From Streptomyces umbrinus (GTDB taxonomy: Bacteria > Actinomycetota > Actinomycetes > Streptomycetales > Streptomycetaceae), in contig NZ_JAUSZI010000002.1 of NCBI RefSeq assembly GCF_030817415.1, forward strand, positions 2,852,001-2,916,000: a DNA stretch of 64,000 bases. Direction: 5' to 3'. Both the position numbers and the translations under genes were made by a program. Of this stretch, positions 1-64,000 are shown piece after piece. Positions within the stretch are counted from its first letter, which is position 1. Each line of letters opens with the position of its first letter. Below the pieces are notes generated by a model. The model was not told the DNA's origin and did no database searches. It worked only from the letters and a program-made list of their open reading frames with translations.

Positions 1-1
1 C

Positions 2-2464
2 GACATGCCCGGGGCGCCGCTGGCGGTCGTCGTCGACGACGCACAGTGGGTCGACCCGCCCTCGCTGGAAGGGGAGTGGGTCCTCGCGCGGCACTCTGAT
101 GACCGGCCCCTGCTGTGGGTGGTCGCCGGCTGCGACCCGGCGGTCCTGGCCGCGGGCGACACGCCCCGGTACGAGCTGGCGCTGCGCCCACTGAGTACGG
201 ACGCCGTGCGGGCACTGCTCACCGAGGCGTACGGCGAGGACGCCGGCGGCGCGCTCGTTCCGGCCGCCGTCGCCGCGACAGGCGGCAACCCTGCGGTCCT
301 GTGCGCGGCGTTGCGGCGGTGGCCTGCCCCGGCGCCCGGCACCGACGACCTCGTGGCCCTGGCCGAGCAGGTGGGGAGGCACCACATGCGGGTGGTTCTG
401 ACCCATGTACCCGAGCATGTGGTCGCGTTGGTCAGGGCGAGCACGGTGGCGTACGGGGGCTTCTCGTTCGACCAGGTCTGCGAGCTGGCCGGGATCCTCC
501 CGCCGTACCGCGAGCGGGCCCGTGCGGAGCTGGCCCGTACCGGACTGCTCGACTCCGTTGTCCGTCCCCGGCCCTTCCACTCGCTCGTGGCCGATCGGGT
601 GCTCGGCCTCATGGACGAGGGCCCGCGCGGCGAGTTGTACGAGCACGCCGTGCGGCTGGGCCGCCGCGACGGAGTCCCGGAGCAGGTCCTCGGCCGACTC
701 GTGGCGCACACACGGCTGACCGACCCGTGGGTGCCCGCCGCCCTGTATACGGTCGGCGCGCTCGCCCGGCGGTCCGGCGACAACGCCGACGCGGTCGCGT
801 TCCTCGAACGGGCGGTGGACCGCGGGGCATCCGGCGCGTTGCGGGCGAAGGTCCTGCTGGAACTGGCCGTGGCGCAGCTGTCCGTGGCACCCGAGGCCGC
901 CGACCGCGGGTTCCGCCGCGTCCTGGCCGAGGTCACCGCTCCGGACCGGTCCACCGACCGCCTCCCCGCCGCCGACCTGTTGACCCTGCGCGGCGGGGAC
1001 CACACCGCGGCGGCGCTCGCCTCGGCCGCGGGGAGGGAAACGACGGCTCCGGCGGAGAGGAGAACGCTTCTCGCCCTGCGGGAGTTGGCGCTGGAGACGG
1101 GTCCCGTCGCCTCGATGCCGGGCGGTGCCGTCGAAGCGGGCGCGCCGGTCACAGCCGGCGGGACATCGGCGGGGGGTGCGGAGGAGACGGACACACCGCA
1201 GACCGGCACTCCCCGCACCGCCGACCCCGGCTCACCGGCCCGCGCCTGCCGTGGTGAGTCGGGGCCGGCGGTGCCGGAGCTCGATCCGGCCGAGGCCGCG
1301 GCTGTTGCATGGCGGCACTGTGTTGCCGGGCACGGGATCCGTGAGGCGCGGCGGCTCGCCGCTGTCGCGCTCGGGCGGTCCGGGACCGGGCTGTTCGCTC
1401 CCGGGCTGGCGGCGACGCGTGTGCTCGCCGTCACCGAGGACGTGGACCTCGCGCGGGGCGGGCTCGAGCGGATCGAGGCCGAGGCCCGGCGACACGGGGT
1501 GCGGCCGGCAGTCGGGCAGGCCCTGCTGAACCGGGCCGAACTGGCGCTGCGCACCGGCGACCTGGGCGAAGCCCGGGACCGGTTGGCCGAGGCCATGACG
1601 GAGGTGCCCCGGCGCCACTGGCATCCCCGGACCCTGCCGAGACTGACCGCGTTGGAGGCGCTCCTCGCCCTGGAGTCGGGGCGGCCGGACCACGCCGAGT
1701 CCACGCTGGCGAGGTTCGTGCCGGACCGGCACGAGTACGGTCTTGGCCGGACTCAGCTGCTGTTCGCGCGCGGCGTCCTCGGCCTGTGTACCGGGCGGAT
1801 GGCCGATGCGAGGGCGCACCTGCGGGAATGCGGCCGGATCCTGCTGGCGGTCGGCTGTACCAATCCCGGTGTCGTGCCCTGGCGTTCGCATCTGGCCATG
1901 GCTCAGGCGTCCGTGGACCCGGACGCCGCCGCCCGCCTGCTGGCCGACGACCTGGCGGCGGCCCGGGCCTGGAGCGCGCCGAGCACGGTCGGCTCGGTGC
2001 ACCTCTGGACCGGTCTCACCCTGACGGGTCCGAGGTCGCTCAGGCATCTGCGTACCGCGGTACGGGTGCTCGCCCCTTCGGCGGCACGCGCACGGTACGT
2101 GCAGGCGGTGGCGGAGCTGGCCGCGGCCCTGCTCGACGGCGGTCGGTCCGCGGACGGCCGACGCCTGCTGGACGACGCCTTGGCGGCGAGCCGCGCCGAC
2201 GGCCGGCCCGTCCCGCGTGCCGAGGAGGTCGCCGCCCATTTCGCCGCACTGCCCCGGACGAGCCGGGCGCGGCTGAGCGCGGCTCAGCTGCGGGTCGCGC
2301 TGCTGGCCGCCGAGGGCCGGTCGAACAAGGCGATCTCCGAGGCGCTCTCGGTCAGCCTGCGCATGGTCGAACTCCATCTGACCAACAGCTACCGGGCGCT
2401 GGGCATCAGCGGCCGCACCGACCTTGCTGCGATACTCGGTCACGCCGGCCCCGGGGACCCCTGA
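2..2464 (+). CDS. LAL-type LuxR family transcriptional regulator, 5'-truncated
   Basis: Large ATP-binding LuxR (LAL) regulators are ATPases with a C-terminal LuxR helix-turn-helix and usually act as pathway-specific activators of actinomycete polyketide clusters. The reading frame is open from the first bases of the window, so the N-terminus with the Walker A loop is missing. A Walker B-like stretch, LAVVVDDAQWVD, lies at the very start, as expected about 100 residues into such proteins. The middle is an Ala/Leu/Arg-rich TPR-like region with a low-complexity Gly/Thr/Pro insert around residues 370-420. The last 60 residues form the LuxR DNA-binding domain (SNKAISEALSVSLRMVELHL). LAL proteins are usually 850-950 residues, so roughly 50-130 residues are off the window. 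It converges on the regulator at 2621. A role as cluster activator is inferred from family and position. Confidence 0.88.
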   Translation, partial: DMPGAPLAVVVDDAQWVDPPSLEGEWVLARHSDDRPLLWVVAGCDPAVLAAGDTPRYELALRPLSTDAVRALLTEAYGEDAGGALVPAAVAATGGNPAVLCAALRRWPAPAPGTDDLVALAEQVGRHHMRVVLTHVPEHVVALVRASTVAYGGFSFDQVCELAGILPPYRERARAELARTGLLDSVVRPRPFHSLVADRVLGLMDEGPRGELYEHAVRLGRRDGVPEQVLGRLVAHTRLTDPWVPAALYTVGALARRSGDNADAVAFLERAVDRGASGALRAKVLLELAVAQLSVAPEAADRGFRRVLAEVTAPDRSTDRLPAADLLTLRGGDHTAAALASAAGRETTAPAERRTLLALRELALETGPVASMPGGAVEAGAPVTAGGTSAGGAEETDTPQTGTPRTADPGSPARACRGESGPAVPELDPAEAAAVAWRHCVAGHGIREARRLAAVALGRSGTGLFAPGLAATRVLAVTEDVDLARGGLERIEAEARRHGVRPAVGQALLNRAELALRTGDLGEARDRLAEAMTEVPRRHWHPRTLPRLTALEALLALESGRPDHAESTLARFVPDRHEYGLGRTQLLFARGVLGLCTGRMADARAHLRECGRILLAVGCTNPGVVPWRSHLAMAQASVDPDAAARLLADDLAAARAWSAPSTVGSVHLWTGLTLTGPRSLRHLRTAVRVLAPSAARARYVQAVAELAAALLDGGRSADGRRLLDDALAASRADGRPVPRAEEVAAHFAALPRTSRARLSAAQLRVALLAAEGRSNKAISEALSVSLRMVELHLTNSYRALGISGRTDLAAILGHAGPGDP

Positions 2465-2500
2465 AGTCCCGGGAATCACACCCGTACCGCCTGGCCCGCC

Positions 2501-2566
2501 GCCCGAACACCGGGCCGATGCGGGTGTCGGGCGCCCGGGTGCGCGACGGCCGGCCAGTGTTCGGGC
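2501..2566. terminator. Possible bidirectional terminator between convergent regulators
   Basis: GCCCGAACAC at 2501-2510 is perfectly complementary to GTGTTCGGGC at 2557-2566, and further GC-rich pairing lies between the arms. It is in the 156 bp gap between the stop of the LAL gene and the stop of the leftward regulator, where a shared terminator would be expected. There is no U-tract, as is common in actinomycetes. Confidence 0.4.
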
Positions 2567-2620
2567 ACCGACGCGCGGCATCCGCACCCCGCCACCGGAC
2601 CAGCGCGCAGAACAGGCGCC

Positions 2621-3340
2621 CTACGTATGGAGCGCGGGGAAGTCGGCCTCGTCCGTCCCGATCAGGCCTTCGCGCAGGGCGACCGCGACGGCCTGGGTGC
2701 GGTTCGGGCAGTTCAGCTTGGACAGCACGATCGCCACGATGCGCTTGGCGGCGTGCTCGGACAGCGACAGGGCTCGTCCGATCTGCTTGTTGCTCAGCCC
2801 GTCGACGAGCAGCTCCAGCACCTGTCTCTCGCGCTCGGTGAGCACTCCGATCGGCGATCCGGCAGGCGGTGCGGTGTCCTGGCCGCGAGAGAGCGACGGC
2901 ACCCGCGCGAGCGACTCCGGCACGAGTCGCTCACCGCGGGAGAGCCTGCGCAGCGCATCACCCAGGCCCTCGGTGGTCAGCGCGTTCTGGTCCAGGACGG
3001 CGTCGCAGGGCACGCCCCCGCCGGACGCCGCCCGCTTCACCTCGGCGCCGGGCAGCATCAGCGCGACCCGGATCCCGTTCTTCCGGGCGACCGCCGCCAG
3101 TTCTGCCGACCACGCGTTCTCCCCGAGCCCGGAGCCGTTCGCACACCACAGCACCAGCACGTCGCACGAAAGGATGAGCAACTGGATGGCGTCCTCCGGT
3201 GCCGCCGCCGTGAAGTCCTCGGGCTCGAAGACGGCGTACTGCTCCACGTGCGCGACGTCCGCCAGCATGCGGGCGAGCCCGCCGCGAGCCACCTCACCCC
3301 GCGCAACAACAGCGACTCTGACCGATCCCCACTCATTCAT
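2621..3340 (-). CDS. Orphan response-regulator-like LuxR protein with an atypical receiver
   Basis: 239-residue predicted DNA-binding regulator. The C-terminal 65 residues are a NarL/LuxR helix-turn-helix, starting LTERERQVLELLVDGLSNKQ and ending with the usual VALREGLIG. The N-terminal 120 residues have the length and pattern of a receiver domain, but where the phospho-acceptor Asp should end beta-3 the sequence reads ILSCDVLVLWC, without the usual D-x-R-M-P. It is therefore probably not controlled by classical phosphorylation. The start is placed at the ATG at 3338-3340, preceded by GGGGGAG at a good distance; an upstream in-frame extension to 3418 looks non-coding. No histidine kinase is adjacent; the 215 bp upstream of the start is free of genes and should hold its promoter. 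Likely a pathway regulator; its targets are not visible. Confidence 0.85.
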   Translation of the reverse strand: MNEWGSVRVAVVARGEVARGGLARMLADVAHVEQYAVFEPEDFTAAAPEDAIQLLILSCDVLVLWCANGSGLGENAWSAELAAVARKNGIRVALMLPGAEVKRAASGGGVPCDAVLDQNALTTEGLGDALRRLSRGERLVPESLARVPSLSRGQDTAPPAGSPIGVLTERERQVLELLVDGLSNKQIGRALSLSEHAAKRIVAIVLSKLNCPNRTQAVAVALREGLIGTDEADFPALHT

Positions 3341-3555
3341 GTACTGCTCCCCCGTCCGTCCGTCCACCCGACCGACTGCCGGTGCGATTCGGCCAACCTG
3401 CAGCCGTCTCGCACGCATCGTCGATTATCACTCGGGAGAGGACCCTGTCCACGGCCTTTTACCTGACGATCGCCGGGCGCCCACGTCTTCCGTGACGCGC
3501 GTAGAACCAACCGAAGGGCGGCGCCACGGCCAGGGGCCGGGGTGCCGACGCTGCC

Positions 3556-4797
3556 CTACTCGGTGCGGGACGCGACCGCCCGACGCGCGGCCACCGCCTC
3601 GACGTAGTCCGCGGCGATCGCCGGACCGTCGGTGGAGCGCAGGGTCTCGCTCAGCGAACGGACCTGCGCGCGCGTGTGACCGTCGGCGGCGACGCGGTCC
3701 ACCGCCTCGCGCAGCCGCTCGCCGGTGGCCTCGGCCGGCGGCAGATGCACGCCGAGGCCGAGCTCCTGGAGCCGGGCCGCGACGAGTCGTTGCTCGGGCA
3801 TGTGCGGCACGGCGACCACCGGCGTACCGAAGTACATGGCCTCCATCACGCTGTTCATGCCCGCGTGCGACACGAACGCGTCCGCCCGCTCCAGCACGGC
3901 CAGTTGGGGGACCCAGCGGTGCAGCTGGACATTGTCCGGCACGATGGGCAAGCCGTCGCCGTCCGCCCAGGCCCCCGCGGAGACGACCACATGCCATTCG
4001 GTGTCCGCGAATGCCTCGACGCACGCGCGCACGAACTGCCGCTGGTGGTCGAAGCTGAAGCTGCCCATCGACACCAGCAGCAGCGGACGTCCGTCGCCCG
4101 GCGGATGCCAGGGGGCCTCCTCGGCCCGGTTGCCGATGCACGCTCCGACGAAGGCGAACCGGTCGTCGAAGGTCTCCTCGGCGGGCTGGAACCGCCGGGG
4201 CAGGAACACCAGGTTGGCGTCGTCGGCGGGCGCGTTGAACTCCTCCAGCGTCACGTCCTCCAGGCCGTGATCGCGCAGCAGTTGACCCTGCTTGACGAAG
4301 AAGTCGACGAGGGCGGGATGCTCCCGGTCGATCTCGTCCGCGTACAGTGCGCCGATCTGCTGGGTGAGCGAGTAGTGCTCGTTGGAGGCGAAGGTCGCGA
4401 ACAACTCGATCGCGGGCCGCTCCCACTTGCGGGCCAGCACCCGGCCGGCGGCGAAGGTGCTGACGTCGTACAGCAGGACGTCCGGTATGTCGTCACCGAA
4501 CCCGGCCTCGTAGACCGGAACGGTGGCGATGGCCTCGTCGATCGAGCGGACCGGCTCGTGCACCATGTACTCGGCGTCCACCCGCTCCGGCAGCTTGCGT
4601 GAGGCGAGCCACGACTCGTACTCCAGCACCTCGGCGCCGGCCCCGGCGGCCAGGGGAGCGAAACGTGCGTTGGTCGCGAAGGTGACCCGGTGGCCGCGGC
4701 GCACGAGCTCCGCGACGACGGGCAGCGTCGTGTTGATGTGACCGAACGCGGGAAATGGCATGAACGCCACGTGATACGCCGACATGAACGGCAGCAT
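3556..4797 (-). CDS. MGT-family glycosyltransferase (GT1)
   Basis: 413-residue GT-B fold enzyme of the macrolide glycosyltransferase (MGT, OleD/OleI-like) branch of GT1. These transfer a sugar from an NDP-sugar to a hydroxyl of a macrolide or of another sugar. The N-terminal motif FMPFPAFGHINTTLPVVAEL is typical of the acceptor domain with its catalytic His (GH). The C-terminal donor-binding signature is HAGMNSVMEAMYFGTPVVAV, followed by PEQ. Two in-frame starts are possible (4797 and 4785), neither with a strong ribosome site; the longer is used. It diverges from the methyltransferase at 4981, with an operator-like palindrome between them. MGT enzymes serve either in biosynthesis or in self-resistance by glycosylating the product inside the cell; the sequence does not tell which. 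Confidence 0.88.
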   Translation of the reverse strand: MLPFMSAYHVAFMPFPAFGHINTTLPVVAELVRRGHRVTFATNARFAPLAAGAGAEVLEYESWLASRKLPERVDAEYMVHEPVRSIDEAIATVPVYEAGFGDDIPDVLLYDVSTFAAGRVLARKWERPAIELFATFASNEHYSLTQQIGALYADEIDREHPALVDFFVKQGQLLRDHGLEDVTLEEFNAPADDANLVFLPRRFQPAEETFDDRFAFVGACIGNRAEEAPWHPPGDGRPLLLVSMGSFSFDHQRQFVRACVEAFADTEWHVVVSAGAWADGDGLPIVPDNVQLHRWVPQLAVLERADAFVSHAGMNSVMEAMYFGTPVVAVPHMPEQRLVAARLQELGLGVHLPPAEATGERLREAVDRVAADGHTRAQVRSLSETLRSTDGPAIAADYVEAVAARRAVASRTE

Positions 4798-4838
4798 GCC
4801 AGCGGCGGCACCGGGCGGCTCCTCCCGTCGGCCGAACA

Positions 4839-4854
4839 CTGGGGAATTCACCAG
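4839..4854. promoter_or_regulatory. PAS-LuxR (PimM-type) operator-like palindrome
   Basis: CTGGGGAATTCACCAG matches the published PimM-family consensus CTVGGGAWWTCCCBAG at 15 of 16 positions. It lies in the divergent gap between GT1 (leftward) and the methyltransferase/mqnD pair (rightward), about 42 bp from the GT1 start and 126 bp from the methyltransferase start. No PAS-LuxR gene is in the window, so the regulator would be encoded elsewhere in the cluster. Confidence 0.6.
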
Positions 4855-4980
4855 GCCGTTCCTGCGGTCCGCCGCGCAGTTCGGGAGAACACCTGGTCTC
4901 TGCCTGTTGTTGTGGATCCGCTCGCGGGCCCCGTGCTGCCGTGGGGCCGACAACCCGGTCCCGACGGAGAGCGAGACGCC

Positions 4981-5628
4981 GTGAGCAACCCAGTAGGTCG
5001 CGCCGACACGTGGGAGCCCCGCCCCCAGCGCAACTCCGGCCTGGCCGTCTTCTCACGGGGATGGCCCGACCAGGCCCCCGACACGATCTGCGGCTGGGGC
5101 TCCAGCGAGCCGCACACCCAGCTCGTCCGCAAGGGGCTCTCGACGATACTCGAAGCGCACCGTGTGACGACGCTGAACGACGCCGGCTGCGGCGATCTGG
5201 CGTGGATGAGCACGCTGGATCTCGGCGGGGTCGACTACATCGGCTACGACGTCCACGAGCGCGCCACCTGGCCCGAGTTGCGGCGGCGCGGCTATCGGCT
5301 GGAGGTCGTCGACATCACGGCCGACGAGCTGCGCCCGGCCGATCTGCTGATCTGCCGTGATGTATTCATCCATCTGCCGAACGACATGATCCTTCCCGCG
5401 CTGGAGCGGTTCCGCCGCTCGGCCCGGCTGCTCCTCACCACCAGCTACACCAGCGATCCCACCCTGGAGCGGGGCGAGTTCTCCAACTTCGAGCGGATGG
5501 ACGGACCAAGCCTCAGACACGCGAAGCTCGACCTTGCGCTGCCGCCCTTCGGTCTCGGGCAGCCGCTGGAGCGCATCCCCGAGAACTCACCCAACAAATA
5601 CCTCGGGCTCTGGGACCTGACCTGCTGA
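4981..5628 (+). CDS. SAM-dependent methyltransferase
   Basis: 215-residue class I methyltransferase-like protein. Motif I is LNDAGCGDLAWM at about residues 63-74, followed by an acidic post-motif (YIGYDVHE) and a motif IV-like stretch (DLLICRDVFIHLP). This is a complete small Rossmann MTase. The GTG at 4981 is taken as start because coding character begins here; an upstream extension to 4690 overlaps GT1 on the other strand. It is followed after 21 bp by the mqnD-like gene, so the two are very likely cotranscribed from the promoter region holding the 4839 operator-like site. That pairing suggests, by inference only, methylation of the naphthalene product or of a sugar hydroxyl. Substrate unknown. 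Confidence 0.75.
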   Translation: MSNPVGRADTWEPRPQRNSGLAVFSRGWPDQAPDTICGWGSSEPHTQLVRKGLSTILEAHRVTTLNDAGCGDLAWMSTLDLGGVDYIGYDVHERATWPELRRRGYRLEVVDITADELRPADLLICRDVFIHLPNDMILPALERFRRSARLLLTTSYTSDPTLERGEFSNFERMDGPSLRHAKLDLALPPFGLGQPLERIPENSPNKYLGLWDLTC

Positions 5629-5649
5629 CCAACCGACTCCAGGAGCGTC

Positions 5650-6513
5650 ATGGCAAGCCCTCCGACCCTCGCCCACTCGTCGTGCCCCAATGACACCTTC
5701 GTCTTCCACGCGTGGTCGACGGGGCTGCTGCCCGGGAGGCCCGCGCCCGCGGTCACGATCGCCGACATCGACGTCACCAACTCCCTCGCCGCGCAGGGCA
5801 AGTTGGACGTACTGAAGATCTCGTACGCGGCGCTGCCGTACGTCCTGGACCGCTATGCGCTGCTGCCCTGCGGCGGCGCGCTCGGCCACGGCTGCGGCCC
5901 CCTGCTGCTCACCCGCACCCCGTGCGAGCCTGCCGCCCTGGAGGGCCGCGTGGTCGCGATTCCGACCGAGCGCTCCACGGCGTACCTGCTGTTCCGGCTT
6001 TGGGCACGGGAGGCGCTGGGGGGCGGTGAGGTGCGCACCGTCACGATGCCGTTCCACCGGATCATGCCTGCGGTCCGGGACGGCGAGGTGGACGCGGGCC
6101 TGGTGATCCACGAGGCCCGGTTCACCTTCCACGAGTACGGCCTGCATCGCCTCGTCGACCTCGGAGAGGCCTGGGAGGCTCAGACCGGGCTGCCCATCCC
6201 GCTCGGCGCCATCGTCGCCCGGCGCGACCTGGGTGCCGCGCGGCTCTCGGGGATCACCGAGGCGATCCGGGGTTCCGTCCGGCACGCGTGGGCCGACCCC
6301 GAAGCGTCACGGGACCATGTGCGGGCGCATGCACAGGAGATGGCCCCCGAGGTGCAGAAGCGGCACATCGAGTTGTACGTCAACGAGTACACCGAAGACC
6401 TGGGCCCGCACGGCTACGTGGCGGTCCGCGCATTGCTGGACCGGGCCGCGCGGGCCGGGGCCGTCCCGTCGATCCCGCCCGAGGCCCTGGACCCGGTGGG
6501 CGCCGCCGGGTGA
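5650..6513 (+). CDS. MqnD-like 1,4-dihydroxy-6-naphthoate synthase
   Basis: 287-residue periplasmic-binding-protein-fold enzyme of the MqnD family. In the futalosine menaquinone pathway MqnD converts cyclic dehypoxanthinyl futalosine to 1,4-dihydroxy-6-naphthoate. The family signature SSCPNDTFVFHAW is at residues 8-20, and the ligand-loop pattern DVTNSLAAQGKLDVLKISY, then ALGHGCGPLLLTR, follows. Length is normal and no domain is missing. The start ATG follows AGGAGCG at 6 bp. The other futalosine genes (mqnA, mqnB, mqnC, mqnE) are absent, so this is probably a cluster-bound paralogue that diverts the primary-metabolism intermediate. Context with a methyltransferase and flavin hydroxylases suggests it supplies a naphthoquinone or naphthoate building block. 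A degraded second copy of its 3' end lies at 61405-61590. Confidence 0.88.
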   Translation: MASPPTLAHSSCPNDTFVFHAWSTGLLPGRPAPAVTIADIDVTNSLAAQGKLDVLKISYAALPYVLDRYALLPCGGALGHGCGPLLLTRTPCEPAALEGRVVAIPTERSTAYLLFRLWAREALGGGEVRTVTMPFHRIMPAVRDGEVDAGLVIHEARFTFHEYGLHRLVDLGEAWEAQTGLPIPLGAIVARRDLGAARLSGITEAIRGSVRHAWADPEASRDHVRAHAQEMAPEVQKRHIELYVNEYTEDLGPHGYVAVRALLDRAARAGAVPSIPPEALDPVGAAG

Positions 6514-6535
6514 GGCCGGGTGCGGCCCCGGGAGA

Positions 6536-7825
6536 TCACCGGGGCCGCACTCGGGGCCGCTGTTCCGCATCGGCCCCGGCCCCGGCCATGATCGCCTCCA
6601 GCCGGTCGGCAACCGCGGCGGCCCCCGGGGCGGTACGGACACTCCTGCTCAACTCCTCCACCCGGCACCGGATTTCGGCGTCGGCGGCGATCGCCTCGAC
6701 GGCGGAGCGCAGGGTGTGGGCATCGAGGTCGCCGGGGCTGACCGACCGACCCACGCCGAGGTCGACGACCTGCTGGGCGATGGCGCCCTGGTCCGGCTGC
6801 TGCGGCACGACGACTACCGGTACGCCCTGGTGGAACGCTTCCATCAGGCTTCCGGTGCCGCCCTGGCAGACGAACGCGGTGGCGTGTTCGAGCACCGCCA
6901 GGTGCGGCAGCCAGGCGTGGGCCTCGACATTGGGCGGAAGCGTCCCGAGGTCCGACGGATCGACCCCGTTGCCGAGCGTCATCACGACGTGCCACGGGGT
7001 TCCGGCGAAGGACTCGGCGCAGGAGCGGAAGAAGTCCGGGCGGCGGTTGACCGAAGTGCCGAGCGAAACCAGGAGCACCGGTGGTGCGCCCGGCGGTGGC
7101 GACCACGGTCCCGTGAAGTCCGCCGCGCGCAGGCACGGTCCCGCGAAGAGGTAGTCGTCGCCGAAGGTCTCCCCCCTCATCTGGAACTCCCGGACGACGA
7201 ACGAGATGTTGACCGCCGCGTCGTCGCCGCTCGCCAGCCCGCCGGCGAACTGGTCGGCCACCCCGGCCGCCTCGACGCGGGCGGTCAGCTGCCCGGCCAG
7301 GTCGCGCAGCCGGGGGTCGTCCGGGTCGGCCGGCGCGTGCGCGGGGTCCGCCTCGGTGCCGTTCTGCGGCACGTGCTCGTTGGTGCCGAACCCGGCGTAC
7401 GTGCGCACGGTCGGCACGTGGTGTCTCCTGCTCACTGCGGCCGCCGTGTCGGAGGCAAGCGCGTCGTGCACGACCAGCTGGGGCGGGTCGGCGGCCGCGG
7501 CCCCCAGGGCGGCCTCGAGAGGCGCGAAGCTCTCCCTGAGGAAGGCCAGCAGCATCGTCGTCGCGGTCTCGGTTGCGGCGATCGACTCCGGGAACACCGA
7601 GGCGTACGGCACCACACGTGCGCCGGTGCCCGCGACATGGCCGGCGAGTCGGTCGGCCACCACATAGGTGACCCGGTGGCCGCGCCGCAGCAGTTCCTCG
7701 ACCATTCCGAGGGTCGCCTTGATGTGCCCGTACGCGGGAAAGCCCAGCCACAGCACGTGCTGTCCGGGTCGCTCGCCGACGGGGCCGGCGTCCGTGAGGG
7801 TGACCGGGGGTCTACGCAGGGACAT
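6536..7825 (-). CDS. MGT-family glycosyltransferase (GT2)
   Basis: 429-residue GT-B enzyme of the macrolide glycosyltransferase branch. The acceptor-domain motif LGFPAYGHIKATLGMVEEL begins about 25 residues in; the donor-domain signature is QGGTGSLMEAFHQGVPVVVV followed by PQQPDQ. In the first position of that signature Gln replaces the usual His of HAG/HGG, a point worth checking because this His normally contacts the sugar-nucleotide phosphate. The start is set at the ATG at 7823-7825, preceded by GAGGAG at 5 bp; a GTG two codons upstream is poorly spaced. The 5' end overlaps the end of the C3-ketoreductase gene by 14 bp, so the two are translationally coupled. It converges on mqnD with a 22 bp gap. 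A shredded copy of this gene lies at 61590-62010. Confidence 0.88.
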   Translation of the reverse strand: MSLRRPPVTLTDAGPVGERPGQHVLWLGFPAYGHIKATLGMVEELLRRGHRVTYVVADRLAGHVAGTGARVVPYASVFPESIAATETATTMLLAFLRESFAPLEAALGAAAADPPQLVVHDALASDTAAAVSRRHHVPTVRTYAGFGTNEHVPQNGTEADPAHAPADPDDPRLRDLAGQLTARVEAAGVADQFAGGLASGDDAAVNISFVVREFQMRGETFGDDYLFAGPCLRAADFTGPWSPPPGAPPVLLVSLGTSVNRRPDFFRSCAESFAGTPWHVVMTLGNGVDPSDLGTLPPNVEAHAWLPHLAVLEHATAFVCQGGTGSLMEAFHQGVPVVVVPQQPDQGAIAQQVVDLGVGRSVSPGDLDAHTLRSAVEAIAADAEIRCRVEELSRSVRTAPGAAAVADRLEAIMAGAGADAEQRPRVRPR

Positions 7826-8852
7826 GGGCACTCCTCGATCCGGGCCCTGCGGCCCGGCTCCGGGCGGTGCCCTCGGGACCGCCGGCCAGCGTCATGATCG
7901 ATTCCAGCAGCGAGGCCTGGCGGACCGCGGCGACGGAGTACGACTCGTGGGCCATCGGATCGGCGCAGGCCTCGGCGAAGGCGGTCACCGCGCCGAGGAA
8001 CTGGTCGGCGGCCGGCAGCACCCGCTCCTCGCGGCGGTCCGCCCGGTGCAGCCGCAGCACGGGCCGTGTCCTGGGTGGCGGGGTGAAGGCCCAGTCCACC
8101 TCGATACGGCCCTCGCTCCCCCAGATCGCGTAGGTGTTGCGGTAGGCGTGGTCCAGGCCGAAGTCGCACTGGGCGGTGACGCCCGCGCCGTCGGCGAGCA
8201 GCACCGAGCCCGCCGTGTCCACGCCGCCGTCCTCCTCGAACCGCAGCCGGGCGCCGAGGACTTCGATGTCAGCGCCGAGGAAGAGCTGGGCGGCGCGGAC
8301 GGGGTAGCAGCCGGTCTCGCGCAAGGCTCCGCCCGCCAGTTCACGGCTGTAGCGGATGAGCCCTGGATCGGCCCGCGGGATGCCGAAGGAGCCGCTGAAC
8401 ACCCTGGGCGTCCCGATGACGCCGTCGGCGACCAATTCGCGGACCCGCTCGTGCTGGGTGTGCTGGAGGAAGGCGAAGTTCTCCATGAACGCCAGTCCCC
8501 GCTCACGCGCCGTTCGGGCCAGGTCAGTGGCCGCGGCGGCGCTCACCGTGAGCGACTTCTCCACCAGGACGTGCTTGCCGGCCCGCAGGGCCGCGTCTGC
8601 CCACTTCTCGTGCAGGGCGTTCGGCACCGGGATGTAGACGGCCCGAACGTCCGCACGCTCCAGGAGCCGCTCGTAGCCGGTCACGGCCTCGCAGCCGAAC
8701 CGGTCCGCGAACGCCCGCGCCTTGTCGGAAGTACGGCTGGCCACGGCCACCAGGCGCACCAGCGGACAGCGGCGCAGGGCCGGCACGGTGCGGCGCCAGG
8801 CGATGTCGGCCGCACCCAGGACGCCGATGCCGATCGGTTCGGCGTCAGCCAC
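7812..8852 (-). CDS. Gfo/Idh/MocA NDP-hexose C3-ketoreductase (KijD10-like)
   Basis: 346-residue NAD(P)-dependent oxidoreductase. The N-terminal Rossmann motif GIGVLGAADIAWRRTVPAL closely resembles KijD10, the enzyme that reduces the C3 keto group of dTDP-3,4-diketo-2,6-dideoxyglucose. The family EKP motif appears as EKSL (HVLVEKSLTV), retaining the catalytic Lys, and the conserved Tyr is in RETGCYPVRAAQLFLGAD. It should therefore act in 2,6-dideoxy sugar synthesis. The partner 2,3-dehydratase that generates the diketo sugar is not in the window. The GTG at 8850-8852 is chosen because the family N-terminus begins right after it and GGGGG precedes it; a longer frame upstream has no similarity. 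Cotranscribed with GT2. A relic of its N-terminal part lies at 62019-62100. Confidence 0.85.
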   Translation of the reverse strand: MADAEPIGIGVLGAADIAWRRTVPALRRCPLVRLVAVASRTSDKARAFADRFGCEAVTGYERLLERADVRAVYIPVPNALHEKWADAALRAGKHVLVEKSLTVSAAAATDLARTARERGLAFMENFAFLQHTQHERVRELVADGVIGTPRVFSGSFGIPRADPGLIRYSRELAGGALRETGCYPVRAAQLFLGADIEVLGARLRFEEDGGVDTAGSVLLADGAGVTAQCDFGLDHAYRNTYAIWGSEGRIEVDWAFTPPPRTRPVLRLHRADRREERVLPAADQFLGAVTAFAEACADPMAHESYSVAAVRQASLLESIMTLAGGPEGTARSRAAGPGSRSAHVPA

Positions 8853-9182
8853 GGCGGCCCCCGTGTTCCGTTGTCGGGGTGCGGGTCGTCGGAGAGCTGC
8901 GTGACGTGCGTGCGATGTGCGGCATCGGCTGCATGGGGTCCCCCACCACTGAAGTCCAGGGGCCGGCCACTGCAGACCGGCCTCAGCGGATCCCATATGT
9001 CTCACATCGATTCCGGCCACGGCCGAAGGGCACCCGGAGTCTGCGATTTTCCCCAGACTGCGCCCGGAGAGCGTCACGACCTCTCTGGTCGTCACCGCGA
9101 TGGGGCAGGATCGCGGCGTTACCCGTGCCCGGCCCGCAGAGCGGCCGCGCCGTCGACGACACACCATCGACAGGGGTGTTCC
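8853..9182. other. 330 bp divergent intergenic region
   Basis: Contains the promoters for the leftward ketoreductase/GT2 operon and the rightward GT3. A GGGGTCCCC palindrome sits near 8936 and a weak PimM-like site at 9041-9056. No convincing ORF or RNA gene was seen. Confidence 0.6.
9041..9056. promoter_or_regulatory. Degenerate PAS-LuxR operator-like site upstream of GT3
   Basis: CTGCGATTTTCCCCAG agrees with CTVGGGAWWTCCCBAG at 13 of 16 positions; the right half is intact and the left half degenerate. It lies 127 bp upstream of the GT3 start. Supportive only in combination with the better sites at 4839 and 22155. Confidence 0.35.
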
Positions 9183-10403
9183 ATGCGCGTGCTGTTCTCC
9201 GTGTCCTCCTGGCCGACGCACTACGCCTCGATGGTGCCGCTGGGCTGGGCGCTGCGGGCGAGCGGACACGAGGTGCGGGTGTTGTGCGCGCCCTCGCAGA
9301 CGGACTCGGTGACCCGGGCGGGCCTGCAGCCGGTGCCGGTTCTGGACGGCATGGACGTCGCCGTGCACAACCGGATGTCGTACGTGCGGGAGGCGCTGAG
9401 CGGGAACTGGCCGTATCCGTGGCTGCCGCTGCACCCGGTCACCGGCGCGGTGATGTCCGCGCTCGGCGACTTCGACTTCGCGGACTACCGGCGCACGACC
9501 GAGCCGGAGTACGCGCGCCGCGCCGCGCAGGGGCACGACCGGGCGGTGTGGTTCGCCCGCCGCTGGCGGCCGGACCTCGTCGTGCACGACCCGGTGAGCA
9601 CGGAAGGGCCGCTCGCCGCCCGCGACCTCGGGGTGCCGGCCGTGCTCGCCCTGTGGGGCCCGGTCGGCACGCACGAGGCCGACGGCCCGGACATCCTGGC
9701 CGAGGAGGTGAGCGGGTCCTTCGAGCGGTACGGTCACGGTCCGTTCGGGGCCGACTCGATCGAGTACGTCATCGACCCCTGCCCCGGCGCGCTGGAGCCG
9801 CCGGTGAAGGCTTCCCGGCTTCCGGTGCGGTTCGTCCCGTACAACGGGGGCGGCATCGCGCCGGACTGGCTCGACGAGCCGGCACGCGGCGCGCGGATCG
9901 CGGTGACCTGGTCGACGGCGCTCACCTCGATGTCGGGCGCCGACTCGTACCTGCTGCCCCGCATCGTCGCGGCACTGGCCGGTCTGGACGCCGAGGTGGT
10001 GCTCACCGGGACCCCGGACGACGTGGCCGCGCTCGGGGAGGTGCCCCCGTCGGTGCGGGTGCTGGAGAACTGCCCGCTGAGCGCGCTGCTCGCGCACAGT
10101 GATCTCGTCCTGCACCACGGCGGGGCGGGCAGCACCATGACCGCGCTCGCCGCGGGGGTGCCCCAGCTGGCCGTCACCTTCGCCTCCGAGCAGGCCCGGG
10201 TCGCCGAGCGGATGAGCGAGGCGGGCGCCGGACGGCAGCTGCCCGGGCACCTCGCCACGCGGGAGGCGATCCGGTCGGCGGTCGAGGAGCTGCTGGACCG
10301 GCCCGGCCACCTGCGGGCCGCCTGGCGGTTGCGCGAGGACAACCTGCGGCGGCCCACCCCGGTACGGCTGGTGGAGCGGCTGGTGCGGCTGACCCGGGGC
10401 TGA
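9183..10403 (+). CDS. DesVII/EryCIII-type glycosyltransferase (GT3)
   Basis: 406-residue GT-B enzyme of the antibiotic deoxysugar transferase type that begins MRVLFSVSSWPTHYASMVPL. It contains the acceptor-side PFVPYNGGG-like motif (RFVPYNGGGIAPDWL at about residues 217-231) and the donor-binding signature HHGGAGSTMTALAAGVPQL at about 316-334. DesVII-type enzymes normally transfer amino- or neutral deoxysugars to macrolactones, and some need a P450-like activator; no such activator is encoded in the window. AGGGG precedes the ATG at good spacing. It converges on the 3-dehydratase with only 21 bp between stops, where a short GCCGCCGGCGGC palindrome may terminate both. Confidence 0.88.
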   Translation: MRVLFSVSSWPTHYASMVPLGWALRASGHEVRVLCAPSQTDSVTRAGLQPVPVLDGMDVAVHNRMSYVREALSGNWPYPWLPLHPVTGAVMSALGDFDFADYRRTTEPEYARRAAQGHDRAVWFARRWRPDLVVHDPVSTEGPLAARDLGVPAVLALWGPVGTHEADGPDILAEEVSGSFERYGHGPFGADSIEYVIDPCPGALEPPVKASRLPVRFVPYNGGGIAPDWLDEPARGARIAVTWSTALTSMSGADSYLLPRIVAALAGLDAEVVLTGTPDDVAALGEVPPSVRVLENCPLSALLAHSDLVLHHGGAGSTMTALAAGVPQLAVTFASEQARVAERMSEAGAGRQLPGHLATREAIRSAVEELLDRPGHLRAAWRLREDNLRRPTPVRLVERLVRLTRG

Positions 10404-10424
10404 CCCGGGCCCGCCGCCGGCGGC

Positions 10425-11735
10425 TCAGCTGTGCTTCTCGACGAACTCCCGGACGGACGCGATCATGTAGTCGGTCATCTCGCTGGTGATGCCCGGATAC
10501 ACGCCGAGCCAGAACGTCCGCTCCGTGATGATGTCGCTGTTGGCCAGCTCGCCGCTGACCCGGTGGTCCACGCCGCGGTACGCGGGGTGCCTGAGGAGGT
10601 TGCCGGCGAACAGCAGCCGGGTGCCGATGCGGCGCTCGGTGAGGAAGTCCACCAGTTCGGGGCGGCTGAAGGGGGCGTCCTCGGTCAGCGTGATGACGAA
10701 GCCGAACCAGCTCGGGTCACTGCCAGGCGTGGCCTCGGGCAGCAACAGGCCGGGGACCCCGTCAAGCCCCTCCCGCAGCCGCCGCCAGTTGCGCTTGCGG
10801 GCGTCGACGAAGTCGGAGAGCTTGGCGAGCTGGCTCAGGCCGAGCGCCGCCTGGATGTCCGTCGCCTTCAGGTTGTAACCGACGTGCGAAAAAATGTACT
10901 TGTGGTCGTAGCCGTGCGGCAGATCACCCATCTGGTAGTTGAAGCGCTTGAGGCACTTGTTGTCCTCGCCGGGCTCGCACCAGCAGTCGCGTCCCCAGTC
11001 CCGCATCGACTCGGTGATCCGCGCCAGCTCCAGGGTGTTGGACAGTACGCAGCCGCCCTCGCCCATGGTGAGGTGGTGGGCCGGATAGAAGCTCACCGTC
11101 GAGTAGTCGCCGAACGTGCCGGTGTTGCGCCCCTGGTAGGTGGACAGGACCGCATCGCAGTTGTCCTCGACGAGGAACAGGTCGCGGTCCTTCGCCAACT
11201 CGGCGACCTCGGCGGCCTGGAACGGGTTGCCGAGGGTGTGGGCCATCATGATGGCCTTGGTGCGCGGACCGATCGCCGCCTCGATCCGCTCGATCGTCGT
11301 GTTGTACGTACAGAGGTCCACGTCGACGAAGACCGGCACCAGTCCGCACTGGATGATCGGGTTGACGGTGGTCGGGAAGCCCGCCGCCACGGTGATGACC
11401 TCGTCGCCGGGGCGCAGCCGGCGGTCCTCCAGTTCCGGCACGGTGAGTGAAGAGAGCGCCAGCAGGTTGGCGGACGATCCCGAGTTGGTCAGATGCGCCT
11501 TGCGGACACCGATCGTCTTCGCGAACAGCCGCTCGAAGCGCAGCGCGGCGGCGCCGGAGGCGATGCGCAACCGCAGAGCCTGCTCCACCAGCGCGGCGCG
11601 GTCGTCCTCGTCGAGGACCGCGCCTGAGGGCAGGATCGGCGTGATGCCGGGCACGAAGTCCTGCCCGGAGGCCTCCCGGTCCCGGTGGAGTTTCCGCGTC
11701 TGCTCGATGATGGACTGCACGTCCGTATCAGCCAT
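10425..11735 (-). CDS. NDP-4-keto-6-deoxyhexose 3-dehydratase (E1/RfbH type)
   Basis: 436-residue PMP-dependent, iron-sulfur dehydratase of the aspartate-aminotransferase fold that removes the C3 hydroxyl of NDP-4-keto-6-deoxyglucose on the way to 3,6-dideoxy or 2,3,6-trideoxy sugars. The usual PLP Lys is replaced by His in [14 protein letters not shown], the diagnostic change of the E1 family. The [2Fe-2S] cysteines are present: one in VEDNCDAV and the CxCx7C group in [16 protein letters not shown]. Length and domains are complete. A reductase partner (E3-like) is not in the window. The ATG at 11733-11735 overlaps the end of the upstream ketoreductase by 8 bp, indicating translational coupling. 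Points to a rhodinose-, amicetose- or related deoxysugar pathway. Confidence 0.93.
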
Positions 11736-12732
11736 GAATGCTCTCTCCGTCCACTGCGAAAGTCGAGGGTGATGCCGTGGTGCCGTGCCCGACGCTGTCC
11801 CACAGGGCTTGGAGCGCGTCCGGGAGAGTGCGGGCCGGAACCCAGCCGAGTTCCCGGCGTGCCAGGCCGATGTCCAGGGGCTGTTCACCGATCCCGGCGT
11901 CGCGGCGCACGGCGGGTGCGGGGCTGCGTACGACCGTGGCGGCGGCCGCGTTCGATCCGGCGATCCGGATCAGCGCGTCCACCGCGTCGGTGAGGCGGAC
12001 GCCGACACCCGAGCCGATGTTGACCACGGGCGGGACCCGGTAGGCACGCACTGCGCTCAGCACGGCCCTGGCCACGTCCCTGACGTCGACGACGTCCCGC
12101 ACACCGCTGATCAGCGGCAGCCGCAACTCGCTGGGCCGCTCGGCGAGTTGGTGGGCGATGCCGCCGAGCAAGCTGTGCCGGGAGGCGAACGGCCCGACCG
12201 CGACGGCGATCCGCAGCACGACGGCGTCGACTCGTCCCGAGGCGACGGCCGCGGTAACGATCCGCGTGCCGGCGAGTTTGGTCTGCGCGTACCGGCTGGC
12301 CGGGCGGCCCGGCAGCGTCTCGGCCAGTCGCGGCTGCCCGGGATGGGCGCCGTACTCGTACGCCGAACCGATGTGCACCAGACGGACGGGTTCCGGCAGC
12401 GCGGACACGGCGCCGACCAGCCGCTCGACGAGGGTCACGTTGCCGTCGGCGAGTTCATCGTCGGTGACGTTCCACAGGGCGCCCGCCGCGTTCACCACCG
12501 TGCCGGGCCGCAGGGCGGCGAGTTCGGCGGCGAGGGAGCCGGGGTCGGTGCGGACAACGTCGAGGGGTACGGCCCGGCATCCGGCCGGCAGGTCGCGGCT
12601 CTGTGTTCGGCGCACCACGGCGACCACGGGCCAGCCGGCGGTGCGCAGCGCGGCGCACACGGCGCGGCCGACGAAGCCGCCGGCGCCGAGCACCACGGCG
12701 GCCGGCCGGACTGCGGAACCAACTGGGTCCAT
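11728..12732 (-). CDS. NDP-hexose 4-ketoreductase (SDR family)
   Basis: 334-residue extended short-chain dehydrogenase. The Rossmann motif [17 protein letters not shown] is near the N-terminus, and the catalytic Ser-Tyr-Lys site is seen as HIGSAYEYG followed by [10 protein letters not shown] (YxxxK). The family reduces C4 of NDP-4-keto-deoxyhexoses as the last step before glycosyl transfer. AGGAG lies 8 bp before the ATG at 12730-12732, which fixes the start; a longer frame to 12801 has no support. First gene of a two-gene operon with the 3-dehydratase. The stereochemical outcome cannot be read from sequence. Confidence 0.87.
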
Positions 12733-12855
12733 GGGCGAAGCTCCTGGGTCATCTGGCCGAGCGGGGCGAAAGCCCGTCCGGGCGGTCACCTGTGCCGCCA
12801 CTATTCACGCGAGCCGGAGACGCGCGCACCCGCGGACGGGCCCTGGGCCAGAACT

Positions 12856-12871
12856 CTGGGTGTTTCCCCCG
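12856..12871. promoter_or_regulatory. Relic promoter element of a lost glycosyltransferase gene
   Basis: CTGGGTGTTTCCCCCG agrees with the PimM-type consensus at 13 of 16 positions. Its surroundings (AACTCTG before, CCCCCGAT after) match the region upstream of GT4 at 33668-33690. It sits just before the glycosyltransferase debris at 12904, so promoter and gene start seem to have been copied together. Confidence 0.4.
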
Positions 12872-12903
12872 ATCCTCGGCGCCGTCGCCCGGTGGACTGG
12901 TGA

Positions 12904-13072
12904 CCATGTCGCCAAGGGCGCGATCCTCGAGGCGCCGGCGGAGTTCGACGCAGAGGTGGTCGCGGCACTGCTGCACGCGCGGGTACGCGAGCGCGCTGGT
13001 GTACGGAGTCCCGCAGCTCGCCGTCACCACGCCGGTGGCCGACCAGCTCCACCGCGGGGCAGGCCGGGAGTG
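12904..13072 (+). pseudogene. Glycosyltransferase (DesVII-type) relic
   Basis: Two short segments in different frames match intact GT4. HVAKGAILEAPAEFDAEVVA (12904-12963) corresponds to YVSKGDILGQLAELDAEVVA of GT4, and ALVYGVPQLAVTTPVADQLH (about 12992-13051) to its ALVYGVPQLTVTTPLADQLY; between them the donor-loop region is deleted and the frame shifts. No start-to-stop frame survives. The fragment fills most of the 353 bp between the 4-ketoreductase and the response regulator, and carries a copy of the GT4 upstream element. It is a dead copy of a second DesVII-type gene rather than a coding sequence. Confidence 0.7.
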
Positions 13073-13085
13073 GCGATGCCGGGCC

Positions 13086-13742
13086 CTACGAGCCGATGAT
13101 GCCCGCGTCGTGGGCGAGGAGGCCGGCCTGGGTACGGTTGACGCAGCCCAGTTTGTCCAGCATCCGCGACACATAGCCCTTGATCGTGGCCTCGGAGAGG
13201 AACAGCCGGGCCGCGATCTGCGCGTTCGACAGGCCCACGCCGAGGCCGGCCAGGACCTGGACCTCCCGCTCGGTCAGCGAGGCGACCAGCTCGCGTGCGC
13301 GGTCGCGGGCCGAAAGACTGTCCGTCGACGCGGCGATGAGCCGACGGGCGGCTGACGGCGAGAGGACGGTGTGCCCCTGGGCAGCCGTCCGTACGAGTCC
13401 GATCAGCTCCTCCGGCGGGGTCGACTTGACCAGGAAGCCGGTCGCGCCGGCCCGCAGGGCACGCAGCACGTACTGGTCGGCGTCGAAGGTCGTCAGCACC
13501 ACGATGTTCGGCGGCTGTGCAAGCTCGTTGATGCGTTCGATCGCGGTCAGCCCGTCCATGCCCGGCATGCGCAGGTCCATCAGCACGACATCCGGGCGGT
13601 TGCGCCGGACGGCCTCGATGCCGTCCGCGCCGTCGTGGGCCACGTCGACGACCTCCAGGTCCTGGGCCGAGTCGAGAATGGTGCGCAGGAACACGCACAC
13701 CATGGGCTCGTCGTCCACCACCACTACTCGGGCCACGCTCAC
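13086..13742 (-). CDS. NarL-family response regulator
   Basis: 218-residue two-component response regulator. The receiver has the acidic pair in VVVDDEP, the phospho-acceptor Asp in VVLMDLRMPGMDG and the conserved Lys in GFLVKSTPPEEL. The C-terminal LuxR helix-turn-helix starts LTEREVQVLAGLGVGLSNAQ. It overlaps the kinase gene by 4 bp (ATGA), so the two form one operon. This kinase/regulator type commonly controls neighbouring ABC exporters, and an exporter pair lies just to the right. Confidence 0.93.
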   Translation of the reverse strand: MSVARVVVVDDEPMVCVFLRTILDSAQDLEVVDVAHDGADGIEAVRRNRPDVVLMDLRMPGMDGLTAIERINELAQPPNIVVLTTFDADQYVLRALRAGATGFLVKSTPPEELIGLVRTAAQGHTVLSPSAARRLIAASTDSLSARDRARELVASLTEREVQVLAGLGVGLSNAQIAARLFLSEATIKGYVSRMLDKLGCVNRTQAGLLAHDAGIIGS

Positions 13743-14935
13743 ACCGCCGATTCCGCGGTCGGGACGTACGCGGGCAGCGTCGCCTCGACACTGAACCCGC
13801 CGTCGGAACAGGGTCCGGCACGCAGGGTGCCGTGCACGAGCTCGATGCGCCGGCGCAGATGCGCGATACCCATGCCGGAACCAGTGCCCGCGAGGGCGCT
13901 GCTCGCTCTGCCGGTCGGGGCACTGTTGTGGACCGTGATCCGCACCTGAGCCTCGTCGTACTCCACCCGCACGGTCACCCGGGCGCCGGGCGCGTGCTTG
14001 CGGACGTTGGTCAGCGCCTCGCGCAGGACGCGGTAGGCGGTGCGCCCGACCACCGGTGAGGCGAGGGCCGGGTCGCCGTCCTCGATCAGCTCGGTCGGTG
14101 TGCCCACCGCCATCGACTCGGCGACCAGGTCGGCGAAGCCCCCCACCGAGGGCGTCTGGTCACCCTCGGGCGTGGTGCGCAGGATACCGACCAGGTCCCG
14201 CAGTTCCTCAAGGACTTGGCAGCCCGCGGCGCGCAGTTCCTCCGCCGCCTGCCGGGTCCCGTCGTCCTGCGTCGTCACCCGCAGGGCTCCGGCCTGCAGC
14301 ACCATCAGGCTCACCCGGTGCGTGACGATGTCGTGCATCTCCCCGGCGAGCCGCGCGCGTTCTTCGGCGCGGGCCTGTTCGGCGAGCAGGTGGCGCTCCC
14401 GCTCGGCTCGCTCGACCCGTTCGACGAGGGCGAAGACGATGCGCCGGCGGGCGTCGAAGTACAGTGCCAGCAGCGGCCCGACCGCGGTGCGCAGCAGCCC
14501 GATCGTCATGACGGTGACCGACGGCTCCCAGGGCCGCATGATGACGAGGGTGAAGGCGGCGAGCACGAGGAACGCCGTGCGGCGGTTCTGTTGGTAGAAG
14601 AACGGGCCGTAGGCGGCCACCAGGGTCGCGTACGGGGCCCACACGTTGGTGTCATGGGCGGGCGTCAGCACGCCGGCCGGTGAGATCAGCAGCGTCAGGG
14701 CGACCGTGAACGCGCCGAACACGCCGACGACGGTGAGCGGGGCGACGCGGCGGAAGGCCAGCGAGGCGCAGGCGAGCGCCTGCACACCCAGCATGACCCA
14801 GGCGAGGGTGTCCGGACGGTCCGGCCACCAGCTGGCGCCGATCAGCGTGGTGCCGGTGTCGAGCAGCGCGAAGCCGGCCGCGATCGCCACGTCCACGGCC
14901 ACCCAGTGCCGGCGGTGCCACGGTCCGTCAGTCAT
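13739..14935 (-). CDS. Sensor histidine kinase (HisKA_3 type), membrane-bound
   Basis: 398-residue sensor kinase. The N-terminal 170 residues form five or six hydrophobic segments with no large extracellular domain, as in intramembrane-sensing (DesK-like) kinases. A coiled linker leads to the phospho-accepting His in ERARLAGEMHDIVTHRVSLM. The HATPase domain shows an N-box-like ALTNVRKHAPGARVTV and a G-box near GTGSGMGIAHLRRR. It is the first gene of the operon with the response regulator. It diverges from yceI across 178 bp that must hold promoters in both directions. Sensing of the cluster product or of membrane stress is inferred. Confidence 0.92.
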   Translation of the reverse strand: MTDGPWHRRHWVAVDVAIAAGFALLDTGTTLIGASWWPDRPDTLAWVMLGVQALACASLAFRRVAPLTVVGVFGAFTVALTLLISPAGVLTPAHDTNVWAPYATLVAAYGPFFYQQNRRTAFLVLAAFTLVIMRPWEPSVTVMTIGLLRTAVGPLLALYFDARRRIVFALVERVERAERERHLLAEQARAEERARLAGEMHDIVTHRVSLMVLQAGALRVTTQDDGTRQAAEELRAAGCQVLEELRDLVGILRTTPEGDQTPSVGGFADLVAESMAVGTPTELIEDGDPALASPVVGRTAYRVLREALTNVRKHAPGARVTVRVEYDEAQVRITVHNSAPTGRASSALAGTGSGMGIAHLRRRIELVHGTLRAGPCSDGGFSVEATLPAYVPTAESAV

Positions 14936-15113
14936 GACGCTTACCGTAGGCCATCCGCGCTACCACCCCGCCCGCGTTGTGATCATCCGGTACCTCCGCC
15001 TCGTGCGGACCCTACGAAAGTCGCATGCGGCCCGCGACGACCAGCCGTTCGTCGCTCCGGGAACCGACCGCTCGCCCTGCCGCGCGACGGGCCGGCTGCC
15101 GTGGAATGAGGGC

Positions 15114-15629
15114 ATGGATGCAACAGGCAACCCCACCACGACGACTCCCCGGCTCGGTCGCTACACGATCGACACAAAGAGCTCGTCCATCTCGTTCAAG
15201 GGCAGACACCTCTTCGGCCTCAGGCCCGTGCACGGAACGTTCGCGATCCGGGGCGGCACGGTCGACGTGGCCGAGCCGCTGTCGGAGTCGCGTCTGCGCG
15301 TGGAGATCGACGCAGCGAGCTTCAGCACCGGCAACGACCAGCGGGACGGCGACGTACGGTCGGCGAAGTTCCTGGACACCGACCGGAACCCGCTGATCAC
15401 GTTCGTCTCCGAGCGGGTGGACACCACGTCCGTCTCCGGCACGCTCACCGCGTGCGGGGTCTCCCGGTCCGCGAGCCTGTCCATCGTGCACGCGCAGGTG
15501 ACCGCCAACGGGTTCACCGTCCGGGCCACCACCCGCGTCGACCGTACCGAGTTCGGTGTGACCGCGGCCCGCGGGATGGCCGGGCGCCATCTCGACCTGA
15601 CGTTGGAGGTCACGTGCGTCCACGCCTGA
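15114..15629 (+). CDS. YceI-family lipid/isoprenoid-binding-like protein
   Basis: 171-residue YceI-like protein: an extended lipocalin-type beta-barrel known in other bacteria to bind polyisoprenoids or lipophilic quinones. The sequence shows the N-terminal GRYTIDTKSSSISFKGRHLF and the core FLDTDRNPLITFVSERVD. No signal peptide is visible, so it is probably cytoplasmic. It is 36 bp upstream of the ABC exporter pair and likely in the same operon. With a menaquinone-type enzyme in the cluster, binding of a naphthoquinone or of the lipophilic product is an attractive but unproven role. A relic of its middle part lies at 62163-62263. Confidence 0.85.
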   Translation: MDATGNPTTTTPRLGRYTIDTKSSSISFKGRHLFGLRPVHGTFAIRGGTVDVAEPLSESRLRVEIDAASFSTGNDQRDGDVRSAKFLDTDRNPLITFVSERVDTTSVSGTLTACGVSRSASLSIVHAQVTANGFTVRATTRVDRTEFGVTAARGMAGRHLDLTLEVTCVHA

Positions 15630-15665
15630 CGTCGCCGTACGCGCACCGGACGGCGGGTGACCGCC

Positions 15666-16607
15666 ATGTCTAGCGCGGTCGTCGTCGAAGACCTGCACAA
15701 GACCTACGGCGCGGTGCGGGCCGTGGGCGGGGTGAGCTTCACCGTCGAGCACGGGGAGATCTTCGCGCTGCTCGGTCGCAACGGCGCCGGCAAGACCACC
15801 ACCATGGAGATCCTCGAAGGGTTCCGCACCCGGGACGGCGGGCACGTCGACGTCCTCGGCCTCGACCCGGGCGACAGGTCCACGGCACGTACCCTGCGCG
15901 AGCGGATCGGGCTCGTGCTGCAGGACATCGCGGTCGAGCCCTACCTCACCGTCCGCGAGACCATCGCCCGCAACGCGGGCTACTACCCGGCGCCGCGCGA
16001 CGTCGACGAGGTGATCGACCTGGTCGACCTCGCGGGGCAGGAGAAGAAGAAGGTCCGCACGCTCTCCGGCGGCCAGAAGCGGCGCCTGGACCTGGCGCTG
16101 GGGATGATCGGGAACCCGAGCCTGCTGTTCCTTGACGAGCCGACCACCGGATTCGATCCGAACGCGCGCCGCGGCGCCTGGCAGTTGGTGCGGACCCTGC
16201 GCGACGCGGGCACCACCATCCTGCTCACCACGCACTACATGGAGGAGGCTCAGGAGCTGGCCGACCGGGTGGCCGTGATCTCCGCCGGACAGATCGTCGC
16301 CGAGGGCACCCCCACGACCCTCGGGGGGCGTAACACCGCGCGGGCTCGGATCCGCTTCGCGCTGCCGCCCGGCAGCACGGTCACCGACTTGCCGGTGGCC
16401 GCCGAGCCGGACGAGGACGGCCTGGTCACCGTGGAGTCCGCGGAGCCGACCGGCACCCTGCACCAGCTCACCGACTGGGCGCTCAGGCGCGGCACCGTAC
16501 TCGCCGGGCTGACGGTCGACCGGCCGAGCCTGGAGGACGTCTATCTGCGCCTGACCGCCCAGGACCAGAGTGCGCCCGAACTCATGCTGGAAAGGAGCGC
16601 ATCGTGA
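15666..16607 (+). CDS. ABC transporter ATP-binding protein (DrrA-like)
   Basis: 313-residue ABC ATPase of the antibiotic export (DrrA/ABC-2) type. Walker A is GRNGAGKTTT, the Q-loop is VLQDIAVEPY, the signature is LSGGQKRRLDLAL, Walker B is LLFLDEPTTGFD and the H-loop is TTHYMEEAQ. The C-terminal about 90 residues match the usual DrrA-type extension. The ATG at 15666 is preferred over a GTG three codons upstream. The stop overlaps the permease start (GTGA), so the two are translationally coupled. Probably powers export of, and self-resistance to, the cluster product. Confidence 0.93.
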   Translation: MSSAVVVEDLHKTYGAVRAVGGVSFTVEHGEIFALLGRNGAGKTTTMEILEGFRTRDGGHVDVLGLDPGDRSTARTLRERIGLVLQDIAVEPYLTVRETIARNAGYYPAPRDVDEVIDLVDLAGQEKKKVRTLSGGQKRRLDLALGMIGNPSLLFLDEPTTGFDPNARRGAWQLVRTLRDAGTTILLTTHYMEEAQELADRVAVISAGQIVAEGTPTTLGGRNTARARIRFALPPGSTVTDLPVAAEPDEDGLVTVESAEPTGTLHQLTDWALRRGTVLAGLTVDRPSLEDVYLRLTAQDQSAPELMLERSAS

Positions 16608-17410
16608 GCATCGCCGTTCCCCGCGCTGCGGGCCGGCAGGTCCAGCGCCGCGGACTCGCCCTGCTGTGGCATCAGATCCGCTACGAGCAGCTGACGTTCT
16701 GGCGCAATCCGCAGAGCGCGTTCTTCACGTTCGTCTTCCCGGTCGTCGTCATCGCGATCTTCGGCGGGCTGTTCGGCGGCATCGGCAAGAGCGAGTTCTA
16801 CTACGGCCGGTCCGCGCTGCAGTACTACGTTTCGACGATCGCCGCGGTGTCCGTCCTGGGCTCCTGCTACAGCCAGTTGGCGATCGTGCTCGCGGCGCGG
16901 CGCCAGAACGGGATGCTGAAACGCGTGCGGGCGACACCGCTGCCCGCGTCCGCGTACTTCGTGGGTCTCCTGGCGCACTGCGTCGTCGTGAGCGTCGTCG
17001 ACGTCCTGCTGATCACCGTGGTCGGCCGGCTCTACGGCGTCTCGCTGCCCGCCTCCTCGCAGCTGCTCGCGCTGGCCCTGACGCTGGTGCTCGGCGCCGC
17101 CGCCTTCTGCGCCCTCGGGGTCGCGGTGGCGTCGCTGATCCGCAACGCGGAGGCCGCGCCGTCGGTCGTGCAGTTCGTCCTGTTCCCGCTGGTGTTCATC
17201 TCGGGCACGTACATGCCGATCCACTCCGGTCTGCTGAACGGCGTTGCCGGCGCACTGCCGGTGAAGCCGTTCAACGACGCCCTGCTCCGCGCGTTCACCA
17301 CGGACCACACCGGCCTCCCCTGGCGGGACCTCGGGGTCCTGCTCCTGTGGGGCGTGGTCGGTGCGGTGGTGGCGGTGCGGCGGTTCCGTTGGGATCCGCG
17401 CGCGGAGTGA
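16604..17410 (+). CDS. ABC-2 type transporter permease
   Basis: 268-residue inner-membrane permease with six predicted hydrophobic segments, beginning near AFFTFVFPVVVIAIFGGLFG and ending with LLLWGVVGAVVAV. The ABC-2 signature region lies around the fifth segment (PLVFISGTYMPI). It overlaps the ATPase gene by 4 bp and together with it forms a DrrAB-like exporter. Start is the GTG at 16604 following GAAAGGAGC. A GC hairpin terminator begins 3 bp after its stop codon. Confidence 0.92.
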   Translation: MSIAVPRAAGRQVQRRGLALLWHQIRYEQLTFWRNPQSAFFTFVFPVVVIAIFGGLFGGIGKSEFYYGRSALQYYVSTIAAVSVLGSCYSQLAIVLAARRQNGMLKRVRATPLPASAYFVGLLAHCVVVSVVDVLLITVVGRLYGVSLPASSQLLALALTLVLGAAAFCALGVAVASLIRNAEAAPSVVQFVLFPLVFISGTYMPIHSGLLNGVAGALPVKPFNDALLRAFTTDHTGLPWRDLGVLLLWGVVGAVVAVRRFRWDPRAE

Positions 17411-17413
17411 ACC

Positions 17414-17431
17414 GGTCTCCTTCGGGAGACC
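17414..17431 (+). terminator. Rho-independent terminator of the exporter operon
   Basis: A 7 bp perfect stem, GGTCTCC/GGAGACC, closed by a TTCG tetraloop, starts 3 bp after the permease stop. It is extended by further pairing of AACCGG (17410) with CCGGTT (17434). Confidence 0.7.
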
Positions 17432-17477
17432 CGCCGGTTGATCCGGCCTCATGACCGGCCGTCCCCCGCGGCCGAAG

Positions 17478-17518
17478 AGCCGTGACCCTGCTACTTCCCC
17501 CGGGCAAGGTCACGGCTT
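17478..17518. terminator. Second hairpin, bidirectional terminator
   Basis: AGCCGTGACC (17478-17487) pairs with GGTCACGGCT (17509-17518) and is followed by TTCTTTC. It separates the rightward exporter operon from the leftward monooxygenase. A near-copy of the same element, including part of the loop, ends the relic at 62269-62306. Confidence 0.7.
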
Positions 17519-17589
17519 CTTTCGTCTGACCGGACCTCGCGCTTGCGCCAGTCGTAAGAGCGAAAGGCGAGGTCGAGCGCCGACAGCCC

Positions 17590-19158
17590 TCAGGGGAGGG
17601 CCGATATGTCCTCCAGCAGGCCATTCAGCAGCTTGGTCATCTCGGTGCGGGTGCGGGCGGCGCCATAGACGTGGAAGTCGGGGCGGACCAGCGCGGCCGG
17701 TGCCCGCACAGCCTCTTTCAGCCAGGTGGTGTAGGTGCCGTCGATATCGACATCGGGAGTCAGGTGGACGATCGAGCCGCCCAGCCTGCCCAGCCGCTCG
17801 GCCAGGGCCGGCTCCACCAGGGTCCGCGGGTCTTCCAGACTGAGCAGGACGAGGTCGCCACCGCACAGCTCACCGGCGTCCGCACGACTGGTGCGTGCCT
17901 GGGGAACGATCCGGCTGTCCCGTCCGGAGAACAGGCTGTCAGCGGCGTGCTGGAACAGCCCGGCCTTCAACGCCTCCTCCCCCGGGCGTGCAAACGCCTC
18001 CGGGTCGCGCGAAGGAGGGTCGTCCGATCCGCGTTCGGCCAGCAGGACGCTGTCCCGGTAGCCGGCGACGGTCGGGTCGACTGTGCCGATGAGCTGGCCC
18101 AGGTTCACCGACATGTCGACGGTTCGCTGGGCGTCGGGCCGGCGCTCGGCCTCGTAGGTGCCGAGCAGTTCCTCGCCGGCCGAGCCGGCGAGGACCAGGT
18201 GCAGCTTCCAGGCCAGGTTCGCCACGTCCCGGATACCGGTGCACATGCCCTGGCCGGCGTGCGGGGGCATCACATGGGCGGCATCGCCTGCGAGGAAGAC
18301 CCGGCCGGAGTCGCTCGAACGCCAGCGGTCGGCGTTGCGTCCCAGGCAGGTGTAGGCGACGTACCGCTGCAGCGTCGCGTTGTCGGGGTTGACCCCGAAG
18401 TGGGTCAGTAGACGCCAGGCGTTTTCCACGGTGTCGAAGTCCTCGAAGGACTGATCGGGCAGCCGCATGAATTCCCAGCGACTGTGGCGCGGTCCGGCCG
18501 AGAGATCGACGCGGGGCTGGACCGGGTCGGCGACCTGCACATTCTGCGAAGGGAATTCCTCGGGGTCGTGCGGCATGACATCGCACGCCATCCAGTCGGC
18601 GGCATAGTCGGAGGCTGAAACCGAGACGCCCAGATGGTTGCGTACAAAGCTGTTGGCTCCGTCGCAACCGACCAGCCAGCGGGCGGAGAGGACCTGCTCG
18701 CCGGCCGCCGCACGGACGGTGAGCCGCGCCGAGTCGTCCTTCTCGGTCAGGCCGACGGCCTCGTAGCCGCGCAGCAAGCGCAGGTTGGACAGCTGCGCGC
18801 CGCGCTCGACCAGCGCGGACTCCAAGCCCGGCTGGTAGAAAGAGATCGCCTCCGGCCAGCGGTACCGGTCGTCCTGGTTCAGTTCGAAGTGCATCAGCGT
18901 CTGCCCGTCGCCGTTGATCACGACGTAATCCTTGGTCGGCTCACAGACCGGGGCGAGCGCGTCGGCGACGCCTATCGTGCCAAGGATGCGGCCGACGTGA
19001 CGGTCGAAGGAGACCGCCCGGGGCAGGTTGTAGGGCTCGACGTACTTCTCGACCACGGTCACACGCCAGCCGCGCTGGGCGAGCATGATCGACAGCACCT
19101 GTCCCACAGGGCCGTAGCCGACTACAAGAACATCCGCGTCCACTGCGTCTTCATTCAC
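17590..19158 (-). CDS. FAD-dependent aromatic hydroxylase (MhpA/PHBH type)
   Basis: 522-residue class A flavoprotein monooxygenase. The FAD-binding motif is VLVVGYGPVGQVLSIML near the N-terminus; the NADPH/FAD dual motif includes LVGCDGANSFVRNHLG; and the second FAD motif is VFLAGDAAHVMPPHAGQG followed by GIRDVANLAWKL, characteristic of 3-(3-hydroxyphenyl)propionate hydroxylase-like enzymes. The C-terminal thioredoxin-like domain of this group is present. It is expected to hydroxylate a phenolic ring; in this cluster the MqnD-derived naphthalene is a plausible substrate (inference). The GTG at 19158 is chosen because the flavin motif starts 9 residues later, but its ribosome site is weak and an upstream start to 19206 is possible. 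Confidence 0.87.
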   Translation of the reverse strand: MNEDAVDADVLVVGYGPVGQVLSIMLAQRGWRVTVVEKYVEPYNLPRAVSFDRHVGRILGTIGVADALAPVCEPTKDYVVINGDGQTLMHFELNQDDRYRWPEAISFYQPGLESALVERGAQLSNLRLLRGYEAVGLTEKDDSARLTVRAAAGEQVLSARWLVGCDGANSFVRNHLGVSVSASDYAADWMACDVMPHDPEEFPSQNVQVADPVQPRVDLSAGPRHSRWEFMRLPDQSFEDFDTVENAWRLLTHFGVNPDNATLQRYVAYTCLGRNADRWRSSDSGRVFLAGDAAHVMPPHAGQGMCTGIRDVANLAWKLHLVLAGSAGEELLGTYEAERRPDAQRTVDMSVNLGQLIGTVDPTVAGYRDSVLLAERGSDDPPSRDPEAFARPGEEALKAGLFQHAADSLFSGRDSRIVPQARTSRADAGELCGGDLVLLSLEDPRTLVEPALAERLGRLGGSIVHLTPDVDIDGTYTTWLKEAVRAPAALVRPDFHVYGAARTRTEMTKLLNGLLEDISALP

Positions 19159-19285
19159 GGCCCGACCGTAGTTCAGTGGGGTGCGTGGCAGGTCCGGCTC
19201 CCGCACGGGTCAGGGACAAGAACCAGAATGAGCGGCCGCGGCTTGACTGCTCCGGCCTCGGGCCCAACCCGTGGTGTCCGGAGTG

Positions 19286-20224
19286 TCAGCTGCGGTCGTA
19301 CCTGTCCGCCATCGTATGGAAGACCTTCTTGGGTTCCCAGCGGGTTTCGTCGAGCATGCGGACCACACCGTAGGAGGCGATGTCACGCTCCCCGGGCTTG
19401 TCGTAGTTGGCGAAGGAGAACCACAGGGCGGTGTCCACTCCCTCTTCCTCGAAGACCGTCAGCAGCTCGGTGAGATAGCGGACCTGCTCATCCTCGTCGG
19501 GCAGTGCCCCCGGTGGCGGATCCCAGGCCATGCCCCCGAGGTCACTTGCACCGCGGTAGGCGCAGGTGCCGTATTCGGTGACGGCGACTGGCTTGCCGTG
19601 GTGGAAGGACTCGCGCAGATGGGTACGGAAGGTATCGGTGTTGTGGGCGGCACGGTAGGCGTCGATGCTGACGAGGTCGAAGGTGGCCCAGTCGACCGAC
19701 TCCCAAGGGCCGGACGCATAGGTGACCTGCCCTCCGAAGTGTGCGCGCACGGTGGCGGCGGCTTCGGCGAGGAGGCTGTTGACACGCTCCGATATCCGGC
19801 CGAGGTCGGACCACCATGCCGTGTCGTACGCCATGGTGTAGATGCGGCGACCGAAGGTGTCGCCGGGGACGAAGCCGCCGCAGAAGACGCTGATCTCGCA
19901 CCCCGTCACGAACACCACCTCGGCGCCGGTCCGCCGTACGGCTTCGGCACGCCGAGCGCAGTCCGCAAAGAAGGGCAGTAGCTGCTCAGCCGGGAGGTCG
20001 ACGGGGAAGGGTGCGAACCAGACCTCGAGGCCGGCCTCCGCGGCGTATCGGGCTGCCACGCTCAGGCGTTCGGGTTCGCGCCCTGAGATACGTACGACGT
20101 CGCAGTGCAGTTCGCCGGCGATCACCGCCATTTCGCGCCGGACCGCTTCCGGGCTGAAGACCTTCCGGGTGAGCTGCGCTCCGGGGAGGAACCCGGTGTC
20201 GTAGTTGATGCCGCGTGCGCGCAC
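19286..20224 (-). CDS. Glycoside-hydrolase-like TIM-barrel protein
   Basis: 312-residue protein of a type found in many actinomycetes and often loosely annotated as an abortive-infection or hypothetical protein. It starts VRARGINYDTGFLPG and has the look of a clan GH-A (beta/alpha)8 barrel: VFVTGCEISVFCGG resembles the acid/base strand and PVAVTEYGTCAYRG the nucleophile strand with its Glu. There is no signal peptide, so it should be cytoplasmic. GTG start with AAGGGG at 9 bp. It lies between two flavin monooxygenases on the same strand, but the strong hairpin at 20322 separates it from the upstream one. Role in the pathway unknown; a glycosidase acting on a sugar-protected intermediate is one possibility. 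Confidence 0.7.
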   Translation of the reverse strand: MRARGINYDTGFLPGAQLTRKVFSPEAVRREMAVIAGELHCDVVRISGREPERLSVAARYAAEAGLEVWFAPFPVDLPAEQLLPFFADCARRAEAVRRTGAEVVFVTGCEISVFCGGFVPGDTFGRRIYTMAYDTAWWSDLGRISERVNSLLAEAAATVRAHFGGQVTYASGPWESVDWATFDLVSIDAYRAAHNTDTFRTHLRESFHHGKPVAVTEYGTCAYRGASDLGGMAWDPPPGALPDEDEQVRYLTELLTVFEEEGVDTALWFSFANYDKPGERDIASYGVVRMLDETRWEPKKVFHTMADRYDRS

Positions 20225-20321
20225 GTCACTGTCCCCTTATGCGAACGAGTCCATGGTCCGGCAGGTCGAAGGCGTGCCGAGGGTCGCCCGCGTCGTGGGG
20301 CTTGCTGGAGGTACTTGCTGT

Positions 20322-20384
20322 CGTGATCGCCGGCCTTCCAGGTCGAGGGCCTCGGGCCCCGGATCTGGAAGGCCGGCGATCACG
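20322..20384. terminator. Strong inverted-repeat terminator after the second monooxygenase
   Basis: Perfect 20 bp arms, CGTGATCGCCGGCCTTCCAG (20322-20341) and its exact complement (20365-20384), surround a 23 bp GC-rich loop. The right arm lies 2 bp beyond the stop codon of the leftward monooxygenase gene, so it terminates that transcript. Confidence 0.8.
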
Positions 20385-20386
20385 GC

Positions 20387-21988
20387 TCATTGGTTCGGAC
20401 GCGTACGGCCGGTGGGAGTCGCGCTGGAGTCGCTGCCGCCGAACCAGTCGGCCAGCGCGCGACGGAGACCGTCCCGGACCTGGCCGGACGGCTCGTCGTG
20501 GGCGGCCGCCCACGCGACGTAGCCGTCGGGTCGGACCAGCAGCGCGGCCGCGGGCGGCTGCGGGCAACTGGCGGCAACCACGTCGACCCGGTCCTTCCAG
20601 TCCGTCGCCGCTTCCGCCAGGCACGGTTCCCCGGCGAGGTCGAGCAGGATCGGCCGGGCGGCACGCATGAGCTCGGCGAGCCGTGTCGGGCCGCCGCCGG
20701 TTTCCAGGGCGAGGTCCGGGGCGAACCGCCCGGCGAGAGGGTGTGCCGCTGTCGTCTCGTAGCGGACGTCGTCGCCGGCCAGCAAGTCGGCGATGCGCCG
20801 GATGTTGTCTGTGGAGTGCAGAAGCTCGCCGAAGAGTTCGCGCAGGGCGGTCACCTCCGGTCCGGGGACCATGAGCGCTGTCTGGGCCTGGGTGTGCATG
20901 AAGACGCGCCGCCCGGCCGCGTATCGCTCGGCGTGGTAACTGTCCAGCAGGCCGGGCGGCGCCCAGCCGTGGATCTGTGCGGCCAGTTTCCAGCCGAGGT
21001 TGGCGGCGTCCTGGAGGCCCAGATTGAGTCCCGGCCCACCGACGGCGGAGTGGACGTGCGCAGAGTCCCCCGCGAGAAACACCCGGCCGCTGCGGTAGCG
21101 CTCCGCCAGCCGGGTGCTGCGGCCGACGAGGCGGCGCAGCATGTGCGGGCCGGGCCCGGACGGCGGGGAGAGGGGCACGTCGGTGCCGAGGACGCGACGC
21201 ACGCTGTCGCGCATGTCGTCGAGCGCCAAGGGCGCCTCCTCGCCCTCCGGCGGGGCGCCCCATTCGAGGGTCAGCAGGCGGTGGTTGCCGTCCGGCAGGG
21301 CCGCGAAGGCGAAGATGCCGTGCGAGGTGCGGGTGAAGGTGAACACCGGGCTGATCCGGCCGTACCCGGGGACGTCGAGCTCGCCGGTGTCCGGGTCCAG
21401 CATCGACGCGGGCAGTGTGGCGTACGCGGCCCGGGAGACCAGGTCGCAGCCGGTCTCTCCCGCGAAGGCGATACCGGCCAGCTTGCGGACGGTGCTTTTC
21501 CCGCCGTCGCAGCCGACGAGGTGGCGGGCGCGCAACTCGTAGGTGCCGTCGGCGTACTGGACCTGGGCGGTCACCCGGTCTTCGGTTTGCTGAAAGTCTG
21601 TCAACTCGTGCCCGCGGCGGATTTCCACGCCGAGCTCGCGGGCGCGTTCCGTCAGCACCTGCTCGATGCGCTGCTGCGTCACTGGCAGGACAGTCATCGG
21701 GTTGGTTTCCAGCACGCCCAGGTTCAGCGGGATGGCGCCGAAGAGGTAGCCCGGGACCGGCTGGGGCACGTCGGCGACGCTGCCGAACCGCTCGTACAGG
21801 CCACGGTGGTCGAGGAACCGGACCACCTGGCCGACCAGGCCGTTGGCCTTGATCTCCGAGCTGTGGTCGGGCAGCCGCTCGAGGACGACCGGCCGCAGCC
21901 CGGTCATGCCCAGCTCACATGCCAGCAACAGCCCGACGGGGCCGCCGCCGACGATGACGACATCGGCGGTCTCTGTCTCCATGGCCAT
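20387..21988 (-). CDS. FAD-dependent monooxygenase (PgaE/RdmE-like)
   Basis: 533-residue class A flavoprotein hydroxylase of the type that acts on polyketide and aromatic antibiotics. FAD-binding motif VVIVGGGPVGLLLACELGM, DG motif HLVGCDGGKSTVRKLAG, and GD motif VFLAGDSAHVHSAVGGPGLN with NLGLQDAANLGWKL. The C-terminal thioredoxin-like domain (ILLDLAGEPCLAEAATDWKD) is complete. GAGGAG lies 7 bp before the ATG at 21988, fixing the start. Expected to hydroxylate, epoxidise or oxidatively decarboxylate an aromatic substrate; oxidative decarboxylation of a hydroxynaphthoate to a quinone would fit the MqnD paralogue but is inferred only. It diverges from the aryl-ligase gene across 206 bp that holds a near-perfect PAS-LuxR operator. 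Confidence 0.88.
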   Translation of the reverse strand: MAMETETADVVIVGGGPVGLLLACELGMTGLRPVVLERLPDHSSEIKANGLVGQVVRFLDHRGLYERFGSVADVPQPVPGYLFGAIPLNLGVLETNPMTVLPVTQQRIEQVLTERARELGVEIRRGHELTDFQQTEDRVTAQVQYADGTYELRARHLVGCDGGKSTVRKLAGIAFAGETGCDLVSRAAYATLPASMLDPDTGELDVPGYGRISPVFTFTRTSHGIFAFAALPDGNHRLLTLEWGAPPEGEEAPLALDDMRDSVRRVLGTDVPLSPPSGPGPHMLRRLVGRSTRLAERYRSGRVFLAGDSAHVHSAVGGPGLNLGLQDAANLGWKLAAQIHGWAPPGLLDSYHAERYAAGRRVFMHTQAQTALMVPGPEVTALRELFGELLHSTDNIRRIADLLAGDDVRYETTAAHPLAGRFAPDLALETGGGPTRLAELMRAARPILLDLAGEPCLAEAATDWKDRVDVVAASCPQPPAAALLVRPDGYVAWAAAHDEPSGQVRDGLRRALADWFGGSDSSATPTGRTRPNQ

Positions 21989-22154
21989 CACGGATCTCCT
22001 CGAAAGGGGCGTTCCAGGGGCAAGCACAGGTGCACACGGCGAGTGGTTCACGCGAGGGGATGATGCAGGACTCGGACCCGCGTTCCCGCTGGAACGTCGT
22101 TGCGCACCCACACTAGGCACGCCGTCCCGGGGCCTCGTCCGGCAGCGCGGCGCA

Positions 22155-22170
22155 CTAGGGAATTCCCTAT
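22155..22170. promoter_or_regulatory. Near-perfect PAS-LuxR (PimM-type) operator
   Basis: CTAGGGAATTCCCTAT fits CTVGGGAWWTCCCBAG at 15 of 16 positions and contains the perfect palindrome TAGGGAATTCCCTA. It lies 24 bp before the ATG of the aryl-ligase gene, at the -35 position of a promoter whose -10 is probably GATACT around 22183. That spacing would give a leaderless or nearly leaderless mRNA. It should drive the 22195-31346 operon and perhaps the divergent monooxygenase. Confidence 0.7.
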
Positions 22171-22194
22171 TCGGTCCCCGTTGATACTGCCGTC

Positions 22195-23280
22195 ATGACG
22201 GTGACGATGAGCACGGAAGTGTCGAGGTCGCTGACCGATGGTTGGCTGGCCCAGGACCTCGACGCGTGGACGCGTCGCGTGCTGCGGCGGCATTTCGACC
22301 CCGAACACGGATCCCCTTACTGGCTCAAGCGCCGCACCGAGCTCGACTTCGACCCGCTGGGTCTCACCGGCTACGAGGACCTGGCCGCGTTCGGCCACTT
22401 CGATCTCACCGCCCTCCGGGACCTCGACCCGGCCGATCTCGTCCCGACCGCCGTCCCGCGTCCCCTCGGCGGCCGCGTCTGGGAATCCGGTGGCACCACC
22501 GGCAGGCCTTCCCGCGTCTTCTACACCCGGGACATGTCTGCGCACTGGGCCGCCTGGCGTCTCCACGGCTGGCGGACGTCCGGGTTCCGCCCTGGCGCCA
22601 CCTGGATCGACGCCTGTCCCTCCGGGCCGCACATCGTCGGCGAAGAGACCGACTACCTCGCCGACATGTGCGGGTCCACCGTGTACTCCATCGACCTCGA
22701 CACACGGTGGATCAAGCAACTCATCCGCGGTGGACGGCTGGTCGAGATGGAGGAGTACGTCGATCACGTCGTCGAGCAGATCACCGACATCCTCGACACC
22801 TGCTCCGTCGACTACCTGCGCAGTACTCCTGCCACGGTGCACGCCCTCATCAACCGGCGCCCCGATCTGATGGCCGACCTTTCGGGGGTCTATCTCGGCG
22901 GTACCCAGTTCACCTCCGACGCCTACCGCAGGTTCTCCGAGGCCATGCCCGGCGGCATCATCGGCACCACCTACGGCAACACCCTCGGCTGCGCCAATGG
23001 CATCGCCTCGCCCGACGGGGGCGCCACTCTCCCGTACGTACCGAACTATCCCCACATCACCATGTCCGTGGTCGACAAGGCCGACCCCAGCCGTGTCGTG
23101 GACTACGACGAGGTGGGCCGGGTGCGGCTGACCGTGCTGCACGAGGACCTGTTCCTGCCCAACATCCTCGAAAGGGACCAGGCGATCCGCTTCCGGACCT
23201 CCGAGCAGTGGCCGTGCGACGGCGTGGCCAATGTGCAGCCGCTCCAGATCAGCTCGGAGACGCCCGAGGGTCTGTACTGA
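22195..23280 (+). CDS. PaaK-like aryl-acid adenylating enzyme
   Basis: 361-residue member of the adenylate-forming superfamily, related to phenylacetate-CoA ligase-like proteins found in phenazine and aurachin clusters. The phosphate-binding loop appears as [18 protein letters not shown] (residues about 97-114) and an A5-like motif as [13 protein letters not shown]. It is shorter than PaaK (about 430 residues) and lacks the mobile C-terminal domain with the catalytic Lys, so it may only adenylate or may need a partner. No ribosome site is visible and the putative TSS coincides with the ATG, suggesting leaderless translation. It is 47 bp upstream of the CoA-ligase PKS and in the same operon, so it probably activates an aromatic acid for loading or transfer. 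Confidence 0.72.
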
Positions 23281-23327
23281 ACCCCGCCCGACCCATGGAA
23301 CAGCGACCAGAGAGGCGGGGGCAGCAG

Positions 23328-26300
23328 ATGCTGCGCACCGAACTCATCAGGCCCCTTCACGAACTGCTGCCGGCCCATGCCGAACGTCTCGGCAGCAAGA
23401 TCGCGTTCCGTGACGCGCGGCGAGCCGTCAGCTACGCCGAACTCGACCGGCGCACCCGTCGTCTCGCCGGTCATCTTGCCCATCTGCGCCTGGGCCGCGG
23501 TGAGACAGCCGCGCTGCTGCTCGGCAACTGCCTGGAGATGGTGGAGAGTTACCTCGCCATCGCGCGGGCCGGCGCCGTGGGCGCGCCGCTCAACCCGCAC
23601 GCCACCGACGACGAGCTGGAGCACTTGCTCGTCGACAGCGGCGCGGTGGTGCTGATCACCGACCCCACGCACCTGGAGCAGGTGCTGCGGCTGAGCGCCG
23701 GGCACCCGCGGCTCCGGGTAGTGGTGACCGGGGACGGGGCGGCGCCCCAGGGCGTCGAGCTGTTCGACGCTCTGGTCGGCAGCGAGCCGCCGGTGCCCGC
23801 CCGGGACGACGCAGGTCTGGATGACGTCGCGTGGATGCTGTACACCTCCGGCACCACCGGCAAGCCCAAGGGCGTGCTGTCCACCCACCGTATGTCCCTG
23901 TGGGGCGTGGCCGCCTGCTACTCGCCCGTGCTCGGCCTCGACGAGGCGGACCGGGTGCTGTGGCCGCTGCCGCTGTCCCACACCGTGGCGCACAACCTGT
24001 GCGTGCTCGGTGTCGTCGCCGTCGGCGCCACCGCGCATATCGTGGACGGCCTGGCCGCTGACGAGGTGGTCGCCGCGCTGAGTGAGGACCGGACGACCTT
24101 CTTCTGCGCCGTTCCCACGGTCTACCAGCAGTTGCTCCGAACAGCCGGGGACACCGGCCTGGGCACCCCCGACCTGAGGGTCTGCATGGTCGCCGGCGCC
24201 GCCTGCCCGGCCGGGCTGCACGAGGAGTTCGAAGACACCTTCGGTGTACGGCTCCTGGACAGCTACGGCAGCACCGAGACGGGCGGCCCCATAGCAGCCA
24301 ACGCCCCCACCGGGCCGCGTGTCCCCGGCTCCTGCGGACTGCCCGTCCCCGGCCTCACCCTCCGTCTGCTCGACTCGTCCACCGGTGAGGAGGCGCCCTC
24401 CGGCGCCGAGGGAGAGGCCTGGGTCAAGAGCCCGGCCGTGATGCTCGGTTACCACGGCCATCCCGCGGCCAGCGCCGAGGTGCTGCGCGACGGCTGGTAC
24501 CGCACCGGCGACCTGGCCCGCATCGACGACGACGGCTTCCTGACCATCACCGGACGGGTCAAGGAGCTGATCATCCGCGGCGGGGAGAACATCCACCCCG
24601 GCGAGGTCGAGGCGGTCATCGCCCCGCTGCCCGGCGTCGCAGAGGTCGCCGTGGCGGGCAAGCCTCACCCGCTGCTGGGCGAGATCCCGGCCGCGTTCGT
24701 GGTTCCCGGCCCCGGGGGCTTCGACGCCGGACAGCTCATCGACGCCTGCCGTGCGCAGCTGTCGTACTACAAGGTGCCCCACGAGGTATGGGAGGTGGAC
24801 CGACTCCCGCGCACCGCACTCGGCAAAGTCATGCGGCCGGCATTGGCGAACGCACCGGCGCGGCTGGTGCTGTCGCGTGCGGTGGAGAGCGGTGACCCGG
24901 AGGAAGGCGATGCCGAGCAGTGGGCGCAACGGCTCAGCGAGGCGCCGGCGGACGGACGCGATGAGGTGCTGCTCGATCTGGTCCGGGGTGAAGTCGGCGC
25001 CGTGCTCGGGCAGTCGGCGGCGGTCGCGGCGGATGTCGCCTTCCGGGACCTGGGGTTCGACTCAGGGATGGCCGTGCGGCTGCGTGACCGGTTCGTCAAA
25101 GCCACCGGTCTGCGGCTCCCGGCGACGCTCGTCTACGACTACTCGACGCCGGTGGCCGTCGCGGCGCATCTCGGGGCCGAGCTCTCGGGCGGGACGGCCA
25201 CAACGGCCACGCATGACGCGGGCGCCGCGGGCACGGGCACGGACGACGCGGGCACGGCGGACAGCGCGATCGCCATCGTGGGAATCGCCTGCCGCTTCCC
25301 CGGCGGAGTCACCTCGCCGGAGGGGCTGTGGCAGCTGCTGGACGAGGAATCGGACGCCGTGGGTGCCTTCCCCGACGACCGGGGCTGGGACCTGACGCGG
25401 CTCTTCGACGAGGACACGGGGCAGGCGGGCACCGGCTACGCCCGCACCGGGGGTTTCCTCGACGGTGCCGACCGCTTCGACGCCGCGTTCTTCGGCATTA
25501 GCCCACGCGAGGCTTTGGCCATGGATCCGCAGCAGCGGCTGCTGCTGGAGTGCGCCTGGGAAGCGTGTGAGCGCGCGGGCATCGCTCCGCCCTCCTTGAA
25601 GGGCAGCCGCACCGGCGTCTTCATCGGAGCCATGGCCGGCGAATACGGCGCGCGGCTGCTGGGCCGCCCGGCACCCGAGGGCCTGGAGGGCTACCTCGGC
25701 AATGGCAGCGCGGGCAGCGTCGCCTCCGGTCGTCTCGCGTACGCCCTCGGCCTTGAGGGTCCCGCGTTGACGGTGGACACGGCCTGCTCGTCGTCGCTGG
25801 TGGCGCTGCATCTCGCGGCACGGTCGCTGCGGGAGGGGGAGTGCTCGATGGCCTTGGCCGGCGGGGTGACGGTGATGTCCACCCCCTCGCCGTTCATCGA
25901 GTTCGGCCGCCAGCAGGCGCTGTCCCTCAGTGGGCGGTGCAGCCCGTTCTCGGACAAGGCCGACGGGACCACGTTCGGCGAAGGCGCGGGACTGCTGGTG
26001 CTGGAACGGCTGTCGGACGCGCGGCGCAACGGCCACCGGGTGTGGGCCGTGGTGAAGGGCTCCGCCGTGAACCAGGACGGCGCCTCCAACGGTCTGACCG
26101 CGCCGAGCGGCCCCGCGCAGCAGCGGGTGATCCGGCAGGCCCTGGCAGATGCCCGCCTCTCGGCAGCGGATGTGGACGTGGTGGAGGCGCACGGTACGGG
26201 CACCACGCTCGGCGACCCGATCGAGGCGCAGGCGATCATCGCCACGTATGGGCAGGAGCGCACGGAGGACCAGCCCTTGTGGCTGGGCACGGTCAAGTCG

Positions 26301-29300
26301 AACATCGGGCACGCCCAGGCCGCGGCCGGTGTCGCGGGCGTCATCAAAATGGTGATGTCGATGCGCCATGAGGTGCTGCCGAGAACGCTGCACGTGGACG
26401 ATGCGTCGCCGCTGGTGGACTGGTCGGCAGGCAACGTCGAGCTGCTGACGGACGCCCGGCCGTGGCCCACGACGGGCCGACGGCCCCGGCGGGCCGGCGT
26501 TTCGGCGTTCGGCGCGAGCGGCACCAACGCGCACCTGATCCTGGAACAGGCGCCGCCCGAGGAGCCTGTGGAGAATCCGGCCGGCCAGGGGCCCGAGCCC
26601 ACCGGGTCAGCGGCCGTGGTGCCGTGGGTGGTGTCGGGACGGAGCGCCACGGCGCTGCGGGACCAGGCGGCGGCGCTCTCGCCGCTGGCCGATGCCGGTG
26701 AGGTCGACGCGGTGAACGTGGGATGGTCGCTGGTGACCGGCCGGGCACGGTTCGAGCATCGTGCCGTGGTGATCGGGGACTTCACCGCTGGTCTGAAGGC
26801 GCTGGCCGGGGGTGAACGGGCGGATCATGTGGTCGCCGGAGTGGCGGCGGAAACCGTCAGGAGCGGTAGGCCGGTATTCGTCTTTCCCGGGCAGGGCGCG
26901 CAGTGGGCGGGAATGGGCGTGGCGCTGGCCGACGCCTCTCCGGTGTTCGCGGCGCGGCTGGCCGAGTGCGAGACGGCGTTGTCGGAGTTCGTGGACTGGT
27001 CGCTGACGGATGTTCTGCGCGGTGCCCCCGGTGCGCCGCCGCTGGAGCGGGTCGATGTCGTCCAGCCCGCGTCGTTCGCCGTGATGGTGTCGCTGACCGC
27101 GCTGTGGCGCTCCTTTGGGGTGGAGCCGGCCGCGGTGGTGGGCCATTCACAGGGCGAGATCGTCGCCGCCTGCGTGGCCGGAGTGCTGTCGCTGGAGGAT
27201 GCGGCGCGGGTGGTGTGCCTGCGCAGCAGGGCGATAGCGGAGCTGGCCGGACCCGGGGCCATGGCGTTGGTGACGTTGCAGGTCGAGCGGGTGGAGGAGC
27301 TGCTCACGGAGGGCGTGTCGGTGGCCGCGGTCAACGGCCCGTCCCAGGTGGTGGTCTCTGGTGAAGTAGCCGCTGTGGAAGGGCTGTTGGCGGAGTGTGA
27401 TCAGCGGGGTGTGCGAGCGCGGCGGATCGCGGTCGACTACGCCTCGCACTCCGCGGCGATGGACGTACTCGCCGAGCGGCTGACGGCTGACCTGGCCGGG
27501 ATCGCGCCCCGGCCGGGCCGGGTGCCGCTGGTGTCCACGGTGACCGGGGAGCCGACCGACCCGCTGACGATGGACGCCGGTTACTGGCTGAGGAATCTGC
27601 GGCAGCCGGTGCGGTTCGCCGACGCCGTGAGCACGTTGACCGAACAAGGACATACCGCGTTCGTCGAGGTCTCCTCGCACCCGGTGCTGACGGCCGCCCT
27701 CACCGATGTGGCGCAGGACGCGGCGGTGGTGACCGGCTCGCTGCGGCGTGACGACGGCGGGTGGGACCGCTTCCTGACGAGCGTCGGCGAAGCTTGGGTC
27801 CGGGGTGTGACCGTGGAGTGGACAGCCGCCTTCGACGGCCTCCGTCCCCGGACCGTGGACCTGCCGACATACCCCTTCCAGCGGCAACGGCACTGGCTGC
27901 ATGTCGGTCCCTCATCCGGCGACCCGGCCTCCTGGGGCCAGCGCTCGGCCGCCCACCCGCTGCTCGGCGCGGTCGTGCGTCTCGCGGACGGCGACGGCGT
28001 GCTCCTGACCGGCGTGCTCTCGCCCCGGTCCCAGCCCTGGCTCGCCGACCACGTCGTGGGCGGATCCGTCCTCTTCCCCGGCACCGGTTTCGTGGAGGTG
28101 GCGCTGCGCTCGGGCGACGAGGTCGGCATGGACGTCCTCGACGACCTCGTCATCGAGACACCGCTGGTGCTGCCGGAGTCCGACACCGGCGAGGTGCGGG
28201 TCCAGGTCCGCGTGGGAGAACCGGACGGGACAGGGCGCCGGCCCTTCGGTGTCCACGCCTGCGAGGGCGGGGCCGACGACGACCCGATGTGGACCCGGCA
28301 CGCCACGGGATTCCTCACCACGGCCACGGCAGGCGCCATGACTCCCGCCACGGACCCGTCCGGCCCCGAGGACGCGCCAGCCTGGCCGCCCGCCGACGCC
28401 GAACCCGTCGAACTGGACGGAATCTACGAGCAGTTGGCCGACGGTGGCCTCGGCTACGGTCCCGCGTTCCAGGGGCTGCGCGCCATGTGGCGGCGGAAGG
28501 CCGAGGTGTTCGCCGAGGTCGCGCTGCCGACCGACGCCGGCCGGGACAAGGGGTTCGGGATCCATCCGGCCCTGCTGGACGCCTGTCTGCACCCCGACGT
28601 CATCGAGGCGAGCGCCGGGCAGTTGCGGCTGCCGTTCGCCTGGAGCGGGGTGCGGCTGCACTCGACCGGTGCCTCCCTCCTGCGGGTGCGGCTGCGCCGT
28701 GGCGCCGACGGCGAGGTGGCCCTCTCGGCGACCGACGAGTCCGGGGCGCCCGTGGTGACGGTCGGAGCGCTCAAGACCCGCCCGGCGCAACCGCGGATCG
28801 CGCAGTCCGGCATCGCGCGCGACGCCCTGCTGCGGGTCGAATGGAGCCCTCTGCCCGCCCTGGACCGGAACACGGGCGGCCATCGCTGGGCCGTGGTGGG
28901 GCATGGAGTCTCCGCCGGGACCTACCCGGACGTGGCGGCTCTGGCCGCGGCGGTGGCCGCGGGCGACGCCGTACCCGACTACGTGCTGGCGCCGTGCACG
29001 CAGGCGCCGCGGATCCCCCTGGCCGAGGCGGTGCGCCGCGCCACCGGCGAGGCTCTGCGACTGATCCAGGAGTGGCTGGCCGAGGAGAGCCTGTCCTCGT
29101 CACGACTGGTGCTCGCCACCCGGGGCGCGGTGGTCGGCGCGGGCGTCGGGAAGGTGACCGACCCGGTGCACGCGGCCGTGTGGGGGCTGGCCCGCTCGGC
29201 CCAGTCGGAGCACCCGGGCCGGATCGTGCTGGCGGACTTCGACAACGCCTCCTCGCAGGAGGACTGGCGGATGCTGGCGGCGGCCATGGAAGCGGCCGGG

Positions 29301-31346
29301 CCCGGCGAGGAACAGTTCGCGCTGCGGGCGGGCACCGTGCTCACACCCCGTCTGACCCGGGCGGGGGCCGGGGCCCCCATCCCACCGCCGCCCCGGCTCG
29401 ACCCCGAGGGCGTGGTGCTGATCACCGGCGGCACGGGGATGATCGGCCAGGTCATCGCCCGGCATCTGGTCGTGGAACACGGCGCCCGGCATGTGCTGCT
29501 GGCGAGCCGCACCGGCGACGCGGGCGAACTGCCGGAGGAGCTGGCCGTCTGGGACGCCGAGGTGACGGCCGCCGCCTGCGATGTGGCCGACCGCCCGTCC
29601 CTCGCCACGCTGCTGAAGAGTCTGGACCGGCCCTTGACGGCGGTGATCCATGCCGCCGGCGTACTGGACGACGGCGTGATCACGTCGCTCACGCCGCAAC
29701 GGCTGGCCGCGACGCTGCGGCCCAAGGTCGACGCGGCGGCGCACCTGGCCGAGCTGGTTCTTGCCCGGGGCGACGAGCCCGCCGCGTTCGTCACCTTCTC
29801 CTCCCTGGCCGGGGTCCTCGGCGGATCCGGGCAGGCCAACTACGCGGCGGCCAACGCCTTCCTGGATGCGCTGATGCAGCAGCGCCGCGGGCAGGGTCTG
29901 CCGGGAGTTTCGGTGGCCTGGGGCCTGTGGGAGCAGCCGGACGACGGCCCGGGGCTCGCGGCCGGCCTGGCCACGACCGACCGCCGCCGGCTCACCGAGG
30001 GCGCCGTGCGTCCGCTCACCCCGGAGCAGGGCGCGGCGTTGTTCGACGCGGCGCTCGGCCTGGCCGGAACGCACGACGACGCCGTACTCGTGGCCGCCCG
30101 CTTCGACCGCAGCCGCCTGCGCGACACCTCGTCGGTTCTCCTGCGGGGTCTGGCGCGCGGTCCGGCGCGGCGCGCCGCCACGGCCGGCGCGGACCGGACG
30201 TCACTGCGCCGGCGCCTGGCAGGCCGCTCGCCGGCCGAACAGCACGAGGTGCTCGTCGAGTTGGTGCGCCAGGAGGTCGCCGCCGTGCTGGGCTTCACCG
30301 ACCCCGATTCGGTCGCCCTCTCCCAGCCTCTGGCCGAGGCCGGATTCGACTCCCTGACCGCCGTGGAACTGCGCAACCGGCTGGGCGAGGCCACCGCGCT
30401 GCGGCTGCCCACCACGCTGGTCTTCGAGCACCCCACGGCCGTCGCGCTCGCCGGTCACCTGGCCGAGCGACTCGCCGACGCCAGTGACCACAGCGACGGG
30501 GCCGCCGCCACGGACGGGGCGGACGAGGGCCCGGATGTCTTCGGTGCGCTGTTCCAGGAGGCATGCGCGGACGGCCGTACCGATGAGGCCTTCGCCTTCC
30601 TCCACAGCGCCGCCCGGCTCCGGCCCCGGGGCATCGCTCCGGTCGAGCCGGTTCGGCTCGGCTCGGGCGGCTCCGGGCCCGCGCTGGTGTGCGTGAGCTC
30701 CCATGTGGCGCTGGGCGGTGCGCACGAATACGCCCGCTTCGCCTCGTCGTTCCGCGGGCAGCGCCCCGTGTGGGCCCTGCCCAACCCCGGATTCGACAAG
30801 TCCGCGCCGCTGCCGCCGACCGTACAGGCGCTGGTCGAAGCGCACGCGGAGCGCGCTCTGGAGTGCGCGGACGGGGGCCCGTTCGTGCTGGTCGGGTCCT
30901 CCTCCGGCGGGGTGATCGCGCACGCGGTGGCCGGTCTGCTGGAGGCAGTCGGCACTCCCCCGGCCGCGGTGGTCCTGCTGGACAGCTACGCGCCCGCCAT
31001 CCTGAACTCCTCGCTCGCCGCGACCGCGTTCCGCGACGTGCTCGTCGAAGGGCTGCACGAGCGGCAGAGCGCGTTCGCACGGCTCGACTTCACCCGGCTG
31101 ACGGCGATGAGCTGGTACGGCGACCTGTTCGCGGAATGGAACGCGGAGCCGCTGGGGGTGCCCGTGCTGCTGGTGCGGGCCTCGGAGCCGCTCTCCCCCG
31201 CGCTCGCGGGAGAGGGCGGGCAGACGGCGTGGCGGACGGCGCACACCACGCTGGACGTGGCGGGGAACCACTTCACCTTGATGGAGACCCACGTGGAGAC
31301 CACGGCACGGGCGGTGCGGGAGTGGCTGGGGACGGTGGCGGGATGA
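23328..31346 (+). CDS. Type I PKS: CoA ligase-ACP-KS-AT-DH-KR-ACP-TE
   Basis: 2672-residue monomodular polyketide synthase with its own starter and release domains. CoA ligase about 1-510 ([12 protein letters not shown], then [20 protein letters not shown] and catalytic Lys in ALGKVMRP); ACP with Ser in [11 protein letters not shown] near 575; KS about 644-1070 with active Cys in [12 protein letters not shown] near 818; AT with GHSQG near 1272 and YASH near 1370, the methylmalonyl pattern; DH about 1540-1820 with [10 protein letters not shown] and [11 protein letters not shown] with [10 protein letters not shown] near 2028 and LDD, the B-type motif; ACP near 2339; TE with GSSSGG near 2523 and GNHFTLM as catalytic His. 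No ER. Expected product: an activated acid extended by one methylmalonyl unit, reduced and dehydrated, then released. The ATG at 23328 follows a GGGGG site; an ATG at 23295 is weaker. Confidence 0.93.
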
Positions 31347-31407
31347 CTCCCCACCGCGCCGTCCCCGCCACCCACCATGCCCGGCCGCGCTGACGCTCGC
31401 CTTCTCC

Positions 31408-32382
31408 CTACCGGCGCAGTGAGATCCCGTGCTCGAAGACCGCCGCGACCGCCCGCGAGAGCGCGCCCGGGCTGTCGACGATGACAACGGGGAACGGGTA
31501 GTGCATCGCGTCCAAGCTGGGTGAGGGGCCCACGATCAGCCCCAGCCTGGCTCCATGGCGCTCCATTTCCTGGGTCAGATGCACCAGGCTGATGGGCGCG
31601 ACGACGTTGTTGGTGAACATCTCGCGCACCTCGTCGGCGCGGGTGAGGGTCTTCTGTTCCAAGGACGAGCAGAGGGTCAGCGTGGGGTCGGTGAACGGCA
31701 TCGCCGTGATATGCCCGCGGGTCACCTCCTGGGCTCCCGCGCGCAGCGGGCTGTGCTCCGCCACATCGGTGCCCTCGGTGACGCTGACCAGGCCGCCGGT
31801 CTCGGCGCTGAGCTTCTCCAGCGCGACCCGGTAGCCGCTGAGCATGGCGATCCGCACTCTGCGGTCCTTGTCCCAGCCGAAGTCACAGCTCAGATAGACG
31901 CCGTCACGGTCGGCGCAGAGGTCCGCCGGGTTGTCGTCCGGACCCAGGTAGGCGGAGGCAAGGGCCTCTTCCCGCTCCGGCTCCCCCTCCGTCTGCGGCT
32001 GGAGCGGCCGGAGCTCACCGCGCATCAACAGCCCCATGAGCTCCCGGCGTTCGCACGCCCCGGCGATGCACGAGGCGACCATGCCGCCCAGGCTCATGCC
32101 GCCGGCCATGTGCGGACGCAGCCCCTTCTCCGCGAGCAGGTCCTGGATGCCGAGCTGGGCCGCGGCCAGCCCGACGGGCACCGCGAGCCGCCGGACCTCG
32201 TCGTCGTAGTCCCCGTTCTGTCGCACAAGGGCCTCGACATCGAGTCCGGTCCACGCCGAAGCCTGCGCGAACGATTCGCGCACCGCCGCGTACTGGTCGT
32301 AGAACTCGATGACCCCGCCCGGTTCATAGCGGAACTGATTCGTACCAAATATGGATGCCAGAGCCACGTATGCCACCTCCAT
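31408..32382 (-). CDS. Discrete acyltransferase (FabD-like)
   Basis: 324-residue stand-alone AT-fold protein. The nucleophile elbow is GGMSLGGMVASCIAGA (GxSxG; the usual His before Ser is Met here) at about residues 91-106, and a downstream VTRGHITAMPF resembles the region of the second catalytic residue. The FabD N-terminal GQG motif is absent (SIFGTNQFRYEPGG instead). It could load an unusual acyl group onto an ACP, act as an acyl hydrolase for stalled chains, or transfer the product of the neighbouring CoA-ligase PKS. It converges on that PKS with a 61 bp gap and diverges from the alpha/beta hydrolase. The start ATG at 32382 has only a weak ribosome site. Confidence 0.75.
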   Translation of the reverse strand: MEVAYVALASIFGTNQFRYEPGGVIEFYDQYAAVRESFAQASAWTGLDVEALVRQNGDYDDEVRRLAVPVGLAAAQLGIQDLLAEKGLRPHMAGGMSLGGMVASCIAGACERRELMGLLMRGELRPLQPQTEGEPEREEALASAYLGPDDNPADLCADRDGVYLSCDFGWDKDRRVRIAMLSGYRVALEKLSAETGGLVSVTEGTDVAEHSPLRAGAQEVTRGHITAMPFTDPTLTLCSSLEQKTLTRADEVREMFTNNVVAPISLVHLTQEMERHGARLGLIVGPSPSLDAMHYPFPVVIVDSPGALSRAVAAVFEHGISLRR

Positions 32383-32450
32383 GACAAGGCAACGCTAGGC
32401 GAGGAAGTACCAGGCGTGTTCCCAGATTTGACGTGGGTAGGATCATGGTC

Positions 32451-33629
32451 ATGCCGATGGGATACGTGGTAACAACCGCGCTCTTGGTCTGGTGCACTTT
32501 CTTCAGCGTTGTCGCGCCGCGCCGGCCCCAACCGCTGGCGACCATGAGCTTCTGGTTCGGCATGATCCTCAACGAGCTGCCGTTCCTGGGCATGTTCGCC
32601 GTGGTGGCCTCCACCGCACTGGCCTTTGCCCAAGGCGATCTGGAGTCGTCGGCCAGCAAGGTGACGGCTGCGGTGGCCCTCGCCGCCATTCCCGGGATGG
32701 CCGTGTGCGCCTGGCGGGGCCTGCGGACGGACCAGGTGGTCGAGCGCGCCCTCGAACAGGGGCTTGGGACCGGCTGGCGGGATCATGTGCACACACCGCT
32801 GCGCCGCCGCCGGCCCTGGGTCCGTATCCTGCTGCTGCCGATCCTGATGCGGCAGCGCGGCGTGCAGCGGACCCCCAACATCCGCTACGGGGACGCCGGC
32901 CGCCGGAATCTGCTCGATGTCTACCGACGCCGCGACACACCGCAGAACGCGCCGGTCCTGATCTACTTCCACGGCGGCGGGTACACCGGCGGAGCGAAGA
33001 ACCGCGAGGCACGGCCCCTGCTCTACCGGCTCGCCGACCAGGGGTGGGTGTGCATCAGCGCCAACTACCGGCTGCAGCCAGAGACCACTTTCCCCGGCCA
33101 CCAGATCGACGCCAAGAAGGCCATCGCCTGGGTCCGCGAGCACGCGCCCGAGTACGGCGCCGATCCGTCGAGGCTGTTCGTAGCGGGCAGCTCCGCCGGC
33201 TCCAACCTGGCGGCTCTGTGCGCGCTCACGCCGAACGACCCGGTGTTCCAGCCCGGATTCGAGTCGGCCGACACCGCGGTCACCGCGGCGATCTGCCTCT
33301 ACGGCTACTACGGCCACTTCTTCGGCGAGGAGCCCGAGGTGACGCCGTCCCCGTACCAACCGCATGAGTACCTCAACCCTGGTGCGCCACCGTTCCTCAT
33401 CGCCCACGGCACCAAGGACGCGCTGGCGCCCGTCGAGGGCGCCCGGTACTTCGTCGACCGGCTGCGCCGTGTCTCGGAGAGCACCGTGGTCTACGCCGAA
33501 CTGCCCGGCGGACAGCACGCGTTCGACCTGTTCCACTCGGCGCGCTTCGAGGCGGTCGTGGACGGCGTCGAAGCCTTCGCCGCCTGGGTGCCGGTTTCTC
33601 CGCAGCGCACTCCCGACTCAGCGCGTTAG
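32451..33629 (+). CDS. Membrane-anchored alpha/beta hydrolase (HSL/esterase family)
   Basis: 392-residue hydrolase. The first about 85 residues contain three hydrophobic segments (YVVTTALLVWCTFFSVV; FWFGMILNELPFLGMFAVVA; KVTAAVALAAIPGMAVCAW), followed by a cytoplasmic or periplasmic catalytic domain. Oxyanion-hole motif HGGGYTGGAK, nucleophile elbow FVAGSSAGSNLAAL, Asp in GTKDALAPVEG and His in PGGQHAFDLFHSAR complete the triad. AGGA lies 8 bp before the ATG at 32451. An esterase for removing a protective or activating acyl group from an exported precursor is conceivable, but nothing in the sequence proves it belongs to the pathway. Confidence 0.82.
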   Translation: MPMGYVVTTALLVWCTFFSVVAPRRPQPLATMSFWFGMILNELPFLGMFAVVASTALAFAQGDLESSASKVTAAVALAAIPGMAVCAWRGLRTDQVVERALEQGLGTGWRDHVHTPLRRRRPWVRILLLPILMRQRGVQRTPNIRYGDAGRRNLLDVYRRRDTPQNAPVLIYFHGGGYTGGAKNREARPLLYRLADQGWVCISANYRLQPETTFPGHQIDAKKAIAWVREHAPEYGADPSRLFVAGSSAGSNLAALCALTPNDPVFQPGFESADTAVTAAICLYGYYGHFFGEEPEVTPSPYQPHEYLNPGAPPFLIAHGTKDALAPVEGARYFVDRLRRVSESTVVYAELPGGQHAFDLFHSARFEAVVDGVEAFAAWVPVSPQRTPDSAR

Positions 33630-33670
33630 GTCGGCCGCGCGCGGGTCTGGCCAAGCACTGCAGGAAAACT

Positions 33671-33686
33671 CTGAGGGTTTCCCCCG
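33671..33686. promoter_or_regulatory. Degenerate PAS-LuxR operator-like site upstream of GT4
   Basis: CTGAGGGTTTCCCCCG agrees with the PimM-type consensus at 13 of 16 positions, 86 bp before the GT4 start. The same element with its flanks recurs before the glycosyltransferase relic at 12856, which argues that it is a functional part of this gene's promoter. Confidence 0.4.
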
Positions 33687-33771
33687 ATGCCCGTGCGGCG
33701 TCCCGCGCCGGTCGCGGCACGGGACCACCATGGGACGAGCTCCGGATCACTGTCTCCCTCAGGAGTCCACC

Positions 33772-35100
33772 ATGCGTGTGCTGTTGACGACCATCCCCGA
33801 GAAGTCCCACCTGTTCTGCATGACGCCTCTGGCCTGGGCGATACGCGCGGCCGGACACGAGGTCAGGGTCGCCAGCTGCAAGGAGCTGGCCGACGTCGTC
33901 GCCGCCACCGGGATGACGGCCGTGCCGACCGGCACCAACCACGGCATCAACGCGTCGATGCACGCCAATCGCGACGCGCAGGAGGCGGCGGAGCTGATCA
34001 GCTGGAACGAGCTGGACCCGGCGAAGCTGACCTACGAGGCCGAGGCCTACCGCGCCCAAGTGGTCGCGTACGCCTGCGCCATGTTCAACGAGACGATGAT
34101 TCCCGACATGGTGGAGTTCGCCCGCGCCTGGCGGCCCGACCTCGTGGTGTGGGACTCGCTGACGTACGCCGGTCCCATCGTCGCGGGCGTCGTCGGCGCC
34201 GCGCATGTGCGGTCGCTGTGCTTCGCGGACGTGTGGGTGAAGAAACGCGAGATCCTGCGGGAGCTGGCCCTGACCGTGCCCGCCGCCGAGCGGAAGGATC
34301 CGCTCGCTGAATGGCTGAGCGACCGTGCCGAAGAGTTCGGGGGCGCCTACAGCGAGGAACTGACCACCGGGCAGCTCACGTTGGACCCGCTGCCGGAGAG
34401 CCTGGGGATCGTCACCGGCGCGCCGCGCACTCCCCTCCGGTTCGTGCCGTACAACGGCCCGGCGATCGTGCCCGACTGGCTGCGCACACCGCCCGAGCGG
34501 ACCCGGATCTGTATGTCCCTGGGCGCCTCCAACACCGAGCGGCACGGCGGTGACTACGTCTCGAAGGGCGACATCCTCGGGCAGCTGGCGGAGTTGGACG
34601 CCGAGGTGGTGGCCGCGCTGCTGCCGGCGCAGCTCGAGGAGCTGGGCCCGCTGCCGGACAATGTGCGCGCCGTGTCCTCCGTGCCGCTGCACGCCCTGCT
34701 GCCGAGTTGTTCCCTGCTGATCCACCACGGCGGCTTCGGGAGTTACGCCAACGCCCTCGTGTACGGCGTCCCGCAGCTCACCGTCACCACGCCCCTGGCC
34801 GATCAGCTCTACCGGGGAGCCGGTATCGAGCAGCAGGGGGCGGGGCTGCTCCTCGGCACGGACCGGGCCACGCCCGAGGCGGTGTACGAGCGGGCCTCGC
34901 GCATCCTGGCGGACACCTCCTTCCAGCAGAACGCCAGCCGGCTGCGCGAGGAGGCCACGGCTCTGCCCTCGCCGGCTGAGGTGGTGCCCGTGCTGGAGCT
35001 GCTGGCCCGGCAACGGCGGGCAACCCCTTGGCAGTTCGAGGGCACGGCCACGTCACGGCTCGACGAGATGTTCACCGCGCTCGTGCCGCCCCGGGTGTAA
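33772..35100 (+). CDS. DesVII/EryCIII-type glycosyltransferase (GT4)
   Basis: 442-residue antibiotic deoxysugar transferase starting MRVLLTTIPEKSHLFCMTPL. It has the RFVPYNGPAIVPDWL motif at about residues 223-237 and the donor signature HHGGFGSYANALVYGVPQL at about 320-338. AGGAG lies 6 bp before the ATG. Same subfamily as GT3 but clearly distinct in sequence, so the two should attach different sugars or act at different sites. A fragmentary second copy survives at 12904-13072. It is convergent with the giant PKS gene; a 26 bp perfect hairpin separates them. Confidence 0.9.
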   Translation: MRVLLTTIPEKSHLFCMTPLAWAIRAAGHEVRVASCKELADVVAATGMTAVPTGTNHGINASMHANRDAQEAAELISWNELDPAKLTYEAEAYRAQVVAYACAMFNETMIPDMVEFARAWRPDLVVWDSLTYAGPIVAGVVGAAHVRSLCFADVWVKKREILRELALTVPAAERKDPLAEWLSDRAEEFGGAYSEELTTGQLTLDPLPESLGIVTGAPRTPLRFVPYNGPAIVPDWLRTPPERTRICMSLGASNTERHGGDYVSKGDILGQLAELDAEVVAALLPAQLEELGPLPDNVRAVSSVPLHALLPSCSLLIHHGGFGSYANALVYGVPQLTVTTPLADQLYRGAGIEQQGAGLLLGTDRATPEAVYERASRILADTSFQQNASRLREEATALPSPAEVVPVLELLARQRRATPWQFEGTATSRLDEMFTALVPPRV

Positions 35101-35111
35101 CGCTCCCAAGG

Positions 35112-35166
35112 GCCCCCGGGCCGGACTCCTGGCCCGCGTCGCGGGCCAGGAGTCCGGCCCGGGGGC
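35112..35166. terminator. Perfect 26 bp hairpin, bidirectional terminator
   Basis: The arm at 35112-35137 is exactly complementary to 35141-35166 with a 3-base loop (GTC). It lies 11 bp after the GT4 stop and 21 bp after the PKS stop on the other strand, the expected place for a shared terminator of two convergent transcripts. Confidence 0.88.
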
Positions 35167-35187
35167 GACGTACGCTCCGTTCGCCGG

Positions 35188-38100
35188 TCATGTGTCCAGC
35201 TCGTCGAGGAATCGGAAGATCTCGTCGTCGCTCGCCACGTCGAAGTCGGCGATGGCGGGGTCCTCCGCGGGTGGCCCGGGTACCTGGGCGGGGATGCCGG
35301 GCGATCCGGTCAACTGGCTCAGTGCCTCCCGCAGTCGGGTCTCGAGCCGGCCGCGCAGCACCTCGTCGTCGGCCAGGTCGGGGAGGCTCTCGGACAGTTG
35401 GCCCAGCTGACGCAGGAGCGGGGCCAGGGTGCGTTCGCCGTCGGACGGGAAGATCTCGTACAGGTGCGCGGCGAGCGCGACCGGAGCCGGGTAGTCGAAG
35501 AGCACGGTCGCCGGCAGTCCGAGGCCGGTCTCCTTGCTGAGCCGGTTGCGGAGTTCGACGGCGCTGAGCGAGTCGAAACCCATATCGAGGAAGCCCGCCT
35601 CCACGTCGACGAGCTCGGGGCCCGGATAGGCCAGCACCACCGCCGCCTCCCGGCGCACCAGATCCAGCAGGGCCCGCTTGCGCGCGGGGCCCGCCAGCGC
35701 ACCGAACCGGTCGGCCGGCACGGCTTCCGTCTCCCCGGCCTTCCCGGTCGCCCTGGCCCCCTGGGTCCCGGCGACCGCGGCGGTCGGGCGGACCCGGCCG
35801 CGCACCAGGCCGCGCAGCAGTGCGGGCACCTGCTCCGGCTGCCCGTCCTCGAAGGCGCCGAGGGTCGTCCGGACCGGTACAAGGACCGCTTCGGCGCGCC
35901 CGCGGGCCGCGTCGAACAGGGCGAGCGCCTCGGCGGTGGACATCGGTACGAGGCCGCTGCGGGAGAACCGCGCGAAGTCGGCGTCGCCGAGCTTGCCGGT
36001 CATGGTGCTCAGCTCGGCCCACGGCCCCCAGCACAGCGAGAGTCCGGAGAGTCCCTGGGCCCTGCGGTGACCGGCGAGCGCGTCGAGGAAGGCGTTCCCG
36101 GCGGCGTAACTGGCCTGGCCCGCCCCACCGAGTGTCGAGGCCAGCGAGGAGAACAGGACGAAGTCGGAGAGCCCGGCGGACGCGGTCAGTTCGTGCAGGT
36201 TCAGCGCGGCGTCGACCTTGGGGACCAGCACACCGTCGACCCGTTGCGGGGTGAGCGCGGTGACCACTCCGTCGTCGACGACGCCCGCGGCGTGCACGAC
36301 CCCCGTGAGCGGGTGCTCGGCGGGGAGGCTGTCGAGCAGCTTCTGCAGGGCGGTGCGGTCCGCCGCGTCGCAGGCTTCGATCGTCACCTCGGCGCCCTGC
36401 GCGGCGAGTTCGGCACGCAGTTCGTCCGCTCCGGCGGCGGCCGGTCCGCTGCGGCTGATCAGCAGCAGGTGCCGTACTCCGTGCTCGGTGACCAGGTGCC
36501 GGGCGAGCAGCCGGCCGAGCGTGCCGGTACCGCCGGTGATCAGTGTGGTGCCGGTCGGGTCCCATCCGGTGGGCGCGGTGCCGTTGGGCACGCGGGCGAG
36601 CCGGGCGAGGCGCACCGTCCCGTCGCGCAGCACCAGTTGGGGTTCGTCTCCGGCGAGCGCGGCGGCCAGCGCGCCGCCCGTGGCCGGGTCGTGCGCGCCG
36701 GTGCCGGGGCCGCTGTCGGCGTCGCTCTCGCTGTCGACGTCGAGGAGCGCGAACCGTCCCGGGTTCTCGGTGACCGCCGCCCGGACCAGTCCGTGGACGG
36801 TGGCGGCGGGCAGGTCGGCCGGTCCCGCGTCGGTGTCGGCGGCCACCGCGTCCCGGGTCACCAGGACCAGCCTGGACGTGGCGAACCGCGCGTCGGCGAG
36901 CCAGCCCTGAACCAGTTCGAGGGCCCAGTGGGCGGCGGTCCTCGCGGCCTCGGCCGGTTCGCCCGCGAAGGACGGGGCGACGGCGAGGACGCGCTCGGGG
37001 ACGGCCGCCCCGGACTCGGCCAGGGCGTGCAGCGTCGGGTGGTCGTGGAGGGTGACGGCGCCGGAGAGCGCGGCCAGTGTCCCGGGCATGGCCTCGGCGC
37101 CGATCGTCGCCCAGGTGGCGTTCCGGGGTGCCGTCCCGGCCGGGACCGGCGTCCACTCGGTGCGCAGTAGCGACTCGACGCGCGGGCCGCGCGGCTCGGC
37201 GGCGGTCCTCGGGCGAAACGCCAGCGACTCGGCGTACGCGACCGGGGTACCGGCCGGGTCCCAGACCTGTACGGACACCGTGTGCTCGGCGAGGTCGGCG
37301 AGCCGAACCCGCAGCTGCCGGGCGCCCGCGGTGTGCAGCACGACGTTCTGCCAGGAGAACGGCATCACGCCCGCGTCGCCGATCGTGCCCACCGACACCG
37401 CCTGCAGCGCGGCGTCGAGGAGCGCCGGATGCAGTCCGAAGCCGGCCGTGTCCGTGGTGTCGGGCAGCGCCACCTCGGCGAAGACTTCGCGACCGCGCCG
37501 CCAGGCGGCGGTGAGGCCCTGGAACACCGGGCCGTAGTCGCTGCCGTTCGCCGCGAGGCGAGAGTAGAGGCCGTCGAGGTCGATCGGTTCGGCGTCCGCG
37601 GGGGGCCACACGGCGGGGGGCGGCTCGGCGGGCAGCGCGTCGGGCAGCAGCGTGCCGGTGGCGTGCTTGTGCCACTCGGCTTCGTCACCGGCGCCGTCCG
37701 GCCGCGCGTACACGTCCAGGGAGCGGGCCCCTGCGGCGTCGGCGGCACCGACTCGTATCTGCAGCTGTGCCGCCGCGTGCTCGGGCAGCGCGAGCGGTGC
37801 GTGCAGGGTGAGTTCGCCGACCCGGCCGCAGCCGACCTGGTCGCCCGCCTGGACGGCGAGTTCGAGGTACGCGGTGCCGGGCAGCACCACCGTGCCGTCG
37901 ATGACATGGTCGGCCAGCCAGGGCTGCCGGCTCGACGAGAGCAGCGCGGTCAGCAGCATGCCGTCGCCACCGGCGAGTTGGACGGCTCCGCCGAGCAGCG
38001 GATGCCCCGGGGCGTCGATGCCTGCCGCGTGTACGTCCCCTTCGGGGGCCGGGGCGTCGAGCCAGTAGGTCTGCCGCTGGAAGGGGTAGGTGGGCAGGTC

Positions 38101-41100
38101 GACGAACTCGTCGCCGTCCGGCAGGAAGGCCGACCAGTCGCAGGTGCCGCCGTGCACATGGAGCTCGGTGAGCGCGCCGACGGCGGTCCCGGTCTCCTCG
38201 CGGCCGCGCCGCAGGGCCGCCGCCACCACGCCGGGGTTGTCGTCCGTGCGGCTGTCCGCGGCCATCGCGGCGAGCACGGCGTCCGGCCCGAGTTCCAGGA
38301 ACCGGGTCACGCCCGCCGCCTCGAGGGTGCGGATGCCGTCGGCGAACCGGACGGCTTCGCGCAGCTGCGTCACCCAGTACTCGGCCGTGCACAGCTGCTC
38401 GGGCGTGGCGGTCTCACCGGTGACGTCGGAGACCACGGGAATCGTCGGCGGTGACATCGGAGTGTCCCGGACGACCGCGGCGAAGTCCTCCAGCATCGCG
38501 TCCATGTGAGGTGAGTGAAACGCATGGCTGACCCGCAAATACCGAGTCTTCTGGCCGAGACCCGCGAAATGTTCGACCACGCGTTCGACTTCGCTCGTAT
38601 CGCCGGAGACCACGGTGGCCCGCGGCCCGTTGACCGCCGCCACGGCGATCCGGTCCGTACGGTCCGCGAGCAGCGGCCGCACCTCGGCCTCGGCGACGGC
38701 GAGGGCGGCCATCGCGCCACCGGCCGGCACCTGCCCCATCAGCCGGCCGCGGGCCACGACCAGGCGGCACGCGTCGGGCAGGGTGAAGACACCGGCGAGG
38801 TGAGCGGCGGTCAGTTCCCCGATGGAGTGCCCGATCAGGTGGTCGGGCGTGAGGCCCCAGGAGGTGAAGAGCCGGAACAGCGCGACCTCGACGGCGAACA
38901 GCGCCGGCTGGGTGTACTCCGTACGATCCAGCAGATCCGCCTCCGGGCTGCCCTGCGCGGCGAACACGATCTCACGCAGCGGCCTGGGCAGGTACAGGTC
39001 CGCATGGGCACAGACCTCGTCGAAGGCACCGGCGTAGACCGGGAACGTCTCGTACAACTCACGTCCCATGCCGGGACGTTGGGCGCCCTGCCCCGAGAAC
39101 AGGAACGCGGTCCTGCCGCCGCTCGCGGTGCCCGCGGCCGACGGTGCGCCGGTGCGTCCGTCCAGCCAGTCGGTGAGCCGGTCGCGCAGCGCGTCGCGGT
39201 CGGTGCCCCAGCACACCAGACGGTGTTCGAAGCGGGAGCGCGCCGCGAGGCCGCGGCCGATCGCCGCCGCGTCGTGGCCGGGCTCCGCGTCGAGGGCCCC
39301 GAGCAGATTGCGGACCTGTTCGGTCAGTGCGGCGGGCGTACGGGCGGACAGTGTCCACGGCAGCAGTTCCGGTGCGGCTCCGTCCGTCGTCGCCGGGGCG
39401 CCGGACGGGAGCGCCGGTGCGGCCGCCGGGCCCTCTTCGACGATCAGGTGAACGTTCGTGCCGCTGATGCCGAACGAGGACACCGCGGCGCGGCGCGGCC
39501 CGTGGTCGTCCGGCCAGGCACGCTCGTCGGCGAGGAGCCGCACGGTTCCGGCCGACCAGTCGACGTGCTCGGTGGGCCGGTCGATGTGCAGGGTGCGCGG
39601 CATGGCGCCGTGCCGCATCGCCAGTACGGTCTTGATGACACCGGCGATACCGGAGGCGGCCTGGGTGTGGCCGATGTTCGACTTCACCGAGCCCAGCCAC
39701 AACGGCCGGTCGGCGGGCCGGTCCTGACCGTAGGTGGCGAGCAGCGCCTCCGCCTCGATGGGGTCGCCGAGCGCGGTACCGGTGCCGTGCGCCTCCGCCA
39801 GGTCCACGTCGGCGGCGTCGAGCCCCGCGTTGGCCAACGCCTGGCGGATCACCCGCTGTTGGGCGCGTCCGCTGGGTGCGGTCATTCCGTTGGAGGCCCC
39901 GTCCTGATTCATCGCGCTGCCGCGGACGACGGCGAGCACGCGGTGCCCGTTACGCCGGGCGTCCGACAGACGCTCCACGAGGATCATGCCGGCGCCCTCG
40001 GCCCAGCCCGCCCCGTCGGCCTCTGCGGAGAACGCCTTGCACCGGCCGTCCGTGGAGAGCGCGCCCTGCCGGCTGAACTCGATGAACGTGTACAGCGTCG
40101 AGAGCAGGGTCACGCCGCCCGCGAGCGCCATCGTGCACTCGCCCGAGCGCACCGACTGGGCGGCCAGGTGCAGGGCGACCAGCGAGGACGAGCAGGCCGT
40201 GTCCACGGTGACGGCGGGGCCCTCGAGCCCGAAGGTGTATGCGACCCGGCCCGAGGCCACGCTGGCCGCGCTGCCGGTGGCGAGCTGGCCCTCGAACTCG
40301 CCCACCGAGGCGGCGGCCCGCGGTCCGTAGTCGGTCTGGTTCGCCCCGACGAATACCCCGACCGGGCTGCCCTTCAGCGTCGCCGGGTCGATCCCTGCCC
40401 GCTCGAACGCCTCCCAGGAGGTCTCCAGGAGCAGCCGGTGCTGCGGGTCGATGGCCGGTGTCGCGCGCGGCGAGATGCCGAAGAACATCGGGTCGAACGC
40501 GCCGACTTCGTCCAGGAATCCGCCGCCACGTGTGTAGTGCGTGCCCGGGTGGTCGGGGTCCGGGTGGTAGCTGCCCTCCAGGTCCCAGCCGCGGTCGGTG
40601 GGGAAGCCGGCGACCGCGTCGCGGCCCTCGGCCAGCAGCTCCCAGAACTCCTCCGGCGTGCTCACGCCGCCTGGGAAGCGGCAGCTCATCGCGACGATCG
40701 CCACCGGGTCGTCGTCCACCGCGCCGCCCCGAGCGGCGGCCGCAGCCGACTCGCGCGTGGGCAGCTGCGGCGACACGGTCTTCTCGCCGTCCGTGCCGAA
40801 CAGTTCGGAGAACAGGTGCCGGGACAGCTGGTGCGCGGTGTTGTGGTCGAAGACCACGGTGACCGGCAGCCGCAGGCCGGTGACCGTGTTGAGCCGGTTG
40901 CGCAGTTCGACGGCCGTCAGCGAGTCGAAGCCCAGGTCGCGCAGGGCCCGGTCGGCGTCGAACCCGTCCGGCCCCGGCAGGCCGAGGACCGCCGCCGCAT
41001 GGCTGCGGACCAGTTCGAGGAGCGCCTGCTGCCGCTCGGCCGGGGAACGCCCCGCGAGTCCGGCCGCGAAGCCGCCGTCGTCCTGCGGCTCGTCGGACCG

Positions 41101-44100
41101 CGCCGGCGCCGTCTCCCGGGCCTCCGGGAACTGTTCGAGCACCCGCCCGGCGCGGCCCGCCGTGCATGACGGACCGAACACCCGCCAGTCGACATCGGCG
41201 ACGGCGAGGTAGCCGAGATCGTGGTCAAGTGCCTGCTGCAGCCCGGAGATCGCCGTCTCCGGGGCCATCGCGGCCACTCCGTCGCGGCGCAGCGACGCGC
41301 CCACCTCACCAGTGGCGAGCCCGACCCGGGCCCAGGCGCCCCAGGCCAGTGACGTGGCCGGGAGTCCCGCGGCGCGGCGGGCCGACGCCAGCGCGTCCAG
41401 GTAGGCGTTGGCCGCCGCGTAACTGCCTTGTCCGGGCAGGCCGAGCGTGCCGGCCAGCGAGGAGAACAGGATGAACGCGTCGAGGCCGAGGTCCTTGGTC
41501 AGCTCGTGCAGATGGTGTGCGGCGACCACCTTGGGGCGCAGCACCGTCCTGGCCCGCTCCGGGCCGAGCGCGTCGAGGAGGCAGTCGTCGAGGACGGCCG
41601 CCGCGTGCACGACCGCGGTCAGCGGGTGCTCGGGGTCGATGCCGTCGAGCAGTTTCTGCAGCGCCGTACGGTCCGCCACGTCGCACGCCGCGATGGTGAC
41701 GCGGGCACCGAGCCCGGTCAGACGCTGCGTCAACTCCGTGGCACCCGGGGCCTGTTCGCCGCGCCTGCTGGTAAGCAGCAGGTGCCGGGCGCCGTTCGCC
41801 GCGAGCCAGGCGGCGACCTCCGCGCCGATGCCGCCCGTGCCGCCGGTGACCAGAACGGTGCCGGAGGGGCGCCAGTTCCGTACCGGGGTGGCGGCCAGCG
41901 GCTTGCGAGCCAGCCGGCGTGCGTAGAGCCCGCCCGCCCGTACCGCCACCTGGTCCTCGCCGTCGGGAGCGCCGAGCCCGCGCACCAGCCACTCGCCCGC
42001 CCGCTTGTCCGCGTCGGCCGGCAGGTCGACCAGACCGCCGAACCGCTGCGGGTACTCCAGGGCGGCGATCCTGCCCAGCCCCCACAGCAGGGCCTGCTCC
42101 GGCACGGGCGGCCGGTCGGAGCGTCCGATGCCGACCGCGCCCTGGGTGGCGATCCACAGCGGCGCCGTGATCCCGGCGTCACCGAGCGCCTGGACGACCA
42201 GCACCGCCCGGTCCAGGTCCTGCTGTTCCGGGGCGGTCCCGTCGCGGTCCGCCCGGTCGCCGAGCGCGAGCAGGGACAGGACGCCGGTGGCCTCCGCTCC
42301 GACGTCGCGCAGCCGCGCGGTCAGTTCGGCCCGGTCGCCCTCCACGATCTCGAGCACGCTCACGTCGGCGCCGGACGCCGCGAGGGCCTGCCGGGCCCGC
42401 TCCTGCCACGCGTGCCCGCCGGCCGGGGCCAGCAGCAGCCAGCGGGAGCCGTCGATCCGCGGCGTCACGCCGTGGGTGAGGGGCTGCCACTGGATGTCGT
42501 AGCGCCACGAGTCCAGTGCGGAGTCCTGGCGCCGCCGGCGTCGCCAGTCGGCGAGCACGGGGAGCATCGACTCCAGCCCGGCGGGGTCCTCGACCCCGAG
42601 CGTGCCCGCGACCGCCTCAGGGTCATCGCTCTCGACGGCCGCCCAGAAGTCGGCGTCGACCGGGTCCTGCGCGTTCGGGCCGGAGCCCGTCTGCTCCTGC
42701 TCCTGCAGCCAGTAGTGGGTGCGTTGGAAGGCATAGGTGGGCAGGTCGACCAGGGCGGGACGCGTCGCCGGGAAGGCCTTCGTCCAGTCGACCTCGACAC
42801 CACGCACCCACAACTGCGCAGCACTGCCCAGGAACCGCTCCAGACCACCATCAGCACGACGCACAGAACCAGTGACAACGCACTCACCGGCCACCTCCTC
42901 GACCGCGGCCGTCAGCACCGGATGCGAGGACACCTCCACAAACACGCCGTAACCGTCGGCGGCGAGCCTCTCCACCGCCTCCGCGAACCGCACCCGCGAA
43001 CGCAGATTCGTAAACCAATAGCCGCCGTCCATCACCGAGCCGTCGACGAACTCACCCGTCACCGTCGACAACAGCGGAATATCACCCGCCCGCGGAACAA
43101 CGCCCGCCAACTCGGTGGCCAGCTCAAGCCGAAGCACCTCCATGGCCGGGGAGTGCGAGGCATAGTCCACCGCGATCCGCCGCGCCCGGATCTCCAGCCG
43201 GCCGCACTCGGCCACCACCTCGTCCAGCGCCGCGGCCTCACCCGAGATCACCACCTGCGAAGGCCCGTTGACGGCCGCGACCGACACCCGGTCCGCCCAG
43301 GTTGTCAGCACCTCCTCCACCCGCTCGACAGCCGCCGCGACCGAGGCCATCCCGCCCCGCCCGGCCACCGCCGCAATCGCCCTGCTACGCAGGCACACGA
43401 CACGGACGGCATCCTCCAACGACAGCACACCCGCCACATACGCGGCAGCGATCTCGCCCTGCGAATGCCCCACCACAGCGGCCGGCTCAACCCCGTACGA
43501 CCGCCACAGCGCGGCCAGCGCCACCATCACCACAAATGATGCGGGCTGCACCACATCCACCCGCTCCAACGACGGTGCGTCCGCACCGCCACGCAGCACA
43601 TCGGTGACCGACCAGTCCACCAGAGACGCCATCACCGCCTCACACTCCGCGACCACACCCGCGAACACCGGTGACGCATCCAGGAGCTGGGCACCCATGG
43701 CCGCCCACTGCGCACCCTGACCCGGAAACACGAACACCGTCCGCCCGACCGGACCCGCAACCCCCGACACCACCTGCCCCGACGGCTCACCCACCGCCAA
43801 AGCCGCCAACCCCGCCCCGTACGACCCCGTCACCACCGCCCGATGCTCAAACCGCGCACGCGCCGTCGCCAACGACCACCCCACACCCACCACATCAGCC
43901 TCGTCGGTCAACCGCCCCAGCACAGAGGCCTGACCCCGCAAAGCAGCACCACTACGCCCGGACAGGATCCACGGCACCACCGACGACGACTCGACCGCCG
44001 CCGCTCCGGAGGCCTCTCCGGGAGCCGCCTCAGGCCCCTCCTCGGGAGCCTCCTCGGGAGCCTCTTCCAGGATCACGTGCGCGTTCGTCCCACTGATCCC

Positions 44101-47100
44101 GAACGCCGACACACCCGCCCGGCGTGGACGATCCCCCTCACGCGACCACGGGCGCGCCTCGGACAACAGCTCCACCGCACCCGCATCCCAGTCCACATGC
44201 GAAGAAGGCATGCCCACATGCAGCGACTTCGGCATCAGCCCATGCCGCATCGCCAGCACCATCTTCATCACACCCGCCACACCGGCGGCGAGCTGGGTGT
44301 GCCCGATGTTCGACTTCACCGAGCCCAGCCACAACGGAAGGCCCTCAGGCCGGTTCTGGCCATACGTCGCCAACAGCGCCTGCGCCTCGATCGGGTCCCC
44401 GAGCATCGTGCCCGTGCCATGCGCCTCCACGACATCCACCTCGGCAGAGGTCATCCCGGCATTCGCCAACGCCTGCCGGATCACCCGTTGCTGGGCCGGA
44501 CCACTGGGCGCGGTGAGGCCGTTGGACGCACCGTCCTGATTCACGGCGGAGCCGCGGACAACGGCCAGTACGTGGTGCCCGTTACGCCGGGCGTCCGACA
44601 GACGCTCCAGGAGCAGAACGCCAACGCCCTCCGCGAGGCCCATGCCGTCCGCGTCGTCGGAGAACGCCTTGCTCCGGCCGTCCTCCGCAAGGGCACGCTG
44701 CCGGCTGAAGCCGACGAAACCCGTGGGCTCCGCGGCGATCGTGGCGCCTCCGGTGAGCGCGAGCGAGCACTCGCCCGACCGGAGCGACTGCGCGGCCAGG
44801 TGCAGGGCCACCAGGGCGGAGGAGCATCCGGTGTCCACGCTGACCGCGGGACCCTCGAGGCCCAGCGTGTACGAGATGCGTCCGGAGGCGATGTTGGTGA
44901 CCGTCCCGGTGATCAGGTGTCCTTCCACCCCGTCCGGAACCTGCCGCAGATTCGCGCCGTACCCGTCGGCTCCGACGCCGAGGAAAACCCCGCAGTCGCT
45001 GCCGCGCAGGCTGTGCGGGTCGATCCGGCCGTGCTCGATCGCCTCCCACGACGTCTCCAGGAGCAGCCGCTGCTGCGGATCCATCGCGATGGCTTCGCGC
45101 GGCGAGATCCCGAAGAACCCGGCGTCGAAGTGGCCCGCGTCCCGGACGAATCCGCCGGTACGGGCATACGTGCGTCCCGCTTCGTCCGGATCCGGGCTGT
45201 AGAGCGCCGCGAGGTCCCACCCCCGGTCTCCGGGGAAGGCGGTGACGGCGTCGCCGCCGTCCGCGAGCAGCCTCCACAGGTCATCCGGACCGCTGATCCC
45301 GCCTGGGAGACGGCACCCCATACCGATGATCGCGATCGCGTCGTCGTCGGTCATGGGGACGACGGTCGCGGCGGGCGAGACCCCGGCATCCGTCTGTTCC
45401 TCTTCGCCGAGCAGAGCCGTGTGCAGATGCCGTACGAGACGGTCGATGTCGGGGTGGTCGAAGACGAGGGTGGTGGGAAGCTTCAGACCGGTGGCGGTGC
45501 GCAGCGAGTTGCGCAGGTCGACCGCGAGCAGCGAGTCGAAGCCGAGGTCACGGAACGACCGTGCGCTCTCCAGAGCATCCGAAGAGGCGTGCCCGAGCAC
45601 ATGCGAGACGTGCGTGCGCACCAGATCGCGCAGGAAGAACTCTTGCTCGTCGGCGGCCAGCGGACGCAGCCGCTCCAGCAGCGGATTCTCCTCGGCCGCC
45701 GACGCTTCGACATCCGCCAGGGCGGCCTTGACCTCGGGGATCTCGTCGAGCAGCGGGCGTCGGCGCGCGGCGGTGAAGACGCGGCTGAAGTCCGCCCAGT
45801 CGACGTCGCCGATGACGATGAACTCCTCGTCGTCGGCCATCGCCTGCCGCAGTCCGGCCATCGCGGTCCGCGGGTCCATGAATCGCATGCCGTACCAGTT
45901 CAGGGAGTTCGACTCGGCCGCGGCCTCGCCCATGCCGTCGTCGGCGGACCACAGACCCCAGTAGATCGTCGTCCCGGTGCGGCCACGGGCGCGCCGGTTC
46001 CGGGTGACCGAGTCGAGATAGGCGTTACCCGCCGAGTACGAGCCGTGGTCGCCCGCGCCCCACAGCCCGGCCACCGACGAATAGAGCAGGAACGCGTCCA
46101 GGTCGTCGCGGTCGAAGAGCCGGTCGAGGTTGGCCGTGCCGACCAGCTTGGCCGCCGCGCCATCCTCGAACTCCGCGAGTTCCACCTGTTGGAGCGAGGC
46201 GAACCGGCTCACCCCCGCGCAGTGCACCACGGTCCTGATCGGCGACGCCCCGTCGGCTTCCACTTCCCGGACGAGCCTCGCCAGCGCCTCGTAGTCACAG
46301 ACGTCGGCTGCGGCGACCGTCACCCGGGGGCCCAACGCCCGCAATTCGTCGGCGAGTTCACCGGCGCCGGGTGCGTCAGGGCCGCTCCGGGAGACAAGGA
46401 CGAGATGCTCAACGCCGCACGTCGCGAGCCAGCGCGCCGTGTGCGCGGCAAGGCCGCCAGTGCCGCCGGTGATCAGGGCCGCGCCACTCGTCCGGAAGGA
46501 CGCTCCGGAAGTATCCCGCCGCGGATCGCGCCGCAGTCGGCGCAGGAGCACCTCACCGGAACGGATCGCAACCTGGTCCTCGTGGTCGTCGGCGCTCAGG
46601 GCGTCGGCCAGCAGGCCGATGTCGCGGGCCGTCAGCTCCTCCGGCAGATCGATCACGCCGCCCCACGACTGCGGATGTTCCAGGCCGAAGACCAGGCCCA
46701 GGCCCCACGTGCTGCTCTGCTCCGGGTGGCTCACGCGGTCCGCACGGCCCGCCGAGACCGCGTCCCTGGTGCACAGCCACAGCGGAACCGGCTCCTCCCG
46801 CTCCACCACGGCCTGCATCAGCAGGAGGTTCAGCGCGAGCCCTGCGGTCAGCCCGGGACGTTCGGGGTGCGCCTGCTCGTTCAGCGCGAGCAGCGACAGC
46901 ACACCGGCCGCACCTGCGTGCGCGGCCAGCGTCTCCCCGATCTGACGTCGGTCGTGCCCGGCGTCGAGCACCACGTGTGTGACGTCGGCGCCACGCTCGC
47001 GGAGACCGTCGGCGACCAGCGCGACGGTGTCACCGTCCTGCTGGGACGCCGAGCTCACCACGACCCAACTGCCGGACAACCGCACATCCGTGCGAGGCGT

Positions 47101-50100
47101 GCGCGGTAGCCATGCGATGTTGTAACGCCACGTGTCCAGCACCGAATGGGCGGCCCGACGCTCGCGCCAGCCGTCGAGCGCGGGCAGCACAACGCTCAAC
47201 GGCGCGTCCTCCGCGAGGCCCAGCTCGTCGGCGAGCGCACCGATGTCGCCCCCGCGAACGGCCGCCCAGAAGTCGGCGTCGACCGGGTCCTGCGCGTTCG
47301 GGCCGGAGCCCGTCTGCTCCTGCTCCTGCTCCTGCAGCCAGTAGTGGGTGCGTTGGAAGGCATAGGTGGGCAGGTCGACCAGGGCGGGACGCGTCGCCGG
47401 GAAGGCCTTCGTCCAGTCGACCTCGACACCACGCACCCACAACTGCGCAGCACTGCCCAGGAACCGCTCCAGACCACCATCAGCACGACGCACAGAACCA
47501 GTGACAACGCACTCACCGGCCACCTCCTCGACCGCGGCCGTCAGCACCGGATGCGAGGACACCTCCACAAACACGCCGTAACCGTCGGCGGCGAGCCTCT
47601 CCACCGCCTCCGCGAACCGCACCCGCGAACGCAGATTCGTAAACCAATAGCCGCCGTCCATCACCGAGCCGTCGACGAACTCACCCGTCACCGTCGACAA
47701 CAGCGGAATATCACCCGCCCGCGGAACAACGCCCGCCAGAGCATCGGCCAGGCCGACCTGCAGGACATCCATCGACGCCGAATGCGAGGCGTAGTCCACG
47801 GCGATTCGCCGCGCCCGCAGCCCCAACTCCTGGCATCTCGCGACCACTTCCTCGACCCCGGCCACCTCACCGGAGACAACCACCTGCGAAGGCCCGTTCA
47901 CCGCCGCGACCGACACCCGCCCACCCCACGGAGCGAGAACCTCCTCGACCTGAGCGGCACCGGCACCGACCGAGGCCATCGTGCCCGCCCCACTGGCCGA
48001 CTCCGCGATCGCCTTACTGCGCAGGCACACCACCCGCAGCGCATCCTCCAGAGACAGCACCCCCGCCACACAGGCCGCGGCGATCTCCCCCTGCGAATGC
48101 CCCACCACCGCCGCCGGCTCAACCCCGTACGAACGCCACAACGCCGCCAACGCCACCATCACCACAAATGATGCGGGCTGCACCACATCCACCCGCTCCA
48201 ACGACGGCGCGTCCGCACTACCCCGCAGCACATCAGTAACCGACCAGTCCACCAGCCCCGCCATCACCGCCTCACACTCCGCGACCACACCCGCGAACAC
48301 CGGTGATTCATCGAGGAGCTGGGCACCCATGGCCGCCCACTGCGCACCCTGCCCCGGAAATACGAAGACCGTCCGCCCCACCGGACCCGCAACCCCCGAC
48401 ACGACCTGCCCCGCGGGCTCACCCCCCGCCAAAGCCGCCAGCCCGGCCGCATACGACCCCGTGACCACCGCCCGATGCTCGAACCGCGCACGCGCCGTCG
48501 CCAACGACCACCCCACACCCACCACATCAGCCGTATCCACCACAGAGCCCAACGCGCCGGCCTGACCCCGCAGGACCTCGGCACTCCGCCCCGACAACAC
48601 CCACGGCACCACCGACGACGACTCGACCGCCGCCGCTCCGGAGGCCTCTCCGGGAGCCGCCTCAGGCCCCTCCTCGGGAGCCTCCTCGGGAGCCTCCTCG
48701 GGAGCCTCCTCGGGAGCCTCTTCCAGGATCACGTGCGCGTTCGTCCCACTGATCCCGAACGCCGACACACCCGCACGGCGTGGACGACCCTCCTCACGCG
48801 ACCACGGGCGCGCCTCGGACAACAGCTCCACCGCACCCGCATCCCAGTCCACATGCGAAGAAGGCATGCCCACATGCAGCGACTTCGGCATCAGCCCATG
48901 CCGCATCGCCAGCACCATCTTCATCACACCCGCCACACCGGCGGCGGCCTGGGTGTGCCCGATGTTCGACTTCACCGAGCCCAGCCACAGCGGACGGCCC
49001 TCAGGCCGGTTCTGGCCATACGTCGCCAACAGCGCCTGCGCCTCGATCGGGTCCCCGAGCGTCGTACCCGTGCCATGCGCCTCCACGACATCCACCTCGG
49101 CCGCCGATACACCCGAGCTCGCCAACGCCTGCCGGATCACCCGCTGCTGGGCCCGACCACTGGGCGCGGTGAGACCGTTGGACGCACCGTCCTGATTCAC
49201 GGCGGAGCCGCGGACAACGGCCAGTACGTGGTGCCCGTTACGCCGGGCGTCCGACAGACGCTCCAGGAGCAGAACGCCAACGCCCTCGCCCCAGCCGGTC
49301 CCGTCGGCGTCGTCGGAGAACGCCTTGACCCGGCCGTCCACGGCGAGCCCGGACTGCCTGCTGAACTCGGTGAAGTTGAGCGGATGGCCCATCACGGCGG
49401 CGGCGCCCGCCAGCGCGAGGGAGCAGTCCTCGTCGCGCAGCGCCTGGATGGCCAGGTGCAGGGCCACCAGGCCCGAAGAGCACCCCGTGTCGATGGTGAC
49501 GGCGGGCCCCTCCAGGCCCAGGGTGTAGGCGATCCGCCCGGACATCAGGGAGTCGTGGCCGCCGGTCAGCAGATGGCCCTCGACGCCCTCGGGCGTCGCC
49601 CGTACATCGGCGCCGTAGCCCGCGTTGCTCGCACCGACGAACACGCCCGCGCGTTCGCCGGTCAGGCTCTCAGGGTTTATCCCGGCCCGCTCGATCGCCT
49701 CCCACGACGTCTCCAGGAGCAGCCGCTGCTGCGGGTCCATGGCGAGCGCCTCACGCGGCGAGATCCCGAAGAACCCGGCGTCGAACTCGGCGGCACGGGC
49801 CAGGAACGCCCCGCGCCGGGTGTAGCTGGTGCCGGGGTGGTCGGGGTCGGGGTGGTACAGGCCGTCCAGGTCCCAGCCGCGGCCGTCGGGCATCTCGCCG
49901 ACGACGTCGGCGGCGGCCTCGATCAACTCCCAGTACTGCTCCGGGGTGTCGGCGCCGCCGGGGAAGCGGCAGCTCATCGCGACGATCGCGATGGGCTCGG
50001 TCCGCTTGTCCTCCAGCTCCCGGACCCTCTTACGGGTGGTCCGCAGCTCGGCGGTGAGTCGGTTCAGGTACTCCCGCAGCCGCTGTTCGGTCGCGTCACC

Positions 50101-50106
50101 GCTCAT
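35188..50106 (-). CDS. Type I modular PKS, three modules: (KS-AT-KR-ACP)x2, KS-AT-DH-KR-ACP
   Basis: 4972-residue polyketide synthase. Residues 1-35 form a docking coiled coil. Module 1: KS Cys near 209 (DTGCSSG, not the usual CSSS), AT with GHSQG and YASH (methylmalonyl), KR near 1210 without LDD but with Trp in SSVAGLWG (A-type), ACP near 1525. Module 2: KS Cys near 1760, methylmalonyl AT (YASH near 2317), KR with VLDD (B-type), ACP near 3061. Module 3: KS Cys near 3306 (DTACSSS), AT with GHSIG and HAFH (malonyl), DH with [10 protein letters not shown] and [11 protein letters not shown] with VVDDG, ACP near 4844 (MGFDS). No ER or TE; the last about 80 residues are a C-terminal docking region. 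Its ATG overlaps the stop of the upstream PKS (ATGA), so it follows that protein in the chain. Modules 1 and 2 share long, nearly identical DNA. Confidence 0.96.
42635..43109. repeat. Long direct repeat, module 2 copy
   Basis: This 475 bp tract in the AT/post-AT part of module 2 appears identical to 47258-47738 in module 1, except for one 6 bp unit (TGCTCC) present in one fewer copy here. Divergence resumes abruptly on both sides. Long exact repeats between adjacent PKS modules indicate recent gene conversion or module duplication. Confidence 0.85.
47258..47738. repeat. Long direct repeat, module 1 copy
   Basis: 481 bp partner of 42635-43109, about 4.6 kb away in direct orientation. It carries one extra 6 bp TGCTCC unit, giving one more Gln-Glu pair in the AT-KR linker (QEQEQEQTG against QEQEQTG). 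Further strong but imperfect similarity between the modules covers roughly 43400-44590 and 48020-49260. Confidence 0.85.
48671..48718. repeat. 12 bp tandem repeat in the KS-AT linker
   Basis: Four copies of TCCTCGGGAGCC encode a Glu-Glu-Ala-Pro linker repeat after the module 1 KS. The equivalent linker in module 2 (44039-44062) has only two copies. The unit keeps the reading frame, so the copy number can change freely. Confidence 0.85.
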
Positions 50107-53100
50107 CTGATACCCAACTCCCGGTCGATCAGGTCGAAGATCTCGTCGTTTGAAGCCGTCGTCAGGTCGTCGTCGCCTTGTGCGCCGACGGTGGTGTGCT
50201 CGGCCGGTTCCACCCGGCGCAGCAGGGCACGCAGTCGGTCGGTCAGGCCGAGCCGGTCGCGCTCCTCGTCCGGCAGAGCGGACAACCGGGCTTCCATGCG
50301 GTCCAGTTCGGCCAGTACGTCGTCGGCCCCTCCGAACAGCTCATCGCTCAAATGCCGAACGAGGGCGGCCGGAGTGGGGTGGTCGTAAATGAGGGACGCG
50401 GGCAGCTTCAGTCCGGTCGCGACGGCCAGCCGGTTGCGGAACTCGAGCGCCGTGAGGGAGTCGAAGCCGAGTTCCTTGAAGGTCGAGCGCAGCCGCACCC
50501 CCTCCGGCCCGTCGGCCTTGAGCACTACGGCGGATTCGCCGCGGACCAGGTCCGTCAGGGCGCTCTCCCGCTCCCCGGCGGGCAGACCTGCGAGCCGGTC
50601 CGCGAGGGACGTGGACGGCTCCGGCGTGGGCTCGACGCCGTTCGCGTACGGGCCCGGCACCGGCTGCGCGGCCTGCTGTGCCGTACTGAGTTCGGCGACC
50701 AGGCGGCGGTCCCGCGTCATCGTGTACAGCGGCAGGAAGCGGGCCAGGTCGAAGGCGGCGACAGCGACGGTGGTGTCGCCCTGGCCCACCGCGCGGGCGA
50801 GCGCGCGGACCGCCCGCTCGGGCGGCATGAGGCAGACGCCGCGCTGCGTGAACAGATCGGCGGCGTCTCCCTCCGCTATGCCGCCGTCCCAGGCTCCCCA
50901 GGCGACGGACGTGGCCACCGCGCCGCGGGCGCGCCGCTCGGCGGCGAACGCGTCCAAGTAGGCGTTGGCGGCGGCATATCCGGCCTTGCCCACATCGCCC
51001 CAGATGCCTGCTCCGGAGGAGAACAGGACGAAGGCGTCCAGGTCCAGGTGCGCGGTGAGTGCCTCCAGATTGCGGGCGCCCTCGACCTTTGCCCGCAGCA
51101 CCCGGGCGAGTTCGGCGGTGGACAGGCCGCCGACCGGTGTCTCCGGGTGGGTGACCCCGGCGGCGTGCACGACGGCGGTCAGCGGACGGTCGTCCTCAAT
51201 CGTCGCGAGGAGGGCGGCGAGCCGGTCCGCGTCGGCGACGTCGCAGGCCGCAACCGTCACCCGCGCGCCGAGCGCGGTCAGTTCGGCTCTCAGCTCTGCC
51301 GTGCCGGGTGCGTCCGGGCCGAGGCGGCTGGTCAGGATCAGGTGGGCCGCTCCGTGCCGGGCGGCCCAGCGCGCCACATGGGCGCCCAGGACGCCGGTGC
51401 CGCCCGTGATCAGCACGGTGTCGCGCGGCCGCCACGGCGCGGCCTCCGACGCGGGGTCCTTGACAAGTCTGCGGGCGAACACGGCGTTGTCGCGTACGGC
51501 CACCTCATGCTCTCCGGTGGCCCCGGACAGGACTGTCGCAAGGCGCGCGAGGCAGTCCTCGCCCGGTTCGTCCGGCAGATCCACGAGGCCGCAGGCGCGG
51601 CCGGCCTCCTCGAGCCCGAGCACCACGCCCAGCCCCCACACCAGCGCCTGGAAAGGGGAGCGGACCGGGTCGTCGGGGGCGGTGCCGACCGCACCCGAAG
51701 TGGCCAGCCACAGCGGGGCGTCGGGAGCGATCCCGGCCAGGGCCCGCACCGCGGCGACGGTGTCCGCCAGGCCGGCGGTGACCACGGGCTCGTCGTCGCA
51801 CGGCCGCTCGTCGAGGGCGGCCAGCGACAGGATGCCGTCGATCCGGTCCGGCAGCGCGGCGCCCTCGCGCGCCAGCTCGTCCACGCCGACGGCGTGGGGG
51901 ACGGCGCCGTGACGGGCGAGGCCCGTCAGCACCCTCTTGACGAGGTCGTCCCGCAGCGGGCTCTTCGGGGTGAGCACGAGCCAGTCGCCGGTGAGCGACG
52001 GATCTCCGGTGCCCGGCACGGGGGTCCAGTCGACGCGGTACCGCCAGCTGTCGATGACGGCGGCCTCCTGGCGCGCGGCGGCCTGGGCGGGCGCCTCGAG
52101 CCAGTGGCGGCGGCGCCGGAACGGGTAGGTGGGCAGGTCGACCCTGGGCCGGGCGGACCCGTCGGGGAACGCCGGGCCGAAGTCGACGGGCGCGCCGCGC
52201 ACCCACGCCTCGGCGAGCGAGAGGAGCAGGCGGTCGGGCCCGCCGTCGTCCCGGCGCAGCGAGCCCACGGCGCAGGCGTCGCCGTACTCGGCCAGGGTCT
52301 CTTCGGTCGCGGCGAGCAGCACCGGGTGCGGGCTGCACTCGACGAAGAGTCCGTGGCCCTGCCGGGCGAGCGCGCGCACCGCTTCGGCGAAACGCACGGG
52401 GCGGCGCAGGTTCGTGCCCCAGTAGGCGGCGTCGAGCGCCGGGGAGTCGATCCAGTCGGCGGTGACGGTGGAGAAGAACGGCACCTGCGGCGTGCGGGGC
52501 CGGACGGGGGCGAGCAGCTCGCCCAGTTCGTCGAGGATCTCCTCGACGTGCGCGGAGTGCGAGGCGTAGTCGACGGGGATCGTCCGCACGCGCACACCGC
52601 GCTCCCGGCAGTCGCGACTCACCTCCTCGAGGGCCGCGGGGTCTCCGGAGAGCACCACCATGCCCGGCCCGTTCACGGCGGCGACGGACAGCCGCCCCGC
52701 GAAGCGGGACACGAGGTCGTCGGCCTGTTCCTCGGGCACCGCGACGATGGCCATGGCACCACGTCCGGCCAGCGCGGTCAGCACCTTGCTGCGCAGACAC
52801 ACCACCCGCGCCGCGTCCTGCAGCGACAGTGCTCCGGCGACGCAGGCGGCGGCGATCTCGCCCTGCGAGTGCCCGACCACGGCGGCCGGTTCGATCCCGT
52901 ACGAGCGCCATACAGCGGCCAGCGCGACCATCACGGCGAACGACGCGGGCTGCACCACGTCCACCCGCTCGAGCGACGCGGCCCCCTCGGCACCCCGCAG
53001 CACATCGGTCAGCGACCAGTCGACGTACGCCGACAGCGCCTCCTCGCACTGAGCGACGGCCCGCGCGAACACCTCGGAGCTCTCCAGCAGACCGGCGCCC

Positions 53101-56100
53101 ATGCCGACCCACTGCGCACCCTGCCCCGGGAAGACGAACACGGTCCGCCCCAGCGGCCCCGCGACACCCGATACCACGTGCGCGCACGGCTCACCGGCCG
53201 CCAGCGCCCGCAGCCCCTCGTCGTGCCCGCCGACGACCACGGCCCGGTGCTCGAACCAGGTCCGTGCCGTCGCCAGTTCCCGTCCCACCGACGCCGGGTC
53301 GGCACCGCTGTCGGCCCATGGGCCCAACGCCGCGGCCTGGTCGCGCAGGACCTGCGGGTCGCGGGCCGACAGCAGCCACGGCACGGCGGACGGACCGCCC
53401 GCGGCCGGTTCCGCCACGGGCTCCGGCAGCGGCACCGGGGCCTGCTCCAGGATCACGTGCGCGTTCGTGCCGCTGATGCCGAACGCGGAGACACCGGCCC
53501 GGCGCGGCCGGTCCGTGTCCGGCCAGGGCCGGGACTCGGCGAGCAGGCGGACACCGCCCGATTCCCAGTCCACCCGCGAGGTCGGTTCGGCCACGTGCAG
53601 GGTGCTCGGCAGGGTGCCGTGCCGCAGCGCCTGCACCATCTTGATCACGCCGACGACGCCGGCCGCCGCCTGGGTGTGCCCCACGTTGGACTTGACCGAG
53701 CCGAGCCACAGCGGCCGCTCGGCCGGCCGGCTTTCGCCGTACGTCGCCATGAGCGCCTGCGCCTCGATCGGATCGCCGAGCCGGGTGCCGGTGCCGTGCG
53801 CCTCTACGGCGTCCACGTCGGCGGGGCCGAGGCCGGCCCGGCCCAGCGCCTGGCGGATCACCCGCTGCTGGGACAGGCCGTTGGGCGCGGTCAGCCCGTT
53901 CGACGCGCCGTCCTGGTTGACCGCACTGCCGCGTACCAGCGCCAGCACCCGGTGCCCGTGGCGGCGCGCCGCGGAGAGCCGCTCCACCAGGAGGACGCCG
54001 ACACCCTCGGCCATGCCGAAGCCGTCCGCGTCCTCGGCGAACGCGTGGCAGCGGCCGTCGGTGGACAGCGCGCGCAGCCGGCTGAAGCTGATCAGCGGCG
54101 TGGGCGTGGAGGTCACCGACACCCCGGCGACCAGGGCGAGTTCACACTCGCCCGAGGCCAGGGACTGGGCGGCGATGTTCAGCGCGACCAGGGAGCCGGA
54201 ACAGGCCGTGTCGATGCTGAGGGCCGGCCCGGTGAAGCCGAAATGGTAGGCGAGCCGCCCGGAGGCGACGCTCGGCGCGCCGCCGGTGACCTGGTATCCC
54301 TCCAGCTCGTCCGGCACGCTGTCCGACCTGCCGTAGTCCGGTGGCATCACGCCCACGAACACACCGGTGTCGCTGCCCTTGAGGTCGTCCGGCAGCAGCC
54401 CGGCGTGCTCGAACGCCGCCCAGGCGGTCTGCATCAGCAGCCGCTGCTGCGGGTCCATGGCCAGCGCCTCACGGGCGGAGATGCCGAAGAACTCGTGGTC
54501 GAACTCGGCGGCCGTGCCCAGGAATCCGCCGGCCCGCACGTAGCTGGTGCCGGGCCGGTCCGGGTCGGGGTCGTACAGCGCGTCGACGTCCCAGCCCCGG
54601 TCGGAGGGGAGCGGGCCGACGGCGTCGCCACCGGCCATGAGCAGCTGCCACAGCGCGTCCGGGCCGTCGACGTCGCCGGGCAGGCGGCACGCCATGCCGA
54701 CGATGGCGAGCGGTTCGTCGGTGGCCGTGCGGGCCGGTTCGGGTGCGGCGGGCTCCGCGGGCCCGCCGTGCGCCACGCGCAACAGGTGCTCGGCGAGCAG
54801 CGCCGGAGTGGGGTGGTCGAACAGCAGCGTGATCGGCAGGTCGACGTCCAGGTCGGCGCCGATCTGCCCGCGCAGCCGGACCAGGGACTGCGAGTCGAAC
54901 CCGATGTCCTTGAACGATGCCCGGGCCGAAACCGCCTCGGCGCCCTCGTATCCGAGCACCGCGGCCGCGCGCGCCCGGATCAGGTCGAGCAGGACGCGCC
55001 GCCGCTCGTCCGGCAAGCCGGCCGCGGCAAGGCGCGCGGCCGCAGCGCTGGTCACAGCCTCCTCGCCGACGGCAGGCGCGGCCACCGTGTCGAACCAGTG
55101 GCGCCGCCGCTGGAAGGCGTAGGTGGGCAGGTCCACGGTGGCTGGGGCGGGCCCCGGGAAGAGCGCCGTCCAGTCGACGTCGACGCCGTCCGTCCACAGA
55201 CGGGCCAAAGCCGTGACGGCGGTGACGGGTTCGGACTGCTTACGGCTCAGCGCCGCTACGGCCAGGGCGCCCTCGTGGGTCTCACCGATCGCCGCTACGA
55301 GACCGGCGTCCGGGCCCAGCTCGAGGAAGCGGCTGACGCCGAGAGACGTGAGGTGAGTGATCGCGTCGGCGAAGCGGACCGTCCCGCGGACCTGGTCCAC
55401 CCAGTACGACGCGGTGAACTCGGTGACCGGCGCCCCCGTCAACGTGGAGACGATCGGAATACGGGGGGTGGCGTACGTCAACCCGCCTGCCGCAGCAGCG
55501 AATTGGTCCAGCATCGGGTCCATCAGCACCGAGTGGAAGGCATGGCTGACCTCCAGCCAGCGCCCCTGACGGTCGGGCAGGGCCGCCGCGACTGTTTCGA
55601 CGGCCTCGCGGGTCCCGGAGAGGACCACCTGACCCGGGGCGTTCACCGCCGCCACCGACACACCCTCGACCAGCAAGGGGGCGACCTCATCCACCGTCGC
55701 CCGCACCGCCCACATCGCCCCACCCGAAGGCAGCGCCTGCATCAACCCCGCCCGAGCCGCCACAAGTTGACAGGCATCGGCCAACGACAGCACCCCGGCC
55801 ACATGCGCGGCAGCCAACTCACCAACCGAATGACCGACCAGATAATCCGGCGTGACACCCCACGACTCCACCAGCCGGAACAACGCCACCTCAACCGCGA
55901 ACAACGCAGGCTGCGCCCACCCGGTCTCCCCCAGCGCCCCCGCGTCGGTGAACAACACCTCACGCAGCGGCCGGTCCAGCAGACCATCGAAGTGTCCGCA
56001 CACCTCATCCAGAGCCGCCGCGAAAACCGGGAAGGCTGCCGCCAACTCCCGCCCCATACCAACCCGCTGACCACCCTGACCCGAGAACACAAACCCCGTC

Positions 56101-57676
56101 AGCCCGTCACCGGCCACCCCCGAGACGGTCCCCGGCAGCCACTCGCCGCGTGCCAGCGCCTCGAGGCCGACGTCCAGTTCGCCAGTGTCGCCGCCGACCA
56201 CCACGGCACGCTGCTCGAACCGGGTCCGGGTCGTCACCAGCGACCAGCCCACCTCGCGCGCGTCGGCTCCGCCCACCGCTGAGCGCAGCGCCGCGGCCTG
56301 CCCGCGCAGCGCGGCGGCGCCGCGGCCGGACAGCACCCAGGGCACCACCGGAGGCGTGGCCGGGAGCGTGGCCGGGGAGGCGGACGCGGGCGCCGGGGCC
56401 TGCGAGAGGACCAGGTGGCAGTTGGTGCCGCCCATTCCGAAGGAGCTGACTCCGGCGGTCCGGGGGTGGTCGGCGGCGGGCCACACGGTGAGGTCACCGA
56501 CGACCCGCAGGTTCAGTTCGGCCAGCGGAATGTCGGGGTTGGGCTCCTCGAAGTTGAGGCTTGCGGGGATGCGGCCGTGCGACAGGGCCAGCACAGTCTT
56601 GAGCAGGCCGGCCGCTCCGGCCGCGGCCTCCAGGTGGCCCAGGTTCGTCTTGACCGAACCGACCAGCAGCGGGCGCGTGGTGTCGCGGGCGCTGCCGAGC
56701 ACCGCGCCGAGGGCCGCCGCCTCGACCGGGTCGCCCACCGGGGTGCCGGTGCCGTGCAGTTCGACGTACTGCACGGATTCCGGCGCTACCCCGGCCGTCG
56801 CATACGCCTGTCGCAGCACCTCGGCCTGGGCATCACGACTGGGGGTGGTCAACTGCTCAGCGACGCCGTCGTTGTTGACGGCGCCACCGCGGATCACGCC
56901 ATAGACGCGGTCGCCCGCGGCGATCGCGTCCGGGAGCAGCCGCAGGACGAGGGCGACCCCGCCCTCGCCCCGTACGAAGCCGTTGGCCCGGTGGTCGAAC
57001 GTGTAGCACCGGCCGTCCGGGGACAGGCCCCCGAACTCCTCGGCGAGGACACCGCTCTCGGCTGAGAGACTGAGGTTCACACCACCCGCGAGGGCGAGGG
57101 TGCTCTCGCCGCGCCGCAGGCTCTCCACGGCGGTGTGCACGGCGACCAGCGAGGACGCCTGGCCGGTGTCGATGACGAGGCTGGGCCCGCGCAGCCCGAG
57201 GACGTGCGAAACCCGGTTGGCGATGACACCGCGGCTGAGACCAGCCATCGCATGGTGGTTGAGCGCGGTGCGCCCGGCGTCTTTGGCCAACAGGGCATAG
57301 TCGTCGCGCATCGCGCCGACGAACACTCCTGTCGCGCTGCCGGACAGCTCGCCGGCGACGATCCGGGCGTCCTCGAACGCCTCCCAGGCGAGTTCGAGTA
57401 CCAGCCGCTGCTGTGGGTCGAGCACGCCGGCCTCGCGGGGGGTGATCCCGAAGAAGTCGGCGTCGAACCGGTCGACTCCCTCGATAAACGCGCCCCCCAG
57501 CTCCCCCCGGCCGGCTCCCGTCCGGCCGGAACGCCGCCGACCGTGCTCCGCCCGTCGGTCAACAGCCGCCAGAACGCGTCCGGGTCGGCCGCGCCGGGCA
57601 GTCGGCACGAGACACCGACGATCGCCACCGGCTGATCGCCGGCACGGGAGAATTTCATGGGTCGCGAGGTGTCCAT
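50103..57676 (-). CDS. Type I PKS with KSQ loading module plus one extension module (apparent frameshift)
   Basis: Loading module: KS whose active Cys is replaced by Gln ([12 protein letters not shown]), the KSQ type that decarboxylates an extender to make the starter; AT with GHSVG and HAFH (malonyl, giving acetyl); ACP with IGFDSQSLV. Module 1: KS with [14 protein letters not shown] with GHSQG and YASH (methylmalonyl), KR without LDD but with SSGAGIWG (A-type), ACP with [11 protein letters not shown], then a C-terminal docking region. No TE. The N-terminus [20 protein letters not shown] starts at 57676 in a different frame from the rest; the frames join if one G is added to the six-base C run (plus strand) at 57503-57508. 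Total length would be about 2525 residues. The stop overlaps the next PKS start (ATGA). Probably the first protein of the macrolactone assembly line. Confidence 0.9.
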
Positions 57677-57694
57677 GTGGAGTGCTGCTCCCTG

Positions 57695-57919
57695 CTATTC
57701 CGCGATCTTGGTGAACCCGGTCCAGCGGAAGGTCGTCGGCTGCCCGCCGACACCCTCGCGCGGGGCGTCGAACGGCTCGGGGTACTGATAGCCGCAGTAG
57801 TGCTCGACCTCAGTCCTCTGCCGCACCGCGACCGCGGGAACGCGCGCCGACTCCGCGAGCCGCGCGCGCACGTCCGGACCGTCCGCGCGCACCACCTCGG
57901 GTCCAGTGATCAGCGGCAT
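57695..57919 (-). CDS. Small protein of unknown function upstream of the initiator PKS
   Basis: 74-residue ORF starting MPLITGPEVVRADGPDVRAR and ending in an aromatic-rich tail (TTFRWTGFTKIAE). GGGAG lies 8 bp before the ATG at 57917-57919 and its stop is 18 bp before the PKS start, so it looks like the first gene of the leftward PKS operon. Third-position GC is high, as expected for coding DNA. No family was recognised. It is too small to be a carrier protein (no GxDS motif). It could be a small accessory protein or the remnant of a larger gene. Confidence 0.6.
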   Translation of the reverse strand: MPLITGPEVVRADGPDVRARLAESARVPAVAVRQRTEVEHYCGYQYPEPFDAPREGVGGQPTTFRWTGFTKIAE

Positions 57920-58203
57920 GTAATCACTCCCAGATCGTGAGTCGGTGCGGCGCGTTCGCGTGGTGGCGAGCGCTTCCTGGTGGGGACGGTCGGCACGTCT
58001 CATGCCGCGCCCAGATGAACACGGCCGAACGGGCTCGTCCCGGCCGGTCCGGGGGTTTCTAGGAGTTCACTCAGATCCCGCCGGAACGACCCGCCGGGCG
58101 GACGGGAAGCGATTTTCCTTGGACTCCAGCGGTGGACGGCAACGGTGCCCCGGCACTCCCGGATGTCGGCCTCGTACGCGACCGGACGGAGGCCAGGGCC
58201 AGC

Positions 58204-58698
58204 GTGATCGACACCGATGTGTGGACTCGGCGGTACTTCCCGAGGGTGGAGGCGCGGGTCCGGTTGGTCCGCCTGCCGCACGCGGGCGGCTCGGCCTCCT
58301 TCTACCGGCCGGGGGCGCAGGCGCTGCGCCCCCGGGTCGAGGTCCTGGCCGTGCGGTACCCGGGCCGTCAGGACAGGCGGCACGAGCCGCTGATCGACGA
58401 TCTGCGCAACCTGGAGGACAAGTCACCCCGACGTCTCGAAGCCCGAGAGATCTGCCCCCTGCGCCTGTTCGGCTCGGCCCGGCGGGCCCCGTCGGCGGAC
58501 CGGGACGAGCGGGTGCACCTGCGCGACGACGAGGAGCTGATGCGGATGATGCTGCCGGTCATCCGGGGCGACCACCGCGCCGCGGAGACGTAGCGGCACA
58601 CGCCCGGCCCCTGGCGTCGCTACCCGGTCACCGCGCTGACCGGCGACAGCGACCCCAAGGCGACGCTCGACGAACAGCTCGCAGAACCGGCCCTGTGA
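58204..58698 (+). pseudogene. Type II thioesterase, decayed (nucleophile elbow deleted)
   Basis: The frame starts VIDTDVWTRRYFPRVEARVR and continues LPHAGGSASFYRPG and EVLAVRYPGRQDRRHEPLID, the classical start of an editing type II thioesterase. The following part with the catalytic GHSMG and most of the core is deleted; the text jumps to RRAPSADRDERVHLRDDEEL, from the lid/late region. An in-frame TAG at 58591 interrupts it, after which readable homology resumes (RYPVTALTGDSDPKATLDEQ) and stops before the catalytic His. Three independent lesions make activity impossible. It sits upstream of GT5 where an intact TEII would normally be cotranscribed. Confidence 0.85.
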
Positions 58699-58711
58699 TG
58701 ACGGAGGAGTC

Positions 58712-59968
58712 ATGACAACACGACACGTCGCGGTCTTCATGTTCCCGGGCTACGGGCATGTGAACCCGACGATCGAGATCAGCCGCTGCCTCATCGCGCT
58801 GGGCCACCGGGTCACCTACGTACTGGACGAGAAGTTCGCCGACCCGGTGACCGCCATCGGCGCCGAGATGGTCCGCTACACGTCACACCGCAGCCGGCTC
58901 GGCGAGGGAACCGTGACCGGTGAGGACATCGGTGCCCTTGGCCTGACGTTCCTGCGCGAGTCGATGGACGTGATCCTGCCGCGGACCCTGGAGGCATTCG
59001 AGGACGACGTCCCCGACCTGGTCCTGTACGACCTCGAGAGCTTCTTCACCGCGCGTACGGCGGCCAGGCGGTGGGGCCGCCCCACCGTGCAGCTGTTCCC
59101 GTACGTGGCTGCCAACGAGCACTACGCGCTGTCGCTCGAGGTCTTCGACGGGGTGAGCGAGAGCCTGCAGAAGTGCCTGGACCTGATCACGGAACACCTC
59201 GCCGCCGAGGGCACCGATTCTGAGACTGCGGCGACGTTCCTGGCCAACTTCGACTCCCGCAACGTGGTGCTGCTGCCGAAGTCGTTCCAACCGATGGGCG
59301 AGACGTTCGACGACCGCTACACCTTCACCGGGCACAGCCTCCCGGCCGACCGGTCCGGGACCGGATCCTGGCAGCACCCTTCGGGGGGCGGCCCGATGGC
59401 CCTGATCACGCTGGGTACCGAGGTGAACGACCGGCCCGACTTCTTCAGGAACTGTGTCGAGGCGTTCGACGGGAGCGACTGGCACCTGGTCATGTCGGTC
59501 GGGCCGGGAAACCTGCCGGCCTGCCGGGCCGCCGCCCAGGGCGCGGCAGGCGTCGAAATGCACGAATGGCTGGCGTTCAACACCGTGCTGCCGCACGCGT
59601 CGGCCGTGGTGTGCCATGCCGGCATCAGCACGATGCTCGAGGCGATCTCGTTCGGCAGACCGCTGGTGGTCATCACCTACACCCCCGAGGACCGAGTCAA
59701 CGGCCGGCTCACCGAGGAACTCGGCCTGGGCGTCGCGATGTCCGGCCACGAGGTGACTCCCGAGCGACTGCGCGAAGCGGTCGAGACCGTCGCGCACTCC
59801 GACCGCATCCAGCGGCAGGTCGCCCGGATGCGCACGGAAATGCTGGCGGCGGGTGGCCCGGCCCGAGCCGCCCGGCTCCTCGACGGCTGGCTCGGCGAGC
59901 CGGCCCCAGCGGCCCAACCCACCGCAATCCAGAATGAACGGTGGAGCAGCCGTGACGGAGCTCGTTGA
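58712..59968 (+). CDS. MGT-family glycosyltransferase (GT5)
   Basis: 418-residue GT-B enzyme of the macrolide glycosyltransferase branch, starting MTTRHVAVFMFPGYGHVNPT with the acceptor-domain GH. The donor signature is CHAGISTMLEAISFGRPLVVI followed by TPEDRVN. GGAGGAG lies 5 bp before the ATG. It closely parallels GT1 and GT2 in organisation (LITLGTEVNDRPDFFRNCVE against LVSLGTSVNRRPDFFRSCAE in GT2), so the three probably arose by duplication. It follows the dead thioesterase by 13 bp and overlaps the methyltransferase relic at 59952. Confidence 0.9.
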   Translation: MTTRHVAVFMFPGYGHVNPTIEISRCLIALGHRVTYVLDEKFADPVTAIGAEMVRYTSHRSRLGEGTVTGEDIGALGLTFLRESMDVILPRTLEAFEDDVPDLVLYDLESFFTARTAARRWGRPTVQLFPYVAANEHYALSLEVFDGVSESLQKCLDLITEHLAAEGTDSETAATFLANFDSRNVVLLPKSFQPMGETFDDRYTFTGHSLPADRSGTGSWQHPSGGGPMALITLGTEVNDRPDFFRNCVEAFDGSDWHLVMSVGPGNLPACRAAAQGAAGVEMHEWLAFNTVLPHASAVVCHAGISTMLEAISFGRPLVVITYTPEDRVNGRLTEELGLGVAMSGHEVTPERLREAVETVAHSDRIQRQVARMRTEMLAAGGPARAARLLDGWLGEPAPAAQPTAIQNERWSSRDGAR

Positions 59969-60230
59969 ACTGGGTGGCGATCGGCGGGTGTACACGCAGA
60001 GCGCGATCGAAGCGGAGTACATGTACGACGAGATCTTCCGCCAGGGCTGCTACGACGGCCTGGACCTCGGTCTCCGCCGGGCTGCCGGCGGAGACCGCCG
60101 CGGCTGCGCCGAGGGCCCGATGGACTCGCCCTCGCTCTCATGCAACCGCGTTTCCTGTCGAAGTCGGCTTGACGTCCCGATTCCCGACAGGGCTCAAGCG
60201 TTGGTCGACAGAGGCTGGTGGAACCCCTAG
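59952..60230 (+). pseudogene. FkbM-type methyltransferase relic (N-terminal piece)
   Basis: A GTG start with GGAG at good spacing opens VTELVELGGDRRVYTQSAIE and AEYMYDEIFRQGCYDGLDL, which resembles the N-terminus of FkbM-family O-methyltransferases found in polyketide clusters. Similarity is lost after about 38 residues, before the SAM-binding motif, and the frame ends at 60230. Most likely the start of a gene whose body was deleted. Short in-frame tails that look like C-termini of other proteins follow (one ending RFLSKSA near 60170, one ending DRGWWNP at 60228), suggesting several fused fragments. Confidence 0.55.
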
Positions 60231-60470
60231 TCCTCACGGCTCAGAGCCCCGGCTGCGAGTCGGCCTCGCGCATGAGGGCTATCGTCTGCTCGGCGACGGC
60301 TCAGCGCTCGTCGCCCACGGCAGCTTCGGGTACGAGAACCCAGCGCCTGGAGAATCACTACAGACCCGGTCAAGGCCCCGGCCTACCGCGACCAGTTCCC
60401 CGTACCGCTAGCCGTCGTAAAGGTCCGTCTCCGGACCGGAAGACGCGCATCGGCGTAAGGATGACGACGT
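60231..60470. other. Non-coding or relic DNA
   Basis: No ORF here looks convincing. With the relic before it, about 500 bp between GT5 and the next intact gene hold only gene debris plus, at the right end, the promoter or leader of the 60471 gene (AAGGATG before its start). Confidence 0.5.
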
Positions 60471-60890
60471 ATGTCGAACACAGCGACCGCCTCCCCCATC
60501 CGGCAGTTCGCCGGAGGACGGGTCGTCTACCCCCTGGCCGCCACCGTGGCGGCCGTCATCGTATGGCTCACAGCGCACTCCGCTCTCGACATCGACCTCA
60601 AGGCGAAAGCCTCCGGCGGAGACATCCAGGAGATCGGTCTGCCCTTGGTGATCGGCGTGACACTCCTGGTGGGCTTCGCCGCTTGGGGTGTGGTGGCGCT
60701 GCTCGACCGCAAGTCGTCGTCCGCGCGCACCTGGTGGACCCTGATCGCGTCGGCCGTGTTCGTGCTGTCGCTGCTCGGCCCGGCCGGCAGCGGCCAGGGT
60801 GGCTCGGCCAAGGTCGCGCTGCTGTGCATGCACCTCGTTGTGGCCCTCGTGCTGATTCCCGGCTTCGCCCGTACCGCACGGAAGGACTGA
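60471..60890 (+). CDS. Small integral membrane protein (DUF6069-like)
   Basis: 139-residue protein with four predicted transmembrane helices: YPLAATVAAVIVWLTAHSAL, LPLVIGVTLLVGFAAWGVVA, WWTLIASAVFVLSLLGPAG and VALLCMHLVVALVLIPGF. It matches the general pattern of the DUF6069 family of actinobacterial membrane proteins. Its stop is 3 bp before the next gene, so they are cotranscribed. A link to the polyketide pathway is not evident; it may be a chromosomal bystander marking an older cluster boundary. Confidence 0.75.
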   Translation: MSNTATASPIRQFAGGRVVYPLAATVAAVIVWLTAHSALDIDLKAKASGGDIQEIGLPLVIGVTLLVGFAAWGVVALLDRKSSSARTWWTLIASAVFVLSLLGPAGSGQGGSAKVALLCMHLVVALVLIPGFARTARKD

Positions 60891-60893
60891 CGC

Positions 60894-61379
60894 ATGGCGA
60901 AGTCCTCGTTGAGCCTGCGCAAGCAGGGTGGCATCTTCGTCGTGGAGGGCATCAAATCCCCCTCTGGCGGGCTGAAGTTCGACCGCGGCATGCGCAAGGG
61001 CACGGTCACCGTGAATGGCCGTGCTCTGCCGATCGCGGCCACCGGACGACTGCGGACCCGTGTCACGGTCGGCGAGGACGCGCTCCTGTGCCTGGACGGC
61101 CGGGGGGCGTTCGTGCCGGGAGGCGGGTCGCCGGTCGAGTGGCGTACGTCCCGGCCGCGCCGCGGCCGGTACCACGCGACTCTCGTCCGTGGCTCCGACC
61201 TGATCGAGTACTCGCTGACGAGGTCCGACGGCCGGTCCGTGCAGATCTCGGTCGACGGCCACTGGGACCAGCTCGAACTGATCGCGCTCGCGGGCTCGTT
61301 CGCCCTCCTGTCCCGTCGCCGCGGCGACGCCTACCGCACGATCGCCATGGCAGGCATCCTCAGCCCGCGCGTGCCCTGA
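60894..61379 (+). CDS. Hypothetical protein, beta-rich, soluble
   Basis: 161-residue protein starting MAKSSLSLRKQGGIFVVEG. It is rich in alternating hydrophobic and basic stretches typical of beta-strands, with no signal peptide, transmembrane helix or recognised motif. AAGGA overlaps the stop of the upstream membrane protein gene, giving tight coupling; the pair may work together. Function unknown. Confidence 0.7.
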   Translation: MAKSSLSLRKQGGIFVVEGIKSPSGGLKFDRGMRKGTVTVNGRALPIAATGRLRTRVTVGEDALLCLDGRGAFVPGGGSPVEWRTSRPRRGRYHATLVRGSDLIEYSLTRSDGRSVQISVDGHWDQLELIALAGSFALLSRRRGDAYRTIAMAGILSPRVP

Positions 61380-61404
61380 TCGACATCGGCCGGCCATCAG
61401 GTCG

Positions 61405-61590
61405 GTGGTGAAGCCGCCCGGGTGCGTGCCCAGAGCCTGGTGGACCTTGAAGAAGGCGATCACCTCGGACGGCCTTGCGGCGGTCCGTACCCTGCTGGAC
61501 CGGGCCTATCAGGCGGGGACCGTCCCGCCGTTCGAGCTCGGAGCACTGGACCCGGTGGGCTCCGCGCCCGCCGCATCAGTTCACGGCTGA
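61405..61590 (+). pseudogene. mqnD relic (3' end)
   Basis: The frame GLAAVRTLLDRAYQAGTVPP, then ELGALDPVGSAP, corresponds to the last 35 residues of the intact MqnD-like protein (GYVAVRALLDRAARAGAVPS, then EALDPVGAAG). The preceding 250 residues are missing. First element of a colinear ghost of the 6.4-17.5 kb region. Confidence 0.8.
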
Positions 61591-62010
61591 CGCCCGGCCG
61601 GCCATGATCGCCTCCAGGCGGTCGGCGACCGCGATGGGGCCCGGGGCCATACGCACATGGAGGCTCAACCCGTTTTCCCTGCACGGCACTTCGGGACACC
61701 GGCGATGACTTCCACGGCTGTGCGCAGGGTGTTCGGCATCGAGGTCCTCGGCGGTTGACAGAGGTGCCGAGCGAGACCAGCGGCAGGGGTGTCGAGCCGG
61801 GCGGGTGTCGTCCCGCTCCACCGGGGCGTGGGCGGGGTCCGCCTCGGTGCCGTTCTGCGGCACCTGGGCGTTGGTGCCGAAGCCGGCGTACGTCCGCACG
61901 GCGGACACCTGGCGCCTTCGGCTCACCGTGGTCGCCGTTTCAGGCGAGCGCGTCGTGCACGACCGGGTGGGGCGGGTCGCTGCGTGCGGCCTCCAGGGGG
62001 GAAGCTCTCC
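61590..62010 (-). pseudogene. Glycosyltransferase GT2 relic, internally deleted
   Basis: DNA matching GT2 in three blocks in the same order: the 3' end (near 6587-6740 of the intact gene), a short middle block around RLTEVPSETS (near 7044 of the intact gene), and the block from about 7325 to 7530 with the counterpart of VRTYAGFGTNEHVPQNGTEA (here VRTYAGFGTNAQVPQNGTEA). Large deletions and frameshifts separate them. Cannot encode an enzyme. Confidence 0.85.
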
Positions 62011-62018
62011 TTTGGCGG

Positions 62019-62100
62019 CCGCTGCCACGAGGCGCGGCAGGGAACAGCGGGGCAGGGCCGGGACGGTGCGGCGCCAGGCGAGGTCGGCGGCGCCGAGGAG
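62019..62100 (-). pseudogene. C3-ketoreductase (Gfo/Idh) relic
   Basis: An 80 bp block encoding LLGAADLAWRRTVPALPRCS followed by LPRLVAAA corresponds to VLGAADIAWRRTVPALRRCP at the N-terminus of the intact ketoreductase. Everything else of that gene is missing. Confidence 0.8.
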
Positions 62101-62162
62101 TCTTCGCCCGGCCCGCACCAGCAGTCGCATCCCCAGCAGCACGGGCAGCGACCATCGCGACA

Positions 62163-62263
62163 GCGACGTACGGTCGGCGAGGTTCCTCTTCACCGACCGG
62201 CACCCCCTGATCACGTTCGTTTCCGAGGGCGTGGACACCGGCACCGTCCTCGGCACGCTCACC
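62163..62263 (+). pseudogene. yceI relic
   Basis: About 100 bp corresponds to 15349-15449 of the intact yceI gene: RSARFLFTDRHPLITFVSEG against RSAKFLDTDRNPLITFVSER, then VDTGTVLGTLT against VDTTSVSGTLT. No start or end survives. Confidence 0.85.
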
Positions 62264-62268
62264 GGAGG

Positions 62269-62306
62269 GCCGTGACCCTGCTCCATCCCTCGGGCGGGGT
62301 CACGGC
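62269..62306. terminator. Hairpin terminator, copy of the 17478 element
   Basis: GCCGTGACCC (62269-62278) pairs with GGGTCACGGC (62297-62306). Arms and loop resemble 17478-17518 downstream of the exporter. It is the last piece of the ghost and now lies 11 bp after the stop of the right-edge PKS gene, so it probably terminates that transcript. Confidence 0.7.
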
Positions 62307-62317
62307 CGCTTCGCCGC

Positions 62318-64000
62318 TCACACCGGGCGTTCGCGGAGCCAGACGTCGACCGCGTCGGCCGTGGTGCCGGCCAGGTCCTCCATCATGGTGAAGTGGTTGC
62401 CGGGCACGTCCACGACGCGGTCCGCCTCGCTCCAGCCCGTCTGCCACTGCTCGGGGGCCAACTCCTCGCCGCCGGGCATCGGTTCACCGGCCCGTACGAG
62501 GAGCACGGGAGCCGTGAGTTTCCCCGGCCGCCAGCCGCCCAGCAGGTTGAAGTACCAGCTCATCGCGGACAGCCGGGAGGCGTCCATGCGCGCGAAGCCG
62601 GCCTCGCGTTCGAACATGCCGCCGAGCAGCTGATCCTCGAACTGACCGAGCGAGTCGTCGCCGGGCACATAGGTGTCGAGGAGCACGACTCCCGCCGGGG
62701 ACCGGCCCTCCTGCTCCAGGCGGTCGGCCGTCGCGTAGGCGAGGACACCGCCGGAGGAGGAGCCCAGCAGCGCGAAGGGCGCGTCCCCGACCTGCTCGCG
62801 CACCATCCGCGCCAGCAGGGCGACCAGGGCGTCCTCGGTGGCCGGCAGCGGTTCACCGGCCGCGAATCCGGGCACTGCGAGCGCGATCACGTCCCGTACG
62901 TCGCGGAACGCCGAGGCGAATCGCGCGTACTGGTGCACGCCGGCGAGCGCCACCTGCGAGCTGAAGCAGACCAGCCGGACCGGCTCCGTGCCCTTGGCCA
63001 GCCGGACCGAGGCGGGCGACTCACGCACTTCGGTGACGTCGGTGAACGTCGGACGCAGCCGGGCGACGCTCTGCAGCAGCTCGAAGCCCTCGCGCAGCCG
63101 ACGTTCCTCGCAGGCCCGGCGGAACAGCCGGCCGATGGTCTCGTCGGTGTCGGGCGCACTGCCGGTTCCGGCGTTCTCGGGAGCGTCCGTACCGGCCTGT
63201 GCGGTGCCCAGCAGGGTGTGGAGATGACCGGCCAGGTCGAGCGGCGAGGCATGGTCGAAGGCGACGGTGGCCGGCAGCCGCAGCTCGGTCTCGGCGGCCA
63301 GCGCGTTGCGCAGTTCCACCGAGGTCAGAGAGTCCAGGCCGAGTTCGAGGAACGGCTGCTCGGGCTGGATCGCCTCGGCCGAGGGATGTCCGAGTACGGC
63401 GGCGGTGGCGCCGCGCACCAGGTCGAGCACGGCCTCCCGGCGGGCCGTTCCGGTCAGTCCGCGCAGCCGCCGGGCGGTGGTCCTGCGGTCGGCGTCCTGG
63501 CCTGCGGCGACGCGCCGGGCGGCGGGGTGAGCGAGGCCGCGCAGCAGCGGGGCGGGTTCGGGGCCGAGTGCCGCGGTGTCGAGGCGGACGGGCACGAGTG
63601 AGGCGGCGTCGACGCGCAGCGTGGCATCGAGGAGGGCGAGCCCTTCCTGGTCGCCGAGGGCGAGTACGCCGCCGCGTGCCATACGGCCGCGGTCCACCCC
63701 GTCGAGCCGGCCGGCCATGCCGTGCTCCCAGGCTCCCCAGGCGAGCGCCCTGGCGGGCAGGCCGTCGGCCCGCCGCTGCTCGGCCAGGGCATCGAGGAAA
63801 GCGTTGGCGGCGGCGTAGTTGGCCTGCCCCGGAGTGCCGAACGTGGCGGCCGAGGAGGAGAACAGGACGAACTCGGCGAGCTTTTCGTCCCGGGTCAGTT
63901 CGTGCAGGTTCAGCGCGGCGTCCACCTTGGCGCGCAGCACCGCCTCGAAGCGGTCCGGGGTGAGCGAGGTGAGCACTCCGTCGTCGAGGACGCCGGCGAG
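62318..64000 (-). CDS. Type I PKS, C-terminal part: KR-ACP-TE (5' end outside window)
   Basis: The frame is open to the right edge. It begins inside a KR (LAGVLDDG, B-type motif, then [20 protein letters not shown]), followed by an ACP (phosphopantetheine Ser in [13 protein letters not shown], with GLDS instead of GFDS) and a type I thioesterase (nucleophile in [13 protein letters not shown], Asp in [11 protein letters not shown], His in [12 protein letters not shown]). The TE closely resembles that of the CoA-ligase PKS at 31346, although the two genes lie on opposite strands 31 kb apart. It is the expected last protein of the macrolactone line, releasing and probably cyclising the chain. 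The upstream modules are not visible. Confidence 0.93.

Follow-up and report, generated by a model that had tools for sequence, protein, structure and literature searches.

The one-module polyketide synthase (PKS) encoded near the middle of the window (the whole 64,000-nucleotide stretch of Streptomyces umbrinus DNA analysed here) probably constitutes the naphthoquinone (NQ) side-acid branch of a glycosylated macrolide cluster resembling that of PM100117. What is new relative to gon-type clusters is the fusion of a thioesterase (TE) to this PKS, the absence of KSIII and GonSL, and the presence of an EhpF-family protein and a discrete acyltransferase (AT). The relevant features are listed in Table 1.

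Table 1. Features of the window discussed in the text (positions in the window)
Feature	Position	Strand	Remarks
LuxR-type regulator, candidate operator reader	2621..3418	-	GerE 56 bits
PAS-LuxR-type operator between glycosyltransferase and methyltransferase-MqnD genes	4839..4854	+	1 mismatch
Methyltransferase-like protein adjoining MqnD, candidate ring methylase	4981..5628	+	weak PF08242, 20.9 bits (cut-off 30)
MqnD-type 1,4-dihydroxy-6-naphthoate synthase paralogue	5650..6513	+	PF02621 254 bits; PDB 2czl/3a3u, E 2.2e-67
FAD hydroxylase, 3-HPP/3-hydroxycinnamate hydroxylase type	17590..19206	-	NF004829 517 bits (cut-off 390)
Conserved neighbour	19286..20224	-	weak GH113 match below cut-off; 85-86% in L001, G154, G367
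FAD monooxygenase, divergent from EhpF	20387..21991	-	FAD_binding_3 244 bits
PAS-LuxR-type operator, 40 bp before EhpF	22155..22170	+	CTAGGGAATTCCCTAT; 1 mismatch to 16-letter PAS-LuxR consensus
EhpF-family adenylate-forming protein	22195..23280	+	no C-terminal domain; precedes PKS
One-module PKS, proposed NQ-acid synthase	23328..31346	+	2672 aa; Pfam, own-domain profiles, motif check
CAL, starter-activating domain of PKS	23373..24842	+	motifs intact
AT domain of PKS	26874..27809	+	methylmalonyl-type motif (YASH)
TE domain fused to PKS	30702..31325	+	
Discrete FabD-fold AT	31408..32382	-	Ser97/His210 kept; convergent with PKS
Alpha/beta hydrolase, esterase-like	32433..33629	+	conserved beside AT
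End of main macrolide chain, KR-ACP-TE	62318..64000	-	gene continues past window

Organization of the one-module PKS

Pfam identifies AMP-binding, KS, AT, DH and KR domains, two PP-binding stretches and a thioesterase in this protein, and own-domain profiles order them as CAL-ACP-KS-AT-DH-KR-ACP-TE. The active-site motifs are intact, including YAAAN, GFDS in both ACPs and GSSSG in the TE; the KR is of B-type. Profiles and motifs agree with the initial annotation, which had described a PKS with its own starter activation, a single methylmalonyl module carrying KR and DH, and its own TE. The KS clusters with the first-module KSs of gon-type CAL-PKSs (quick tree, SH-aLRT 86). The TE is 52% identical to that of the main macrolide chain and, by BLAST, 47-53% identical to macrolide main-chain TEs against 35-42% to orphan-PKS TEs. 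By BLAST it is nearer to the former, but the TE tree did not resolve its origin, which is therefore left unclaimed.

Comparison with the gon cluster and related loci

The PM100117/PM100118 (gon) cluster of Streptomyces caniferus includes gonP8, gonM1-M4, gonSL, gonS1, gonS2 and gonMT according to its published description (PMC4763440), which also names langkolide and GT35 as related compounds. There, inactivation of gonP8, gonMT, gonSL, gonS1 or gonS2 abolishes the NQ-bearing product and loss of gonM4 leaves traces; in a second gon paper, mutation of gonE leads to a build-up of the NQ chromophore together with its precursor without propionate (PMC5103430). The describers of the cluster left open how the NQ acid of PM100117-type antitumour macrolides is assembled and attached (PMC4763440).

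As far as these descriptions go, the two clusters share extra mqnA, C, D and E genes, several glycosyltransferases and LuxR-family regulators, and GonP8 comprises CAL, ACP, KS, methylmalonyl AT, KR, DH and ACP and accompanies a large macrolide PKS loaded by KSQ, as here. The window PKS carries this complete gon-type set (CAL, ACP, KS, methylmalonyl AT, DH, KR, ACP) and adds the TE. Unlike the gon cluster as described, the window cluster has neither KSIII nor a GonSL-like CAL-DH protein, possesses EhpF, the discrete AT, two FAD hydroxylases, and FdtA-type 3,4-ketoisomerase and aminotransferase genes, which point to an amino sugar, and its main chain has 18 extension modules instead of 20. PF08541 is matched 7 times in the genome, at the closest ~236 kb before the window, and three gon-type KSIIIs found no match in the 184-kb region (tblastn, E 0.01). 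The CAL-DH proteins of 7 relatives, used to look for a GonSL-like CAL-DH(-KR-ACP) protein, all find the window PKS as their top hit among the genes called in that region. Two of the 3 candidates scored in the genome are CAL matches at E 1e-80: the window PKS and an orphan that does not lie in the cluster.

Four gon-type relatives (G013, G110, G225, G168) resemble the window cluster in their futalosine genes and in a CAL-PKS with related CAL and KS, and carry an operator-like site between mqnD and mqnE. However, their CAL-PKS has two modules and no TE, and occurs together with a CAL-DH protein resembling GonSL and a neighbour of the size of a KSIII, which Pfam identifies as KSIII in G013.

Closer relatives of the window PKS, L180, L183, L184 and L185 among them, have the same neighbours. 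Neither the closest PKS relatives (L001, L180, L183, L184, L185) nor G154 have mqn genes in the stretches fetched. G154 shares a 62,244-base contig with L002, apparently represents one genome with it and was counted once. The FAD hydroxylase is 77-86% identical in L001, G154, G367 and L183. The FAD monooxygenase is 84% identical in L001 and G154 and unmatched at E 1e-25 in the fetched stretches of G367, G357 and G144, the last of which has broken PKS frames and was counted for gene presence only. The alpha/beta hydrolase is matched in L001, G154, G357 and G144, and an annotated one adjoins the AT in L180, L183, L184 and L185. An annotated quinone oxidoreductase adjoins EhpF in L180. In G357, a close relative, the AT of the PKS is of malonyl type. 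G367 has no such PKS and keeps EhpF, AT, mqn genes and a counterpart of the methyltransferase-like protein (75.7%). In two related records a KSIII remnant of 42 codons is left in the space separating PKS and AT.

The earlier statement that no described cluster has exactly this set stands only in part. GonP8 has, by its description (PMC4763440), the same domains minus TE, and orphan PKSs show the order including TE, so that novelty does not lie in the domain order by itself. The full set of EhpF, TE-fused CAL module and AT was found in no description in the open-licence PMC literature, where a search for PKS clusters with EhpF, for arylcarboxylate reductase gene clusters and for caniferolide/langkolide clusters returned nothing nearer than PMC4763440 and PMC5103430.

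Futalosine genes and a shared operator

The window MqnD is 64% identical to the copy that the genome has in L023; its identity with an annotated 1,4-dihydroxy-6-naphthoate synthase is 67%. MqnC, MqnA-type and MqnE genes lie in the right flank of the window (MqnC and MqnE above NCBIfam cut-offs), so that extra mqnA, C, D and E copies are all present. The genome has four PF02621 matches, as do G287 and G374; at least four are found in 14 of 392 genomes. A 3-hydroxybenzoate starter, supplied by an MqnA-type enzyme and leading to a hygromycin-A-like aryl methylacrylate, was considered and dropped: the PDB match and comparison with the genome's own copies identify the gene as MqnD, and therefore indicate naphthoate.

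The near-perfect operator that had been noted before the PaaK-like gene differs at one position from the PAS-LuxR consensus (PMC9774167). At up to 2 mismatches the 184-kb region contains two sites, both with a single mismatch, one preceding the methyltransferase and MqnD genes and the other EhpF and the PKS; 2 of 100 dinucleotide shuffles of the window also reach two matches. Simple shuffles predict about one 2-mismatch site per 184 kb, and single 2-mismatch sites in relatives are therefore individually weak. At this threshold 13 of 15 related loci have an operator next to mqn or EhpF genes (8/9 where the fetched stretch includes mqn genes, 5/6 where it does not), against 0 of 10 loci that have an AT relative and no known extra mqn genes. 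The site before EhpF recurs in G154, G367, L180, L182, L183, L184 and L185 and is absent from L001, G357 and G144; L001 and G144 have no operator at all. G367 has a 2-mismatch operator in the same place as the one upstream of the methyltransferase gene. In the LuxR-type regulator of the window no PAS family is recognised at E values up to 0.1. The related cluster L183 encodes a regulator that combines PAS_4 with GerE.

EhpF and the discrete acyltransferase

The protein preceding the PKS had been called a truncated PaaK-like enzyme. The likeness to PaaK is distant, and the protein matches EhpF of a phenazine antibiotic pathway (PDB 3l2k/3hgu, E 1.3e-48; predicted model TM 0.82-0.86). It shares sequence, fold, length and the missing C-terminal domain with that family. 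It is full length for EhpF, so that its shortness is a family trait and not a sign of a damaged gene. It is, however, only ~30% identical to the phenazine-pathway protein and its setting is a macrolide cluster.

The stand-alone AT reported after the PKS is indeed present and is a member of a conserved family whose full-length alignment rows all carry Ser97 and His210 (46/46). It has the FabD/MCAT fold with its Ser-His pair, and VinK is among its fold matches. An AT without catalytic His is ruled out, His210 being kept in the alignment with FabD and the family. Unlike FabD/MCAT and VinK, the family has GMSLG or GLSLG instead of GHSxG, and the FabD-type Arg, a marker of malonyl specificity, is present in the window protein (R121) and variable across the family.

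Some genomes that lack extra mqn genes have EhpF-AT pairs as well, next to modular PKSs or a type II PKS, and the pair is therefore not naphthoate-specific. In four such loci (G096, G157, G350, G295) the AT adjoins a PKS starting with a loading-type KS-AT-ACP or part of it, with EhpF intact in three; there the pair could have a role in priming. Such a role does not suit the window, where the loading gene is ~18 kb away. In Streptomyces angustmyceticus, the 65 kb viewed contain EhpF, which heads an mqnE operon under an operator, AT, mqn genes and, ~31 kb from the latter, a two-protein PKS (ACP-KS-AT-DH-ACP and KS-AT-DH-KR-ACP-TE). This PKS has an ACP at its start and lacks CAL, the nearest CAL-like matches in the 65 kb being 27-30% identical.

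We tentatively suggest, as a rather doubtful proposal, that EhpF and AT work as a two-protein acylation unit, with the AT serine standing in for the missing C-terminal domain. EhpF would adenylate naphthoate or another aryl acid; from this adenylate the AT would accept the acyl group and deliver it to an ACP or to the hydroxyl of a sugar. Together with the TE-fused module, the unit would have supplanted KSIII-based NQ acid handling in one branch of the clusters. A competing explanation, unlikely but deserving consideration, is that EhpF activates a carboxylate for reduction and that the AT is a malonyl transacylase that edits or supplies extender units; neither would move an aryl group. It agrees with the automatic database name of EhpF (arylcarboxylate reductase), with the FabD fold and R121 of the AT, although this Arg is not family-conserved, and with the pairs found without extra mqn genes. 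The position of EhpF at the head of the S. angustmyceticus operon and its retention with AT in the PKS-less G367 argue against it.

Proposed pathway and alternative origins of the PKS

Orthology suggests that MqnA, MqnE, MqnC and MqnD of the cluster would lead to 1,4-dihydroxy-6-naphthoate, a naphthoic acid of the vitamin K pathway, with the MqnB step presumably supplied from elsewhere. The ring would be modified and oxidised by the methyltransferase and the FAD hydroxylases. From its context, CAL may load the naphthoate-derived aryl acid onto the first ACP. The KS would then add one methylmalonyl unit, and the B-type KR together with DH would give an (E)-2-methyl-3-aryl-acryloyl thioester on the second ACP. 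The TE may free the acyl group or transfer it to a sugar hydroxyl. The least certain step is acyl activation or transport, where EhpF and the discrete AT may replace the gon-type KSIII and GonSL. The futalosine genes, the shared operator and the gon precedent favour the naphthoic acid that the initial annotation had guessed and its idea of a separate module making a side acid for a glycosylated macrolide. The window contains five glycosyltransferase-like genes.

It is improbable that the PKS is an independent orphan, located in the macrolide cluster by chance and making its own small acid. The four orphan Streptomyces PKSs checked all have the same domain order and size, one of them in the S. 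umbrinus genome itself (G000:C2:2757027-2765549). However, they have no conserved neighbours and their ATs are of malonyl type, and their KSs form a separate branch (SH-aLRT 99), although the corresponding split in the CAL tree is weak (bootstrap 41). The operator common to EhpF-PKS and MqnD and the neighbours conserved in relatives also oppose a chance location.

An iterative module producing an aryl polyene or longer aryl chain, also raised initially and suggested by a single KR- and DH-containing module behind an aryl-type ligase, is quite improbable: no result favours it, the four gon-type relatives encode two separate modules, and the window KS clusters with KSs of modular proteins. Finally, that the PKS is the last main-chain module with a dead CAL, as its main-chain-like TE might suggest, is very improbable. 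Evidence of this kind, named in the initial annotation as refuting its view, was sought and did not turn up: the main chain is complete with a separate TE and a KSQ loading domain and lies on the opposite strand, the CAL motifs are intact, and Pfam finds a docking domain in a main-chain protein but none in the window PKS.

Significance

The proposed NQ side-acid branch, with module and TE in one protein, KSIII lost and an EhpF-AT pair present, is a small system that can be tested in vitro, for which the two-module form, the PKS-less G367 and the KSIII remnant provide natural comparisons. The EhpF-AT gene pair recurs in other Streptomyces antibiotic clusters and no description of it was found in the open-licence PMC literature. 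The product of the module would most likely be a coloured side group on a large sugar-decorated macrolide.

The PKS and its two partners

The PKS is a single module that contains both a starter-activating domain and a TE of its own (see table). The active-site motifs that were checked are present. The AT domain carries YASH, the methylmalonyl motif, and the KR domain carries LDD, which is B-type. An EhpF-family protein directly precedes the PKS and a discrete FabD-fold acyltransferase (AT), which keeps the Ser-His pair, follows it in convergent orientation. The macrolide chain proper is separate: it has its own KSQ loading domain and TE, and counting domains gives 18 extension modules. As the initial annotation had suggested, the PKS and its partners are a real, well-delimited side-acid module. 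In the main-chain loading protein, the first part of the KSQ is read in a different frame from the remainder; this loading gene is broken there by a frame change, in the genome or in the assembly.

Features located in the window and in related stretches
Feature	Stretch	Coordinates	Strand	Remarks
MqnD paralogue	window	5650-6513
EhpF-family protein	window	22195-23280
PKS	window	23328-31346	+	CAL-ACP-KS-AT-DH-KR-ACP-TE; Pfam and own-domain profiles
Discrete AT	window	31408-32382
Loading KSQ start	window	57300-57700	-	frame change
DUF6069 protein	window	60471-60890
161-aa protein	window	60894-61379
Orphan PKS (L151)	G000:C2	2757027-2765549
Degenerate second AT copy	G000:C2	2992217-2992964		right flank, outside window
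Quinone oxidoreductase (wrbA)	L180	30361-30984		FMN_red by Pfam
EhpF-AT pair near methylaspartate ammonia-lyase gene	L096 (G239)	13799-15019		many-glycosyltransferase cluster
Two-protein PKS	L186 (S. angustmyceticus)	2410-12731

The domain architecture of the window PKS is not rare. The four orphan PKSs that were checked, including one in the same genome, all share its domain order, and at least about 50 CAL matches were listed in open frames of 2600-2900 aa, the architecture being known for the four orphans. These four have no conserved neighbours. Their KSs form a branch of their own, whereas the window KS sits with the first-module KSs of gon-type CAL-PKSs (SH-aLRT 86); their AT domains also differ from that of the window PKS, and in the CAL tree the window-orphan split is weak. 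On these sequence comparisons the window PKS does not group with the orphans. The orphan of this genome stands alone, outside any cluster, some 87 kb ahead of the window.

Futalosine genes

One gene of the cluster encodes a paralogue of MqnD (64% to the copy that the genome has in L023, and 67% to a protein annotated as 1,4-dihydroxy-6-naphthoate synthase). The cluster's right flank encodes MqnC and MqnE, both above curated cut-offs, and a protein of MqnA type (62% to the genomic copy in L024). The cluster thus duplicates the greater part of the futalosine route towards 1,4-dihydroxy-6-naphthoate, as does the PM100117/118 (gon) cluster of Streptomyces caniferus. Between the right-flank mqn genes lies a 100-aa gene, in the place held by an annotated ferredoxin in S. 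angustmyceticus. Relatives of the DUF6069 protein and/or the 161-aa protein adjoin mqnE in three genomes (G357, G144 and G367), and a DUF6069 gene immediately precedes the AT in S. angustmyceticus.

In the gon cluster, GonP8 is described with the domains CAL, ACP, KS, ATp, KR, DH and ACP (PMC4763440), and its proposed role is to extend a methyl-dihydroxynaphthoate by one propionate. Inactivations show that the naphthoquinone-bearing product needs GonP8, GonMT, GonSL, GonS1 and GonS2; the authors state that the mechanism of elongation could not be deduced, and leave transfer open (PMC4763440; PMC5103430).

Relatives with and without a KSIII

Among 392 genomes of the genus, 14 contain at least four PF02621 matches. 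Five of them (this genome, G154, G357, G367 and G144) have both an AT (at least 61% identity) and an EhpF (at least 73%). Seven of the others were examined (G287 and G374 were left out), and none has a strong AT or EhpF match. All seven encode a GonSL-like CAL-DH protein, six with a neighbour of 339-348 aa that is of KSIII type in both cases tested by Pfam (G013 and G252). A two-module CAL-PKS without TE is present in four of the seven, G301 and G238 being represented by short contigs. No KSIII is found near the window cluster, the nearest in this genome being about 236 kb away.

Two annotated records of relatives, NBC_00342 and ITFR-6 (an identical piece), have 42 codons in the PKS-AT gap, read in the same direction as the PKS, that match the C-terminus of gon-type KSIIIs at 50-53% identity across 38 residues (one locus searched; tblastn E ~2e-5 to 9e-5). 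The four two-module clusters have their KSIII-size gene at this position, so a KSIII-bearing ancestor of the TE-bearing form is most likely. Four more window-type PKSs, all in annotated plasmid records, have identical domain order and YASH.

Large linear Streptomyces plasmids carry close relatives of the whole EhpF-PKS-AT set (L180, L183, L184 and L185), and all three genes are plasmid-borne in Streptomyces sp. NBC_00342, Mut1 and ITFR-6. In L180 a gene annotated as quinone oxidoreductase separates EhpF from the FAD monooxygenase gene, an annotation that fits quinone chemistry.

A shared operator

Ahead of EhpF lies the operator CTAGGGAATTCCCTAT, which departs at a single position from the PAS-LuxR consensus given in PMC9774167. 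A scan allowing two mismatches identified two sites in 184 kb around the window, each with one mismatch: the first is upstream of EhpF and divergent to a FAD monooxygenase gene, the second upstream of the methyltransferase-MqnD genes and divergent to a glycosyltransferase gene. Dinucleotide shuffles of the window gave a mean of 0.27 matches at this threshold, with two matches in 2 of 100; in 20 simple shuffles of the 184 kb there was none with at most one mismatch and a mean of 1.1 with two. No PAS domain was found in the LuxR protein of the window.

At up to two mismatches, a site lies beside mqn or EhpF genes in eight of the nine loci whose fetched stretch includes mqn genes (G367, G357, G168, G013, G110, G225, G252 and L182); none was found in G144. 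Window-type stretches without mqn genes in view have it before EhpF in 5/6 cases (G154, L180, L183, L184 and L185; none in L001). G367, L180 and L182 each have one extra site elsewhere. The same scan found no site in the nine AT-relative loci from genomes without extra mqn genes, nor in the S. clavuligerus plasmid locus (L181).

EhpF and AT outside the module

Considering the best five candidates per genome, an AT-family match (E <1e-30) occurs in 17 of the 392 genomes, 14 of which also have an EhpF match of at least 54% identity; G295 has EhpF fragments, and G018 and G218 have an AT without such a match. By coordinates, EhpF and AT are neighbours on one strand in the nine distant genomes of the 14, in contexts that include modular PKSs (G096, G157, G350 and G066), a type II PKS with deoxysugar genes (G274) and a many-glycosyltransferase cluster (G239). 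None of the nine carries extra PF02621 genes; the link of the pair to naphthoate is thus not exclusive. In G367 the two genes are separated by about 85 bp instead of by a PKS, and the genome has no CAL of the window PKS family (best 38%), a copy in a gap between its ~100 contigs being possible; MqnA, C, D and E, the methyltransferase, one hydroxylase and the operator are kept. In S. angustmyceticus EhpF heads the mqnE operon and AT adjoins mqn genes, with no CAL close to that of the window in the 65 kb viewed.

Also encoded in the S. angustmyceticus stretch is a small PKS of two proteins, with an ACP at its start, a TE at its end and no CAL domain; it adjoins aminodeoxychorismate-synthase genes about 31 kb from the mqn genes. 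The second AT copy of the window genome is split over two frames and its middle part is missing.

Proposed pathway

Domains, motifs, gene set, shared operator, synteny and the KSIII remnant of two relatives are direct observations. In the pathway that we propose, naphthoate would be the starter of the PKS, and one extension only would yield an (E)-2-methyl-3-aryl-acryloyl product. The fused TE would lead release or transfer of the acyl group, with EhpF and AT as putative acyl-handling partners. We read the module as a version of the PM100117-type naphthoquinone branch in which the TE is fused on and KSIII is absent.
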